Of a stretch of DNA of 64,000 nucleotides, positions 1-64,000 are shown in pieces. Numbering within the stretch: position 1 is the stretch's first letter; each line of letters starts with the position of its first letter. The stretch is from Mucilaginibacter sp. (lineage in GTDB: Bacteria > Bacteroidota > Bacteroidia > Sphingobacteriales > Sphingobacteriaceae): assembly GCA_025352225.1 (NCBI GenBank), contig JANXTT010000120.1, forward strand, positions 1-64,000, read 5' to 3'. The notes beneath the pieces were generated by a model. That model saw only the letters and a list, made by a program, of their open reading frames with translations, made no database searches and was not told the DNA's origin. The translations under genes and the position numbers were made by a program.

Positions 1-87
1 AACGTTACCTATGATGGCCTGCACCCATCTGATAAGGGCTTGCAAACTATTGCCGATATGCTGGTAAAAGTGATGAAAACGTATTAG
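1..87 (+). CDS. C-terminal end of an SGNH/GDSL-family hydrolase (truncated by window start)
   Basis: Frame 1 reads NVTYDGLHPSDKGLQTIADMLVKVMKTY-stop; the DGLHPSDKG block is the D-x-x-H catalytic motif of SGNH hydrolases. Confidence 0.75.
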   Translation, partial: NVTYDGLHPSDKGLQTIADMLVKVMKTY

Positions 88-152
88 TACATACAATGCT
101 ATTGTACGGGTTTCGCCAATCCATCAGGCATGTTTTCAAAGTCTTGTTACTC

Positions 153-184
153 AAAAAACACATTGGTATTAATGGGTGTTTTTT
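153..184 (+). terminator. Putative intrinsic terminator after the SGNH hydrolase
   Basis: aaaaaacac-N14-gtgtttttt, 9-bp perfect arms ending in a T-run. Confidence 0.5.
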
Positions 185-369
185 AATTTGTACCAGGTGT
201 GTTCATGATGTATTTCTACCAACTTCTGCTAAGAGTTTAGCATACAAGATAGCGAAAATTAACAAGAAATGGAAGAACTTTTTGTTACTTCCATTTCTGA
301 TATGTTTACTGCCTACCTAAGTCGTTAAACCATAAAAATAGCTCTTTATACTATAATTTAAATAGCCTT

Positions 370-2289
370 TTATTTTAATACAGCACTGCTATAAATATGA
401 TACTCTCCCGGGTTTAGAGATACAGTATACAGTGGTGTAGGTACGTTAATCGTAGTCCCTGTCATGTAATCATAATATGTACCTGTTGTAGGGAAGGTTA
501 TGGTAGCTGATTGAACGTTTACATCAAAATTGCCAATAACTTCTACATTAACCCCTGTACTTGTTAATGTTGTACTCTTTACGGCCCCAGTAGCCGAAGC
601 TGTATATTGCATTGTTGATGTAGTGAATACCGGGTTGTTGATCTTCATCTTAATCAGCTTAGCAAAAACATTGTAGAGATTTTTTCTTAGCGGGTCATTC
701 ATATATTCCCAATGCGGGGGTTTATCGCCTAAACGGCCACCATTATCAATACTTATATCATAACCACGCTCGCCAAACTCCCATATCATTTTCGGCCCAG
801 GTGCCGAAAACAAAAAGGCGGCGGCGGCTTCTTGTCGCTTTAAAGCGGTTGCAAGGTTACGTGCGGTATAACCATTAGCTCCCGACGTATTTCCGAAGGT
901 TTCATTTTTATACATTAAACGCTCCTCATCATGGCTTTCCATATAGGTTACTATGTTATCGGGCTGGGTAAAAGTATGTGTACTAAAAAACAACCTTCCC
1001 AAGCCGGACGTGCCAACCCAACCCATCGTGCTCTCGTTAAAAGCATAGTTAAGATTGTTCCATGTCATCATGCCATTATCTGCCAATTCCTTTTCTTCCT
1101 GATCTGATGCAAAATTTTCAAGTATCACATAAAAATTATTAGCGTCAACGCTTTGTATATAACTATTATAATCTTTCCAAATAGCTACACGGCTTGCATC
1201 GTATGCTCCCCAGGCAGCCACATCGTTCAGGTTGTTTTTTTGTGTAAAGCCCTTGGCCAGGTCAAAGCGGTAGCCGTCTATTTTATATTGCTTCATCCAA
1301 AACTGCATTACATTTTTAGCGAAGTATTTTGTAGCCGCGCTTTGATGGTTAAACTGGTAACCCACATTGTACGGATGCGTAGGATCTGGATTATACCAGG
1401 GGTTAGACGCCAAAGGTTTTTGGGCGGCCTGATCAAAATATAACTGCACCATAGGCGATTGGCCGAATGAATGATTCAAAACCATATCCAATATCACAGC
1501 CATGCCGCGCGAATGGCATTCGTCAATAAATGCTTTCAAATCGTTTTTGGTACCATAATATTTATCAGGGGCAAAATAAAACGATGGGTTGTAACCCCAG
1601 GAGTCGTTGCCTTCAAACTCGTTAATTGGCATCAGCTCTATTGCGTTTACGCCCAGGTTACTCAAATAACTTAGCGTATCTTTTAGTGTTTTATAGCTAT
1701 GGGTAGCGATAAAATCACGTACATGCAGTTCATAAACAACCAGGTTTTTTTTATCGGGCCTGGTAAAAGTACTATTCTTCCAGTTGTAAACAGGTTGGTT
1801 GGCTTGCATAACGCTTACATTACCGGTTTGCCCGGCCGGATAAGCTTTTAAATTAGGGTATACATCGGTTGAGATGTATTGATCGTTGTTTGGGTCAAGA
1901 ATCTTTTCGCAATAGGGGTCGGCAACCTTTAGGTTACCATCAACCAAATACTGGTAGGCATACTCTTTATTGGGGTCCAAATTATCTACCTGTACCCACC
2001 AGCGGTTACCATCTGTTGTTTGGTACATATTATACTTGGCATCGGCCTGCCAGTTATTAAACTCGCCAATTACCGCTACCGATTTTTTTCCGGGTGCATA
2101 TAAATTAAATATAACCGATGTGCCCGAATTTATATACGTAACCCCATCCACAGCCCCCGCCGGTAAATCTTTGCCGTTAACTACCGGGTTAGGGGTAGGT
2201 TGTGTATCTGGTGTTACACTCTTTTTGCTGCAAGCCATGTTACTTAACAGCGTTGCCGTAATTAGCAATAAATAAATATTTTTCATCAT
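370..2289 (-). CDS. GH13 alpha-amylase family lipoprotein with N-terminal CBM48/E-set-like domain
   Basis: Lipobox LLSNMAC; GH13 motifs DMVLNH, GYRFDLAKG, ILENFAS, ESHDEER; SVAVIGEFNNWQ is typical of the CBM48-like fold. Confidence 0.92.
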   Translation of the reverse strand: MMKNIYLLLITATLLSNMACSKKSVTPDTQPTPNPVVNGKDLPAGAVDGVTYINSGTSVIFNLYAPGKKSVAVIGEFNNWQADAKYNMYQTTDGNRWWVQVDNLDPNKEYAYQYLVDGNLKVADPYCEKILDPNNDQYISTDVYPNLKAYPAGQTGNVSVMQANQPVYNWKNSTFTRPDKKNLVVYELHVRDFIATHSYKTLKDTLSYLSNLGVNAIELMPINEFEGNDSWGYNPSFYFAPDKYYGTKNDLKAFIDECHSRGMAVILDMVLNHSFGQSPMVQLYFDQAAQKPLASNPWYNPDPTHPYNVGYQFNHQSAATKYFAKNVMQFWMKQYKIDGYRFDLAKGFTQKNNLNDVAAWGAYDASRVAIWKDYNSYIQSVDANNFYVILENFASDQEEKELADNGMMTWNNLNYAFNESTMGWVGTSGLGRLFFSTHTFTQPDNIVTYMESHDEERLMYKNETFGNTSGANGYTARNLATALKRQEAAAAFLFSAPGPKMIWEFGERGYDISIDNGGRLGDKPPHWEYMNDPLRKNLYNVFAKLIKMKINNPVFTTSTMQYTASATGAVKSTTLTSTGVNVEVIGNFDVNVQSATITFPTTGTYYDYMTGTTINVPTPLYTVSLNPGEYHIYSSAVLK

Positions 2290-2291
2290 TA

Positions 2292-3656
2292 TTAGTTTTT
2301 AATTAATTCAACTTCCGGATATTTGATCTCACGCTCATCGTGTACATACAGTACTGATATTGCCGCGCAAAGCATAAAAAAACCAGCGAGCACTATCGCG
2401 TATATAGCTTGCCCGCCAAAAATATTTTTCACTATCCAACCGCCAAAAAAGCCATTGATAATTTGTGGGAATGTGATAAAAAAATTAAATATCCCCATAT
2501 AAACCCCCATCTTTTTAGCGGGTATAGACCCCGATAATATGGCATAAGGCATAGCCAGAATGCTGCCCCATGCTAAACCGATACCAATCATAGAAACAAT
2601 AAGCATATTGGGGTCTTTAACAAAAAACACCGATAATAAACCGATGCCGCCTGCTATAAGCGAGAAAGCATGTGCTATTTTACGGCTTGTTAAACGTGCT
2701 AAGGTTGGGAGCAAGAGCGCGTATAGGGCAGATACGCCATTATAAATTCCGAAGCAAATACCTACCCAGTTACCAGCATCGGCAAATTTAGCCGAAGAGG
2801 TATCGCCCGGTAGTACATGATAAATATGCTGTGCCACCGCCGGAGCAGTAAATACCCACATAGAGAATAAAGCAAACCAGGAGAAAAATTGCACCAAACC
2901 CAATTGCCGCATGGTTTGAGGCATGTTTTTAAAATCAGTAACAATGGTTAAAATGCCTTTTGGTTGCTCCCGAATCTCTTCGGGATGAAAAGCCGCGTAT
3001 TCTGCAGGGGAGTATTCTTTGGTGCGCACAATGGTCCATAACAAGCTACCTATTAATATAATGGCGCCAATGTAAAACGAATAGACCTTATTATCGGGAA
3101 CCTGGCCCTGAGCGGCTGTTTTTGATACGCCTAAATAATGATAAAGTACATAGGGTAAAATTGACCCGGCCACAGCACCTACCCCAATTAAAAAAGTCTG
3201 AATTGAAAATCCCTGGGCACGCTGGCTATGAGGTAAATTATCTGCAATAAGTGCGCGGAAAGGCTCCATGGCTACATTAAAAGAGGCATCCATCAGCATT
3301 AATATACCTGCACCAATTAATACCGGGGGTAAAAAAAGCAACAAGGATGCATTAGGCATAAAAATTAACGCGATGGCCGCTAAAATACCACCGGTTAAAA
3401 AATAAGGTTTACGCCTGCCCAATCTGTTCCAGGTATGGTCGCTATAATGGCCAATGAGGGGCTGAACGATCATCCCGGTAATAGGTGCTGCCAACCAAAA
3501 AAGCGAAAGGTGCTCTACGTCGGCCCCAAATATCTGTAACATGCTCGAAGCGTTGCCATTTTGCAGCGCAAAGCCAAATTGGATACCCAGAAAGCCGAAA
3601 CTCATGTTAAAAATTTGCCAGAAAGTTAGCCTGGGCCGTTCCAAAATTTTGTTCAT
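2292..3656 (-). CDS. MFS sugar transporter, SLC45/maltose-sucrose type
   Basis: 12-TM-like hydrophobic pattern; GHYSDHTWNRLGRRKPYF loop typical of SLC45/GPH-type sugar porters; abuts two GH13 genes. Confidence 0.88.
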   Translation of the reverse strand: MNKILERPRLTFWQIFNMSFGFLGIQFGFALQNGNASSMLQIFGADVEHLSLFWLAAPITGMIVQPLIGHYSDHTWNRLGRRKPYFLTGGILAAIALIFMPNASLLLFLPPVLIGAGILMLMDASFNVAMEPFRALIADNLPHSQRAQGFSIQTFLIGVGAVAGSILPYVLYHYLGVSKTAAQGQVPDNKVYSFYIGAIILIGSLLWTIVRTKEYSPAEYAAFHPEEIREQPKGILTIVTDFKNMPQTMRQLGLVQFFSWFALFSMWVFTAPAVAQHIYHVLPGDTSSAKFADAGNWVGICFGIYNGVSALYALLLPTLARLTSRKIAHAFSLIAGGIGLLSVFFVKDPNMLIVSMIGIGLAWGSILAMPYAILSGSIPAKKMGVYMGIFNFFITFPQIINGFFGGWIVKNIFGGQAIYAIVLAGFFMLCAAISVLYVHDEREIKYPEVELIKN

Positions 3657-3658
3657 GT

Positions 3659-5512
3659 TTACTTTTTAAGTTCTATAACTAATGTGGTTTTACCCGGCAA
3701 GCTTATATTTTTTAAGGTGGGTAATCCCTCGCCCGTTAAAACATTAATACCAGTATTAAATGCCTTTATCCGTTCGGCAAATCTATCTGTTGCCACAACT
3801 CTGCTTGTAGTATCACTATTGTAGGCCACCATAACCGTTTTTTTGGTATCATACCTAAAATATACGTATACACCGTTTTCCGGGATATACTGCATAAGTT
3901 TACCCGTTTGTAACGCGGTACAATTTTTACGGTAATTAGCCAATGTTTTTACATAGTTAAAAGCCTGATTTTCTTTTGCGGTGCGGCCCCCGGCTATAAA
4001 CTTATTGGTTTTATCGCCCGGCCACCCTCCCGGGAAATCAAGCCTTACCAAACCATCCGGATTGGAGTAGTTTTTCATCAATATCTCATCTCCGTAATAC
4101 ATTTGGGGGATACCGCGCATGGTAAGCAATAATGCCATCCCTGCTTTGTATTTGTCAAAATCTTCGCCTATTACCGAGTAAAACCGGCTCATATCATGGT
4201 TATCCAAAAACACCACGTTACGGGTAGGGTCCTGATACATAAAATCCTGTGCCAGTATGGCGTATAAACGATGAACACCATCTGTCCAGCCGTCTTTTCC
4301 ATTCAAGGCTTCGGCTATGGCATCTTTAACTTGTGCATCGGTAACACCCGGTAACTGGGTATCAAACCCACGGTTAACCGTATTGCCCTGGGTAAAAAAG
4401 GCCTGATTAGCAACCGACCATACCAGCGTTTCGCCAAAAATGGAAAAGCGAGGGTATTCTGCCTTAACTTTCTTCGCCCAACCAGCCATATAAGCAGCAT
4501 CGTTATACGGGTAAGTATCTAATCTAAACCCATCTACACCCGCATATTCTATCCACCAGATATGGTTTTGGGTGAGATAGTTTTGAACGTAAGGGTTGTT
4601 TTGATTGATATCAGCCATGCGGTGATCAAACCAGCCATCCAACATGATCTTTTTATCCATTGGCGACGCGTGCGGATCCATAACCGCCGCATCACGAAAG
4701 TTTGACTGGGTATATTTTGGCCATTGGTGCACCCAACTTTTCATGGGCATGTCTTTTATAAACCAATGCTCCGTGCCAACATGGTTATGCACCAGGTCTT
4801 TAATTACCTTAAGGCCCATGGCATGGCATTTTTCTACATAAGTTTTATAGAGTTCATTACTACCATAACGCGGGTCGGTTTTATAATGATCGGTTACGGC
4901 ATAACCATGATATGATGCCTGCGGCTCATCGTTCTCAATTTCGGGAGTTAGCCATACTGTGGTTATACCCAGATCCTTTAAGTAATCCAGATGATTAATA
5001 ACCCCCTGAATATCACCACCATGACGATAATAAATCGAATCGCGGTTAACCGCAGTTTCCAGCATGCCTGGTTTAGAATCATTAGCTGGATCGCCATTTG
5101 AAAAACGATCGGGCATGATAAGATAGATCAGATCTTTATTAGTAACTCCCTGCGCCCTATTAACCGAGTGATCGCGGCTTTTTAATGCATATTGATATTG
5201 AAGCGCGTGTTCACCCGGTTTTGTAAAGTTTATAGCAAACGTTCCCGGCCTTGCGGCAGTGGAAATTTCCAGATCTAAAAACAAATAATTAGGATTCTCT
5301 ACCTTATTAACACGCAAGAGTTTTACACCTGCATAATTTAATTTTACAGCATACCGGGCTATATTTTTACCATGAACTATGAGCTGCAATTTTGGATTAT
5401 GCATGCCAACCCACCAAAAAGCTGGTTCAATACGCTCAAGCGGGGGCACTTGGGCAAGCATATTTCCCGCAAGGCAAGTAAAGAATGCAACTATTGCTAG
5501 TTTTAGTTTCAT
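3659..5512 (-). CDS. GH13 cyclomaltodextrinase/neopullulanase-like alpha-glycosidase (SusA-like)
   Basis: N-terminal Ig-like domain (PAFWWVGMHNPKLQLIVHG), GFRLDTYPY, IFGETLVW, FLDNHDMSRF. Confidence 0.92.
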   Translation of the reverse strand: MKLKLAIVAFFTCLAGNMLAQVPPLERIEPAFWWVGMHNPKLQLIVHGKNIARYAVKLNYAGVKLLRVNKVENPNYLFLDLEISTAARPGTFAINFTKPGEHALQYQYALKSRDHSVNRAQGVTNKDLIYLIMPDRFSNGDPANDSKPGMLETAVNRDSIYYRHGGDIQGVINHLDYLKDLGITTVWLTPEIENDEPQASYHGYAVTDHYKTDPRYGSNELYKTYVEKCHAMGLKVIKDLVHNHVGTEHWFIKDMPMKSWVHQWPKYTQSNFRDAAVMDPHASPMDKKIMLDGWFDHRMADINQNNPYVQNYLTQNHIWWIEYAGVDGFRLDTYPYNDAAYMAGWAKKVKAEYPRFSIFGETLVWSVANQAFFTQGNTVNRGFDTQLPGVTDAQVKDAIAEALNGKDGWTDGVHRLYAILAQDFMYQDPTRNVVFLDNHDMSRFYSVIGEDFDKYKAGMALLLTMRGIPQMYYGDEILMKNYSNPDGLVRLDFPGGWPGDKTNKFIAGGRTAKENQAFNYVKTLANYRKNCTALQTGKLMQYIPENGVYVYFRYDTKKTVMVAYNSDTTSRVVATDRFAERIKAFNTGINVLTGEGLPTLKNISLPGKTTLVIELKK

Positions 5513-5523
5513 GGCTATTCTGA

Positions 5524-7983
5524 TTAATAATTTATTAAAAACCGGTCGTTCCTGTTTTTTACGAAGACACTTTTCACGTTTTCGCCCACCACCGGGTTTG
5601 CGCTGCCCTGCGGGTCAAATTTGGATATTGGTGTTAAAAAAGATATAAAATCATCATTTAAAGCGTTTTGCTTACCATTTAGCTTTATCGTAGCACCGTT
5701 ACCAAAACCATGCAATACCAGTTTAACGGTATTGAACTTTGATGTTAACGATCCTTCTGCCTTATCAAACACTATTGTTTTATTTGCAGGATCATAGGTA
5801 ATGGTACGTTTGTAATACGAGCCACCCTCATAGTTAAAGCTCTCACCATCGTCCTCATAATAAACATATTTATTTTGTACTGAACCCTGGTAAACGTGTA
5901 CAACTAAAGTATCGGTAGGCTTTTGAGCGGTTGTTTGCACTAATGATTGCATGGGTATAATACTGCTCTCTTTTACGTAAACAGGTAAGGTATGGGTAGA
6001 TAATTCAATTATTTTTTGCACGCTGCCGTTTTGCACTTCGCCGGTGTACATATCATACCATTTGCCTGCCGGGAAATAGATCTTTCCTAAAGTCTTATCG
6101 CCTTCGAACGGTGCAACTAAAAAGGCACTGCCAAACATATATTGGTTTTGAAACTGTTCGTTATAAATATTGGGATCAAAAGTATAATCAATAGCCAGGG
6201 AACGCATTACGGGGTGCCCATTCTGTGTAGCCTCATAAAATGTGGAATACAGGTATGGCATTAATTTATACCGCAGATTGATATAGTTGCGGGCAATTTC
6301 TAATACCTCTTCGCCATACGTCCAGGGTTCCGATGCTTTGGTATTAACTGCTGTATGGTTACGGAAGTATGGGCAAAACGCACCAATCTGTATCCACCGG
6401 GCATATAATGAGGTAGATGGGCCACCTGTAAAGCCGCCAATATCCATACCGGTAAAAGGCACGCCACTTAAGCCCAGACTATTTAATAAACGTACACCTG
6501 CCAGCATATGGCTATCCTCGGAGCGGTTATCTCCTGTCCATATCGCTGTATAGCGTTGTAAACCCGCATACCCGGCTCGGGTTAAAACAAATGGGCGTTT
6601 ATTAAATGCAGCGCGTGCACCTTCGTAACTGGCCCTGGCCATTTGCAGTGCATATACATTTCGTGTTTGCAAATGCGAGGCTTTTTTACCATCGTAATCA
6701 AAAATGATATTATCAGGCATTTTTTGGCCCCAGGTAGCTATCTCGTTCATATCGTTCCAGATGCCACTAATGCCGTCATCGCCATATTTCTTCAGCTCGG
6801 TTCCCCACCAGGCACGGGCCTTCGGGTTGGTAAAGTCCGGAAAATGGCACCAGCCCGGCCATACTTCGCCGGTGTAATTGGTACTATCGGGATATTTAGC
6901 AAAAATGTTTTGTTGAAGCCCTCTTTCATAAGTACCATACCCTTTTTCAACTTTCACACCGGGGTCAACTATTACGGTAAGTTTAAAGCCCATATCTTTT
7001 AGCTTATCGTTCATCTTTTTAGGGTCGGGAAAACGGGCCTTATCCCAGGTAAATACCTTGTAATGATCCATATAATGAATATCCAGCGTAATGCCATCTG
7101 CCGGTATTTTCTTTTCCCTTAAAGTATTAGCTATGCGAAAAACCTCTGCTTCGGGATAATAACTGTAGCGGTTTTGCTGATAGCCAAGGCTCCAGAGCGG
7201 AGGTAATTTCATCCGGCCGGTTAAGCCTGTGTATGCCGTAATTATATCGCCTATATGTTTGTTGTAGATGAAGTAATAATTCATTTCGCCTCCCCTTGCT
7301 CCAAAACACGAGAAACGATTATTACTTGCACCAAAGTTAAAGTCGCTTTGATAAGTGTTATCCATAAATATACCGTAATTCATATCATGATGAATGCCGA
7401 TATAAAAAGGTATAGTGGAGTAAATAGGATCCTGCCCGGTTGAATAGCCAAAAGCGTCGGTATTCCAGTTGGTGTACCCATTGCCTTTACGGTCCAAATT
7501 TCCCGTCTTTTCACCCAGGCCAATAAAACGTTCATCATCCTGCATTTTTTTATAGGTAGTTACTGATTCATTTACCCATGAGGTAGCTAATGATCCTTCG
7601 TCCTGATTTATCACCTTTCCATCTAAGGTTAAAAAGTTGATAGCGAAGGGCATTTTAGTAATATGTACTTGCAGTGAGTCTGTTAAAATATTGATCTCCT
7701 GATCGGTTTGTGTAATGGTGCTTTTTGTTACTTGCGGCTGGGCAATAACAGCATAAGAGAAATCTTTTTGTAGTTTTTGCTTATCAATTCTCACCCTGAT
7801 AACGCCAGCACTATAAACAGCTATTTGAGCATACGCGTTTTCCGTAGTTATGGTTATCTGCTGCCCATCAATAACGGCACTTGTTACCTTACCCGTATTT
7901 TTAACCGGGCTTATTTGTGCAAATATGGAATAGCGTGTTATAGTTAATGCTAAAATTAGCAAGAAAGGGTATTTGATATTCAT
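5524..7983 (-). CDS. GH31 alpha-glucosidase
   Basis: GIWNDMNE nucleophile motif, WTGDNRSEDSHM acid/base region, GVPFTGMDIGGFTG; signal peptide. Confidence 0.95.
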   Translation of the reverse strand: MNIKYPFLLILALTITRYSIFAQISPVKNTGKVTSAVIDGQQITITTENAYAQIAVYSAGVIRVRIDKQKLQKDFSYAVIAQPQVTKSTITQTDQEINILTDSLQVHITKMPFAINFLTLDGKVINQDEGSLATSWVNESVTTYKKMQDDERFIGLGEKTGNLDRKGNGYTNWNTDAFGYSTGQDPIYSTIPFYIGIHHDMNYGIFMDNTYQSDFNFGASNNRFSCFGARGGEMNYYFIYNKHIGDIITAYTGLTGRMKLPPLWSLGYQQNRYSYYPEAEVFRIANTLREKKIPADGITLDIHYMDHYKVFTWDKARFPDPKKMNDKLKDMGFKLTVIVDPGVKVEKGYGTYERGLQQNIFAKYPDSTNYTGEVWPGWCHFPDFTNPKARAWWGTELKKYGDDGISGIWNDMNEIATWGQKMPDNIIFDYDGKKASHLQTRNVYALQMARASYEGARAAFNKRPFVLTRAGYAGLQRYTAIWTGDNRSEDSHMLAGVRLLNSLGLSGVPFTGMDIGGFTGGPSTSLYARWIQIGAFCPYFRNHTAVNTKASEPWTYGEEVLEIARNYINLRYKLMPYLYSTFYEATQNGHPVMRSLAIDYTFDPNIYNEQFQNQYMFGSAFLVAPFEGDKTLGKIYFPAGKWYDMYTGEVQNGSVQKIIELSTHTLPVYVKESSIIPMQSLVQTTAQKPTDTLVVHVYQGSVQNKYVYYEDDGESFNYEGGSYYKRTITYDPANKTIVFDKAEGSLTSKFNTVKLVLHGFGNGATIKLNGKQNALNDDFISFLTPISKFDPQGSANPVVGENVKSVFVKNRNDRFLINY

Positions 7984-8097
7984 GTTTATAGTATTATTTA
8001 TAGTAGCAGGGGGTGTATTGGCTGCTATTGATCATTCTGTATCAGCTTAAATACCAGGTTGGTACTATGCAAAGCTTGCTTTAAACATCTTATAAAC

Positions 8098-8121
8098 TAA
8101 CCCGCCAATTAAGGCGGGCTA
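8098..8121 (-). terminator. Putative terminator/attenuator hairpin between susE-like and GH31 genes
   Basis: cccgcc-aattaa-ggcggg stem followed by T-rich sequence on the minus strand. Confidence 0.5.
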
Positions 8122-8143
8122 GCTTAGGGTCAGTTATCAATAA

Positions 8144-9166
8144 TTATTGTTTAACAAGTGTGTAAGTAAGGTGAACCAGATCTATGGTGATCAAGTAGTT
8201 CCCAGTTGCTCCTACAGCAATGTTGTTGTTGTTTGCCTGATCAAGTGTTCCTGGGGTAGTTACAGAACCGTAGTTTGTTCCCCAGTCATGGTTTTTTCTA
8301 AATTTAATAGCTTTTCCTCCAATTAAAGGTACAACTGCCGACCATGTTTGGGTACCATTATTGTACTTCAAATCTGTATCACTACCCCAACCACCTGGTG
8401 TTGCATCACCAATTACGCTCCAAAGCAATGGCGTAGTTGACCATGTATTAGCATTAAGATCAATAGTTACCTGGAAAGAACCGGCATTAGGTACATATAA
8501 ATTACCACCACTTGTGCTAATTGTAGTTGCACTTGCATAGCCATAAGCTATATTCCAGTTTTTAGCAGGTGTTACCTTAAATTGGAACGACCCGCCAGCT
8601 GGGTAATTAATTACCCCTGTATAAATGCCATTGCTTGTTGCAGATATTAAACTATCAGCCGTTGATGGTGACCAGCCCTGATAATCGCCGGGTACATAAA
8701 CAAATGAGGTTAACGCGTATGGATTAACTGTTACGCTTACCACATTGGAATAAATTGGAGCAATGTTACTGCTTATAGATGATTTAACCCTGGTTTCAAT
8801 AATGGAATTAACGCCTGTAGGTAAACCTAAACCTAATAAAATAGAATTAAAATCTATTACATTATAATTTTTATAAGCTGTGGTAGTTGCTATTTCTTTA
8901 GGTTTAGAAAAATTGTTTCCCTTTACATCAATTTGCAATACATTGGTAATTGCAGCATTATAACCATAATTAGCATTAGACCAATTGAAGTTTATAGCGG
9001 CATTGGTAGCAATATTTTTTGTCAACACTAAATTTGGCGTTGAAGCGGTAAGCACAGCGGGGGTTCCGCTGGTGGCCTGTATTAAATTGTCGTCCTTTTT
9101 GCATGACGATAACAAAAACAGCGATAAACCGGTAACGAGTAAAAACCTTGTTAATAATGTTTTCAT
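8144..9166 (-). CDS. SusE/SusF-like outer-membrane starch-binding lipoprotein
   Basis: Lipobox LFLLSSC; SusE-type N-terminal domain and C-terminal carbohydrate-binding repeats; the track ORF extends to 9238 but Met25 (9166) starts the signal peptide. Confidence 0.88.
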   Translation of the reverse strand: MKTLLTRFLLVTGLSLFLLSSCKKDDNLIQATSGTPAVLTASTPNLVLTKNIATNAAINFNWSNANYGYNAAITNVLQIDVKGNNFSKPKEIATTTAYKNYNVIDFNSILLGLGLPTGVNSIIETRVKSSISSNIAPIYSNVVSVTVNPYALTSFVYVPGDYQGWSPSTADSLISATSNGIYTGVINYPAGGSFQFKVTPAKNWNIAYGYASATTISTSGGNLYVPNAGSFQVTIDLNANTWSTTPLLWSVIGDATPGGWGSDTDLKYNNGTQTWSAVVPLIGGKAIKFRKNHDWGTNYGSVTTPGTLDQANNNNIAVGATGNYLITIDLVHLTYTLVKQ

Positions 9167-9243
9167 CTTCTTAAGAATTTTATGTTTAAATTGATTTATA
9201 TCCTTAATGCGGGTCAGGATATATTTACCCCGACCCACATTTA

Positions 9244-10833
9244 TTAATAGCCTGTATTTTGTTTTAAATTGGGGTTATTAGTAAGATCGGTATTAGGGAT
9301 AGGCATTAAGTTACGGAAATTGGCTACTGTTGTACCTGCTTTAACATTTCCTTTCCATGGCCATACGTAGCTACCATCAGTAAATTGACCAAAACGTATC
9401 AAATCTGTTCTGCGGTGCATTTCCCATTGCAACTCTCTTCCTCTTTCATCCAATATAAATGGCAGGGTTAATTGCACAGGCGTTATATTACCTGCTAAAC
9501 TACCATCATAAGCCCTTGTACGCACTAAATTAACATACGTTAAGGCCGTAACGACATCACCACCAGAGCCTCCGCGTAAAACTGCCTCTGCATACATTAA
9601 ATAAATGTCAGCCAAACGAAACATTGGGAAATCCGTATCAGGGAAAGTACTGGTTGGATCTGACCCAGCCGCGCCGGTTGAGGTAACATTTTTATATTTT
9701 GCAATAAGGTAACCATCTGTGAAAGAATATTGGTCGCTGATATCAAGATTTTGACCTGTAGAAAAAAGCATGTTCCTTTTATCAACGTTATCTGTAAATA
9801 AACTAACAAACGCCTTAGTTGTACGCAATCCGCTCCAACCGCCGCCGATACCAAAATCCGAAGCATTTTCAGCTCCACCTACTGGCGCATGTACCAAATA
9901 GGTCATCCCACCATAGCCTTGTGTATGTACGCCATCAAAAGTTATCGGGAATATGATCTCTTTTGAATTGTTATTATCCGCAAGAAAAAGGTTTTTATAA
10001 TGTGGCTCAAGCGTATAGCCAGCTGCTATTATTTTGCTACAATAGGTAATAGCATCGGTTGATCGGTCTGTGCCTGTATAAACTTTGGCATTTAAATAAA
10101 GTTTAGCGAGCAGTGTCCATGCCGCTGCCTGATCAGCACGGCCATATTCGTTATTACGGGCAGGTACAATATCGCTATCAATTGCTTTTAATTCACTTTC
10201 AATATAAGCAAATATTGCTGCACGTGGTTTCTGAGGTGCAAAAAATGCTCCTACAGGGTCATTTTCTGTCACTAATGGTACATTACCATATAGATCAACT
10301 GCATGCCAATAGCTTAATGCCCTTAAAAATCGTGCTTCTGCCCTGTATTGTTTAGCCAGAGTAAGGTTGCTACCTGTAATATTATTAGCCGCTAGTTTTG
10401 AATCAGAAGTGGCACGTATAAATTCATTACAAGCAGATATTTCGTAGTAAATACGGTCATACATAGCACGTATAAATTCATTATCCGCATTCCAATTCAT
10501 ATTGTGCAAATCATGTATGGTACCATCATTCCACGCAATTATAGCTTCGTCAGTTGTTAATTCCTGCATGTTGTAATACTCCCGCAGGTAATTTGAAAAA
10601 CCTTCGTCAATACCGGCAATATCAGGTTTTCCTGCTTGCGCCTGTTGCCCGCTTAACGCAAATACTGCGTAAAGTTTAGCTAATACAGGTTTATAGTTGG
10701 CAAAATCCGTGTATACGTTGGCCGATGTTAAATCATAAGCCGGCGTTAAATTCTTTTTACATGATGTTGTAATTGTTAGCAGCAGCATACTTGCAACCGC
10801 TAACTTTTTTAATATTGTTGATGTCATGATCAT
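9244..10833 (-). CDS. RagB/SusD family nutrient-uptake lipoprotein
   Basis: Lipobox TITTSC; SusD hallmarks (RAEARFLRALSYWHAVDLYGNVPL, DERGRELQWEMHRRTDLIRFGQ). Confidence 0.95.
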   Translation of the reverse strand: MIMTSTILKKLAVASMLLLTITTSCKKNLTPAYDLTSANVYTDFANYKPVLAKLYAVFALSGQQAQAGKPDIAGIDEGFSNYLREYYNMQELTTDEAIIAWNDGTIHDLHNMNWNADNEFIRAMYDRIYYEISACNEFIRATSDSKLAANNITGSNLTLAKQYRAEARFLRALSYWHAVDLYGNVPLVTENDPVGAFFAPQKPRAAIFAYIESELKAIDSDIVPARNNEYGRADQAAAWTLLAKLYLNAKVYTGTDRSTDAITYCSKIIAAGYTLEPHYKNLFLADNNNSKEIIFPITFDGVHTQGYGGMTYLVHAPVGGAENASDFGIGGGWSGLRTTKAFVSLFTDNVDKRNMLFSTGQNLDISDQYSFTDGYLIAKYKNVTSTGAAGSDPTSTFPDTDFPMFRLADIYLMYAEAVLRGGSGGDVVTALTYVNLVRTRAYDGSLAGNITPVQLTLPFILDERGRELQWEMHRRTDLIRFGQFTDGSYVWPWKGNVKAGTTVANFRNLMPIPNTDLTNNPNLKQNTGY

Positions 10834-10840
10834 TTTTTTT

Positions 10841-13825
10841 TTAGAAGCCTAAGTTTAAACCGAATGAAAAAACACGTGGCCGTGGATAGAAGTTATTATC
10901 TATACCGCCCTGAACTTCGGGATCTAAGCCTGTATATTTAGTAATTACAAATACATTGGAAACGTTTACTGTTGCGCGTAAATTAGCTGCTCCTTTAATT
11001 AGTTTGCCAAAATTATAACTCAGGTTAGCATTATCCATCCTCAGGAAAGAGCCGTTCTCTACATAATAATCTGAGTATAACTGGTAATTTTTAAAGTTGG
11101 TATTTAGCACGCTTGATGATAAGTTACCTAGGTAATTTGGAAACTTAAATCCTGCAATCGCACCTGTGCTGGCACTAAAAGCATTATAAATGTAATTACC
11201 TACATTGGCACGCATTGAAAAACCTAAACCCCAGTTTTTGTAATTAGCGGTTGAGTTAAAACCCATATAGAATTTAGGGTTTGGTTGTTTATAGATATAC
11301 CTGTCGGCAACACCCGCGTCAGCAACACCATTGTTATTTATATCTGCATACACCCCTTCCATCGGGTTTCCTTTAGCATCATATATCTGTTTGTTTACCA
11401 GAAACGCATTTGGCGTAGCACCTACCAAATAAGCCTGGATTGTATTACCTACACCGCCAGGTATACCACCAACACCAATTGGGGTATTACTATTAGTACC
11501 TGTTTTTGATAGATTAGTTAGCTTAACATCATTATAGCTGATGTTGTAACCAAAATCCAAGTTTAGATCTTTGCTTTTAATTGCTTTTACATTGATCGAA
11601 AACTCAGCCCCCTTACTTTCAAGGTTACCAACATTGGTAAATAAATGATTGGTTAAGTTTGAACCAGCTGGCACTGGTATGTCAGCCAACAAATCTTTAG
11701 TTTTTTTGGAATAATAGTCAATTGTACCTGTGATCCTACCTTCGAAAAAACCATAATCTAAACCTAAATTCGATGTGGTCGTTTCCTCCCATTTAATATT
11801 TAAATCATATCCTTCTGGTCTTAATGTCGATGTAAAGCTATTACCAAATTGGTACTGAGACCCCCCATCGCCTAAAGTGTATTTTGGCAGGTAAGGGAAA
11901 TAGCCATTGATATCTTGCTGACCTGTTATACCATAACTCACACGCAGCTTAAGATCTGACACTACTTTGGAATCTTTTAAAAAGGATTCCTGGTTGATCC
12001 GCCATGCCAATGACCCCGACGGGAAGATACCATACCTGTTTTGTGGGGCAAATCTGGAAGAGCCATCACGCCTTACTGTGGCTGTTAACAAGTATTTGTC
12101 AAAAAACGAGTAGTTCAATCTCGCGAAGGTAGATTCTATATAATAATAATTTTTATACGGTAGAACAGATTGTTTGATACTTGTAGTCTGATCAGCCGCA
12201 AAATAATCTTGACCCGGAGCTGAAAACTGAAAATACTGGTAAGAATATCCAGCGGTAAGATCAATATGACTATTAATGCTCTTTAGATCTTTAACATAAT
12301 TTAAATAGTAATCATTAACATAATTTAAATTATCCTGAGAATATGAGGTATAACTACCTTTTGAAGCAAAAGCAGAAGCCGCAGTTACTGGTAAAGATGT
12401 GCTACCTTGCCCATGAGAAACATCATAACCAAGGTTTACATTGGCTTTCAGATCTTTTAAAAACGGAAATATATAATTGAATTGTATATTACCTATACTT
12501 CTTTTCACATTACTTACATCCTGTTTTTCTTCTAATAATCCAAGCGGGTTTCTAGGTGCAAGTGTATTAGGCACTATTGGAGCAGTAGTTGTAAGCCACT
12601 CATAATATCCGCCATAATTTGAGTTACCCGAATATACCGGTTGTGTAGGGTCAAAGCTCACTGCAGAGCCTATAGCCCCCTGATCAGCAAATCTACTTTT
12701 AGAATAAGTTCCTTTCAGATTAACGTCTACTTTAAGGCTATGGTTAAAGAAATCATGATTGATATTGAAAGCCGCTGTGGTCCTTTTTAGATTACTTGTT
12801 TTCAACACACCATCCTGATTAAGGTAGCCTACCGATAACCGATACGGAAGCGCTTTGATACCACCGCTAAAGCTGATATTGTTATCAGTACTATACGCAT
12901 CATGGTAGATCACTTTTTGCCAATCTGTATTAGATGTTCCTAACAAGCTGCTTTGAGAATTACTGCCGCTTACCGCCGCATCTGCTTTTACCAATGTGGT
13001 AAATTGATCGGCAGACAATACGGGAACTTCCTTTATTACTTTAGATAATGAATTAAGCGTGTTAAAATTTACCGTTAGTTTGTCACTTTTACCTTTTTTA
13101 GTTGTAATGATAATTACGCCGTTTGACGCACGTGAACCATAAATGGCTGTCGCGGAAGCATCTTTTAAAATGGTTTGTGATTCAATATCATTCGGATTGA
13201 TAAGACTTAACGGATTTGGAGAGCCCGAGATCGAAGAATTACTTACCGGAACCCCGTCAATAATTATCAACGGATCATTACTGGCATTAAGTGACGCTCC
13301 GCCACGTATGCGTATCGTACTCCCAGAGCCTGGAGCTCCACCGTTTGATGTTACTTGAACCCCTGCTACTTTACCGCTGATCAGCTGTTCGGGGGTTGTT
13401 ATTGGCCCCTGGTTAAAATCTTTAGCGGTAATTGTGGTTACAGACCCCGTTAAGTCCTTTTTGCGTTGGGTACCATAACCTACTACTACTACTTCGCTCA
13501 GGTTGCGGCTGTCTGGCTTTAAATTAACATTCAATACTGCGTTACCATCACTTACTACAACAGAGCTTTGCAATGTTGAGTAACCAATAAACCTAGTAAC
13601 AACGGTATAACTTCCAGGTTTAACACCGGATATTTTAAACACACCGTTAGCATCTGTAGTGCTACCCATTGTTGTGCCGGATATCGTTACTGAAGCTCCG
13701 GGTAGGGGTTGTTTTGTCTCATCCAAAACTTTCCCTGAAATGCTTCCTATTTGTGCGAATGCCCAGCTTGACAGCATTAATAATGCACTAAGGAGCAGAT
13801 ACTTTTTAAGATAAAATATTCTCAT
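10841..13825 (-). CDS. SusC/RagA family TonB-linked outer-membrane protein
   Basis: Carboxypeptidase-D-like N-domain, VVVGYGTQRKKDLTGSV, plug LIIIDGVPV, C-terminal RPRVFSFGLNLGF. Confidence 0.96.
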   Translation of the reverse strand: MRIFYLKKYLLLSALLMLSSWAFAQIGSISGKVLDETKQPLPGASVTISGTTMGSTTDANGVFKISGVKPGSYTVVTRFIGYSTLQSSVVVSDGNAVLNVNLKPDSRNLSEVVVVGYGTQRKKDLTGSVTTITAKDFNQGPITTPEQLISGKVAGVQVTSNGGAPGSGSTIRIRGGASLNASNDPLIIIDGVPVSNSSISGSPNPLSLINPNDIESQTILKDASATAIYGSRASNGVIIITTKKGKSDKLTVNFNTLNSLSKVIKEVPVLSADQFTTLVKADAAVSGSNSQSSLLGTSNTDWQKVIYHDAYSTDNNISFSGGIKALPYRLSVGYLNQDGVLKTSNLKRTTAAFNINHDFFNHSLKVDVNLKGTYSKSRFADQGAIGSAVSFDPTQPVYSGNSNYGGYYEWLTTTAPIVPNTLAPRNPLGLLEEKQDVSNVKRSIGNIQFNYIFPFLKDLKANVNLGYDVSHGQGSTSLPVTAASAFASKGSYTSYSQDNLNYVNDYYLNYVKDLKSINSHIDLTAGYSYQYFQFSAPGQDYFAADQTTSIKQSVLPYKNYYYIESTFARLNYSFFDKYLLTATVRRDGSSRFAPQNRYGIFPSGSLAWRINQESFLKDSKVVSDLKLRVSYGITGQQDINGYFPYLPKYTLGDGGSQYQFGNSFTSTLRPEGYDLNIKWEETTTSNLGLDYGFFEGRITGTIDYYSKKTKDLLADIPVPAGSNLTNHLFTNVGNLESKGAEFSINVKAIKSKDLNLDFGYNISYNDVKLTNLSKTGTNSNTPIGVGGIPGGVGNTIQAYLVGATPNAFLVNKQIYDAKGNPMEGVYADINNNGVADAGVADRYIYKQPNPKFYMGFNSTANYKNWGLGFSMRANVGNYIYNAFSASTGAIAGFKFPNYLGNLSSSVLNTNFKNYQLYSDYYVENGSFLRMDNANLSYNFGKLIKGAANLRATVNVSNVFVITKYTGLDPEVQGGIDNNFYPRPRVFSFGLNLGF

Positions 13826-14115
13826 TTAATTTAATTGTTTTGTTAGTTAAAAAGCTTTACACTGATAATTGGTTGCAGGTTAAAGCTCAATTGATTAATT
13901 CTTTACAAGGTTTATTTTGCCAATACTCACGTATTATTAAAACTTGTTTCTACGTTGGGTAAAGTGTTATCATATTTAATTAATTAGGTTATAAAAGGTC
14001 ATCACGTCATCTTATATCCGCACAAAATATTTATCAATCAATAGCTACAACCAGAATTAACTGATGCACTAAATTTTTACAGTACGGAATTACAATCGGT
14101 TTATATTGGTTATAC

Positions 14116-14140
14116 GATTAACTTAAACTATAAGTTAATC
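14116..14140. promoter_or_regulatory. Candidate operator: perfect 10-bp inverted repeat upstream of susC
   Basis: gattaactta-aacta-taagttaatc. Confidence 0.4.
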
Positions 14141-14814
14141 AATCCTCTTATTTATATATTTTCAATAAATTAATTGACAATACAAAGTAAGATGGGCTGA
14201 ATACAAAAAGCTATTTATTTAGTAAAAATTTAAAAAAAAATACTACTTTTTAAATTTAACTACCTTATAATAAGCATATTAAAAATTACAAGATTCCAAA
14301 TCATTTAAATTAAATTTCAATTATTTAGACCCTGGTATTGGTTTTAAAATGTCTGCAATCAATAAAATAGCTAGTTCAACATAGTTAAAAAACTTAACTC
14401 GCCTATAAAACCTGTTAAAAAGTAATTTTATCATTGTTTAATCATTTGCGTTAAATAATAGCCTCATAATTACACAGAGGCATTTTATACTAATAAATTT
14501 TAAGATTGTTTAAGATTTATAAAGCAAAGTTCGGGGGTTAAACATGTGGGAGGTTGTCCAAAACATCATTTGTTTTGTGCAATTAGTTAATTGTTAGTTG
14601 AAACTGCGCTTAAATGCCTTGTGGAGGATTTATTGGGATTGTAAAAAGCTCTACCGCTGGTAAAATACTGAAAAATAGAGCATTATAAACCCTATGAATG
14701 ATTGCCGGATATGAATAATAACCCTGGCTAGATTATAATCAAGACAATTAATGTGGTAATAGGGCTTTTAATTTGATTACGTTTATTACATCAAGACCCT
14801 ATAGTAATATAAAA

Positions 14815-16437
14815 TTACTTGCTCGTATTTAAAGTATCAACTGCTTTTATTGCCATAATATGATGTTCAAAGTCATCACCATGTGTAAGAGCCTTGGCTT
14901 TAATGCGCATCTTGTATACGTAAATGGTTTTTTCTGAGTATTCAAGTATTTTGGCAATAGTTTCGGTATCTGTTATGCCCATTCTTATTAATGCGAATAT
15001 TCGTAAATCTGTTGTCAATACTTCATTTTCTTTTGGCCATATCTGGTCTTCTTTTTTAAATAAAGCGTTAAACTCAGTTATAAAATTTGGGAATATTTTT
15101 ATAAATACGTGATCAAATGTGTAGAATAAGGTATCCCGTTCTTTTTTAATGTTTATTTTATCAACAATTATTTGAATATCGTCGTATTTCTTAATGTTTA
15201 GCTTAGTATCAATAGACCGTTTAAGCTTCTCCAATTGTAAAATATAACCCGATATTACATTAAAAAAATAGCCAATATAATCTTCTTTTATCTTGGTTCC
15301 TTCTGTGAGCAGCTCATTGCTTTTTTCAAGCTGTATATTTTTATCATCAATTATTTTTTCTTTGATCTTTAATTTTTTGAGTTGCTTAAATAGTAATATT
15401 GAAAACCAGATCACTAATATCGTCAACGCTGTCACCGATCCCAGATAGATCAAAAAACGGCTTTTTTCGGTTTCTATATAATTTAGCTTGTCTGATGCTA
15501 CTATGGGCAAAAGCGTTCCAATTTGAATCTTTCGTTGCCGTGCCCCGTAAAACTCTGCATCAACCAGAGCCTGCTGCAGATAAACATATGCATTTTTTAT
15601 ATCACCACTTTTATATAAAAGCCCGGCCAGCCAAAATAGAGCTACGGTTTCTTTGGTAGACGATTTAATATCACTGATGGTAGCCCTTATTAACAAGTTT
15701 ATACTTTGTTCGCTATTGTTTGTGTTTAAATATATGTTACTTAATGTAGATGCTACAATTGCATACTCGTGCATTGTTAATTTATGATGTTCTAAAAGAT
15801 TGGTAAAATCAATGGAAGACTCATGTAGCATTCCATTTTTAATTTTTTTGAACCCTGTAAGATAAATTTTATTATAGGAATTTGGTTTACTCAGCGCAAT
15901 TGCAGAATCGATATATTTATTTGCTTCATTTTTGTAAAACGGTGCATAATGGCTGTCATCATCATAGCTGGCCACATCATAATATGCCCGGGTCATTAAT
16001 GAATAGTATTCTATTTTAACGCTGTCATCCAAAGAGTGGGTATTTATTCCGTTCAGGTTATCAAAGGTTTCTTTAAACATTCCCGATGAAAGCAGGATAA
16101 ATCCAAGTTTGATTTTACTGTAATTTTCCTTTGACTTATCCTTAAGCGCACGACTTAAATCCTGAAGTTTAATTGCATATACATAGGCCGAATCATACTG
16201 GTACGATTTATATTCGTCGTAAAGTTTTATACATACATTAAATTGGCCTTCAAAATTGTTTTTGGAAATTAAATGCAGCGTTTTTTTTAACTTTTGGATT
16301 GTTACTGCTTTATGATGATCATAAACGCTTTTATGGTTGAGCTCATATTTTAACTGATCAAATAAACTATCAGTTTTTGATGTAGAAAATGCAGAGCCTG
16401 AAATAAATAGCATCAACAATAAAAAGTAGCTTCGCAT
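14815..16437 (-). CDS. Membrane-anchored TPR protein with C-terminal LuxR-type HTH (DUF6377-like), putative PUL regulator
   Basis: Signal peptide, TPR-like helices, one TM (FLIYLGSVTALTILVIWFSILLF), coiled coil, C-terminal HTH (RMGITDTETIAKILEYSEKTIYVYKMRIKAKA). Confidence 0.8.
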   Translation of the reverse strand: MRSYFLLLMLFISGSAFSTSKTDSLFDQLKYELNHKSVYDHHKAVTIQKLKKTLHLISKNNFEGQFNVCIKLYDEYKSYQYDSAYVYAIKLQDLSRALKDKSKENYSKIKLGFILLSSGMFKETFDNLNGINTHSLDDSVKIEYYSLMTRAYYDVASYDDDSHYAPFYKNEANKYIDSAIALSKPNSYNKIYLTGFKKIKNGMLHESSIDFTNLLEHHKLTMHEYAIVASTLSNIYLNTNNSEQSINLLIRATISDIKSSTKETVALFWLAGLLYKSGDIKNAYVYLQQALVDAEFYGARQRKIQIGTLLPIVASDKLNYIETEKSRFLIYLGSVTALTILVIWFSILLFKQLKKLKIKEKIIDDKNIQLEKSNELLTEGTKIKEDYIGYFFNVISGYILQLEKLKRSIDTKLNIKKYDDIQIIVDKINIKKERDTLFYTFDHVFIKIFPNFITEFNALFKKEDQIWPKENEVLTTDLRIFALIRMGITDTETIAKILEYSEKTIYVYKMRIKAKALTHGDDFEHHIMAIKAVDTLNTSK

Positions 16438-16694
16438 AACTGGTATATGGTAATATAAATTAAGCTATAATTAATGATATTATAAAATTATGTTACAAAC
16501 ATAACTCCGCTAAGGCCTTATCAAGCAACGATAAAATGAGTTAATTGGTTTTCTAATAAAAGTTTGATAATAAAACAAAAAAGACCAATTTTAGAGCAAA
16601 CGGCAAAATCCATATCATAATTTGATAAAATTAAACCATAAAGAGTTATAAAAAGCCAGTATAATTGTATTCCAATAAAACCCATAACATAAAA

Positions 16695-18680
16695 ATGAAA
16701 TACCTCTTTATTCTAGCCTTTTTAACTTGCTGTTTTGAAGTTAATGCGCAAGATGGCCGCGCATTCGACATTAAATCCCCTAACGGGAAGATTGACCTGA
16801 CACTCCATATAGGGAAAACAATCTCTTGGTCGGTTAAGCACGAGGATACACAGATCATTATGCCTTCTAACATATCCATTACCTTAAACAATGGTGTGGT
16901 TTTGGGGAATAATGCCAAAGTAAGCAACTTTAAAAATACCGAAGTAAGGAGTTCATTTTTGACGCCCATATATAAAAAGAGAGCCGTAGCCGACGATTAT
17001 AATCAGCTTACGATAAACCTTAAAGGCAATTTTGGCTTGGTTATACGCGCCTATAACGATGGTGTAGCCTATCGCTTTTTTACCGGCCAAAAAGGCGAAA
17101 TGGTTATCAAGTCAGAAGAAGCTAATTATAATTTTGATAAAGACTATAAAGCTTTTATTCCCTATGTGCGCGATCTTAGGGATCACGACATATATTCATG
17201 CGCGTTTGAAGCACTTTATGATGAAATAAACATTTCAGAATTCGCTAAAGATACATTGGCTTTTTCGCCGCTTCTTATTGATCTGGGTAATGGTAAAAAA
17301 GCCGCCATTGTGGAGGCCGACTTACAAGACTACCCGGGAATGTACCTCAATATCAATCCGCAAACACGTAAAGGGCTACAGGGTGTATTTGCCCATTACC
17401 CCATAGAAGAAAAACTAGGTGGCTTTAACAATATGAACTTTATGCCTATTAAACGGGCTGACTATATCGCTAAAACTAGTGGCCCCCGCGCATTCCCATG
17501 GCGGGCATTAATTATTAGCGAAACTGACAAGGACCTTGCAAACAACGACATGATTCAAAAACTATCCCCTCCATCCCGTATTGCCGATGTAAGCTGGGTA
17601 AAGCCGGGTAAAGTAGCCTGGGATTGGTGGAATGACTGGAATATTTCAAAGGTCAATTTTAAAGCGGGAATCAATACCGCGACTTATAAATATTACATAG
17701 ATTTTGCTTCGAAAAACAAAATAGAATATGTTGTGCTTGATGAAGGATGGAGCGAAACAACCAATATGCTTAACATTTCCCCTAAAATTGACCTGAAGGA
17801 AATAATTGATTACGGAAAACAAAAAAATGTGAGCATAATTTTATGGGCAACTTGGTATTCTATAAATCAGGTAATGGATGAGGCCTTTTCACAATATTCT
17901 AAAATGGGCGTTAAAGGCTTTAAAATTGATTTTATAGATAGGGATGATCAAAAAGCAGTGGCATCATTATATAAAATAGCGGCTAAAGCTGCCGACTATA
18001 AATTAATGGTAGATTATCATGGCATGTTTAAACCTACAGGCCTGCAACGTACTTACCCCAATGTTATAAATTTTGAAGGTGTTAAAGGGTTAGAAAATTC
18101 TAAATGGACACCCCATGATGATGTACCTCGTTACGATGTGAGCATACCGTTTATCAGAATGCTTGGAGGCCCGCTTGACTACACACCCGGAGCTATGCGG
18201 AATTCAACAAAAGCCGATTTCAGGCCAAGCCAAACTTTGCCAATGAGCCAGGGAACACGTTGCCATCAATTAGCTATGTATGTAGTTTATGAAGCACCGC
18301 TTGAAATGTTGGCCGATAGCCCAACCGCTTATATGAAAGAACAGGAAAGTACCGACTTTATTACACAGATACCAACCACTTTTGATGAAACTGTTGCGCT
18401 TGATGGAAAAGTAGGTGAGTATGTAGCCATGGCCCGCAGAAAAGGAGATAATTGGTTTGCCGGCGGCATGACCAATTGGACAGCCAGGGAAATGACAATT
18501 GACCTGTCGTTTTTAGGAACAGGAACGTTTGAAGCTGAGCTATTTAAAGATGGCGTTAATGCCGAAAAAGACCCTACTGATTATGCAATAGAAGTTAAAA
18601 CAGTAAAAGCTGGTGATAAGCTTACAATCAACCTTTCTAACGGTGGTGGTTGGGCTATTAAGTTTAAACCTGTGAAATAA
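16695..18680 (+). CDS. GH97 alpha-glucosidase/alpha-galactosidase (SusB family)
   Basis: SPNGKIDLTLHIG N-domain, WDWWNDWNISKVNFKAGINTATYKYYIDFASKNKIEYVVLDEGWSE, GPLDYTPGAM; better start at Met11 of the track ORF. Confidence 0.93.
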   Translation: MKYLFILAFLTCCFEVNAQDGRAFDIKSPNGKIDLTLHIGKTISWSVKHEDTQIIMPSNISITLNNGVVLGNNAKVSNFKNTEVRSSFLTPIYKKRAVADDYNQLTINLKGNFGLVIRAYNDGVAYRFFTGQKGEMVIKSEEANYNFDKDYKAFIPYVRDLRDHDIYSCAFEALYDEINISEFAKDTLAFSPLLIDLGNGKKAAIVEADLQDYPGMYLNINPQTRKGLQGVFAHYPIEEKLGGFNNMNFMPIKRADYIAKTSGPRAFPWRALIISETDKDLANNDMIQKLSPPSRIADVSWVKPGKVAWDWWNDWNISKVNFKAGINTATYKYYIDFASKNKIEYVVLDEGWSETTNMLNISPKIDLKEIIDYGKQKNVSIILWATWYSINQVMDEAFSQYSKMGVKGFKIDFIDRDDQKAVASLYKIAAKAADYKLMVDYHGMFKPTGLQRTYPNVINFEGVKGLENSKWTPHDDVPRYDVSIPFIRMLGGPLDYTPGAMRNSTKADFRPSQTLPMSQGTRCHQLAMYVVYEAPLEMLADSPTAYMKEQESTDFITQIPTTFDETVALDGKVGEYVAMARRKGDNWFAGGMTNWTAREMTIDLSFLGTGTFEAELFKDGVNAEKDPTDYAIEVKTVKAGDKLTINLSNGGGWAIKFKPVK

Positions 18681-18687
18681 CAAAAAG

Positions 18688-20472
18688 ATGAAAAAGGCTC
18701 TTGTTTTATCAGGTTGGGTGTTTATTGCGGCCAACCTGTTAACTGCTACTTTGTACGCGCAAAATACAAGTACAATCAATTCAGAAAGTATTCGTTTAAA
18801 TCAATTGGGTTTTTATCCCTATAGCCCTAAGATAGCTATTGTAACAGCCAATAATAATAGTACTCGTTACAACATAATTACTGCCGATAAAAAGCAAACC
18901 GTGTATACAGGTGAGCTGGTAGTATCGGCCAATCCTGCTTTAAATGGTAAAAAAACTTTCATAGCAGATCTTTCGTCCTTCCATAAACCGGGGAAGTATA
19001 TTTTATCTGTAAACGGGCTCGGAAACTCTTTCCCTTTTGTAATAAGCTCAGCTGTTTATCACGATCTAGGGATAGCATCAATTAAAGCTTATTATTATCA
19101 GCGCGCGTCAACATCACTTCCAGAAAAGTACGCTGGTAAATGGCATCGCGCGGCGGGCCACCCGGATAATAAGGTATTGATCCACCCAGCGGCGGCAACG
19201 GATAAACGGCCGGCCGGAACATTAATTTCTGCTCCACGTGGTTGGTATGATGCTGGTGACTATAATAAATACGTAGTTAATAGCGGCATAAGTATGGGTA
19301 CCATGCTTTCGCTTTGCGAAGATTTTCCGGCATATATTAAAACAATGCACACCAATATTCCCGAAAGCAATAACAATATACCTGATATACTTAACGAATT
19401 GGTGTGGAACCTCCGTTGGATGTTGGCCATGCAGGATCCGAACGACGGCGGAGTTTATAACAAGTTAACAAATGCTGTTTTTGACCCCATGCAAATGCCC
19501 GAAGCGGCTAAAACACCACGATATGTAGTTCAAAAAGGCACGGCAGCTACGCTAGATTTGGCAGCAGTTACCGCGCAGGCAAGCCGTATGCTTAAAAAGT
19601 ATCAGAAACAACTGCCTGGTTTAGCAGATTCGTGCCTGGTCGCTTCAGAAAAAGCATGGAAATGGGCACTTAAAAACCCAAATATGGCTTATGATCAGGT
19701 GGCTATGAATAACAAGTTCAGCCCTAAAGTAATAACCGGCGCTTATGGCGACCGCAATTTTAATGATGAATTTATATGGGCCGCCGCCGAATTGTATGTT
19801 ACTACCGGGAATGAAAATTATTATAAAGCCGTATCCATGTTTCCTGACGACGGGATGCCGCTACCTACCTGGGGAAATGTGAGATTGCTAGCCTATTACT
19901 CGCTGGTCAGAAATGAAAGGTCTTTACAGGGTGCGGCAAAAAACAACTTGCCAATGCTTAAAAATCGAATTATAGGTTTAGCCGATAACCTTATTGCAGG
20001 AGTTGATCAAAGAGCTTATAAAACCGTAATGGGTAAATCCAGTCGCGACTTTTACTGGGGTAGTAATTCACTTGCGGCAAATCAAGGCGTAGCACTTGTA
20101 CAAGCCTATCAGCTTTCGGGGGACAAAAAGTACCTTAATTACGCGTTAAGTAACCTGGACTATCTGCTGGGCAGAAATGCAACTGGCTATTCATATGTTA
20201 CAGGGCAAGGTTATAAAACGCCCATGCATCCGCATCATCGCCCGTCTGTTTCAGATGGCATTGTTGACCCTGTTCCGGGGCTGCTGGTTGGCGGCCCAAA
20301 TACAGGCATGGAAGACGGTGTGCAAGTGCCCAGCATGGTGCCAGATGAAGCCTATATTGACGATGAAAGGGCTTATGCCGCTAACGAGATCGCCATTAAC
20401 TGGAACGCCCCTTTAGTTTATCTGTCAAACGCTATTGAAGCACTTAAAGTTAAAGCAGGTTACGTTAAATAA
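18688..20472 (+). CDS. GH9 glycoside hydrolase with N-terminal cellulase Ig-like domain
   Basis: IRLNQLGFYPYSPKIA, GWYDAGDYNKY, HPHHRPS, DDERAYAANEIAINWNAPLVY. Confidence 0.93.
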   Translation: MKKALVLSGWVFIAANLLTATLYAQNTSTINSESIRLNQLGFYPYSPKIAIVTANNNSTRYNIITADKKQTVYTGELVVSANPALNGKKTFIADLSSFHKPGKYILSVNGLGNSFPFVISSAVYHDLGIASIKAYYYQRASTSLPEKYAGKWHRAAGHPDNKVLIHPAAATDKRPAGTLISAPRGWYDAGDYNKYVVNSGISMGTMLSLCEDFPAYIKTMHTNIPESNNNIPDILNELVWNLRWMLAMQDPNDGGVYNKLTNAVFDPMQMPEAAKTPRYVVQKGTAATLDLAAVTAQASRMLKKYQKQLPGLADSCLVASEKAWKWALKNPNMAYDQVAMNNKFSPKVITGAYGDRNFNDEFIWAAAELYVTTGNENYYKAVSMFPDDGMPLPTWGNVRLLAYYSLVRNERSLQGAAKNNLPMLKNRIIGLADNLIAGVDQRAYKTVMGKSSRDFYWGSNSLAANQGVALVQAYQLSGDKKYLNYALSNLDYLLGRNATGYSYVTGQGYKTPMHPHHRPSVSDGIVDPVPGLLVGGPNTGMEDGVQVPSMVPDEAYIDDERAYAANEIAINWNAPLVYLSNAIEALKVKAGYVK

Positions 20473-20526
20473 TTGTTTAGTATATATTTGAGCCGGGGAT
20501 TTGGTAAATCATATTTATAGTCCAAA

Positions 20527-21354
20527 ATGGTTGATATCAAACTAAAGCATTTTTATATACATCCTTTATTACAGGGGTATATTAAAAAATTGTGGGTGTT
20601 TGAAAGCAGTGGCCGGGTACCAGATACCGATATTAAGCTAATTGTACCAAATGGATTAGTTAAGCTGGTTATTCCCTTTAAAAACGGACTCTCTGGTAAA
20701 ATGGATGGATGGTATCATTTATCAAGGGAAAACACTATTGCCTTAATTGGTATTAGTGATATTCCATCTGTTGTGGATGCAGAAAATAACGATGCAACAG
20801 GCACAATAGGTGTTGAGTTTAGCCCTTTGGGCGTTTATCGCTTTTTTCATTTTAAACAAAGCGACATTAAAAATCAGATACATAGCTTACCTGATGTATT
20901 GGGTAAATTAGGTAAGAATCTGGAAGAGCGGATTGGTAACACAGTATTTGTAGAGGATAAAATTGCTTTAATTCAAAATTTTTTATTGACCCTCTTTTTA
21001 AAAAAGGAAAGCGATCTTGTTTTCGAACATGCTATTCAAATAATAACAAACACCAATGGAAAAGTGTCTGTTAAGGAATTATCTCGTCAAAGCGGTTTTA
21101 GCAGCAGGTGGCTCAATACGAAGTTTATAGATTATTTAGGTGTAAGCCCCAAAAACCTTGGCTCAATACTTCGCTTTCAGTATTATTATGCTAAACTTAT
21201 TACCAATCCAAATTCTATTATTACTTCAAAAGAGTTTTATGATGATTATTATGACCAGTCGCATTTTTTAAAAGATTTTAAAAGATTTACCGGGACTTCT
21301 CCAACAGGGCTTCTTAACAGCCAAAATGATTTTGGAAGCACATTTTATAAATAG
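20527..21354 (+). CDS. AraC family transcriptional regulator
   Basis: C-terminal AraC HTH: VSVKELSRQSGFSSRWLNTKFIDYLGVSPK, YYDQSHFLKDFKRFTGTSPT. Confidence 0.85.
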   Translation: MVDIKLKHFYIHPLLQGYIKKLWVFESSGRVPDTDIKLIVPNGLVKLVIPFKNGLSGKMDGWYHLSRENTIALIGISDIPSVVDAENNDATGTIGVEFSPLGVYRFFHFKQSDIKNQIHSLPDVLGKLGKNLEERIGNTVFVEDKIALIQNFLLTLFLKKESDLVFEHAIQIITNTNGKVSVKELSRQSGFSSRWLNTKFIDYLGVSPKNLGSILRFQYYYAKLITNPNSIITSKEFYDDYYDQSHFLKDFKRFTGTSPTGLLNSQNDFGSTFYK

Positions 21355-21413
21355 CTACTTCCGATTTTTACAATAGGGTAAATTGCTTAAGTTATATGTT
21401 TGTTTAAAATAAA

Positions 21414-21788
21414 ATGAGCATGAAACATTTAGCAAACTGGATAGAGATACCTGTTAATGATATAGACAGAGGGATTAGTTTTTATAACGCTATTTTAAGC
21501 GGGGTTACATTTTATAAAACCACGCTTCAGGATATCCAATATGGGGTGTTTCCTACGGAAGATAAATTTAACTGTGGTGCGTTAGTGAAGGGTGAAGGTT
21601 ATACACCATCGGCAAATGGAATAATTGTTTATCTGGATGGCGGGCCCGACCTAAGCATTATATTAGATAAAGTAGAAATTGCCGGCGGAAAAGTATTGAT
21701 TCCCAAAACCTATTTAGGCGAACACGCTGGTTACGTTGGTATATTTATAGATAGTGAAGGAAATAAAATAGGGCTGCAACATCCATAA
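21414..21788 (+). CDS. VOC family (glyoxalase-like) protein
   Basis: NWIEIPVNDIDRGISFYNAIL, GYVGIFIDSEGNKIGLQ. Confidence 0.85.
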   Translation: MSMKHLANWIEIPVNDIDRGISFYNAILSGVTFYKTTLQDIQYGVFPTEDKFNCGALVKGEGYTPSANGIIVYLDGGPDLSIILDKVEIAGGKVLIPKTYLGEHAGYVGIFIDSEGNKIGLQHP

Positions 21789-21794
21789 ATTAAT

Positions 21795-22229
21795 ATGACT
21801 TCGAAATTGTTAATCAGAATAAGTGCTTTATTGGTATTGTTTCATTTAGCAGGCCATACCCTTGGCCACCTTAATTGGAAAACCTCTAATAACCCAATTA
21901 GAAAGGAAGTTATAAAACAAATGACAGATCATGCATTTGTTTTTATGGGTGCCAAAAGAAGTATGGCAGATTATTATCAGGGATATAGTTTGCTTATGTT
22001 TGTGGTTTATTTAATGTCCGCTGCTATTTTGTGGCTACTTGCTAATATCTCTGACCAACACCCTAATATAGTAAAAAAGCTCATTCTGATAATAGCCGCT
22101 TCATTTATTGTTATGTGTTTTATTGAGTTTTTTCACTTTTTTACTTTTGCAGCTGGCATTAGTTTTTCTGTGGCAATTACCCTTTTAATATCAAGTTATC
22201 AATTACGCAACCAGCAAATAAGCCAATAA
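21795..22229 (+). CDS. Small integral membrane protein (LIC_13387-like)
   Basis: Four hydrophobic segments, 6 bp after the VOC gene; family assignment from recollection of similar proteins. Confidence 0.55.
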   Translation: MTSKLLIRISALLVLFHLAGHTLGHLNWKTSNNPIRKEVIKQMTDHAFVFMGAKRSMADYYQGYSLLMFVVYLMSAAILWLLANISDQHPNIVKKLILIIAASFIVMCFIEFFHFFTFAAGISFSVAITLLISSYQLRNQQISQ

Positions 22230-22260
22230 CATATATTAGTCAGTTTATTAATTATTTACA

Positions 22261-22302
22261 AATACAAAGTTAAATTATTGTCAATAAATTTAACTTTGTA
22301 TT
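22261..22302. repeat. Perfect 16-bp inverted repeat with 10-nt loop
   Basis: aatacaaagttaaatt-attgtcaata-aatttaactttgtatt; each arm carries a TAACTTTG (TAnnTTTG) box in opposite orientation. Confidence 0.85.
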
Positions 22303-22307
22303 ATACA

Positions 22308-23138
22308 ATGTCTCTATTCATTACCTCATTAAATTCGGGAAGTAACGGTAACTGCTACTACATAGGTAACGAGCGGGAAGCTATTTTAGTGGACGCGGGT
22401 ATATCATGCCGGGAAACAGAGAAACGGATGCTGCGGTTAGGCTTATCCATGCTTAAAGTTAAGGCCATATTCATATCCCACGAACATACGGATCATATCA
22501 AAGGCGTAACCACACTCGCCAAAAAGCACCAGCTCCCCGTTTATATTACGCCAAAAACATTACAACATGGTAGTTTATGTTTGGATGCCCATTTAGTAAA
22601 ATGTTTTAATGCCTATCAACCTATCTGCATTGGCGAATTACAGATAACAGGCTTCCCTAAATTACACGACGCCGTTGAACCCCATAGTTTTGTTGTTTGC
22701 TGCCGCGATATTAAAGTTGGGGTATTTACTGATATTGGTGCTGCTTGCGAACATGTGATATTTCAGTTTACTCAATGCCATGCCGCATTTTTAGAAGCTA
22801 ATTACGACGAGGATATGCTAAATAACGGCCGATACCCTTATTACCTCAAAAATCGCATCCGGGGCGGAATGGGCCATTTATCAAACAAACAAGCCTTAAG
22901 TATATTCACCGCGCACAAGCCTGCTTACATGAGCCACTTATTACTGTCTCACCTTTCAAAAGACAATAATTGCCCTCAACTGGTTCAAGAGCTGTTTGAT
23001 TGCCGTGCCGATGGCACTAAGATCATCATAGCTTCGCGTTTTGAAGAAACGCCTGTATTTTATATCGGCAGGCCAACTCCTGATAAGGCAATACCTCAAA
23101 CCGGTTACGGCACGGCTACACAATATGTCCTTTTATGA
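22308..23138 (+). CDS. MBL-fold metallo-hydrolase (YycJ/WalJ-like)
   Basis: FITSLNSGSNGNCYYIG, ISHEHTDHIKG, FTDIGAA, GHLSNKQA; likely start at Met11 (22308). Confidence 0.88.
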   Translation: MSLFITSLNSGSNGNCYYIGNEREAILVDAGISCRETEKRMLRLGLSMLKVKAIFISHEHTDHIKGVTTLAKKHQLPVYITPKTLQHGSLCLDAHLVKCFNAYQPICIGELQITGFPKLHDAVEPHSFVVCCRDIKVGVFTDIGAACEHVIFQFTQCHAAFLEANYDEDMLNNGRYPYYLKNRIRGGMGHLSNKQALSIFTAHKPAYMSHLLLSHLSKDNNCPQLVQELFDCRADGTKIIIASRFEETPVFYIGRPTPDKAIPQTGYGTATQYVLL

Positions 23139-23638
23139 AAATTATCATTTATTTGATGCTATTTTCTTTCATAAGCTCATGTACAAGTAGTCAAGGAATT
23201 ATTACCGTACATTATAAGAGAAAGAATGCGAACGAATCTAACTCGCAAAATAAAACTTATTATATGACATTACCCAAAGGGTTTAAACTCCTAACCTTAG
23301 TTGGTGAAAATGAATTGGAGAAGCAATACATTTATTCAGACTCTTCAAAAATATATATATCTGACTTTGCAATCAGTTTATTGAACTATAACAATATACG
23401 ATTAATGGGAGAGAATACTGCAAATAAGCGTTTTGAGAGTATTGCATTAAAAGAAAAAATAGCAATGGAATTGGGTAAAGAATATAAATCCGACACTTTA
23501 ACACTACAAGGTAAAATGGCCAATGGGTTATATTGGAAAGACATAAAAACAGGTTATCTAAGTATCGGATATGTCAACGTGTGTGAAAATGAGAAGAAGG
23601 AATTTGATAAAGCTTTAGCTTCTTTTAGCACTAAATAA
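23135..23638 (+). CDS. Hypothetical lipoprotein
   Basis: Signal with lipobox FISSC; coding-like; overlaps the preceding stop by 4 nt. Confidence 0.65.
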   Translation: MKIIIYLMLFSFISSCTSSQGIITVHYKRKNANESNSQNKTYYMTLPKGFKLLTLVGENELEKQYIYSDSSKIYISDFAISLLNYNNIRLMGENTANKRFESIALKEKIAMELGKEYKSDTLTLQGKMANGLYWKDIKTGYLSIGYVNVCENEKKEFDKALASFSTK

Positions 23639-23844
23639 ACACCACCACTCTCACGAGAATGCCCCGAGGGCAAAAGAGGTAGAGTTCTAGTGCCCCGCAT
23701 GCAAGGAAAATCCTTTGCTCTCTTTTTATAAACTGCTTCTTATCCCTAACTCACGGTATTTTAGCAATAGGCACTATCAATTTTTTAATGAGTATCCAAA
23801 TTTCTTCGTCAAAAGAGTCAAGTATAGGTTTTCATCGCAACAAG

Positions 23845-23872
23845 AAAAGCCCTCAAATAAATTTGAAGGCTC
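23845..23872 (-). terminator. Putative terminator of nrdA-like gene
   Basis: Minus strand agccttcaaat-tt-atttgagggct followed by ttttcttg. Confidence 0.55.
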
Positions 23873-23904
23873 TCTTATTATTAAGGGATTGATGTAAGCG
23901 ATTT

Positions 23905-26283
23905 TTATGCGGAACAGGTAACGCAACCTTCGTCCATAGAGCAGGATGGCCCGGCTGGGATCTCGTCTGATATCTGATCAACCAGTTCGGGTATTACAGG
24001 CTCCATGTTTTTACCGCCTTGTTTTTCGACTGTAAACTTAACTGCCGATGATGCCGCTTGTGTACGCAGGTAATACATACCTGTTTTTAAGCCTTTCTTC
24101 CAGGCATAAAAATGCATAGAAGTTAATTTGGAAGCATTAGGCGAGTTAATGAACAAGTTTAAGGATTGCGACTGGCAGATATAAGCGCCCCTATCTGCCG
24201 CCATATCTATAATGTTACGCATTTTAATTTCCCAAACGGTTTTATACAGATCCTTAATTTCTTGCGGAATTTCGGCGATTTCTTGTACCGAACCATTCGC
24301 GGTAATGATCTTATCCTTCATATCAGTGTTCCACAAGCCCAGGTTAACCAGGTCGCGCAACAAAAATTTGTTTACCACAATAAACTCACCGCTCAATACA
24401 CGGCGGGTATAAATATTAGAGGTATATGGTTCAAAACACTCGTTATTACCCAATATTTGCGATGTGGAAGCGGTTGGCATAGGTGCAACTAATAAAGAGT
24501 TACGCACACCATGGTTCATTACATCCAAACGCAGGTTATCCCAGTCCCAACGGCCACTGGTAGGTTTTACATCCCAAAGATCAAACTGGAACTTACCTTT
24601 TGATAATGGCGAGCCTTTAAACGTTTCGTAAGCACCTTCTTTAATAGCCAGATCTTTAGAAGCTGTCATGGCAGCAAAATATAAGGTCTCAAATATCTCT
24701 ATGTTCAATTGCTTGGCCTCGTCGCTTTCAAACGGCAGGCGCAGGCGTATAAACGTATCCGCCAGCCCCTGTACACCTAAACCAATAGGGCGGTGTCTTA
24801 AATTGGAGTATCGCGCCTCTTCAACCGGGTAATAGTTATTGTCAATAATACGGTTCAGGTTTAACGTTACCTGGTAAGTTACCTCGTATAATTTTTGGTG
24901 ATCAAATTTACCATCGGTTATGTAGCGTGGTAATGCCAGCGATGCCAAATTACAAACTGCGATCTCTTCTGCCGATGTATATTCCATAATCTCGGTACAT
25001 AAGTTGGAGCTTTTTATAGTACCCAGGTTTTGCTGGTTCGATTTACTGTTGGCGGCGTCCTTATATAACAAGTATGGTGTACCGGTTTCTACCTGCGAAT
25101 CCAGGATTGCGAACCATAATTCCTGTGCTTTTATAGTTTTACGGGCACGGCCTTCTTTTTCGTATTTCTCATACAAAGCTTCAAACTCTTCACCAAAGCA
25201 TTCGTGTAATCCCGGGGCCTCAGCCGGGCAAAATAAGCTCCATTCGCCATTGGCTTCAACCCGTTTCATAAACAAATCTGACACCCAAAGTGCGAAGAAC
25301 AAATCGCGCGCGCGGTTTTCTTCCTTACCGTGATTTTTACGCAGGTCTAAAAACTCAAATACATCGGCATGCCATGGTTCAAGGTAAATAGCAAAAGCGC
25401 CTTTGCGTTTACCGCCGCCCTGGTCTACATACCTGGCCGTATCGTTAAATACCCTAAGCATCGGTATAATGCCATTACTTGTGCCATTGGTGCCGCTAAT
25501 GTATGAACCCGTTGCACGCACATTGTGGATGCTTAAACCAATTCCACCAGCACTTTGCGATATTTTGGCTGTTTGCTTTAATGTATCGTAAATACCATCT
25601 ATGCTGTCATCCTTCATGGTTAACAAAAAGCACGACGACATTTGCGGTTTTGGTGTACCCGCGTTGAATAAAGTTGGTGTAGCATGTGTAAACCAACGCT
25701 CACTCATTAAATTATATGTTTTAATCACACTGTCAATATCTTCTTTATGGATACCTACAGAAACCCGCATAAATAAATGCTGCGGGCGTTCCGCAATTTT
25801 ACCATCAACCTTTAGCAGATATGATTTTTCGAGTGTTTTAAAGCCAAAATAGTCAAAGCCAAAGTCGCGGTCGTATATAATGGTACTATCTAATACTTCA
25901 GCGTTATTTTCAATAATGGCCCATACATCATCAGCCAGTAACGAAGCATTTTTTCCGTTTTTGCTATCAATGTAGTTATATAGCAGGCGCATCGTCTCGG
26001 AGAACGACTTGATGGTGTTTTTATGCAAATTGGATACTGCTATCCGCGAAGCTAACAATGCATAATCAGGATGTTTGGTTGTAAGTGACGCGGCGGTTTC
26101 GGCCGCTAGGTTATCAAGTTCCGAAGTGCTCACCCCATCATATAATCCCTCAATCACTTTTTGAGCTACATCAATCGGGTCAACCAGCGCGGGGTTTAGG
26201 CCATAGCATAATTTTTCGATACGTGCAGTTATCTTGTCAAACTTTACGGTTTCCTTTTTACCATCTCTTTTTATTACAAACAT
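23905..26283 (-). CDS. nrdA: Ribonucleoside-diphosphate reductase subunit alpha
   Basis: N-terminal ATP-cone, [34 protein letters not shown]-terminal redox Cys tail ([13 protein letters not shown]). Confidence 0.96.
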
Positions 26284-26381
26284 CTTTCTTAGTATTTAAT
26301 AGTTAGTATCAAGTAATTAGACTTATACAACATGTTATTTATTCATTTTTTCAATCCGGCTATATACCTGCCCCGTAAACT

Positions 26382-27356
26382 TTAGAAATCCTCGTCGAGC
26401 GAGAATCCGTTGTTTTCGGCAGCGGTATTCATTACGCCGCTTTTTTGATAGTCGCCAACACGTTTTTCAAAAAAGTTGGTTTTCCCTTGCAGGGATATCA
26501 TCTCCATAAAATCAAACGGGTTGCTTGCATGGTAAAATTTATCATAGCCTAATTCGTCAAGCCACCTGTCGGCAACAAACTCTATATATTGGCTCATTAG
26601 CTTGGCGTTCATCCCAATAAGGCCAACCGGCAAGGCATCGGTAATAAACTCTTTCTCAATTTCAACGGCATCGGTAATAATACCTGTGGCCTCTTCTTTA
26701 GAAAGCTTTTCATTCAACATACTGTACAACAAACAGGCAAACTCGCAGTGCAACCCCTCATCGCGCGAAATTAACTCATTACTGAAGGTTAATCCTGGCA
26801 TTAAGCCCCGCTTTTTAAGCCAGAAGATTGAGCAAAAACTCCCGGAGAAGAAAATGCCCTCAACCGCTGCAAAAGCAACCAGGCGCTGTGCAAAGTTACC
26901 ATTATTGATCCACTTTAACGCCCATTGCGCTTTTTTATTAACGCAGGGTACAGTATCAATAGCGTGGAACAACCGATCTTTCTCCGTAGGGTCCTTTATA
27001 TAGGTATCTATTAGCAGGGCATAGGTTTCTGAGTGGATGTTCTCCATCATGATCTGAAAGCCATAAAAACAACGTGCCTCTGGCACCTGTACTTCGCTCA
27101 TAAAGTTAACTGCGAGGTTTTCGTTAACTATGCCATCACTGGCTGCAAAAAATGCCAGTACGTGCGATATAAAATGCTTTTCACCTAAATTCAAATTCTC
27201 CCAATGTTTCATATCATCAGAGAGGTCTATTTCTTCGGCTGTCCAAAAACTGGCTTCATGCTTTTTATACATTTCCCAGATGCGGGGATAGTTGATGGGC
27301 AGAATAACAAACCGGTCTTTGTTCTCTCTGAGTAATAATTCGTTTTCTCGTGACAT
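26382..27356 (-). CDS. nrdB: Ribonucleoside-diphosphate reductase subunit beta
   Basis: [50 protein letters not shown]. Confidence 0.95.
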
Positions 27357-27417
27357 GCACTTTGTCTTTAAAGGGTGAATCTGGCAGAAGACAATACATC
27401 ACGTGTGTTCAATTGAA

Positions 27418-27594
27418 ATGAAAACAGGCGACAGAAGGGCTTTGCAAGAACTTTTTTGTGAAAAGCTTAATAATACTATCGGGCAGGAGCCTTATGTATT
27501 GAAAAACCTTATAAACAAAGATAAGGTTTTGAAGCCCGGTAGGTATGCGTTAAACACTCAAATATTGCAAGAAGTTTTGAACAAACGGGGTTGA
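27418..27594 (+). CDS. Hypothetical small protein (possible)
   Basis: ORF MKTGDRRALQELFCEKLNNTIGQEPYVLKNLINKDKVLKPGRYALNTQILQEVLNKRG fills an otherwise empty gap and has natural-looking composition. Confidence 0.35.
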   Translation: MKTGDRRALQELFCEKLNNTIGQEPYVLKNLINKDKVLKPGRYALNTQILQEVLNKRG

Positions 27595-27673
27595 AATGTT
27601 TATAATTATTTTTACAAAAAAGTTAACAATGACATTGTTTTTACCGTAATGCATTTTTTAAATTGCTAAATGA

Positions 27674-27847
27674 TTACCTCCGGTTTCCGCGCATGTTAAT
27701 AATCCAGATGAGGAGGCCAATAATTATAAATACCGAATATATCCCCATACGAAACCCCAACCGGAAAACTGAGCCTACCAGCATATAGCAACTGGTGGTT
27801 GTAATGGAAATAAAAGCAAGCAGTAAATAGCAATAGATTTTTTTCAT
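27674..27847 (-). CDS. Small single-TM lipoprotein-like protein (57 aa), not in the supplied track
   Basis: Minus-strand translation MKKIYCYLLLAFISITTTSCYMLVGSVFRLGFRMGIYSVFIIIGLLIWIINMRGNRR; signal/lipobox plus TM plus basic tail. Confidence 0.6.
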   Translation of the reverse strand: MKKIYCYLLLAFISITTTSCYMLVGSVFRLGFRMGIYSVFIIIGLLIWIINMRGNRR

Positions 27848-28016
27848 GAGCTTCGAAAATAAAAAAACGTTTAAACATATACCTTATTTAACACAATTTT
27901 CGTTTACATACGTAATTTACCTGTTGCGCAGCGTAAGTTGGATTAATTAATTTAAAACTAAAACCTAATTTGCTGCTTAATCTCGCTAAGTGTATTATTT
28001 TTATTGTTGAATTTTT

Positions 28017-30482
28017 ATGAGAATACCTTTTATGCGGGCGGCCACGGTAATTTTATTGCTTTTACTTTTAAGATGCTGCCCGGCATTGGCTCAAAATTTT
28101 GTTGTTACAGGTAAAATAACCGACATACGTGGTAAAGCACTTGCCTTTGTACCCGTATACATTAAAGGCACAACTAATGGTGCTATAGCAAACGAGCATG
28201 GTATTTATAACCTTAAGCTGCAACCGGGCACATATACAATTGTATTCCGGTTTATTGGATATGAGCAACAAACCGAAGAAGTAATTATTGTTGATCAGGA
28301 TGTTAAGCTTGATATACAGCTTGAACCAGAAAATTATACGCTTGAAACCTATTTACCGCAGGAAACCGAAGTTGACAGCGCTGCTATTATTATGCAACAG
28401 GTTATTAACAAGCGCAAATTTTACCTTAATCAGGTAAAAGAGTACTCTTGCCAGATTTACCTAAAAGCAGTCCAAAAATTATTAAGCGCACCGCATGCCT
28501 TTTTTAAGGCCGATGTAGCCAAAGTATTAAACTTAAATCCCGAGCGAAGGGGCATAATCAGCCTCTTTGAATCGGTGTCACAATTTAACATCAAACACCC
28601 GGGTAAGGTAAAAGAAGTTATGCTTGGCCTAAAGGCCGCAGGGGGCGAAAACCCGTTTGGCTTTAACCGTGCCAGTGACCTACAGGTTAATTTATACGAA
28701 AACACATTATCATGGGGCGGCTTAAGCATCCACAGTTATGTATCTCCTATTGCTGATAATGCTTTAAGGTTTTACCATTACCGCTTATTGCAGCGTTTTA
28801 CCAACGATGATAAAATTATTGATGTTATGGAGGTTAAACCTAAACATGATAATGAACATGTTTTTCATGGCGTTATTTACGTTGTTGAAAACGATTGGAG
28901 GCTTTACAGCGCAGATCTCCACCTGTATAAAAGGGCTCATATTGATTTTGTTGACAGCCTGAGTATCAGGGAACAATACATACCCGTTACAGATAGCGTA
29001 TGGATGCCCTTGTCATTAAATTTTAGTTTTACTGGTAAAATACTCGGCTTTAAATATATCGGCTATTTTTTAGGCATCGCAAATAATTACAATATTGCAC
29101 CCGCCTTTGGCCCTGATTTTTTTAACGGCGAAGTTTTTGATGTTGGCCGGGGCATCAATAAAAAAGATTCGGTGTTTTGGAATTCCGCAAGGCCGGTACC
29201 CCTGCTGGAAGACGAAAAACGCTACTACCACTTATTTGAATCTGCTGAAAAAAAGCAAAATGAGAACCACGCCAGAGATTCTATAAAGACCAACACCAAC
29301 ACCTTTAGGCCTATACCTTATGTTTTAAAAGGATACCGTTATTATGACCCTTTTAAAAAGATATCCATATCAGTACCATCACCAAGTAAAATGGTTTTTT
29401 ATAACACTGTAGAGGGGTGGAGTGCTGATGTTAAACCGCAATATTTCAGAGAGTTTGACCGGCATAAAACCCTCACTATTGAGCCTGAGGGCCGGTACGG
29501 AAACTCGGATAAGATATTTACCTTTAATACTTATATTAATTATAGGTACAACCCTTTAAAGCAAGCGGCAGTATATGGCAGTTTTGGGTCGGACTTTTTG
29601 GATTTAAACAACTCGGGTACATTAAGTTTATTTCTGAACTCGTTAAGTACACTATTTACAGGGAATAACTACCTTAAATTATACAAAGCCGAATTTGCGT
29701 CGGTAGGTACACAGGGCGAGGTTTGTAATGGCATTTTACTAAACGGGCAAATAGAATATGCCAACCGCGAAACTGTAATTAACACCTCCTTGCACTTCAT
29801 CGGGAAAGATAGCACTCAGCTAACATCAAACAACCCGTTAGACCCTAATAGCGAAGTGCCTTTATTTCCACATCATAAGGCATTGTCTATCCGCACGTCC
29901 GCAACATTTACTTTTAACCAACAATATACAATTAACCCCGAGGGTAAATTTATTGAACCTACAAAATACCCCCGGTTGCGTGTAAATTACAGGAAAGGTA
30001 TACCTCAATTTGGTTCGTCAGTTAATTATGATTTTGCATCTGTCGACTTTTTTCAGGATCAGCTAAAAATGGGAATTTATGGTTTTGCATCTTATTTTGT
30101 GTCGTTTGGAAAGTTTTTCAATAACAACACTTTATATTATCCTGATTTTAAACAATTCCGTGGAGGCCAGAGTTTCTTTTTTGATTCAAGTCTGGGCAGC
30201 TTCCATTTTCTTAACTATTACCTGTATAGTACAGATAAACAGTACTTTGAAGCCCATTATGAACATAATTTCGCCGGGCTGATTTTAGGTAAAATTCCTT
30301 TAATCAGGATTTTAAACCTTGAAGAAATTATAGGGGGTTCATTTTTAACGCAAGAGCTATTGCCCGGCTATAAGGAATATTACGTTGGGTTAAAACGCAG
30401 CCTTATCCGCCTGGATTATGGCTTTTCGTATGGTAAAGATCTGCCGGTTGTACAGGGATTTAGGTTTACGTATAATTTTTAG
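28017..30482 (+). CDS. DUF5686 outer-membrane protein with carboxypeptidase-like regulatory domain
   Basis: N-terminal VTGKITDIRGKALAFVPVYIKGTTNGAIANEHGIYNL; large beta-rich body; C-terminal FRFTYNF. Confidence 0.85.
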   Translation: MRIPFMRAATVILLLLLLRCCPALAQNFVVTGKITDIRGKALAFVPVYIKGTTNGAIANEHGIYNLKLQPGTYTIVFRFIGYEQQTEEVIIVDQDVKLDIQLEPENYTLETYLPQETEVDSAAIIMQQVINKRKFYLNQVKEYSCQIYLKAVQKLLSAPHAFFKADVAKVLNLNPERRGIISLFESVSQFNIKHPGKVKEVMLGLKAAGGENPFGFNRASDLQVNLYENTLSWGGLSIHSYVSPIADNALRFYHYRLLQRFTNDDKIIDVMEVKPKHDNEHVFHGVIYVVENDWRLYSADLHLYKRAHIDFVDSLSIREQYIPVTDSVWMPLSLNFSFTGKILGFKYIGYFLGIANNYNIAPAFGPDFFNGEVFDVGRGINKKDSVFWNSARPVPLLEDEKRYYHLFESAEKKQNENHARDSIKTNTNTFRPIPYVLKGYRYYDPFKKISISVPSPSKMVFYNTVEGWSADVKPQYFREFDRHKTLTIEPEGRYGNSDKIFTFNTYINYRYNPLKQAAVYGSFGSDFLDLNNSGTLSLFLNSLSTLFTGNNYLKLYKAEFASVGTQGEVCNGILLNGQIEYANRETVINTSLHFIGKDSTQLTSNNPLDPNSEVPLFPHHKALSIRTSATFTFNQQYTINPEGKFIEPTKYPRLRVNYRKGIPQFGSSVNYDFASVDFFQDQLKMGIYGFASYFVSFGKFFNNNTLYYPDFKQFRGGQSFFFDSSLGSFHFLNYYLYSTDKQYFEAHYEHNFAGLILGKIPLIRILNLEEIIGGSFLTQELLPGYKEYYVGLKRSLIRLDYGFSYGKDLPVVQGFRFTYNF

Positions 30483-30496
30483 ATAAAAGTATCTGC

Positions 30497-31705
30497 TTAT
30501 TTTAAAGCCCCTTTTTTGTAATCGCTGGCAAAGTTTTTATGATCTTTTTTAACCTGTTTGGCGTAACTTTTTGCGTAAGTAATCAAAGCGTCATGCCATT
30601 GATTATTGTATCCAAAGGCGATTAACTCGTCCGCCACAGCTGATCCCTGCCTGCCCGCACTCCTCAACTGTGCCGAAGCAACCAGTATTGCCATATCATC
30701 AATAACCTGATAAATATCACGATAACGGTTTTTTATTACATTGAAATCAATTTTGGCTTCGGTAGGTTGCATTTCCTGGAGCACGTACGATTCTTCTTTA
30801 AAAATAGTGGTGCTAAGCAAGGCGGGTAATACATTTTGCATGCGATGCTCTATAGCCAAAATACGCTGCGCTTCAAAATCCCAATGTGGTTGCTGTATAT
30901 GAATATATGGCAGCACAGATGATGGCTTGGCTTGCTTCATATCCAAAAGCAAATATTTGCCTTTGGTTTTAACGTTCTTGAGTAAAAACATGTAGCGTTT
31001 AACGCCCACACTGCCGGTACCCGCCAGCCTGAAGGCTAAATCAACAACCTTATAGTTATATGGGCCATCACTACAATTAGCTATCCAATGGGTAATATGA
31101 TCGGCTAATTGTATTTTTAGGCCTTTTTCTATATCAAAATGACGTTTATGATCTACAATTAATACCTGTTTCTTTCTCTTGATCTCTGTACGTTTCTTCA
31201 ACAGGTCCTTTATTTTACGCTTAGCCTCAGTTTCTAAAAAACTGCATACTATCCCTTTTGCGGTACGGGGTTCAATGCTTGTTGCTTTACCACTATATAA
31301 AGTTGCAGAATAACTTTTTAAGAATAGCTGCACCATTCGCAACGCCTCTTCTTCTTTTATTTTTAAAGCATCAAAGGCTACAAAGATACTGGTTAGCATT
31401 CTTACTATTTCCCAGGTAGCTGGTGCAAGTAAACTCTCATCAAAATCGTTAAGGTCAAAATATACTAAGCGGTTCTCTCCTTTATAACTACCGTAATTTT
31501 CTATATGTAAATCGCCACTTATCCAGGCCAGAGGTGCCGGCGGCATAGCATTGTTCTGTACCAGATCCTGATAAAATAAATGGCATGTTCCGCGAAAAAA
31601 GCGGAAAGGGTTATCTGCCATGGCTTCGTATTTTAACTGAACCATATTTGGCAGAAGATCTTTATTAAACTCTATTATCCTTTGGGTAACATTATTCATC
31701 ATCAA
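30497..31705 (-). CDS. DUF2252 family protein
   Basis: FRFFRGTCHLFYQDL, WISGDLHIENYGSYKGENRLVYFDLNDFDES, GTGSVG. Confidence 0.88.
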   Translation of the reverse strand: MMMNNVTQRIIEFNKDLLPNMVQLKYEAMADNPFRFFRGTCHLFYQDLVQNNAMPPAPLAWISGDLHIENYGSYKGENRLVYFDLNDFDESLLAPATWEIVRMLTSIFVAFDALKIKEEEALRMVQLFLKSYSATLYSGKATSIEPRTAKGIVCSFLETEAKRKIKDLLKKRTEIKRKKQVLIVDHKRHFDIEKGLKIQLADHITHWIANCSDGPYNYKVVDLAFRLAGTGSVGVKRYMFLLKNVKTKGKYLLLDMKQAKPSSVLPYIHIQQPHWDFEAQRILAIEHRMQNVLPALLSTTIFKEESYVLQEMQPTEAKIDFNVIKNRYRDIYQVIDDMAILVASAQLRSAGRQGSAVADELIAFGYNNQWHDALITYAKSYAKQVKKDHKNFASDYKKGALK

Positions 31706-31754
31706 ATATAATATTTAGATGATATACATATAACGTTAAATAAAGTTCAAATAA

Positions 31755-31949
31755 TTATTTATTGCCTCCGGAGTTGTCTTTAGGCTCCTCGTCTTTTTTG
31801 TTTTCCGAGGCATCTTTAAAGTGACGCAGGCTTTGGCCCAGCCCTTTTGCAAATTCAGGTATTTTTTTCCCGCCAAATAAAAATAAAGCTATAATTGCTA
31901 TTACTATCATATCTGGTCCACTCAAAAACAAAAGCGTTGCTTGCATCAT
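31755..31949 (-). CDS. tatA: Twin-arginine translocase subunit TatA/TatE
   Basis: LIVIAIIALFLFGGKKIPEFAKGLGQSLRHFKDA-type N-terminus. Confidence 0.92.
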   Translation of the reverse strand: MMQATLLFLSGPDMIVIAIIALFLFGGKKIPEFAKGLGQSLRHFKDASENKKDEEPKDNSGGNK

Positions 31950-32035
31950 AGTTTAATTTTTTGGCTTACTAAGAAATAATTTAGCTAAGTTACGAATTAT
32001 AATTATATAGAGTTTTATTTATAATCGCGCATTAA

Positions 32036-32070
32036 ATAAGAAATCCCGGGACATGTCGGGATCTCTTATT
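32036..32070 (-). terminator. Putative terminator of the gapN-like operon
   Basis: Stem atcccg...cgggat with A/T-rich flanks; minus strand ends in T-rich sequence. Confidence 0.5.
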
Positions 32071-32103
32071 TAAATAGGCTAAACATGCCTCTTAATTATT
32101 ACG

Positions 32104-33729
32104 CTAAAAAATATACTTCGTACTTAAAAAGTTAGAATCGTGGTTATTTACTATTTCGTTAATCAAATCCTTGTTGGCATCATTAAGTTTAGTAGCCACC
32201 AATGAGCGGATGGAAAAACAACGTAAAGCATCTACAACCGATAAAGTACCCTCGGCACTATCTTTACGGCCAGTGAACGGAAACACATCAGGGCCGCGCT
32301 GGCACTGGCTATTAATGTTTACCCTGCTTACCAGGTTTACAAACGGATCTATCAATGCCGATAGCTCTTGCGCGTCATTACTAAATATACTCACCTGCTG
32401 GCCGTGTACCGAATCAATTTGGTACTGAATGGGCTCCTCTATCGATTCATATGGTACAACCGGGATAATTGGCCCAAACTGTTCTTCGCGGTAAAGTTTC
32501 ATTTTATCGTTTACCGGATAAACAATTGCCGGAAAAACAATAGAGGCCGATGTGGCACCTCCGTTCTCGTTAATAACTTTGCCGCCGTTTAAAATGGCAT
32601 CTTCAATACATTCTTTAATATACTCAGGCTTCCCAGGTTCAGCTAAGGGAGTAATGCTGACACCTTTTTCCCAGGGCATACCGCATTTTATTTTGCTGAT
32701 CTCGGCACTTAGTAACTTCAAATACTCATCGGCAACAGCCTTATGCACAAAAATAATTTTTAACGCGGTACAACGTTGCCCGTTAAATGATAGTGCTCCC
32801 AGTACGGTTTCGTTAACCGCCAGTTGTAGATCGGCATTTTTGGTAACAATGGCTACATTTTTAGCATCAAGGCTCAAAATTGCTCTTAAGCGATTTACCT
32901 TAGGGTGCATTTTTTTCAGCTCATTAGCAACCTTACTTGAGCCTATAAGCGTTAGCACATTTATTTTGCCCGATTGCATTAAGCCCGGTACAGTATTGGC
33001 CCCGCGCCCGTATATGGTGTTTACCACACCCTTTGGAAATGACGCCCTAAAAGCTTCCAATAAGGGGTAATGCACCAAAGTACCATGCTTTGGTGGTTTA
33101 AAAAGTATGGTATTACCCATAATAAGGGCAGGTATCAAAGTGGTAAAAGTTTCGTTAAGGGGGTAGTTAAAGGGGCCCATACATAGCACAACACCAAGCG
33201 GTGAGCGGCGCGATTGGGCCACAATACCCTGCTCTATTTCAAAACGTGATGATTGACGGTCAATGTCTTTAAGCGCGTCAATAGTTAGGTTTATATATTC
33301 TATGGTACGGTCAAACTCCTTTGTCGAATCGGCAAAGGATTTACCAATTTCCCACATAATCAATTTAATAACCTTGTCGCGTTGTTCAAGCATCTTAAAA
33401 GTAAATTGCTCCACACACTTTATACGGTCGGCAACGCCCATGGTTGGCCATTCGCCGCGGCCGTTGTTATATGCGGCTGTAGCGGCATCAAGGGCTTCCA
33501 TCGCTTCCTTTTCGGTACACAAGGGATAGCTACCTATAACTTTTCTTTTTAAGCCATCAGGAGCGGGGAAACAAATGGGCGAAACCACCTCACTAAATGG
33601 GCCGTCCCACTTCCGCATCTCGCCATCGCATAAATATTCACGCTGATGGACCTCTCCAGCCAGCTGATATTCGTCCGGGATTTTACTTTCCTCAATAAAC
33701 AAAGCTGTTAATTGATTTTCAAAACTCAT
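32104..33729 (-). CDS. gapN: NADP-dependent (non-phosphorylating) glyceraldehyde-3-phosphate dehydrogenase-like aldehyde dehydrogenase
   Basis: ALDH family motifs (GPFNYPLNETFTTLIPALIMGNTILFKPP, FNGQRCTALK, EEQFGPIIPVVPYE) of GapN type; Met35 (33729) preferred because the track ORF overlaps the upstream MFS gene. Confidence 0.8.
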   Translation of the reverse strand: MSFENQLTALFIEESKIPDEYQLAGEVHQREYLCDGEMRKWDGPFSEVVSPICFPAPDGLKRKVIGSYPLCTEKEAMEALDAATAAYNNGRGEWPTMGVADRIKCVEQFTFKMLEQRDKVIKLIMWEIGKSFADSTKEFDRTIEYINLTIDALKDIDRQSSRFEIEQGIVAQSRRSPLGVVLCMGPFNYPLNETFTTLIPALIMGNTILFKPPKHGTLVHYPLLEAFRASFPKGVVNTIYGRGANTVPGLMQSGKINVLTLIGSSKVANELKKMHPKVNRLRAILSLDAKNVAIVTKNADLQLAVNETVLGALSFNGQRCTALKIIFVHKAVADEYLKLLSAEISKIKCGMPWEKGVSITPLAEPGKPEYIKECIEDAILNGGKVINENGGATSASIVFPAIVYPVNDKMKLYREEQFGPIIPVVPYESIEEPIQYQIDSVHGQQVSIFSNDAQELSALIDPFVNLVSRVNINSQCQRGPDVFPFTGRKDSAEGTLSVVDALRCFSIRSLVATKLNDANKDLINEIVNNHDSNFLSTKYIF

Positions 33730-33755
33730 TGTTTTTTTATTTTGTGATACGGTAC

Positions 33756-35063
33756 TTATAATTCTATCTTCTTCATTTTGGGCACCAGCAAATGCATTAT
33801 AACCCAGGCAAGTATATATGCTGAACCGCAAACAAAAAACATAATATAGTAAGCGGTTTCTATCTGATGGATGGAACGGTAATAAATAAACATTCTCTTT
33901 TGCACAAACATGGAAAGAAAGATACCTCCAATAGCTCCAAACATACCCCCTATGCCCGTTACAGAGCCCACGGTTCTTTTAGGAAACATATCTGATACTG
34001 TTGTAAATATATTGGCACTCCATGCCTGGTGTGCCGATGTTGCAATGCCGATAACAATTACCGCGAGCCATACATTTACATTGCCTAATATTTGAGCAAA
34101 AACTATGGGTATTACAAATAGCGCATATATAAACATGGATGTTTTACGGGCTTTAAATACTGTCCAGTTGTTTTTGATAAGTTTCATGGGGATATACCCA
34201 CCTCCTATACTGCCAAACGTTGACATGGTGTAAACCAACGCAACTGGCAATGCAACCGCTGTACCTTTAATGCCATATTCGCTTTCCAAAAAATCGGGTA
34301 ACCAAAACAGATAAAACCACCAAATAGGGTCGGTTAAAAACTTTCCTACAATAAAAGCCCACGTTTGTTTAAAACTTAACAGCCTTAACAACGAAATTTT
34401 CGGCTCATTTTCAGCTAAATCCCCATGGTCGTTCTCATCAGTATCACTATTAATATAATCATACTCTGCCTTGGATAATCGCTTATGTTTAGCCGGGGTA
34501 TCATAAAACCAGAGCCACAAAACCAACCATATGCCGCCAATGGATCCTGTAATAATGAAAGCCCATTGCCAGCCCCATGCCGCTGCAATAAACGGAACAG
34601 TTAATGGTGCAAAAATAGCACCTACGTTTGACCCTGAATTAAATATCCCTGTAGCAAGGGCTCTTTCTTTTTTAGGGAACCACTCTGCTACCGCTTTAAT
34701 TGCTGCGGGGAAGTTACCTGATTCGCTCACACCCAATGCCGACCGGGCAACACTAAAGCCAAAAGTGGTTTTAACAAATGCATGGCATACTGCAGAAATG
34801 CTCCACAATAATGTGGCCCAAAAATAGCCCATTTTTGTTCCAAGCTTATCTATTAGCCTGCCAGCACCCAACATACCCAAGGCATACGATATTTTGAAGG
34901 CTATTTCAATATTAGCATAATCACCATCATCCCATTTAAATTCAGTAGTGAGGTTCGATTTGAGTAAACTTATAACCGCCCTGTCCAAATAGTTAATAGT
35001 AGTGGCAAAAAACACAAGCGCACAAATTGTCCACCTAAAGTTTCCTATTTTTTTTTCTTCCAT
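33756..35063 (-). CDS. MFS transporter, hexuronate (ExuT-like)
   Basis: RWTICALVFFATTINYLDRAVIS, SESGNFPAAIKAVAEWFPKKERALATGIFNSGSNVGAI; in uronate gene cluster. Confidence 0.88.
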   Translation of the reverse strand: MEEKKIGNFRWTICALVFFATTINYLDRAVISLLKSNLTTEFKWDDGDYANIEIAFKISYALGMLGAGRLIDKLGTKMGYFWATLLWSISAVCHAFVKTTFGFSVARSALGVSESGNFPAAIKAVAEWFPKKERALATGIFNSGSNVGAIFAPLTVPFIAAAWGWQWAFIITGSIGGIWLVLWLWFYDTPAKHKRLSKAEYDYINSDTDENDHGDLAENEPKISLLRLLSFKQTWAFIVGKFLTDPIWWFYLFWLPDFLESEYGIKGTAVALPVALVYTMSTFGSIGGGYIPMKLIKNNWTVFKARKTSMFIYALFVIPIVFAQILGNVNVWLAVIVIGIATSAHQAWSANIFTTVSDMFPKRTVGSVTGIGGMFGAIGGIFLSMFVQKRMFIYYRSIHQIETAYYIMFFVCGSAYILAWVIMHLLVPKMKKIEL

Positions 35064-35093
35064 AATAAATTTAAATTGGTTTTAATTACCGTC

Positions 35094-35753
35094 TTATCTG
35101 CAAGATTTCACAATCTCTAATGCTTGTTTTGTTGCAACAGTAAGCTCTGCGTATTGTTCTTTTTCCATTACTTCTTTACTTACCAGCTTGCTCCCCATAC
35201 CAACCGCGCATACGCCGGCCTTAAACCAGCCCGAAATGTTTTCTTTATTTAATTCAACCCCACCTGTTGGCATAAATAATAAGTTAGGAAACAATTCTTT
35301 GATACCCGATAAAAAGGAAGGCCCTAAAATATTACCCGGGAATAATTTGATAACCTTAGCCCCAAGCTTTTCTGCCCGGATGATCTCTGAGGGTGTCATA
35401 CAACCGGGGAACCATAAAATATTGTGCTTATCTGCAACAGGCACTACATCTTCTACTAACCCAGGGCTTATAATATAGTCTGCACCGGCATCAATAAATT
35501 TTTGGGCGGTTTCACCATCTTTAATAGTGCCAATACCAAGGTACATATCTTTTAGTTCGGTATCGCATACCTTGCGCAGTTTCTCAAAGTTTTTAAAAGC
35601 CGCTTCACCACGGTTGGTGTACTCTATGGTTTTAATGCCTGCTTCGTAAAGGGCATATAAAATTTTTACACTAACATCTGCATCTTTGTTAAAATACAAC
35701 GGCAAAATACCTTGCTCAGGTATTAATTTTAAAAGTGTCGCTTTCTTATCCAT
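35094..35753 (-). CDS. eda: Bifunctional KHG/KDPG aldolase
   Basis: LIPEQGILPLYFNKD, EYTNRGEAAFKNF, GIGTIKDGE, FFPGCMTPSEI, KLFPGNILGPSF, PTGGV; Met35 (35753) preferred. Confidence 0.92.
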   Translation of the reverse strand: MDKKATLLKLIPEQGILPLYFNKDADVSVKILYALYEAGIKTIEYTNRGEAAFKNFEKLRKVCDTELKDMYLGIGTIKDGETAQKFIDAGADYIISPGLVEDVVPVADKHNILWFPGCMTPSEIIRAEKLGAKVIKLFPGNILGPSFLSGIKELFPNLLFMPTGGVELNKENISGWFKAGVCAVGMGSKLVSKEVMEKEQYAELTVATKQALEIVKSCR

Positions 35754-35841
35754 CTTAATTATTCTGATTACTATAATTTCATTTGGGGCTAAAGTAGAAA
35801 GAATTAATATAAACATTACAGAACCATCTGCTTTTACCACT

Positions 35842-35864
35842 AAATATTTACGCAATCGTTCCCG
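35842..35864. promoter_or_regulatory. Shared 23-bp candidate operator upstream of aldolase-exuT-gapN and kdgK-like genes
   Basis: aaatatttacgcaatcgttcccg, identical to 47305-47327. Confidence 0.7.
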
Positions 35865-35907
35865 GTAATTTTTATATAAAAACTTAGTAATTAGCTAGGT
35901 TTAGTGT

Positions 35908-35915
35908 TATTTTTG
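35908..35915 (+). promoter_or_regulatory. Candidate -7 box (TATTTTTG) for the downstream sugar kinase
   Basis: Matches Bacteroidetes TAnnTTTG consensus, 69 bp upstream of ATG. Confidence 0.45.
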
Positions 35916-35983
35916 GCAGCCTTAATTATAAGCTTGGTAAATAATTAATAAACTAATTTTCATTTATAAAAACATAAATAACG

Positions 35984-37009
35984 ATGTCTAAAAAAGTCGT
36001 AACACTTGGAGAAATAATGTTGAGATTATCAACTCCTGATTTTAAAAGATTTGTACAAACTGACACCTTCGACGTTACGTATGGCGGTGGCGAAGCAAAC
36101 GTTGCAGCCGCGCTTTGTAACTATGGGTTAAATGGCGTATTTGTATCAAAAGTACCTGCAAACCCTATAGGCCAGGCGGCTATTAACCATTTGCGCCGCT
36201 ACGGTGTGGATACACAATATGTTGCCCGTGGCGGTAAACGTTTAGGTATTTACTTTTTAGAAACAGGCGCGTCCATGCGTGCATCTCAAGTAGTATACGA
36301 TCGTGCCGACGCTTCCATATCAGAAGTGGAAGCCAGCGAATTTGATTTCGACAAAATATTTGAAGGCGCCCATTGGTTCCATACTACGGGCATCACACCA
36401 GCCTTAAGCGATAAAGCCGCCGCACTTACTTTAGCTGCTTTAAAGGCAGCTAAGGCAAAAGGCATTACTACCAGTATTGACCTTAACTATCGCAAAAAAC
36501 TTTGGACAAAAGAAAAAGCCCGCCAGGTAATGACCGAGCTTTGCCAGTATGTTGATGTTTGTATCGGTAACGAAGAAGATGCTGATACAACTTTAGGCTT
36601 TAAAAGCGCGGGTACCGATGTTACTAAAGGTGAATTGAACCTTGATGGCTACAAAGATGTGTTTAAACAAATGAAAGATAAGTTTGGCTTTAAATACATA
36701 GCTTCTACATTAAGAGAAAGCCATAGTGCATCTGATAACGGATGGAGTGCCCTGGTATACGATGGCAATGAATTTTACCATACCAAAGAGTATAGCGTTC
36801 GTATTGTTGACCGTGTTGGCAGTGGCGATTCATTTGCGAGCGGTTTTATTTACGGCTTGGTTACCGGATTGCCTTTGGGCGATGCTGCCGAATTTGGTGT
36901 GGCAGCTTCGGCCATTAAACATACTATCCCCGGCGACTTGAACCATGCTACTTTATCAGAAGTGCAAGAACTTGTTAAAGGCGATGGTTCTGGCCGCGTT
37001 CAACGATAG
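35984..37009 (+). CDS. kdgK: PfkB family sugar kinase, 2-keto-3-deoxygluconate kinase-like
   Basis: VTLGEIMLRLSTPDFKRFVQTDTFDVTYGGGEANVAAAL, VDRVGSGDSFASGFIYGL. Confidence 0.88.
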   Translation: MSKKVVTLGEIMLRLSTPDFKRFVQTDTFDVTYGGGEANVAAALCNYGLNGVFVSKVPANPIGQAAINHLRRYGVDTQYVARGGKRLGIYFLETGASMRASQVVYDRADASISEVEASEFDFDKIFEGAHWFHTTGITPALSDKAAALTLAALKAAKAKGITTSIDLNYRKKLWTKEKARQVMTELCQYVDVCIGNEEDADTTLGFKSAGTDVTKGELNLDGYKDVFKQMKDKFGFKYIASTLRESHSASDNGWSALVYDGNEFYHTKEYSVRIVDRVGSGDSFASGFIYGLVTGLPLGDAAEFGVAASAIKHTIPGDLNHATLSEVQELVKGDGSGRVQR

Positions 37010-37069
37010 TTTTTAAAACTATATTTGACGGTAATTACCACTAAATCAAAAATTTAATAAAAAATATAT

Positions 37070-37104
37070 AATCCGCTTGATTTATTTAGGCGGATTTTTT
37101 TATT
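37070..37104 (+). terminator. Intrinsic terminator after kinase
   Basis: aatccgc-N13-gcggatttttttatt. Confidence 0.8.
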
Positions 37105-37128
37105 AACTTAGTGCAAACCTAAAAAATT

Positions 37129-37578
37129 ATGATTATAGATAGCTTAGTAAACGCCGACAAGTACTATCGTCTACACAAAAACTTCGCAGTAGCTTTTGAT
37201 TTTCTTAAAGCTCAGGAGCTTAAAGCGTTAGCAATTGGCAAACACGAGGTAGCAGATGGGGTGGTGGTTATCGTGTCAGAAAAAGAAGGCGTTGCTGCCG
37301 AAGTTGCTACTGCAAAGTTTGAGTGCCATAACAAACATATTGATATCCAGCTTTGTATCCGCGGAAACGAAACCCTTGGCTGGAAACCACGTAATTTTTG
37401 CCGCAGCCCGCAGGGCGAATACAACGACGAAAAAGATGTGATCTTCTATAACGATGCTCCCGACATGTTCTTCCAATTACGATCAGGGCAATTTGCGGTG
37501 TTCTATCCCGAAGATGTACATGCCCCAATGATTGGTGAGGGATTGATCAAAAAACTGGTCGTAAAAGTGAAGATATAA
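37129..37578 (+). CDS. YhcH/YjgK/YiaL family protein (cupin-like putative anomerase)
   Basis: MIIDSLVNADKYY..., ECHNKHIDIQLCIRGNETLGW, FAVFYPEDVHAPMIGEG, KLVVKVKI. Confidence 0.9.
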   Translation: MIIDSLVNADKYYRLHKNFAVAFDFLKAQELKALAIGKHEVADGVVVIVSEKEGVAAEVATAKFECHNKHIDIQLCIRGNETLGWKPRNFCRSPQGEYNDEKDVIFYNDAPDMFFQLRSGQFAVFYPEDVHAPMIGEGLIKKLVVKVKI

Positions 37579-37602
37579 CCCCGTCCTTCCTACAAAGTTA
37601 TT

Positions 37603-37633
37603 AAAGCCCGTGTATTGTTAATGCGCGGGCTTT
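37603..37633 (+). terminator. Intrinsic terminator after YhcH-family gene
   Basis: aaagcccg-N15-cgggctttcttgtttt. Confidence 0.75.
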
Positions 37634-37826
37634 CTTGTTTTGCTCCTGCCATAATGTTCTACACCGCAACAGCGTTTATTGCTTCCCGTTTCGTCACGGC
37701 CTCCTTAAATTGTAAATTCCGCAACGCTTTTTGCCAAAACATTGGTAAAAATGGGTGTTTTAAATGCAAATCTGTAAATATACTGATGCCTAAATTTGCT
37801 ATTCTTATTTGATCTTGACGGTTTTA

Positions 37827-38840
37827 TTACCCCTCCCTAACCTTTTTCACCGTCAATACATCTTGCCCGGTAGCGTCACCCTGTTCCTGGAGTTTGCCAA
37901 ATGCGGCAGCAGTAGCGTAATTTAAAAGCTCCTGGGGTTGGTGCTGATTATAAAGGCCATATATCAGGCCGGCCATAAAACAGTCGCCGCTGCCCGAGCG
38001 GTCAACCACGCCAGCGCATTTAAAATCTGGCGATAGGTATTGCTGCTCGTTGGTGTAAAGGGTAGTATAATACTGCAGGTTGTTACCATCGCTGTCAAAA
38101 CGGAAGGTGTTGGCTACCGTTTTACATTTGGGGAACATGCCCCTAATTTCTATTGAGGTTGCCTCAGCATGATCCAGGTATGCTTTTTTGTTTTGTTTGG
38201 TGTGGATATCTCCGTCAATGGCGGTGCCTAGCAAACTATTGGCACTCCATATATTACCCATCACTACATCGCAATGTTTTACTAGGTCGGGCATTACTTC
38301 AACAGGTTGCTTGCCATATTTCCATAAACGCGAGCGGTAGTTCAGGTCAACCGAAATGGTGATACCCTTACGGGATGCTGCTTCCAGAGCTTCCAAACAA
38401 ACATCGGCCACGTTGGCATTTAATGCCGGGCTAATAGCCGTAAAGTTAAACCACGATACATCGCGCAGCACCTTGTCCCAGTCAATCATTCCGCGTTTTA
38501 ATTCTGAGAACGACGATAGCCCGCGGTCGTAAACCATACTGCCTTTCAGATCGGCGCCGCGCTCCAGGTAATAAATACCGATCCGGTTACCAGCAAATAA
38601 AATGGAAGAAGTAAAAATGCCTTTATATTCAAGATAATCGATCACATGGCGCGACATAAAGTTATCCGGTAAAACCGTACAGTATTTTACCGGAACGTTC
38701 CATCCGGCTAATGCTGTAGCCGCATTAGCCTCCGCACCACCCATGTATAAAAAAAATGGATGTTTTTCTGCCACGTCCTCTTGGGGCGCGGGTGATATGC
38801 GTAGTAAAAGTTCGCCGAAACAAAGTACCTTACTTACCAT
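37827..38840 (-). CDS. PfkB family sugar kinase, second KdgK-like paralog
   Basis: VLCFGELLLRISPAPQE, MGGAEANAATALAGW, VDRSGSGDCFMAGLIYGLY; 1 bp from uxaC. Confidence 0.88.
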   Translation of the reverse strand: MVSKVLCFGELLLRISPAPQEDVAEKHPFFLYMGGAEANAATALAGWNVPVKYCTVLPDNFMSRHVIDYLEYKGIFTSSILFAGNRIGIYYLERGADLKGSMVYDRGLSSFSELKRGMIDWDKVLRDVSWFNFTAISPALNANVADVCLEALEAASRKGITISVDLNYRSRLWKYGKQPVEVMPDLVKHCDVVMGNIWSANSLLGTAIDGDIHTKQNKKAYLDHAEATSIEIRGMFPKCKTVANTFRFDSDGNNLQYYTTLYTNEQQYLSPDFKCAGVVDRSGSGDCFMAGLIYGLYNQHQPQELLNYATAAAFGKLQEQGDATGQDVLTVKKVREG

Positions 38841-40241
38841 TTACCAGTTAAAATATTGCTGCGCGTTATTATAACTAATATCCTGAATTATTTTCCCCAA
38901 CCATTCTATATCGTTAGGCAACTCGCCGTTCTCCACATCGTCGCCAAAAAGGTTACATACAAGCCTTCTAAAATATTCGTGCCGGGGGAACGACAGAAAG
39001 CTGCGTGAGTCTGTTAGCATCCCAACTAAACGGCTCAATAGCCCCATGTTTGATAGGGCGTTCAACTGCTTGGTCATGCCGTCTTTCTGATCCAAAAACC
39101 ACCAGGCCGAACCAAACTGCACTTTACCTGCAACAGAGCCGTCGTTAAAGTTACCTATCATGGTGGCCATTAATTCGTTATCAGCCGGGTTAAGGTTGTA
39201 TAGTATGGTTTTAGCAAGCTTATCTTCTGTATCCAGCTTGTTTAAAAATTTAGACAGTGCCCTGCTCTGACTAAAATCACCGATAGAATCCCAACCGGTA
39301 TCTGGCCCCAGTTGCGAGAGCATGCGGGTATTATTATTACGCAGAGCACCCAGGTGGTATTGCTGAACCCAGCCTTTTTCGTGATCCCAAACGGCAAAAT
39401 AAATTAACATAGCCGATTTAAATTTAAGCACCTCGGCATAGGTGAGCGCGTAGTTTGCCCTTATCTTTTGAAAAATGGCGTTAATCTCCGCGTCGGTATA
39501 GTCCTCAGCATATATTTGCTCCAGGCCATGGTCAGATACCTTACAGCCATTTGCCGCAAAGTAATCATGCCGTTGTTTTAAAGCCGTAAGGTAGTTATCA
39601 AAATTATGGATTGATACATTGGTTACTTGCTCAACTTTGTCAATATAAGCGTTAAGGCCGGCTACATCGTCGGCCGCCATGGCCCTATCCGGACGAAAAG
39701 CCGGGGCAACTTTTACTTCGGCACCATCGTTAACTATTTTTTGGTGATGCTCCAGGTTATCAGTAGGGTCGTCTGTGGTGCAAATAACCTTTACATTCAT
39801 TTTCTTGATCAGCCCCTGTATCGAAAACTCTTTAGTTAGTAGTTTAGCAGTACAAGCATCATAAACATCTTTGGCATTGGCCGATGATAGAATAGCGTCT
39901 ATATCAAAATAACGTTGCAGTTCCAGATGTGTCCAGTGGTAAAGCGGGTTGCGTAAAGTATATGGAACAGTGGCGGCCCATTTTTCAAACTTTTCAAAAT
40001 CGCTTTTTTTACCGGTTATATAATCTTCGTTTACACCATTGGCACGCATGGCCCGCCATTTATAATGGTCGCCATATAACCAAACCTGGGTTAAGTTCTC
40101 AAAGTTAATGTCATTAGCTATCTGGTCTGGCGGCAGATGGCAATGGTAGTCAATTATAGGCATATGCTTTGCATACTCATGGAAAAGCTTTTGCGCTGTT
40201 GGTGTTTGCAGTAAAAAATTTTCGTCCAGGAACTTCTTCAT
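38841..40241 (-). CDS. uxaC: Glucuronate isomerase
   Basis: PIIDYHCHLPPDQIA, CTTDDPTDNLEHH, FGSAWWFLDQKDGM, GMLTDSRSFLSFPRHEYFRR. Confidence 0.96.
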   Translation of the reverse strand: MKKFLDENFLLQTPTAQKLFHEYAKHMPIIDYHCHLPPDQIANDINFENLTQVWLYGDHYKWRAMRANGVNEDYITGKKSDFEKFEKWAATVPYTLRNPLYHWTHLELQRYFDIDAILSSANAKDVYDACTAKLLTKEFSIQGLIKKMNVKVICTTDDPTDNLEHHQKIVNDGAEVKVAPAFRPDRAMAADDVAGLNAYIDKVEQVTNVSIHNFDNYLTALKQRHDYFAANGCKVSDHGLEQIYAEDYTDAEINAIFQKIRANYALTYAEVLKFKSAMLIYFAVWDHEKGWVQQYHLGALRNNNTRMLSQLGPDTGWDSIGDFSQSRALSKFLNKLDTEDKLAKTILYNLNPADNELMATMIGNFNDGSVAGKVQFGSAWWFLDQKDGMTKQLNALSNMGLLSRLVGMLTDSRSFLSFPRHEYFRRLVCNLFGDDVENGELPNDIEWLGKIIQDISYNNAQQYFNW

Positions 40242-40298
40242 TATTATTTTTGTTTACACCTATATCTTATAATTATACTGAGTTTGGTCAGGATTACC

Positions 40299-41951
40299 TT
40301 ACAACGAAATCCCCCGTTTCCACGGGATAAAATCATCTTGGCCATGGCGCACGGCACATACTTCAACCTCGCCGCTGGCTACTTTAATTACATAATCCAA
40401 TATACGTTCGCCGGCTTGCTCAATAGTTTCGTCGCCATCAATAATTGATCCCGTATCAAGATCAATAATATCACTCATCTTTTTATAGAGGTTGGTATTG
40501 GTTGATATTTTAATTACAGGGGTTATTGGGTTTCCGGTTGGTGTACCTAAGCCGGTGGTAAATAATACCACATTCGCGCCTGATGCCACTTCGGCAGTGG
40601 TTGATTCCACATCGTTACCCGGCGTGCATAATAAATTCAACCCAGGTTTTGTTACCTTTTCGGGATAATCCAATACATCAACCACGGGCGATGTTCCACC
40701 TTTTTTTGCCGCTCCCGCGGATTTGATGGCATCGGTTATCAAACCATCTTTAATATTACCCGGCGAAGGGTTCATATCAAAGCCCGAACCTACTTCTTCG
40801 GCCCGCTGGGCGTATAAATTAACTAAATGGCTAAACCTGTCCGCTTTTTGTTTATCCACACAACGGTCAATCAGGTTTTGCTCCACTCCACAAAGTTCCG
40901 GAAACTCAGCCAGTATAACAGACCCTCCCAGGCTAACCAACAGATCTGATGTGTAGCCAATAGCCGGGTTGGCAGATATACCCGAGAAACCATCAGATCC
41001 ACCGCACTCTAAACCAATTGTAATTTTGCTTAACGGAGCTGGCTGGCGTACATTATTGTTAGCCTCCATCAATCCGGCCATAGTTTGGCGGATGGCCAGT
41101 TCTAAAAGATCAGACTCTTTACCTATTTTTTGCTGATCAAGCACATACAGTGGCTTGTTAAAGTTAGGCACCCGTTTTTTGATCTCTTCTTCTAAAATGG
41201 AAACCTGTGCATTCTGGCATCCCAAACTCATTATAGTAGCACCAGCTACGTTTGGGTGGGTAATATAGCCCGCCAATAAACCGCAAAGCGCCGTAGCATC
41301 CTGGCGGGTACCACCGCAGCCGCCGTTATGCGCCAAAAACTTAATACCATCCACATTAGGGAAAAGCCTGTCGCCCTTGCTCACTGCCTCCCCATCTTTA
41401 ACCTCGGTATATAAAATCTGGTCAACGCTGCCGCCTTGTTTTACCATGTTTATCAGCTGCTGCGCTTTGGACTCGTAAGTGTTTTTACGGCCGTAACCCA
41501 ATTGTTTCACTAAAGCATCCTGCATTACCTCAATGTTGCGGTTCTCGCAAAATACCATAGGCACAACCAGCCAGTAATTGCCAGTACCCACGCTGCCATC
41601 CTCGCGGTGGTAGCCCATAAAAGTTTTGCCTGCCCATTTAGATGTATCGGGCTTTTGCCAATCGTCATGGTGCTGCGCGGCTAAAAATCCGCTGGCGGCG
41701 TGCTTAACATTAGCTGTGCTTAATAGTCCTCCGGCTTGTATTTCGCTTTGCGCTTTACCTACCAGTACACCGTACATAATAATCTCCTGATCTTGCTTTA
41801 GCAGATCTTCGGCAAATTTATGCTTGGCGGCTATAACCTCTTTCACTAAGTAGCTTCTGCCTGCGTAAGCTACGGTTTCGCCGGGTTGAAGATCAGTTAG
41901 CGCTACAACTACATTGTCGGCAGGGTGCACCTTTAATATTCTTTGTTTCAT
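40299..41951 (-). CDS. uxaA: Altronate dehydratase
   Basis: MGYHREDGSVGTGNYWLVVPMVFC, HNGGCGGTRQDA, GLECGGSDGFSGISANPAIG. Confidence 0.95.
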   Translation of the reverse strand: MKQRILKVHPADNVVVALTDLQPGETVAYAGRSYLVKEVIAAKHKFAEDLLKQDQEIIMYGVLVGKAQSEIQAGGLLSTANVKHAASGFLAAQHHDDWQKPDTSKWAGKTFMGYHREDGSVGTGNYWLVVPMVFCENRNIEVMQDALVKQLGYGRKNTYESKAQQLINMVKQGGSVDQILYTEVKDGEAVSKGDRLFPNVDGIKFLAHNGGCGGTRQDATALCGLLAGYITHPNVAGATIMSLGCQNAQVSILEEEIKKRVPNFNKPLYVLDQQKIGKESDLLELAIRQTMAGLMEANNNVRQPAPLSKITIGLECGGSDGFSGISANPAIGYTSDLLVSLGGSVILAEFPELCGVEQNLIDRCVDKQKADRFSHLVNLYAQRAEEVGSGFDMNPSPGNIKDGLITDAIKSAGAAKKGGTSPVVDVLDYPEKVTKPGLNLLCTPGNDVESTTAEVASGANVVLFTTGLGTPTGNPITPVIKISTNTNLYKKMSDIIDLDTGSIIDGDETIEQAGERILDYVIKVASGEVEVCAVRHGQDDFIPWKRGISL

Positions 41952-41956
41952 TATAC

Positions 41957-43462
41957 TTATACCAGTTGTTTATTAATTATGCTTAATGTGCCATGTTCCA
42001 TTATGGCTTTTAATTGATGATATACGGTTTCGCTGAAGCCAGGTAAAATGGACAGGTTAGGGCCATCCCATAGGTTTTCGTTTGATAATACGTTTTCAAC
42101 AAATGTTAACAGGTTCTCTTCCTTCCATGCTTCGCAAAAATATGCTGCATTTTCGTCTGTAACTTTATATTCGACACCATTATTATTACCTATATACTCA
42201 CCGGTACCATTTTTATAAACTTTCATAAACCGTAAAAACGCGGCAAAACCTAATGCTATACGTTGTGGGGGTTCGGTATTTACTCTATAATATTGTAATA
42301 AGGCCGGGATGACACGCAATTTCATTTTAGCGGAATATTGCGCCGAAATACTTATCCACAAATGTTCGATATGCGGGTTGCGGAACCGGTCTAAAACTTT
42401 ACCTGCAAAATTATGTGCTACATCTAATGATACATGATAGGGAATAGAAGGAGCGATCTCTTCGTAAGCCAGTTGGTTAATAAAGTTAGCAAACGCGGCA
42501 TCATCCATAGCGTTTTTAACCGTTTTAAACCCTGATAAAAAAGCAACAGCACAACTTAGCGTATGCGAGCCATTTAACAAACGCAATTTTAGCTCGCGGT
42601 ATATCTCAATATCCGGCGCTATAACTACACCCTTATCCGCCTGGCTAAAGGTTAAAACTTCTTTAACCTTATCACCGCCCTCAATGGCCCATAAACTATA
42701 AACCTCCGACGCAATACGCAGATCATCGCGATATCCACTCTGATCCTCTAAACGGGCAACAGTTTCCGCATCCGGCTTACCGGGAACTATCCTGTCAACC
42801 AACGAATTGCAGAAGTGGTTATGCGTTTCCAACCAATGAATAAACTTAGTTTCTAACTTGTTTTGATGCGCAAGCTCAATAACTATGTTTTTCAGCTTTT
42901 TGCCGTTATCAACAATAAGCTCGGTTGGCACTATTACCAAGCCACTACTCTCGTTATCGCCCAGCGCGTTGTAACGGGCATATAGCACTGATAACAACTT
43001 ACCGGGGAATGATATAGGCGGGGCGTTATGTATATTATCTTCTATGAGTTGAATGCCTACTTCGGTAGTGTTGGATATAACAACTTTTAAGTTTGGGTTA
43101 CGAGCAAAGTCCAATATCAATTGCCAGTCGTTGCCAGCACTTAACACACGGCTGATAGCCGAGCAAATAATATCTTCTTCTACCTTTTCTCCGTTCTCTA
43201 TTCCTTTTATGGAAAGCGTGTAAAGGCCGTTCTGCTGGTCAAAATCATTAGCCGAACCCGTATCTGTTGATTTAACCACTACAATACGGCCGTTAAATAT
43301 TCCACTGCGGTTAGCCTTATCAATAAAATAATCGGGCAGGCCACGTAATAAAACACCTGTTCCAAATTGCAATACCTTTTCGGGCAACTCAAACAACTGA
43401 TCGTTCGGGGTAACCAGTCCCGGTACATTAATATTAGTTAAGGCAGCACGTGAAAGTATCAT
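41957..43462 (-). CDS. uxaB: Tagaturonate reductase (altronate oxidoreductase)
   Basis: LQFGTGVLLRGLPDYFIDKAN, KLRLLNGSHTLSC, mannitol-dehydrogenase-like C-terminal region; adjacent to uxaA. Confidence 0.93.
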   Translation of the reverse strand: MILSRAALTNINVPGLVTPNDQLFELPEKVLQFGTGVLLRGLPDYFIDKANRSGIFNGRIVVVKSTDTGSANDFDQQNGLYTLSIKGIENGEKVEEDIICSAISRVLSAGNDWQLILDFARNPNLKVVISNTTEVGIQLIEDNIHNAPPISFPGKLLSVLYARYNALGDNESSGLVIVPTELIVDNGKKLKNIVIELAHQNKLETKFIHWLETHNHFCNSLVDRIVPGKPDAETVARLEDQSGYRDDLRIASEVYSLWAIEGGDKVKEVLTFSQADKGVVIAPDIEIYRELKLRLLNGSHTLSCAVAFLSGFKTVKNAMDDAAFANFINQLAYEEIAPSIPYHVSLDVAHNFAGKVLDRFRNPHIEHLWISISAQYSAKMKLRVIPALLQYYRVNTEPPQRIALGFAAFLRFMKVYKNGTGEYIGNNNGVEYKVTDENAAYFCEAWKEENLLTFVENVLSNENLWDGPNLSILPGFSETVYHQLKAIMEHGTLSIINKQLV

Positions 43463-43474
43463 AGCATATGTATT

Positions 43475-43570
43475 TTAATGTAATTGTATTTTATTCCTTT
43501 TCAGGATCTTTAAACCAAACACCCTCAGCACCATTGCGGTGGCAATCATTGTAATATACACAGACACCAT
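43475..43570 (-). CDS. 31-aa hydrophobic micro-ORF at the head of the uxaB operon
   Basis: Minus translation MVSVYITMIATAMVLRVFGLKILKRNKIQLH; 12 bp upstream of uxaB and downstream of a TACCTTTG box. Confidence 0.5.
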   Translation of the reverse strand: MVSVYITMIATAMVLRVFGLKILKRNKIQLH

Positions 43571-43597
43571 TTTATAATAGTGATGATGCCGCTTTAT

Positions 43598-43619
43598 AAA
43601 TTGGCGCGCTGCCCAATTT
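43598..43619. promoter_or_regulatory. Candidate operator palindrome at the uxaB operon promoter
   Basis: aaattgg-cgcgctgc-ccaattt, just downstream (minus strand) of the -7-like box. Confidence 0.4.
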
Positions 43620-43621
43620 TG

Positions 43622-43629
43622 CAAAGGTA
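43622..43629 (-). promoter_or_regulatory. Candidate -7 box TACCTTTG
   Basis: Plus-strand caaaggta; matches TAnnTTTG. Confidence 0.45.
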
Positions 43630-43673
43630 CAAACACATAAAAAACAAATCATGTTTTAATGCACTACTCTACC

Positions 43674-45575
43674 TTATTTTTTATGTATTTGTTTCAACGC
43701 CCATACCACCAGGTCATTTGCTGCTTTATAATTATCATAATCTGCCGGGAGTTTTCTGCCATCGGTATACTCGTTGTAAAACCAGGGGTCGCCAACGGCA
43801 AATACAGCGCCCTTACCGTATTTGGCTGTGGCAATTATCACGTCTTTGCTATCAATAAGGCTGGCTATTGCCGGAGGTTTTACTGTAAATGTGGAGATCT
43901 CTTTAATGTAGATCTTTTTGGCTGTACTAAAAACGGCATTGTTGGCAAGGATGGTTAAAGCCCCAGTTTCAAAATGAGGTGTTACCACATGGTTCCGGCT
44001 ATCCTCGTTATCCTGAATGCCAAACTTTGCCAGTAGTTTGTTTAAATGCTTAAACTCGGCGTTCCCGGTGTCGTTGTTTAATACAATAAGTACGCCACCG
44101 GCCTTAACCCAATCACTTATGGCTTTGATGTGCGGTGCTTCAATATATTTGGTGTTAGGGTTTTCTTTGGGGATATCAGGATCAACAATAATGTAGATAT
44201 CGCCTTTTTTTAAATTTATCGCAGTGGGCGCATCATACAAAGTGGTAGTTTTTACCCCATAATTATGAAATGCGTTGGCGAAGAAAGAGAAACCATTATT
44301 ATCCTGCTCGTCCCATTTATAATGGAAAGAGATAGTTTTTCCGGTAATATCTTTTTTATGTTCATCGTTATAGTACGAGTCCAGTATCACGGTTTTGCCG
44401 TTGCCAATGCCGCGGTTAGCATTACGCTCCATCTCAACACTGGCCTGCAAAAAAGCACCAATACCTTTTGGATCATTAGTTACTACTTTTTCGCTTAAAT
44501 AATATTGATAACTGCCATCCCGGTAAGGGGTACCACCTAAGCCCGATACACTAACCGTCCCCTTTAAATTAACCTGCCCGCTTGCATCCGTCTCAATAAA
44601 CTGGTGGAGTATACCCTTATAACCCTTATTGGCCGTTTGCAAAAAACTTTCGGGTAAGTAACCGTTGCGTACCCCTTTGGCCAAAGCATACACAAACATG
44701 GACGATGCCGAAGATTCAAGGTAATTCCCTTTCTCTGCGCCCTTATCTAATATATCAAACCATACGCCCGATTTTGGATCCTGATATTGCCTGATAGCTA
44801 TGGCCAACCGGTTTAAAATGGCTATTAGTTCTGCCCTTTGCGGGTGATTTTTAGGGAAATTATCCAAAACATCCACCAGGGCTAAAGCGTACCATCCATC
44901 AGCACGTGCCCAAAAGTGAGGCGAGCGCCCTGTTTTAGGATCGGCCCAATGCTCTTTTTTGCTTTCATCCCAGGCATGGTATAATAAACCTGTTTTAGCA
45001 TCGCGCGTGTGGCGTTCAATTAAAATGAACTGTTTAGCTATATCGTTAAAATCGGCATCGGTATGGAATGTGGCAGCATACGCTGTATAAAAGGGTTCGC
45101 CCATATACAAACCATCGAGCCACATTTGGTTAGGGTAGCGCTTTTTATGCCAAAAGCCACCTTCGGGGGTGCGTGGTTGGTTCTTCAACTGGTTGTACAG
45201 TAAACCTGCTGCCTTATAATATTTTTCAATACCCGTTATATTATAAAGCGATAGCACATTGCGGCCACATAATACATTATCAATATTGTAATCATCCGGG
45301 GTATAAGTACGGATGGTGCCATCTTTACCCACAAAATTATCCATGCTTTTTTGCAGGTAGGTAAAATATTGCCTATCGGCGGTTTGTTGCCATACGCCCT
45401 CAATGCCTGTTAATAGCACCCCCTGGTCATACGTCCATTTGGTAGCGGCGGTATCGGGCCAAAGCCTCATTACGGTAGCTGCAATTTTTTGCGACATAGG
45501 TTTGTTTTGAGCCAAAGCATTAAACCCTGCCATTACTTGCAAGAAAACAATACCGTAAATGATCGCTTTTTTCAT
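43674..45575 (-). CDS. GH88/GH105 unsaturated rhamnogalacturonyl hydrolase fused to a C-terminal glutamine-amidotransferase-like (DUF4350-type) domain
   Basis: GH105 motifs (NQMWLDGLYMGEPFYTAYA, FWARADGWYALALVDVLDNFP); C-terminal half YIIVDPDIPKENPN...ISDWVKAGGVLIVLNND resembles GATase1-like folds. Confidence 0.88.
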   Translation of the reverse strand: MKKAIIYGIVFLQVMAGFNALAQNKPMSQKIAATVMRLWPDTAATKWTYDQGVLLTGIEGVWQQTADRQYFTYLQKSMDNFVGKDGTIRTYTPDDYNIDNVLCGRNVLSLYNITGIEKYYKAAGLLYNQLKNQPRTPEGGFWHKKRYPNQMWLDGLYMGEPFYTAYAATFHTDADFNDIAKQFILIERHTRDAKTGLLYHAWDESKKEHWADPKTGRSPHFWARADGWYALALVDVLDNFPKNHPQRAELIAILNRLAIAIRQYQDPKSGVWFDILDKGAEKGNYLESSASSMFVYALAKGVRNGYLPESFLQTANKGYKGILHQFIETDASGQVNLKGTVSVSGLGGTPYRDGSYQYYLSEKVVTNDPKGIGAFLQASVEMERNANRGIGNGKTVILDSYYNDEHKKDITGKTISFHYKWDEQDNNGFSFFANAFHNYGVKTTTLYDAPTAINLKKGDIYIIVDPDIPKENPNTKYIEAPHIKAISDWVKAGGVLIVLNNDTGNAEFKHLNKLLAKFGIQDNEDSRNHVVTPHFETGALTILANNAVFSTAKKIYIKEISTFTVKPPAIASLIDSKDVIIATAKYGKGAVFAVGDPWFYNEYTDGRKLPADYDNYKAANDLVVWALKQIHKK

Positions 45576-45584
45576 TATGCTTAA

Positions 45585-46415
45585 TTACCTCAACTCGTCA
45601 ATAGCAACTGGGTCCATATCGGTGTATACTTGGTTCTCGCCGGCCATTCCCCAAATAAACGAGTAATTTGCCGTACCGCAGCCCGAGTGTATAGACCATG
45701 GCGGCGAAATAACAGCTTCGTGGTTCTGCATTACCAAATGGCGCGTTTCCTGCGGCTGCCCCATCAGGTGCATAACTACCTGCCCGGGTTGTACATCAAA
45801 ATAAAAGTACATTTCCATACGGCGGTCGTGTGTGTGCGATGGCATGGTGTTCCAAACACTGCCTGTGCTTAAAACGGTTAAACCCATTACCAACTGGCAG
45901 CTTCTAATACCTTCCAGGTGAATGTATTTATAAATGGTGCGCGCGTTTGATGTTTCGGCCGAGCCAATACTCACAGGCGTAGCTTCTTCCTTTTTTAGCA
46001 AACGCACAGGGTATTGCTGATGTGCCGGAGATGAGAGGAGGTAATACTTTGCAGGATTATTAGCTTCCAAGCTTTTAAACACTATAGATTGCGAACCTTT
46101 ACCAGCATACAGGCAATCCAGTTTATTAACAGCAAAGATGGTGCCATCTACAGTAATTTCGCCAGGGCCACCAACGTTAATGATCCCCAATTCGCGACGC
46201 TCTAAAAAATATTCGGCTCTTAGCTCCGGATAGTTTGGTAAAGCAATTGCCTGGTTTACGGGTATCGCGCTGCCTACCATCACCCTGTCGTAATGGCTGT
46301 AAACAAAAGTAATTTCGTTTGGCTTCATTAAACTGTCCACTAAAAAATTGCCCCGCATTTCGGCGGTAGTCATTGTACTAACTTCTTTAGGGCTGTTATG
46401 ATATCGTTGTTCCAT
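45585..46415 (-). CDS. kduI: 5-dehydro-4-deoxy-D-glucuronate isomerase
   Basis: LGIINVGGPGEITVDG, WNTMPSHTHDRRMEMYFYFD, VISPPWSIHSGCGTANYSFIWGMAGEN. Confidence 0.96.
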   Translation of the reverse strand: MEQRYHNSPKEVSTMTTAEMRGNFLVDSLMKPNEITFVYSHYDRVMVGSAIPVNQAIALPNYPELRAEYFLERRELGIINVGGPGEITVDGTIFAVNKLDCLYAGKGSQSIVFKSLEANNPAKYYLLSSPAHQQYPVRLLKKEEATPVSIGSAETSNARTIYKYIHLEGIRSCQLVMGLTVLSTGSVWNTMPSHTHDRRMEMYFYFDVQPGQVVMHLMGQPQETRHLVMQNHEAVISPPWSIHSGCGTANYSFIWGMAGENQVYTDMDPVAIDELR

Positions 46416-46440
46416 TTGTACGTATTGTATATTGTAAAAA

Positions 46441-47211
46441 TTATCTGCCTAACCACCCGCCATCAACGGGTAGAATGATGCCATTAACGTAATCTGATGC
46501 TGCTGATGCTAAGAAAACCGTAGCGCCACCCAAATCCTCTGCCTGGCCCCACCGTGCAGAAGGGATCCGGTCTAATATCGATTTACTACGGTCAGGGTCG
46601 GCTCTTAGGGCTTCGGTATTATCAGTAGCAATATAGCCCGGGGCTATCGCATTTACATTTACCCCTTTTGATGCCCACTCATTAGCAAAAGCTTTGGTTA
46701 AACTACCAATAGCCCCTTTACTTGCCGCGTAACCAGGCACATTGATGCCACCCTGAAACGTTAGTAACGAAGCTGTAAAAATCACCTTGCCGTATCCTTG
46801 CGCTATCATTTGCCTCCCTACCTCGCGCGTTAAAATAAAGGGGGCGTCAAGGTTAATATTTAATACGGTATCCCAATAATCATTAGGATGCTCGGCAGCG
46901 GGCTTACGCATAATGGTGCCCGCATTGTTTACTAAAATATCTATCCTGGAGTTTTCGTTTAAAAGACGCTTAGCAAACGTTTCTAACGATGCACGGTCAC
47001 TAAAATCGCATTGATACGCTTTAAATTTCCGGCCCACCGCAATTACTTCTTGCTCAACCTGACTGTTAGTTAAGGCAATAGATGCCGAAACACCAATAAT
47101 ATCAGCCCCGGCACCCGCTAAAGCTAAAGCCATTGCTTTGCCAATACCTCGGTTGCAGCCTGTTACAACGGCAATTTTACCCGATAGATCAAATAGTTTT
47201 TGTATTTGCAT
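46441..47211 (-). CDS. kduD: 2-dehydro-3-deoxy-D-gluconate 5-dehydrogenase-like SDR
   Basis: SDR motifs TGCNRGIGKAMA, NNAG, YAASKGA; FDLSGKIAVVTG start typical of KduD; operonic with kduI. Confidence 0.92.
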   Translation of the reverse strand: MQIQKLFDLSGKIAVVTGCNRGIGKAMALALAGAGADIIGVSASIALTNSQVEQEVIAVGRKFKAYQCDFSDRASLETFAKRLLNENSRIDILVNNAGTIMRKPAAEHPNDYWDTVLNINLDAPFILTREVGRQMIAQGYGKVIFTASLLTFQGGINVPGYAASKGAIGSLTKAFANEWASKGVNVNAIAPGYIATDNTEALRADPDRSKSILDRIPSARWGQAEDLGGATVFLASAASDYVNGIILPVDGGWLGR

Positions 47212-47301
47212 AGGTTATATACTAAAAATGTAATTCCTGAGGGGTCAATAATTTCCCCAAGCAATTCTAAGGAGTTTTTAAGTAGAAAGTTACCAATACG
47301 C

Positions 47302-47327
47302 CAAAAATATTTACGCAATCGTTCCCG
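47302..47327 (-). promoter_or_regulatory. kduD operon promoter: TATTTTTG -7 box overlapped by the shared 23-bp motif
   Basis: Minus strand CGGGAACGATTGCGTAAATATTTTTG; 23 bp identical to 35842-35864. Confidence 0.65.
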
Positions 47328-47340
47328 ATTAAATTAAAAA

Positions 47341-47362
47341 GGGACGCCTGGCCGGGCATCCC
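47341..47362 (-). terminator. Intrinsic terminator of the porin-family gene
   Basis: Minus strand gggatgcc-cggcca-ggcgtccc-tttttaattt. Confidence 0.75.
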
Positions 47363-47384
47363 TTTTTTAATTAAAATTTTTGTT

Positions 47385-47972
47385 TTAAAGAATTTTGTAA
47401 CCTACACTAAAATGCCATAGGTTTTGCCGCTGCCCATAATTTTGATTTATCTGAGTTAGCGCACCCTCATAGCGGGCGTCCAAAGAAATATTACCCAAAT
47501 CTATACCCGCACCGGCCTGGTAGCCTAAAGTACTATGGTTGTAATTTCCAAAATCGTGATACGCGTTTTTAACGTTATCCGAAAAGGTGTCACTTTGATT
47601 AAGAATATAAGAATAAATAGGCCCGGCCATTACACGGAAATTTAAACTACTTCCGCCGAATGATTCGCCAACAAGTACCGGAACATCAAGTGTTGTAAAT
47701 TTTACCTGTCCACTTTCATTAGTAGTATTGTTTTGCGTTTGAAAATTAAATTGCCCCCCTTTACTGCCAACATAAACTTCGGGCTGCACATAAAGCCCTT
47801 TACCAATGCGGGCCCATGCACCAAACTGGTAACCGGTAACCGTTGATGATGATGGATTATCGGTATTGATTTTAGAAACGTTAATGCCGGCTTTTGCGCC
47901 TAATGTAAATTGTGCCCGTGCATTAACACCGGCTATAGTTAATATTGCTAAACTTAACAGGTACTTTTTCAT
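47385..47972 (-). CDS. Outer-membrane beta-barrel (PorT/porin-like) protein
   Basis: Signal peptide; FTLGAKAGINVSKIN, LGYQAGAGIDLGNISLDARYEG, WHFSVGYKIL. Confidence 0.85.
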   Translation of the reverse strand: MKKYLLSLAILTIAGVNARAQFTLGAKAGINVSKINTDNPSSSTVTGYQFGAWARIGKGLYVQPEVYVGSKGGQFNFQTQNNTTNESGQVKFTTLDVPVLVGESFGGSSLNFRVMAGPIYSYILNQSDTFSDNVKNAYHDFGNYNHSTLGYQAGAGIDLGNISLDARYEGALTQINQNYGQRQNLWHFSVGYKIL

Positions 47973-48084
47973 GATTAGAATAGTTTATGTAAGATTAATA
48001 AATGCAAACAAATGCCGAGCCAAAATTAATAAACAGCTATTAGAACTGTTTTTTTTTATTTTTGTTGTAAAACAAATTTAAACA

Positions 48085-48300
48085 ATGGCCGAGATCAACA
48101 TTAGTAACAAGGATTGGGACAGAATAAAAATTAAAATAAAGCGTAAATACAACCATTTAACAGATGAGCAACTCCAATATACCGAAGGCCAGGAAGACGC
48201 TTTAATAACCAAATTAATGGCTTTAGTTAACAGAGACCGTAAATACGTAGTATTTACATTAAAAAAAGCGTTGATCAATATGGATACCAATATTTTATAA
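48085..48300 (+). CDS. Small CsbD-like protein
   Basis: DWDRIKIKIKRKYNHLTDEQLQYTEGQEDALITKLMALVNRDRKYV resembles CsbD/YjbJ architecture; preceded by TATTTTTG box (48057-48064). Confidence 0.55.
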   Translation: MAEINISNKDWDRIKIKIKRKYNHLTDEQLQYTEGQEDALITKLMALVNRDRKYVVFTLKKALINMDTNIL

Positions 48301-48378
48301 ATTATACTACTATAAAAGCAGCAACCTTTTTATTAATTTTATCGTTTAATAATTATAATTTAATAGAAAGGTGTAGTT

Positions 48379-50109
48379 GTGTTGACTAAAAATCTCAGAA
48401 AAACAGGTTTAGCTGCCGGGATATTATCACTGGTATTAGTTTTATGGAGCTTTAACGAAGATTTATTCCAGATATCTAAAAATCTGGATGTCTTTGCTTC
48501 GCTGTATAAAGAAATTAATACTAATTATGTTGACGATATCAATACATCAAGATTGGTTAAAACCGGTATTGATGCGATGCTGGATGACCTTGACCCTTAC
48601 ACAGAATACATACCGGAATCTGGTATTGAAGATTACAAGTTAAAATATGTGAGTACACAATATGGAGGCATAGGTGCCAGTATCTTCACCAAAGAAAGAA
48701 GGGTGCTGGTTTCTGAAGTGGCCGTAGGTTTTCCGGCCCAAAAGGCCGATATACATGCCGGTGATGAACTTTTAAAAATTAATGACATTGACCTGAGTAA
48801 TAAAACCGGCGACGATGTTAGCCAACTCCTAAAAGGCCCTAAAGGCGCACCTATAAAATTACTGATCAGGCGCGAAAACGTGGCTCAACCTATACAGAAA
48901 TCATTAATCCGCGAAGAGATCAAACAACCCAATGTATCATACTATGGTATGGTTAAAGGCAATATGGGTTACATTAAGCTGGATAGATTCTTAGAAAACT
49001 CGGCAGAAGAGGTAACTGATGCTTTAATTGCACTTAAAAAGAATAATCCCAGTGGCATTATTCTGGATCTGCGCTCAAACGGAGGCGGCATTTTACAGGA
49101 CGCCGTTAAAATAGTGAACCTGTTTATAGCTAAGGATGTTGAAGTGGTATCGCAAAAAGGCAAGGTATTGGAAAAAAACTATACCTATCGTACCAACAAC
49201 ACCCCTATCGAACCTAATCTGCCATTGGTAGTGCTGGTTAACAGCCATTCTGCGTCGGCATCCGAAATTGTTGCGGGTTCGCTGCAGGATCTGGATCGCG
49301 CCGTTATAATTGGGCAACGAAGCTATGGAAAGGGCTTAGTGCAACAAACATTTAACCTGCCCTATAATAGCCTGGTGAAAATTACTATTGCTAAATACTA
49401 CACGCCATCGGGCAGGTGCATACAGGCGTTAGATTATACCCACCGCCATAACGATGGCAGCGTTGATAAGGTTGCCGACTCGCTTATGCATGAGTTTAAA
49501 ACCAAGGATGGAAGATCTGTATATGATGGCAGTGGCATTTATCCGGACGTGTTTATAAAACAAGACCGCTTTGCTAATATTACCCAAATATTGGTGGGCA
49601 AACTGCTGGTGTTTGATTATGCAACGCATTACCGGGATACCCATCAAAAGATAGACGCCCCTATGCTATTTAAGCTAAGCGACGCCGATTATAATGATTT
49701 TTTGAAATTTATAGCTAACAAGGATTATAAGTACAGTAACAAATCTGAAAAATTACTAAACGATTTGAAAACCGAAGCTGATAAGGACAAGGAGTTCACC
49801 ACAATTAAAACCGAGTACGACGCCCTTAAAGCCAAATTAGCAACCGCCAAAGCAAAAGATATTGAACTCCATAAAGAAGAAATTAAACAGGTTCTGGAAA
49901 ACGAAATAGCTTCGCGATACTATTATGAGAAGGGCCGTTACGAATGTAATTTCAAATACGATATTGAATTAAGCCGCGCTGTACAGCTCATGCAGGATAA
50001 AAACCAGGTAGCTGCCATTTTAAAAGGGCAAGGCAATTATAAAACCATTGGCAAACCAGTGGTAACCATGGCCTCTGCCAAGCCCGAAGATAAGAATCAG
50101 GATAATTAA
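48379..50109 (+). CDS. S41 family C-terminal processing peptidase
   Basis: PDZ segment (KADIHAGDELLKINDIDLSNKTGDDVSQLLKGPKGAPIKLLIRR), DLRSNGGGILQDAVKIVNLF, NSHSASASEIVAGSLQDLDRAVIIGQRSYGKGLVQ. Confidence 0.95.
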   Translation: MLTKNLRKTGLAAGILSLVLVLWSFNEDLFQISKNLDVFASLYKEINTNYVDDINTSRLVKTGIDAMLDDLDPYTEYIPESGIEDYKLKYVSTQYGGIGASIFTKERRVLVSEVAVGFPAQKADIHAGDELLKINDIDLSNKTGDDVSQLLKGPKGAPIKLLIRRENVAQPIQKSLIREEIKQPNVSYYGMVKGNMGYIKLDRFLENSAEEVTDALIALKKNNPSGIILDLRSNGGGILQDAVKIVNLFIAKDVEVVSQKGKVLEKNYTYRTNNTPIEPNLPLVVLVNSHSASASEIVAGSLQDLDRAVIIGQRSYGKGLVQQTFNLPYNSLVKITIAKYYTPSGRCIQALDYTHRHNDGSVDKVADSLMHEFKTKDGRSVYDGSGIYPDVFIKQDRFANITQILVGKLLVFDYATHYRDTHQKIDAPMLFKLSDADYNDFLKFIANKDYKYSNKSEKLLNDLKTEADKDKEFTTIKTEYDALKAKLATAKAKDIELHKEEIKQVLENEIASRYYYEKGRYECNFKYDIELSRAVQLMQDKNQVAAILKGQGNYKTIGKPVVTMASAKPEDKNQDN

Positions 50110-50224
50110 AACCTTGCTTTACTTAAAAAGCTCGCCGTTGCCGGCCTGCCTTAAAAACAAATTTCCGCTAATATTTTGCTAACAGAATTAGGATTTAGGG
50201 GTTAGTTTTTCATAATTTTACTTT

Positions 50225-51505
50225 ATGGCCAATTTACCACCACTTGCCGAACGCATGCGCCCCAAAAACCTGGATGACTATGTTGGCCAGAAACATTTGG
50301 TTGGCCCGGACGCGGTATTGCGTAAAGCGATAGCATCGGGCGCATTGCCATCCATGATATTTTGGGGGCCGCCGGGCGTTGGTAAAACTACACTGGCTTT
50401 CATCATTTCGCAATCGCTCGACAGGCCTTTTTTTTCGCTAAGCGCGATCAATTCGGGCGTTAAAGATGTGCGCGAGGTAATTGAGAAGGCGTCGCAATTA
50501 CGCGAACAGGGCGATTCGTTACCAGTGCTGTTTATTGATGAGATACACCGTTTTTCAAAATCACAGCAAGACTCCTTATTGGGGGCCGTGGAGCGGGGTA
50601 TTGTAACGCTGATCGGTGCCACTACCGAGAACCCTTCGTTCGAGGTTATTTCGGCTTTGCTGTCACGGTGCCAGGTTTATATTTTAAAACCCCTCAGCGA
50701 AGACGACCTTATCCACCTGTTACAAAAATCGCAGCATGAAGATGCTGTTGTAAAAAAGAGAAATATCACCATTGCCGATTACGAAGCACTTATCCGCCTT
50801 TCGGGAGGTGATGCCCGTAAACTGCTCAATATTTTTGAGCTCCTCATCAACGCTATTGATGACGACAAAATCACCATCACCAACGAGCTGGTTTTGGAGC
50901 ATGTACAGCAAAACCTGGCCCTATATGATAAAGCCGGCGAACAGCATTATGATATTATATCAGCTTTTATCAAATCCATGCGTGGGAGCGACCCTAATGG
51001 GGCTGTTTATTGGCTTGCGCGGATGATAGCCGGCGGCGAAGATCCTTTATTTATTGCCCGCCGCATGTTGATACTGGCAGCAGAGGATATAGGCAATGCC
51101 AATCCAAACGCTCTCTTACTGGCTCAAAGTTGTTTTAACGCGGTTAATGTAATTGGCATGCCCGAATCTCAGTTGATATTATCGCAAACGGTAATCTATC
51201 TGGCTACCTCAGCTAAAAGCAATTCGGCAACTACCGCTATTGGTACGGCTATGGCCTTGGTTAAACAAACCGGCGACCTGCCCGTGCCCCTACACTTACG
51301 CAACGCGCCAACCAAACTGATGAAAAACATTGGCTATGGTAAAGATTATAAGTACGCGCATGGTTTTGAAGGTAACTTTGTTGATCAGGATTTTTTGCCC
51401 GAGGCCATCCGCGGAACAAAACTTTACGAACCCGGTAACAATGCCAGGGAAATAGAGTCGAAAGAAAAGCTAAAGAAACTATGGGGCGATCGTTATAAAT
51501 ATTAA
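50225..51505 (+). CDS. rarA: Replication-associated recombination protein A (AAA+ ATPase)
   Basis: LAERMRPKNLDDYVGQKHLVG, FWGPPGVGKTTLA, FIDEIHRFSKSQQD, GATTENPSFEV. Confidence 0.96.
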   Translation: MANLPPLAERMRPKNLDDYVGQKHLVGPDAVLRKAIASGALPSMIFWGPPGVGKTTLAFIISQSLDRPFFSLSAINSGVKDVREVIEKASQLREQGDSLPVLFIDEIHRFSKSQQDSLLGAVERGIVTLIGATTENPSFEVISALLSRCQVYILKPLSEDDLIHLLQKSQHEDAVVKKRNITIADYEALIRLSGGDARKLLNIFELLINAIDDDKITITNELVLEHVQQNLALYDKAGEQHYDIISAFIKSMRGSDPNGAVYWLARMIAGGEDPLFIARRMLILAAEDIGNANPNALLLAQSCFNAVNVIGMPESQLILSQTVIYLATSAKSNSATTAIGTAMALVKQTGDLPVPLHLRNAPTKLMKNIGYGKDYKYAHGFEGNFVDQDFLPEAIRGTKLYEPGNNAREIESKEKLKKLWGDRYKY

Positions 51506-51547
51506 TACATTAGTATAAAACAACACCTATCTAAACCAACAACATCA

Positions 51548-53020
51548 ATGACCTTAACTTTTATACAGCATGAATTAAAGTCCTTTTGGCGGTCAAAAAA
51601 CACCAGCAAATCAGTAACCATACGTATTGTAATGGGATTTTTGATATTGATACTACTGCTGTATGTTGTTGTATTAGGCTTCTATTTGGATACGATACTG
51701 GAACAATCCTTTCCCGGCGAGAATCTGATCATCGCCTTCTCTGGCATGCTGCTCTATTATTTTGTGTTTGATCTGCTGATGCGTTTTCAGATGCAAGAGC
51801 TGCCAACATTAACCGTGCAGCCTTACCTCCATCTGCCCGTTAGCCGCAACACCGTAGTAACGTATTTATCGTTAGTCTCTTTAAAATCAGTATTTAACCT
51901 TTGGCCGTTTATTATTTCCTTGCCGTTCATCCTAAAAATTATAAAACCCGAACAAGGGTTAAATACTGCATTGTTATTTATTGCCGCTATTACGGGCCTT
52001 ACCATTTTTAATAATTACCTCAGTTTATATATTAAACGCCGCTCCAATTTAAACGGGTGGGTATCTATCTGTTTTTCAATATTCCTGGTGCTCTTAACCC
52101 TATCTGATTTTTCGTGGCATATCATATCGTTCAGAAACCTTTCACTGCTATTTTTTGGCAACATCAAAGCCCACCCTTTATTAGTATTGATACCGCTGGC
52201 TTTAAGCTGCATCATTTACTACATCAACTTTTTATACCTTAAGCATAACTTGTATTTAGAGGAGTTGGGCTCGCGTAAAATATCCCATAAAAGCAGTACC
52301 GACATACCATTGCTTGATCGGTTTGGCCGCGTTGGGGAGTTGGTAGCTAACGAAGTAAAGCTAATTTTAAGAAATAAACGGTCGCGGTCATCAGTGCTGA
52401 TGACGACCATGATACTTTTTTACGGGTTAATATTTTATACCAACAAATATTATGGCGATGGCTGGAAAGTTTTTTGCGGCATGTTTATGACGGGCATCTT
52501 CATTATAAATTACGGTCAGTTTATGTTTGGCTGGCAAGCTGGCCATTTTGATGGTATTTTAATAAGTAAAATTAAATTTCAGGACTTTTTAAAGGCTAAA
52601 TACATCTTGTTCACCATAGTATCAAGCGCGGCGTTTTTATTAACATTACCTTACGCCTATTTTGGATGGCATATTATTTTAGTGCACTTTGTAATGTATT
52701 TATGGAACATTGGTGTTAACACAACCATTGTACTATTTTTTGCCAACCGCAATTATAAACGGATAGACCTTAGCCGCGGTGCATCGTTTAACTGGGAAGG
52801 CGTGGGCGCAACACAACTATTATTAGGCTTCCCATTATTTCTTTTGCCGTTTGTTATTTATGGCCCTGTTGCATTTTTTGGCCATCCGGATATTGCGCTT
52901 GGGTTATTGGCAGCCATTGGTTTGTTATTTGTACTTACCCGCCAGTATTGGATAAAACAATTAGAAGAAGATTTTTACGAAAAAAAATATACCATTGCCG
53001 AAGGTTTTAGGGCTAAATAA
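51548..53020 (+). CDS. DUF5687 family ABC-2-like permease
   Basis: Polytopic membrane protein, LTFIQHELKSFWRSKN start; directly followed by an ABC ATPase. Confidence 0.82.
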   Translation: MTLTFIQHELKSFWRSKNTSKSVTIRIVMGFLILILLLYVVVLGFYLDTILEQSFPGENLIIAFSGMLLYYFVFDLLMRFQMQELPTLTVQPYLHLPVSRNTVVTYLSLVSLKSVFNLWPFIISLPFILKIIKPEQGLNTALLFIAAITGLTIFNNYLSLYIKRRSNLNGWVSICFSIFLVLLTLSDFSWHIISFRNLSLLFFGNIKAHPLLVLIPLALSCIIYYINFLYLKHNLYLEELGSRKISHKSSTDIPLLDRFGRVGELVANEVKLILRNKRSRSSVLMTTMILFYGLIFYTNKYYGDGWKVFCGMFMTGIFIINYGQFMFGWQAGHFDGILISKIKFQDFLKAKYILFTIVSSAAFLLTLPYAYFGWHIILVHFVMYLWNIGVNTTIVLFFANRNYKRIDLSRGASFNWEGVGATQLLLGFPLFLLPFVIYGPVAFFGHPDIALGLLAAIGLLFVLTRQYWIKQLEEDFYEKKYTIAEGFRAK

Positions 53021-53021
53021 C

Positions 53022-53738
53022 ATGATAGAAATAAAAGATCTTAAAAAAGTATATGCCGGTGTAACCGTTGTTGATATTCCGTACCTAAAAATTAGCAAGG
53101 GTGAAAGCATTGGTTTAATAGGCAATAACGGTGCGGGTAAAACTACCCTGTTCCGTATTATGCTCGACCTTATCAGGCCGGAGCATGGCGAGGTAACATC
53201 CAACGGCGAAAACGTTGCCCTGCACGAAAACTGGAAAAACTATACCGCTTCCTTTTTGGATGAAGGGTTTTTAATAGACTACCTGACGCCCGAAGAGTAT
53301 TTTTACTTTATTGGAGGCTTGCACCAGCAAACACGCGCGCATGTGGACGACTTTTTAACCTCCCTCACCGATTTTTTTAATGGGGAGGTTTTAAAACGGG
53401 GCAAATACATCCGCGACCTATCCAAAGGGAATCAATGTAAAGTAGGTGTTGCAGCCTGCCTGTTACAAAAACCGGAGTTGCTGATGCTGGATGAACCCTT
53501 TGCCAATATTGACCCCAGTACACAGATCAGGCTGAAAAACATGATCAAGCAGATGAGCCGGTCGGAAGGGTTAACTACCCTGGTATCCAGCCACGACTTA
53601 AACCATGTAACCGAAGTTTGCGAACGTATATTGCTGATGGAAAAGGGCAAAATTATAAAAGATATCGCCACCAGTTCTTCTACATTAAAAGAGTTAGAAG
53701 AGTATTTTTCTGTAGCGATAAACCCGTTTCAGGTGTAA
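53022..53738 (+). CDS. ABC transporter ATP-binding protein
   Basis: Walker A GNNGAGKTT, LSKGNQCKVGVAACLLQKPELLMLDEPFANIDP; start at Met10. Confidence 0.95.
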   Translation: MIEIKDLKKVYAGVTVVDIPYLKISKGESIGLIGNNGAGKTTLFRIMLDLIRPEHGEVTSNGENVALHENWKNYTASFLDEGFLIDYLTPEEYFYFIGGLHQQTRAHVDDFLTSLTDFFNGEVLKRGKYIRDLSKGNQCKVGVAACLLQKPELLMLDEPFANIDPSTQIRLKNMIKQMSRSEGLTTLVSSHDLNHVTEVCERILLMEKGKIIKDIATSSSTLKELEEYFSVAINPFQV

Positions 53739-53773
53739 TACAAATAATTATGGTATCTATATTGGAGTTGGGA

Positions 53774-53980
53774 CTAATCTTTTTTTCTCTTTTGCGGCCA
53801 TGCTAAAAATACAATTCCTACAATAATTGTAGGAAGCCAAAGGAAAAAAGAATATTTTCCGAGATCGGATATAATAGGATTTAACGATGGCCCACTATAG
53901 GAGAACATTGACACACCAAATAGAAACATGGAAACACCCAAGAGCAATATTAATAATCCGAATATTTTAAGCCTTGACAT
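53774..53980 (-). CDS. Small two-TM membrane protein of unknown function
   Basis: MSRLKIFGLLILLLGVSMFLFGVSMFSYSG...FLWLPTIIVGIVFLAWPQKRKKD. Confidence 0.6.
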   Translation of the reverse strand: MSRLKIFGLLILLLGVSMFLFGVSMFSYSGPSLNPIISDLGKYSFFLWLPTIIVGIVFLAWPQKRKKD

Positions 53981-54157
53981 CTTTTATTTACAATTAAGTT
54001 TACCCAAAGATATCAATCAGCTCAAATAAAAAAAGCCGTACTTAAATAGCACTTACAACCACATGTAAGTAAGTATGCCGAGGATCGGTTGTAATATATT
54101 GTTCTGTATAATTGACCAAACAAACCTTAAACCGCATATCTTAACTACCTATTATTT

Positions 54158-54652
54158 ATGCATCACATCCGCGAAGCCAATATTAACGACGTTAAAGCCA
54201 TTTGTGAGATAGCAGAGCAAACCTGGTGGCACACATACTCACCAATATTAAGTGATGACCAGATCCGATACATGTTAGATACATTATATGCGCCTGAGGT
54301 TATTCACCGCCAGATCCGCGATAAAGAATTGACCTATCTCATATTATCTGATGATGAGGCCGGTGCAGGTTTCGCAGGCTTTTGCCCGCGTGACGAAAAC
54401 CCGGAGATTTATAAACTACATAAGTTATACTGCTTACCACAAACACAGTGCAAAGGCTATGGCAAGCTGTTAATCAATCAGGTAATTAATTACGTTTTAA
54501 ACGCGGGTAAACACACCCTGGACCTCAATGTTAACCGCCAGAATAAAGCCAAAAGCTTTTACGAAAAATTGGGTTTTAGCGTTATTTATGAAGAAGATTT
54601 ACCCATTGGCCCCTATTGGATGAATGATTTTGTAATGCGGAAAACGTTTTAG
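54158..54652 (+). CDS. GNAT family N-acetyltransferase
   Basis: IREANINDVKAICEIAEQTWWHTY, CKGYGKLLINQVINY, NVNRQNKAKSFYEKLGF. Confidence 0.9.
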   Translation: MHHIREANINDVKAICEIAEQTWWHTYSPILSDDQIRYMLDTLYAPEVIHRQIRDKELTYLILSDDEAGAGFAGFCPRDENPEIYKLHKLYCLPQTQCKGYGKLLINQVINYVLNAGKHTLDLNVNRQNKAKSFYEKLGFSVIYEEDLPIGPYWMNDFVMRKTF

Positions 54653-54659
54653 CAAATAA

Positions 54660-55427
54660 TTAAATATCCAATTCCAGCAACACAGGGCAATGGTCGGAGT
54701 GGCGGGCTTCGGGTAAAATAGCGGCTCGTTTAATAAAAGGCTCCAATGCTTTTGTAGCCATATTATAATCAATACGCCAGCCTAAGTTTTTTGCGCGGGC
54801 GTTAAAGCGGAAACTCCACCAGGTATAGTTATGCGGCTCTTTATTTAAATGCCTGAAGGTATCAACAAAGCCGGATTGTATAAAGTTCTCCATCCACTCG
54901 CGCTCGGCGGGTAAAAAGCCCGATGAGTTGGCGTTTGATTTTGGATTATGAATATCTATAGGCTGGTGGCAAATATTATAATCCCCGGAGATGACCAACT
55001 TAGGGCAGGTAATTTTCAGCTGATCAATATACTGGCCAAATTCGTTTAAAAAGCGAAATTTAAAATCTTGCCGCTCCTCACCGCTTGAGCCTGATGGAAA
55101 GTAGGCACTCATCACAGACACATCATCAAAGTCGACACGAATATTGCGGCCCTCCCGGTCAAAATCACTTATGCCGCAACCAAATTCTACATGTTTAGGT
55201 GTTTGTTTACAAAAAATAGCTGTGCCACTATACCCTTTTTTTTCGGCAGGATACCAATAATGCTCATAACCAAGTTGCTCAACAAGGTGCAAATCGGTAA
55301 GCACATCTGGCGTAGCCTTAATTTCCTGCAAACAAACCACATCTGCATCAGTTGCCTGCAACCACGCGAGCCAGTTTTTATTTAGTGCCGAGCGTATGCC
55401 GTTTACGTTGTAGGTGATGATCTTCAT
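54660..55427 (-). CDS. xth: Exodeoxyribonuclease III
   Basis: KIITYNVNGIRSALNKNWLAWL, DVVCLQEIKA, SGDYNICH, RIDYNMAT, HSDHCPV. Confidence 0.95.
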   Translation of the reverse strand: MKIITYNVNGIRSALNKNWLAWLQATDADVVCLQEIKATPDVLTDLHLVEQLGYEHYWYPAEKKGYSGTAIFCKQTPKHVEFGCGISDFDREGRNIRVDFDDVSVMSAYFPSGSSGEERQDFKFRFLNEFGQYIDQLKITCPKLVISGDYNICHQPIDIHNPKSNANSSGFLPAEREWMENFIQSGFVDTFRHLNKEPHNYTWWSFRFNARAKNLGWRIDYNMATKALEPFIKRAAILPEARHSDHCPVLLELDI

Positions 55428-55533
55428 GTTTGGATACTTAACTAATTGGAGCTGGATTTATTAACGAATATCGAATTTTCAATGCTCAATACCCAATAGA
55501 AATAAATTTAATTCTTAATACTATACTCAAAAC

Positions 55534-56250
55534 TCAGTGTTGGTTGTTTAATTTAAAAAGCAGCCTGTCTAATTGTTTACATTGCCGTTTGGTAAGCAGT
55601 TCAACAACCATGCTCACATCTTTTATTGGGCGGTCTGCGGCATCTTTTGTTACTGCGGCTATCTTGTCAACCATGTCCAATCCTGCAATTACTTCGCCAA
55701 ATACGGTATAGCTATGGTCAAGCTGCGGCGTTCCGCCCACCGATTTATAATACTCTCGCTGCCATTCGGGTATCTTTACGCCTTTTAGGCGGGTTTGCTC
55801 CAACTTGTTCATTTCATCGTCGGTATATCGCTTACCTTCAACAATGTAAAACTGGCTTCCGCTCGATGCTCTTTTAGGGTTAACGTCGTCTCCTTCGCGT
55901 GCGGCAGCCAGTACACCGCGTTTGTGAAAAAGGCTGTCATTAAATTCAGCTTCAATGGTGTATTTTGGGCCTCCGTTACCTAATTCAACCCCCGGTTTAG
56001 CACCGCGCGAATCCGGATCACCACCCTGAATCATAAAATTTTGAATAACCCGGTGAAACAAAGTACCGTTAAAATAACCGGCCCTGGTTAGCTTAATAAA
56101 ATTATCCCGGTGTTTTGGTGTTTGATTGTACAAGCGTATTATACATTCGCCGTAGCTGGTTTTAATAAGCACATATTGATTTTTAGGTGCTTTGGCGATA
56201 GCTCCAAATGCAATAAAAAATAACAGGATGGTGGCAAATGCTTTTTTCAT
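55534..56250 (-). CDS. Cyclophilin-type peptidylprolyl isomerase
   Basis: FNGTLFHRVIQNFMIQGGDPDSRGA, ASSGSQFYIVEGKRY, YTVFGEVIAGLDMVDKIA; signal peptide. Confidence 0.94.
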   Translation of the reverse strand: MKKAFATILLFFIAFGAIAKAPKNQYVLIKTSYGECIIRLYNQTPKHRDNFIKLTRAGYFNGTLFHRVIQNFMIQGGDPDSRGAKPGVELGNGGPKYTIEAEFNDSLFHKRGVLAAAREGDDVNPKRASSGSQFYIVEGKRYTDDEMNKLEQTRLKGVKIPEWQREYYKSVGGTPQLDHSYTVFGEVIAGLDMVDKIAAVTKDAADRPIKDVSMVVELLTKRQCKQLDRLLFKLNNQH

Positions 56251-56258
56251 AACCACTC

Positions 56259-56600
56259 TTATAAAACCTCTTCAAAATAATCAACCATAAGCGATTTGAT
56301 AACCATTTCTTGTTCCAACAGGGTATAATTAGGAATTGGTGATACCAGTTTCCAATGTGGCCAGCCATCCTGATCCAGACCCTCCAATTCATAAAACCCC
56401 AATTTGCTAAAAAGCTTGCAATTGGCAATGTGCATTAATTCTTCTTTTTGGCGCTTGCTAAATTTTTGTGGCCCCTGGCCCAGCTCCTGCACACCAATTA
56501 AAAAAAGCATCACTTTAATGTCGGGTATATCTGTGTCAAAGTCTTTCGCAATACGATGTTGCAGAGTGCTCCATTTGGCATTTATTTCAGCTGGCGTCAT
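56259..56600 (-). CDS. Conserved hypothetical protein
   Basis: MTPAEINAKWSTLQHRIAKDFDTDIPDIKVMLFLIGVQELGQG...; Met30 of the track ORF is the better start. Confidence 0.65.
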   Translation of the reverse strand: MTPAEINAKWSTLQHRIAKDFDTDIPDIKVMLFLIGVQELGQGPQKFSKRQKEELMHIANCKLFSKLGFYELEGLDQDGWPHWKLVSPIPNYTLLEQEMVIKSLMVDYFEEVL

Positions 56601-56805
56601 TTGGCAAATATACAGCAAGTAAAAACAAAATTTATTGAATAAACTTAAACATGATAACGATAATGTTACTGATGACCATCTTCGCAAATAACAATTATCA
56701 AAAAAAATCGGTATATTTGTTAGCAGTTTAATATTAAAATAAATAAATTTTTATAATTTATCTTCCATATATAATATCACTGCAATTGCTGCGTTAATTG
56801 TAAGC

Positions 56806-57129
56806 TTGAAAAAACATACAAAACATATCTGCCTCGCATGGATCGTATTGATCTGTTTTTTAACAGGGCAGTACATCGTTTTTTCGCATCAGCATTATAC
56901 GGGTACCAAAGCCGTAATATATTCTATAAAACATGTAGAGCCATCGCAAACCGTTAGCGAAAAATGTAGCATCTGCGATATAATGCACTATTCGCATATG
57001 GCTATTTTTACCGATGCGTTAACATCATTACGTGTTACCATTTGCAGTACACAATACACTTGCAGCCATAATTATGTAGGCATCCGCCTGATCCGCTCTG
57101 CCGGGCGTTCTCCGCCACAAGCTTGTTAA
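56806..57129 (+). CDS. Small secreted/membrane protein with Cys/His motif upstream of TonB receptor (TTG start)
   Basis: Hydrophobic N-terminus, SEKCSICDIMHYSHM (CxxCxxxHxxH); candidate -7 box TATATTTG at 56712-56719. Confidence 0.6.
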   Translation: MKKHTKHICLAWIVLICFLTGQYIVFSHQHYTGTKAVIYSIKHVEPSQTVSEKCSICDIMHYSHMAIFTDALTSLRVTICSTQYTCSHNYVGIRLIRSAGRSPPQAC

Positions 57130-57230
57130 CTTAATAGGTCAATTTCTTAATTGCTTATCATAACCAATTTTGGCGGTAAGCTTTTTAAGATATTTAGTTA
57201 ATGCACGTTATACTACATTTTATCATCCGT

Positions 57231-59729
57231 ATGAAAGTTAAAATATTCAAGTTACTTTATATTTTCCTATTTCCGCTAATTGCAGCGCCTGTTTTGGCCA
57301 ACCCCATAAATTTAAATGATATTGCCACTGGTACATTAACCGGAACAATAACAGATAAGGCAGATGGGCAACCACTTATTGGAGCCACTGTTTCTATACC
57401 CGATTTAAGGAATGGAGCCAGCACCAATACAGAAGGTAAATATGTATTAAACCATGTGCCCAAAGGCATTTATTTAATCCAGGTGAGGTACATTGGGTAT
57501 GCCACCATAACTCAAAAAGTTGATTTTTCTAAAATAACAACGCTCGACTTTCAGATGCAGGTTTCGGCAATTGAAGCAGGTGAAGTTGTTGTTACCGGCG
57601 TAACCCGCGCCACCGAGCTCAGAAAAAGCCCTATCCCTATAGTGGCCGTTGATAAAAAATTTATAGATGAACGCGCGGCTTCGGGCAATGTGATTGACGA
57701 GATAGCGAATTTACCTGGCATAAACGCTGTTACCACAGGCCCCAATGTATCAAAACCTTTTATACATGGGTTAGGGTACAACCGGGTAATTACTTTAATG
57801 GATGGAATACGCCAGGAAGGGCAGCAATGGGGTGATGAGCATGGCGTTGAAGTTGATCAAAACGCGGTAGATAGGGTAGAGGTTATTAAAGGCCCGGCAA
57901 GTTTAACCTACGGCTCTGACGCCATTGGTGGTGTTGTAAATTTATTATCGCCACCACCACTTCCCGAAGGTGAGGTAAACGGTTCGTTGCAGCAAATTTA
58001 TGGTACAAACCAGGGCTTGTTTAATACTTCTTTAAGGCTGCAGGGAAACCATAGCGGTTTTGTTTGGGGCACAATACTGTCGGCTAAGGAGGCAAAAAAC
58101 TATCAGAACCATCACGATGGACGGGTGTATAATACCGGCTATCAGGAAAAAGATGCCAGGGTGATGGCCGGTATTAACAAATCATGGGGATATAGTTATT
58201 TTAACGCCTCCCTATTTGACGACCTTCAGGAAATACCAAATGGTAGCCGCGATTCCACCAGCCGCCGCTTTACAAAGCAAATCACAGAGGCAGATACTTA
58301 CCGCCCGATTGTAGCTGATGATGAACTTAATTCATATAACATAACCCCATTGCACCAGCATGTGCAACTCTATCGTATTTATAATAATAGCAGTTTTGTT
58401 TTAGGCGGTGGAGATTTACTCATTAACCTTGGCTATCAATACAGCCATAGAAGAGAGTTTACCCACCCGTTTTTAACAGATATAGCCGGTTTAAATTTAC
58501 AGCTGAGTACTTATACCTATGACTTTAAATACAATTTTTCGTTTGGTGATGGGTATGAGGCTTCTTTTGGGATTAATGGCCAGTACCAAAACAATACACT
58601 GGGCTTAAGTACAGCCTTCCCGATACCCGCTTATACCCAGTTTGATGTGGGGCCTTTCTTTTTTATCAAAAAGAGTTATGGCAAATTGGATATATCTGCT
58701 GGGGGCAGGTTTGATAGCCGTTCTTTTAAAGGCGCCGCAGCTTATGTAGATACCACGGATACCGCTTTTCCTAAACTATATACTGGTAATAGCCCAAATA
58801 CAACGCCAAACGTTTTTACGCAGTTTAATGAATTGCAAAAAAGCTTTTCAGGCGTGTCAGGCAGTTTTGGGGCTACGTATAATGTATCACATGCTTTTCT
58901 TATCAAAGCTAATTTTGCAAGGGGATTTAGGGCACCAAGCATTGCCGAACTGTCCGCCAGAGGGGCTGATCCGGGCTCCAAAATCTACCATACAGGGAAC
59001 AAAAACTTTGTGCCCGAATTTAGTTTCCAGGAAGACATAGGCGCTTTTCTCTCCATTCCAAATCTTTCGGCAAGTGTTGAGTTGTTTAACAACGATATCA
59101 GTAACTATATTTTTCAGCAACAGGTACTGGATGGCAATGGCGCGCCCGTTTATACGGGAGGGTATACCACCTTTACATATGTGCAAAGCAAAGCCCGTAT
59201 TAATGGCGGCGAATTTAGCCTCGATTTACATCCAATGCATTGGCTGCACTTTGAAAACTCTCTAACATTAACCTATGGCCAAAACAAAGGTACTGGTGGC
59301 ATAGTTGCCGATAGCCTAAAATATTTACCATTTATACCGCCCTTGCACACGCACTCGGAGTTAAGGGGCAATTTTAGTAAAGGTTTTGGCAAGTTAAAAA
59401 ATGTATACGTGTCTGTAAATTTAGATCACTATAACAACCAGGACAGGTTTTTTGCAGCTTATGGGACAGAAACAGCTACCCCTGGTTATAATTTATTAGG
59501 CGCGGGTATTGGCGGTAATTTTGTAAACGCGGCAGGCAAACCAGTACTTAAGTTATTTATTGAAGGCACTAATTTAACCAACACAGATTATCAGGCGCAT
59601 TTAAGCCGGTTAAAATATTTCGACAATCGCAATGGTGCCGGTGCCGCAGTGCGCCCGGGTATTTTTGGCGTTGGCAGCAATGTAAGCTTTAAAATTATTG
59701 TTCCGCTTAACCTTAAAAAAGCTTCGTAA
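57231..59729 (+). CDS. TonB-dependent receptor (putative metal/siderophore type) with carboxypeptidase-like N-domain
   Basis: GTLTGTITDKADGQPLIGATVSIPDLRNGASTN, plug (VIDEIANLPGINAVTTGPNVSKPFIHGLGYNRVITLMDGIRQEGQQWGDEHG), GFRAPSIAELSARG. Confidence 0.92.
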   Translation: MKVKIFKLLYIFLFPLIAAPVLANPINLNDIATGTLTGTITDKADGQPLIGATVSIPDLRNGASTNTEGKYVLNHVPKGIYLIQVRYIGYATITQKVDFSKITTLDFQMQVSAIEAGEVVVTGVTRATELRKSPIPIVAVDKKFIDERAASGNVIDEIANLPGINAVTTGPNVSKPFIHGLGYNRVITLMDGIRQEGQQWGDEHGVEVDQNAVDRVEVIKGPASLTYGSDAIGGVVNLLSPPPLPEGEVNGSLQQIYGTNQGLFNTSLRLQGNHSGFVWGTILSAKEAKNYQNHHDGRVYNTGYQEKDARVMAGINKSWGYSYFNASLFDDLQEIPNGSRDSTSRRFTKQITEADTYRPIVADDELNSYNITPLHQHVQLYRIYNNSSFVLGGGDLLINLGYQYSHRREFTHPFLTDIAGLNLQLSTYTYDFKYNFSFGDGYEASFGINGQYQNNTLGLSTAFPIPAYTQFDVGPFFFIKKSYGKLDISAGGRFDSRSFKGAAAYVDTTDTAFPKLYTGNSPNTTPNVFTQFNELQKSFSGVSGSFGATYNVSHAFLIKANFARGFRAPSIAELSARGADPGSKIYHTGNKNFVPEFSFQEDIGAFLSIPNLSASVELFNNDISNYIFQQQVLDGNGAPVYTGGYTTFTYVQSKARINGGEFSLDLHPMHWLHFENSLTLTYGQNKGTGGIVADSLKYLPFIPPLHTHSELRGNFSKGFGKLKNVYVSVNLDHYNNQDRFFAAYGTETATPGYNLLGAGIGGNFVNAAGKPVLKLFIEGTNLTNTDYQAHLSRLKYFDNRNGAGAAVRPGIFGVGSNVSFKIIVPLNLKKAS

Positions 59730-59754
59730 AACGTAAATTAACAATGCTTTTAAG

Positions 59755-59834
59755 GAGGCTGTATCCAAATTGTAATGCCCCCCAAAAGTTAGACACTTAT
59801 GGGGGGCATTACATTACAATTTGGATACAGCCTC
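59755..59834. repeat. 80-bp near-perfect palindrome (possible MITE/IS relic or bidirectional terminator)
   Basis: gaggctgtatccaaattgtaa (59755-59775) pairs perfectly with ttacaatttggatacagcctc (59814-59834); inner tgcccccc/ggggggca stem. Confidence 0.85.
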
Positions 59835-59869
59835 TTTTTATTTAAGATGTTATAAGAGGTATGTTTTCA

Positions 59870-62125
59870 CTAAATTTTTAGTAATTTGGATAACAGTACT
59901 GTATTATTGCATTGGATTTTTATAATATAAACTCCTAATTTAAGGCCTGCAACATTTGCTTGTACGGCATTCTCACCAGGCTCCGCGCTAACAGAAAATT
60001 GACGGACAGTATTTCCGTTGCTATCCGAAATTGTGCATACGGCAGGCCCGCCTATAGCTGTAAAAAACTTAATAGTGGTATTTGAGCTGGCAGGGTTAGG
60101 ATAAACTGTTATTCCTGTGCTGGTAGTAACACTACCCAATACTATTGCAGTATCTCTATTTATCGTGTTGAAGCTAGAAAAAGCACCGGCTGCTTTGCCT
60201 GTCCCCTCGGCTTCAAGGCGTACATAATCAAACTGTACATCGCCACTATTGCCTCCTCCGGCAATACGCTCAGTAAAGGATATCACGTTTGCCCCTTTGT
60301 GCAATAAATTGGCCGGGAAAGTAAATCGATAATCAGAAAAAGCGCCATGAATAGCCTTACGGATAGTAGCATCTGATGCGTTGGGTGGAGCAACGCCAGT
60401 TGATGGGTTTGTAATGTTGGTTCCGTTAACGGTTACTATCACCGCGGCATCAAAGGTGGCAGCAAATGCCGCATATACAGCTGCTGTTGACCCAGATGTT
60501 GGAGCGGCGTTTAAGGTAAAATTGACTTTCCAGTCTGGTGTTGTTGATTGAAGATTTTTATCCCAATACTGTACAAAGTTCCAATCCGTACGGGGGTTGC
60601 TTGTACCTATAGTATAATTTACGCCATTAGGAAATTCTGCTGTGTAATTCATGAATATACCCCAACGAGTGTCCGGAAACGTATTGCTTTTCCACCAATC
60701 GGTACCATGTTTAAATTCGCCGGAAGTACGGTCGGGTATACCAATTGACCAAACTGTTGGCGCGGTTCGGGTAGGTGTCCAGGATACATTCCCCAAAGCA
60801 GCGGTTGCTCCGGCAGTTAGTGTAAAATAATTAAGTTTTTCCATGGTGCCGGCAGCACCCGGGCCAAAGGCATATATATTATATTTACCCGGCAATACAT
60901 GAGGAATAGTGAAATTACCGCTACCATCTGTTTTTACCCAAAACTGGTAATTTTTGGCCCAAAATTGAAAATCAGTATTACCTGTAGTTGATTGAGGCGT
61001 TACAGCAACACCCACCCACATATTAGCTGCAGATGCTGTTGGCTCTGTTGGGTCGCTAATTACCAGCTTCCCGGTAACGGTACCCCGCCCGCTTTGTTTA
61101 ATATAATTGGTGTTAGTTAACCAATTATATGGCCATGCTCCCTGCTCTGTTTTAGCTTGAGCGAGCGCATCTGCATACAAGGCGTTTGGCCCACCGGAGT
61201 TGCTGTTACAATAAATTAAAAAAGGGCCATAAACTTTTTTAAAGTTCTCGCCGGCTGCCATGCTAAAATCATTACCCATACCATAATGTTCGCCATTTAG
61301 CATGTTGAGCATAGTTGGGCTATTATGGCACAATAATTCGCGTTTCATAGGGCCACCATTATAATATTCTTTACTAGGCGCGGTAACCCAAATGCCAATA
61401 TTCTTGCTGGTACTGCTCCATCCCCAAACATCCGTGATACCCAAATCGGCACTATAATCATATTTACATTCGTATTTATTTGCATCTATCCCGGTATGCA
61501 GAAGCCGCACTTCTTTGGGTGCTCCGGTAACTGCCGTGCTGGATTGCCAATCGGCCAACGAGGCAACCTGCTTGTTACGAAGTGCATCAACACTTAACCA
61601 GTCGAATATAGGGCTAGGGTAACTGGCCATACGCCATTCCCCGCCAGGGTTAAAAGGATAACTTGATGGGTGATCAAGCATTGCAGATACATAAACACCC
61701 TGCGCGCCGCGAGGTAACGAATAATAAATATCTACATCCATTGCAGCAGTTGAAGATGAACGATCCCAGGGCATATGCAGCTTTATTTCGGCATAATTAC
61801 CTCCGTTATGGGCGGGGTCTGCTGTTAGTGTATAAGCACAGCCTGATGGGTTCTGATAACTGGGCATGTTCCAGCTCCAGTATATTGCTCCACCATTATA
61901 GCCGCCACTTAACAAGTTTAACCCTTTGTAATCGAGAGCAGTAATTTCGGCCGAGCTTTTAGTTACTGTAAATGATACAATACCGTTGTTTAATGTAACG
62001 GTGCTCCCGTTATCTGTTACAGTTACATTGGGCCCGGTGCCTGTACCGCCGCCAGGAACATTAGCGAAAGTGTTGAAGGTAAAGCATGCTAAAGCAATGC
62101 TTAATAAGCATAAAAAGTTTTTCAT
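59870..62125 (-). CDS. Rhamnogalacturonan lyase (PL4-like) with C-terminal type IX secretion sorting domain
   Basis: PL4-like beta-sandwich N-domain, fn3-like GTVTGKLVISDPTEPTASAANMWVGV and CBM-like IWSIGIPDRTSGEFKHG/WNFVQYW; C-terminal ITVYPNPASSNTTIKF...GVYIIKIQCNNTVLLSKLLKI. Confidence 0.85.
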   Translation of the reverse strand: MKNFLCLLSIALACFTFNTFANVPGGGTGTGPNVTVTDNGSTVTLNNGIVSFTVTKSSAEITALDYKGLNLLSGGYNGGAIYWSWNMPSYQNPSGCAYTLTADPAHNGGNYAEIKLHMPWDRSSSTAAMDVDIYYSLPRGAQGVYVSAMLDHPSSYPFNPGGEWRMASYPSPIFDWLSVDALRNKQVASLADWQSSTAVTGAPKEVRLLHTGIDANKYECKYDYSADLGITDVWGWSSTSKNIGIWVTAPSKEYYNGGPMKRELLCHNSPTMLNMLNGEHYGMGNDFSMAAGENFKKVYGPFLIYCNSNSGGPNALYADALAQAKTEQGAWPYNWLTNTNYIKQSGRGTVTGKLVISDPTEPTASAANMWVGVAVTPQSTTGNTDFQFWAKNYQFWVKTDGSGNFTIPHVLPGKYNIYAFGPGAAGTMEKLNYFTLTAGATAALGNVSWTPTRTAPTVWSIGIPDRTSGEFKHGTDWWKSNTFPDTRWGIFMNYTAEFPNGVNYTIGTSNPRTDWNFVQYWDKNLQSTTPDWKVNFTLNAAPTSGSTAAVYAAFAATFDAAVIVTVNGTNITNPSTGVAPPNASDATIRKAIHGAFSDYRFTFPANLLHKGANVISFTERIAGGGNSGDVQFDYVRLEAEGTGKAAGAFSSFNTINRDTAIVLGSVTTSTGITVYPNPASSNTTIKFFTAIGGPAVCTISDSNGNTVRQFSVSAEPGENAVQANVAGLKLGVYIIKIQCNNTVLLSKLLKI

Positions 62126-62301
62126 AACGATTAATAAAATTGGTTTTAGTAAATAGGTTTATGTTTGTTTAGCGTATTAAACTATACCTAAACATTTTTT
62201 AAACGTAATAAGAATATTATGATCAACTATCCTGTACCATCCTATAGGCTAATGACTTAAAAGGCAGAATAATAAAAAGGGCAATGTATGGCTTAATAAA
62301 A

Positions 62302-62333
62302 AACGGCCCGGAGCTGAGTGCTTCCGGGCCGTT
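62302..62333 (-). terminator. Intrinsic terminator of the SPFH gene
   Basis: aacggcccgga-N10-tccgggccgtt with T-run on minus strand. Confidence 0.85.
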
Positions 62334-62354
62334 ATAACAATACAATTTTCAGGT

Positions 62355-63293
62355 TTAAATTTTCCCGATAGGTTGCTGTTGCCCCAATACATTCAGGGCC
62401 ATCATTTCTTTCATGGTACGTTGCATGTTTTCTCCCGATCCATCTAAGAAAATAACGTTGCCTTTGGAGTTTTCAGAAAAATGTTTGATCGCTTCTGTCC
62501 ACATCGTGAACAAAATTACCGAAGTATCCATATCTGCCTGTTGCATTTCTTTAGCAGCAACCGCCATACCTTTAGCTACTTCCTCACGGAAAAGCGCTAT
62601 ACCCTGTCCGCGTAACTGGGCGGCTAAACGTTCTGCTTCCGCCGATATTTTAATAGCGTTACCTTCTGCTTCCGCTGATTTTGTTTTGGTGATTAATAAT
62701 GCTTGTCCTTCGTTCTCGGCAGCAGCCTTCAAGTTGTTTGATGCAACTACCTGACTCATAGATTTCATAATCACATCATCAAACGTAATATCATTCAATT
62801 GCAAATCCTGCAAATGGTAGCCCCAGCTTTCCAATATCTGGTCAATCTGCTCTTTTACATGTATAACAATGTCATTCCTTAAAATAAGCACGTCGGCCTG
62901 GCGTTTGGTAGCAACATACGCACGGATAGATCCTTCTACGGTACGGATAAGGGCCTGCATTAAATTGCGTTCATCCACAAATTTAAATGCCACGTTCTTA
63001 ATGGTTTCCTCGTCGTGATTTAAAACCGAATACAACAGCATGGCCTTGAAATAAACGTTAGCCTGATCCACAGTAACCGCCTGGAATTCCAACTCAACAG
63101 AACGGTTCTGAATAGAGATCCGCGAGGAGATCTGCTCTATGAAGGGGGTCTTAAAATTTAATCCCGGCGATAGGATACGACTATATTTTCCGAATACGGT
63201 AACTACGGCAATTGTGCCTTGTTGTACCGTAACAAACGAAGAAAACAATATAGCGGCAATAATAAATACAATTACTAAGAATGCTATTGACAT
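62355..63293 (-). CDS. SPFH/Band 7 (stomatin/prohibitin-like) protein
   Basis: N-terminal TM, VQQGTIAVVTVFGKYSRILSPGLNFKTPF, IQNRSVELEFQAVTVDQANVYFKAMLLYSV. Confidence 0.92.
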   Translation of the reverse strand: MSIAFLVIVFIIAAILFSSFVTVQQGTIAVVTVFGKYSRILSPGLNFKTPFIEQISSRISIQNRSVELEFQAVTVDQANVYFKAMLLYSVLNHDEETIKNVAFKFVDERNLMQALIRTVEGSIRAYVATKRQADVLILRNDIVIHVKEQIDQILESWGYHLQDLQLNDITFDDVIMKSMSQVVASNNLKAAAENEGQALLITKTKSAEAEGNAIKISAEAERLAAQLRGQGIALFREEVAKGMAVAAKEMQQADMDTSVILFTMWTEAIKHFSENSKGNVIFLDGSGENMQRTMKEMMALNVLGQQQPIGKI

Positions 63294-63387
63294 AATTTAA
63301 TTTTTATTGTTTGAAACGAATATATGTAATCCTTTTCATAATTGGTTGGTTTTTTGATATAGTAATAAACAAATAATATATCATACC

Positions 63388-63573
63388 ATGAACATGAAAC
63401 GAACCTTTGGGGCTATTTTAACTGTATTAGGAATAGTAGGCCTTATTTATGCTGGTTTTAGTATTATGCAACACACCGGGCAAACCACCAATATTATAGT
63501 GATAGCGATTATTGCATTATTGTTTTTCTTTTCAGGAATTAGTTTGGTGCGTACTACTAAGGATGAAGTGTAG
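63388..63573 (+). CDS. Small two-TM membrane protein
   Basis: MNMKRTFGAILTVLGIVGLIYAGFSIM...NIIVIAIIALLFFFSGISLVRTTKDEV. Confidence 0.7.
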   Translation: MNMKRTFGAILTVLGIVGLIYAGFSIMQHTGQTTNIIVIAIIALLFFFSGISLVRTTKDEV

Positions 63574-63576
63574 CCT

Positions 63577-64000
63577 TTACAGATCAGGCGTTACTACACC
63601 CTGATCTGTAATATTTAAGCCCGATTGTGGAAAGTCATTAGTAGTAAGTGCTTTGATGCGTGCAACCGCGCGGTTTTTGCTATCGTACTCCAACCCTTTA
63701 GTATGGGTCTGTTTAATGGAGATGATTTTTGCATTTAAAAACTCACCTTTGGGGTTGAGGTATACTTTAAGTATCGGTGCAATTCCACATATTCCGGCAA
63801 CGCTAACACTTTTATAGGTGCAAAAATTACCTAAACTATAAGCTATTAAACGGTTTTTGTAATTTTCCATTGCCCGGGTTACATGCGGGCCGTTTCCAAA
63901 TACCACATCTGCACCAGCGTCAATAGCGTTATGGGCAAATGCACATACATCACCACGTTTTTCGCCTAAATAAGATTCGCATTTAAAAGGAACATGTTCA
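63577..64000 (-). CDS. CapA family (poly-gamma-glutamate biosynthesis-like) protein, partial, runs off window
   Basis: Frame stays open to 64000: EHVPFKCESYLGEKRGDVCAFAHNAIDAGADVVFGNGPHVTRAME..., CapA-like metallophosphoesterase motif. Confidence 0.8.
   Translation of the reverse strand, partial: EHVPFKCESYLGEKRGDVCAFAHNAIDAGADVVFGNGPHVTRAMENYKNRLIAYSLGNFCTYKSVSVAGICGIAPILKVYLNPKGEFLNAKIISIKQTHTKGLEYDSKNRAVARIKALTTNDFPQSGLNITDQGVVTPDL

Follow-up and report, generated by a model that had tools for sequence, protein, structure and literature searches.

A 23-bp sequence, AAATATTTACGCAATCGTTCCCG, that stands twice in the 64-kb stretch of Mucilaginibacter DNA analysed here (64,000 nucleotides, hereafter the window) is predicted to be the operator of a single LacI-family regulator that would run a small pectin/galacturonate regulon, a reading to which we assign, from comparison of sequences across genomes, a probability of about 87%. 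The candidate regulator is encoded on contig C1 of the same genome, and the site recurs with its orthologues in relatives, where it lies at a fixed distance from a promoter element on the strand of the target operon.

An exact repeat upstream of two uronate operons

The 23-mer is found exactly at 35842-35864 and, 11.5 kb away, at 47305-47327, as an earlier note made from the window alone had stated, and there is no third match in the 64 kb at up to three mismatches. The note had judged such a repeat unlikely by chance, and this was borne out, with 0 copies expected and no match to the 23-mer in any of 100 dinucleotide shuffles. Both copies are noncoding and, read on the minus strand, face the downstream genes; they lie 89 bp (copy 1) and 94 bp (copy 2) from the likely start codons, the ATG at 35753 for eda and the ATG at 47211 for kduD, in agreement with the roughly 90 bp upstream of minus-strand operons given before. 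The downstream eda start at 35753, which had also been preferred earlier, is favoured by orthologues that begin MDKK. The two predicted operators and the genes beside them are listed here, with E values from a profile, R1, that is described below.

35842..35864, minus strand: predicted operator copy 1, CGGGAACGATTGCGTAAATATTT read toward eda, single type; exact repeat, R1 match E 2.0e-6 genome-wide, kept in orthologous gaps
47305..47327, minus strand: predicted operator copy 2, CGGGAACGATTGCGTAAATATTT read toward kduD, single type; exact repeat, R1 match E 3.2e-5 genome-wide
32104..33831, minus strand: aldehyde dehydrogenase (gapN in the earlier note), substrate not settled; PF00171, no NCBIfam equivalog above its cut-off; the coordinates are those of the ORF, the true start probably lying further downstream
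33756..35063, minus strand: MFS hexuronate-type transporter, exuT-like; PF07690, best NCBIfam match D-galactonate transporter, below cut-off
35094..35753, minus strand: eda, KDPG/KHG aldolase; PF01081, NCBIfam PRK07114/eda just under cut-off
35984..37009, plus strand: kdgK-like sugar kinase, divergent from eda; PF00294, KDG/KDGal kinase models below cut-off
37129..37578, plus strand: YhcH/YjgK/YiaL family protein; PF04074
37827..38840, minus strand: second PfkB-family sugar kinase; PF00294
38841..40241, minus strand: uxaC, uronate isomerase; PF02614
40299..41951, minus strand: uxaA, altronate dehydratase; PF20629, PF04295
41957..43462, minus strand: uxaB, tagaturonate reductase; PRK03643 564 bits, over cut-off
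43674..45575, minus strand: GH88/GH105 unsaturated glucuronyl/galacturonyl hydrolase; PF07470
45585..46415, minus strand: kduI; PRK00924 430 bits, over cut-off; PF04962
46441..47211, minus strand: kduD; TIGR01832 337 bits, cut-off 338.85

Copy 1 lies in a divergent gap, with eda-exuT-aldehyde dehydrogenase on the minus strand and, on the plus strand, the PfkB-family KDG kinase (kdgK-like; orthologues 90-96% identical in 6 relatives) followed by yhcH. The cluster behind copy 2 continues beyond GH105 into uxaB-uxaA-uxaC-PfkB, with a gap of 211 bp ahead of uxaB. The two minus-strand operons first described therefore stand as far as they went, the divergent kdgK side of copy 1 and the extension of the second cluster into uxaB-uxaA-uxaC-PfkB having been overlooked; the gapN assignment holds at the level of the aldehyde dehydrogenase family (PF00171), no NCBIfam equivalog scoring above its cut-off.

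Elsewhere in the window, positions 370-13825 hold a starch-type polysaccharide utilisation locus (susC, susD, susE-like, GH31, cyclomaltodextrinase, MFS, alpha-amylase) without the operator. A match to GGGAACGTTTGC at 5235 was set aside as a chance occurrence, being located inside the cyclomaltodextrinase gene and unscored by R1. A short exact inverted repeat of terminator-like appearance, with 18-bp seeds about 62 bp apart, occupies 59755-59837; the genes on either side of it end at 59729 and 59870.

Four loci in the genome and a candidate regulator

Across the genome, a search at up to three mismatches yielded one extra close copy of the 23-mer (2 mismatches), on contig C130, and contig C1 carries a weaker motif copy, CGGGAACGTTTGC, between lacI and GH28-pectinesterase-GH43. 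On C130 a susC-susD pair is preceded by two motif copies that meet head to head and together form a perfect inverted repeat some 40 bp long, ATATTTGTGCAATCGTTCCCGGGAACGATTGCACAAATAT (L003 1501-1542; G000:C130:107445-107486); the susC-susD pair is probably the pectin-oligosaccharide importer of the regulon. The plain 3-mismatch pattern search was too noisy in distant genomes, and we replaced it with R1, which was built from 45 sites upstream of LacI orthologues in other genera, with loci named Mucilaginibacter left out. Applied to the own genome (G000, 4.56 Mb), R1 gave five matches at E < 1e-4, which correspond to four loci (the lacI/GH28 gap, susCD with both palindrome halves, and the two window sites), and the next match had E ~1.

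These counts bear on the reading of the repeat as a dispersed element or the remnant of a mobile one. Duplication or transposition can yield an exact 23-bp repeat 11.5 kb apart, but the genome scan that the earlier note had proposed as a check returned only four loci, all before pectin/uronate operons or a susCD pair; no longer repeat flanks the site, and the site is conserved across families. On the genome-wide copy count, the R1 matches and the conservation in the eda/kdgK gap (below), we consider a dispersed repeat ruled out.

The earlier note had found no regulator in the window and placed the factor in trans, which fits a candidate on contig C1. The genome contains three LacI-HTH genes in all. 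One of them (G000:C1, 348 aa; L091 8220-9266, minus strand; hereafter C1 LacI) is divergent from the GH28-pectinesterase-GH43 operon, with a motif copy in the gap between, and no motif was found near the other two. The C1 protein combines an N-terminal LacI HTH (PF00356, 48.4 bits against a cut-off of 27) with a C-terminal periplasmic-binding-protein-like sensor domain (PF13377, PF00532), and its full-length profile matches the structures of CcpA, PurR, RbsR and LacI; by sequence it is a member of the LacI family.

The site and the candidate regulator in relatives

When loci of relatives were fetched by the motif alone, a dozen genomes turned out to have an orthologue of C1 LacI adjoining the motif, at 60-83% identity. 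An alignment of these LacI proteins was then used to scan named genomes and gave 80 loci from Mucilaginibacter, Pedobacter, Chitinophagaceae, Runella and others, in which the motif pattern occurred 69 times against 1 for the reversed control, and 56 of the 80 lacI orthologues had the motif within 600 bp upstream. A pattern-free word count led to the same site: AACGATTGC was the commonest 9-mer, present in 42 of 71 thinned lacI upstream regions against a shuffle maximum of 5 for comparable words, and the next commonest 9-mers were words of the same site. The motif occupies lacI's own promoter region across Sphingobacteriales and Chitinophagales. Downstream of the sites stand, in the great majority of cases, genes for GH28, GH105, pectinesterase, uxaB, uxaC, kduD, eda and susCD, lacI lying on the opposite side, so that both the enrichment upstream of pectin/uronate genes and the conservation upstream of orthologues for which the earlier note had asked to look were found.

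Within the genus, 27 genomes have the orthologue, and 21 of them gave an R1 match at E <= 1e-3; of the 46 that lack it, none did (Fisher p 3e-13, kinship ignored). Six of the 27 had no R1 match at E <= 1e-3, two of these having weaker matches, and ten genus genomes with the orthologue showed no motif upstream of lacI itself. The eda/kdgK gap retains the site in 6/6 genomes with the orthologue, our own included; in three genomes without the orthologue it has diverged.

The recognition helix of the protein follows the same division. Close LacI paralogues with the helix SxSxVSKAL rather than STSTVSRAL had no motif upstream, and in G107, a genome of another family, the motif is present and the LacI is only 58% identical but carries the STSTVSRAL helix of the motif-associated group. 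The sister LacI group with the SxSxVSKAL helix (L110-L132), which lacks a motif copy and often adjoins an exuT-like MFS gene, is possibly a second uronate regulator with another site. In one relative lacI is tandemly duplicated beside the operator (L054 6194-7231 and 7236-8264), one copy having the helix STSTISRAL in place of STSTVSRAL.

We weighed whether some other factor owns the site, be it of GntR type, of hybrid two-component/AraC type, or another of the genome's own LacI proteins. Bacteroides pectin systems are often under hybrid two-component systems (PMC3878776), and in G107 one motif copy stands upstream of an uncharacterised gene (L048). The motif, however, tracks one LacI orthologue group together with its recognition helix, sits in the promoter region of that gene and was not seen near either of the genome's other LacI genes, and the pectin-linked HTCS sites described in PMC3878776 are direct repeats; we therefore regard another owner as improbable. 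Of the earlier assignment to a LacI/GntR-type operator, the LacI half is upheld by the one orthologue group that tracks the motif, and the GntR half found no support.

Predicted single and double operators

The 128 distinct sites share a unit of CGGGAAC joined to GATTGC, followed by R-Y and then by an AT-rich stretch. The core pattern with which sites were collected fixes most core positions, and the logo columns outside the search pattern are the unbiased ones. The ATTGC side faces the regulated operon. A central CG is present in all sites, and single sites are symmetric at only 4 of 7 positions about it. The odd-centred pseudo-palindrome GNAANNNTTNC proposed in the earlier note is probably off by half a base, the logo being centred between C and G, like the majority of LacI-family sites.

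Double sites form good inverted repeats whose CG centres are 12 bp apart, and a second CG-centred unit lies exactly 12 bp upstream in 87 of 128 sites (53 of 94 unique left arms). This second unit is found in many lacI/susC promoters and is absent from the eda/kduD promoters. Doubles occupy lacI/susC promoters in 69/85 regions (kinship ignored), and singles the eda, kduD, uxa and GH105-first promoters in 14/16 (a hand tally, kinship ignored). The 40-bp palindrome of C130 had prompted us to consider the window copies as half-sites of an AraC-type or other dimer, which was rejected when the unit shared among relatives proved to be the 13-bp core by itself. At L065 6004-6038, upstream of a uxaB-uxaA pair, the site occurs as a tandem direct repeat with a spacing of 22 bp, and its orientation is opposite to the rule.

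A fixed distance to the -7 box

In most promoters the target-operon strand carries a TAnnnTTG box that starts 58 or 59 bp from the site's first C. Of 88 thinned sites that face a target, 62 have an exact TAnnnTTG at +57 to +60, where the background is 0.15 per offset, compared with 0/10 lacI-facing sites and 5/88 on the reverse strand (kinship ignored). By target class the spacing is seen in 7/7 sites for GH105, 16/19 for GH28 and 26/36 for susC, and also in cases of kduD, uxaB, uxaC, pectinesterase and GH43. TAnnnTTG is a looser form of the textbook element, and it came to light once the search pattern had been relaxed; exact TAnnTTTG showed no enrichment at a fixed distance from the site. 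The primary sigma factor of Bacteroidota recognises TAnnTTTG at -7 and TTTG at -33, the latter not having been found in Flavobacterium johnsoniae (PMC7366714). A logo aligned on the box showed a weak TTT near -33 and nothing stronger. Three boxes are predicted in the window:

47262..47269, minus strand: predicted -7 box TAGAATTG of kduD, exactly +58 from operator copy 2
35789..35796, minus strand: candidate -7 box TACTTTAG of eda, +68 from operator copy 1, one helical turn beyond +58
35908..35915, plus strand: candidate -7 box TATTTTTG of the divergent kdgK, which fits TAnnTTTG; TAATTTTG is conserved there in relatives

The eda promoter of the window thus has no box at +58, TACTTTAG standing at +68 instead. 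In orthologous eda promoters TACTTT(T)AG stands at +67 to +69, or at +57 in one relative (L070), about one helical turn apart. With about 52 bp between it and the -7 box downstream, the operator centre would fall near -62 from the transcription start, and this fixed, helically phased distance on the target strand amounts to a class-I-like geometry.

The AT-rich tail and the fixed distance to the -7 box are also what a core-promoter or UP element without a dedicated regulator might present. The core of the site, however, is GC-rich, specific to a class of genes, confined to genomes with the LacI orthologue and not found elsewhere in the genome, which makes such an element a very improbable explanation.

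Activation or contact inhibition

A site that lies upstream of the core promoter in one helical phase and one orientation suggests direct contact with RNA polymerase. We propose that C1 LacI would bind the 23-mer sites at four loci, namely lacI/GH28-pectinesterase-GH43, susCD, eda-exuT-aldehyde dehydrogenase with kdgK-yhcH, and kduD-kduI-GH105-uxaBAC, and would touch RNA polymerase from one helix face, probably through the alpha-CTD over the AT-rich tail. The signal may be a breakdown product of uronates, for example KDG or galacturonate. We lean somewhat toward activation over contact inhibition as the effect, given how weak the promoters appear on their own and how strictly the spacing is kept.

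The same LacI at the same sites could instead act as a classical repressor released by a uronate inducer, the spacing then reflecting contact inhibition of RNA polymerase as with GalR at gal P1. Most LacI-family proteins are repressors that occupy DNA in the ligand-free state, and autoregulation is predicted for 72% of them (PMC4052901); GalR at -60.5 represses P1 through the alpha-CTD and activates P2 (PMC4693257). A repressor is harder to reconcile with a site held upstream of the core promoter at fixed phase and orientation, which leaves the -7 and -33 regions uncovered, and the weak -33-like TTT is a better fit to activator-dependent promoters. We accordingly treat repression as a tenable alternative of lesser probability.

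Returning to activation, the fullest version that we propose, and give about even odds, is that a Bacteroidota LacI would be a direct class-I activator, with an asymmetric, oriented operator near -62 that is phase-locked to TAnnnTTG with little or no -33 element. Doubled operators would mark the regulator and susCD promoters and singles the intracellular catabolic operons, so that one regulator would span the route from outer-membrane uptake to central metabolism.

Relation to known systems

With a site that precedes uronate catabolic operons and is conserved in relatives with the regulator, a LacI uronate regulon is of a known kind, predicted in Bacteroides. There KdgR (BT0487), UxaR (BT0824) and UxuR (BT1434) are LacI-family regulators predicted to govern the use of galacturonate, glucuronate and KDG (PMC3878776, PMC4052901), and the present case, likened to them by published description, shares the LacI family, the Bacteroidota, the uronate catabolic targets and a prediction by comparative genomics. 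It differs, as far as sequence can tell, in its taxa, in the joint control of susCD/pectinase and cytoplasmic genes, and in operators that are phase-locked, oriented and sometimes doubled. In Bacteroides, control of most rhamnogalacturonan/pectin loci with susCD is attributed to hybrid two-component systems, whereas here the LacI site precedes susCD, GH28 and pectinesterase too, and the fixed promoter spacing seen here is not mentioned for the Bacteroides regulators in the accessible sections of PMC3878776 and PMC4052901. The central CG of the present sites and their position are typical of LacI-family sites (PMC4052901); the asymmetry of the present single sites is unusual for LacI operators. 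In the open-access literature we found no earlier description of such a regulon in these groups.

KdgR of Dickeya/Erwinia belongs to the IclR family and ExuR/UxuR of E. coli to the GntR family; they act on the same pathway genes (kduI, kduD, kdgK, eda, uxa, pectinases) through other protein families and sites. CRP class I promoters have their sites at -61.5 or -72.5, in fixed helical phase and distance. The present promoters would be alike in phase and distance, those of eda lying about one turn further out, although CRP is an unrelated protein and activation here is a proposal. Another parallel is E. coli GalR at gal OE (-60.5), a LacI/GalR-family protein at about -60 that contacts the alpha-CTD (PMC4693257). 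GalR does so at one well-known promoter pair, whereas the present geometry is repeated at dozens of target promoters and the site is asymmetric and oriented.

Significance

The analysis names a likely master regulator, and its operator, for pectin and galacturonate use in Mucilaginibacter, Pedobacter and Chitinophagaceae, groups that include many degraders of plant matter. If the proposed mechanism is true, it would also be a rare case, recognised from sequence only, of a LacI-type protein in fixed-distance contact with the unusual RNA polymerase/sigma promoter of Bacteroidota.
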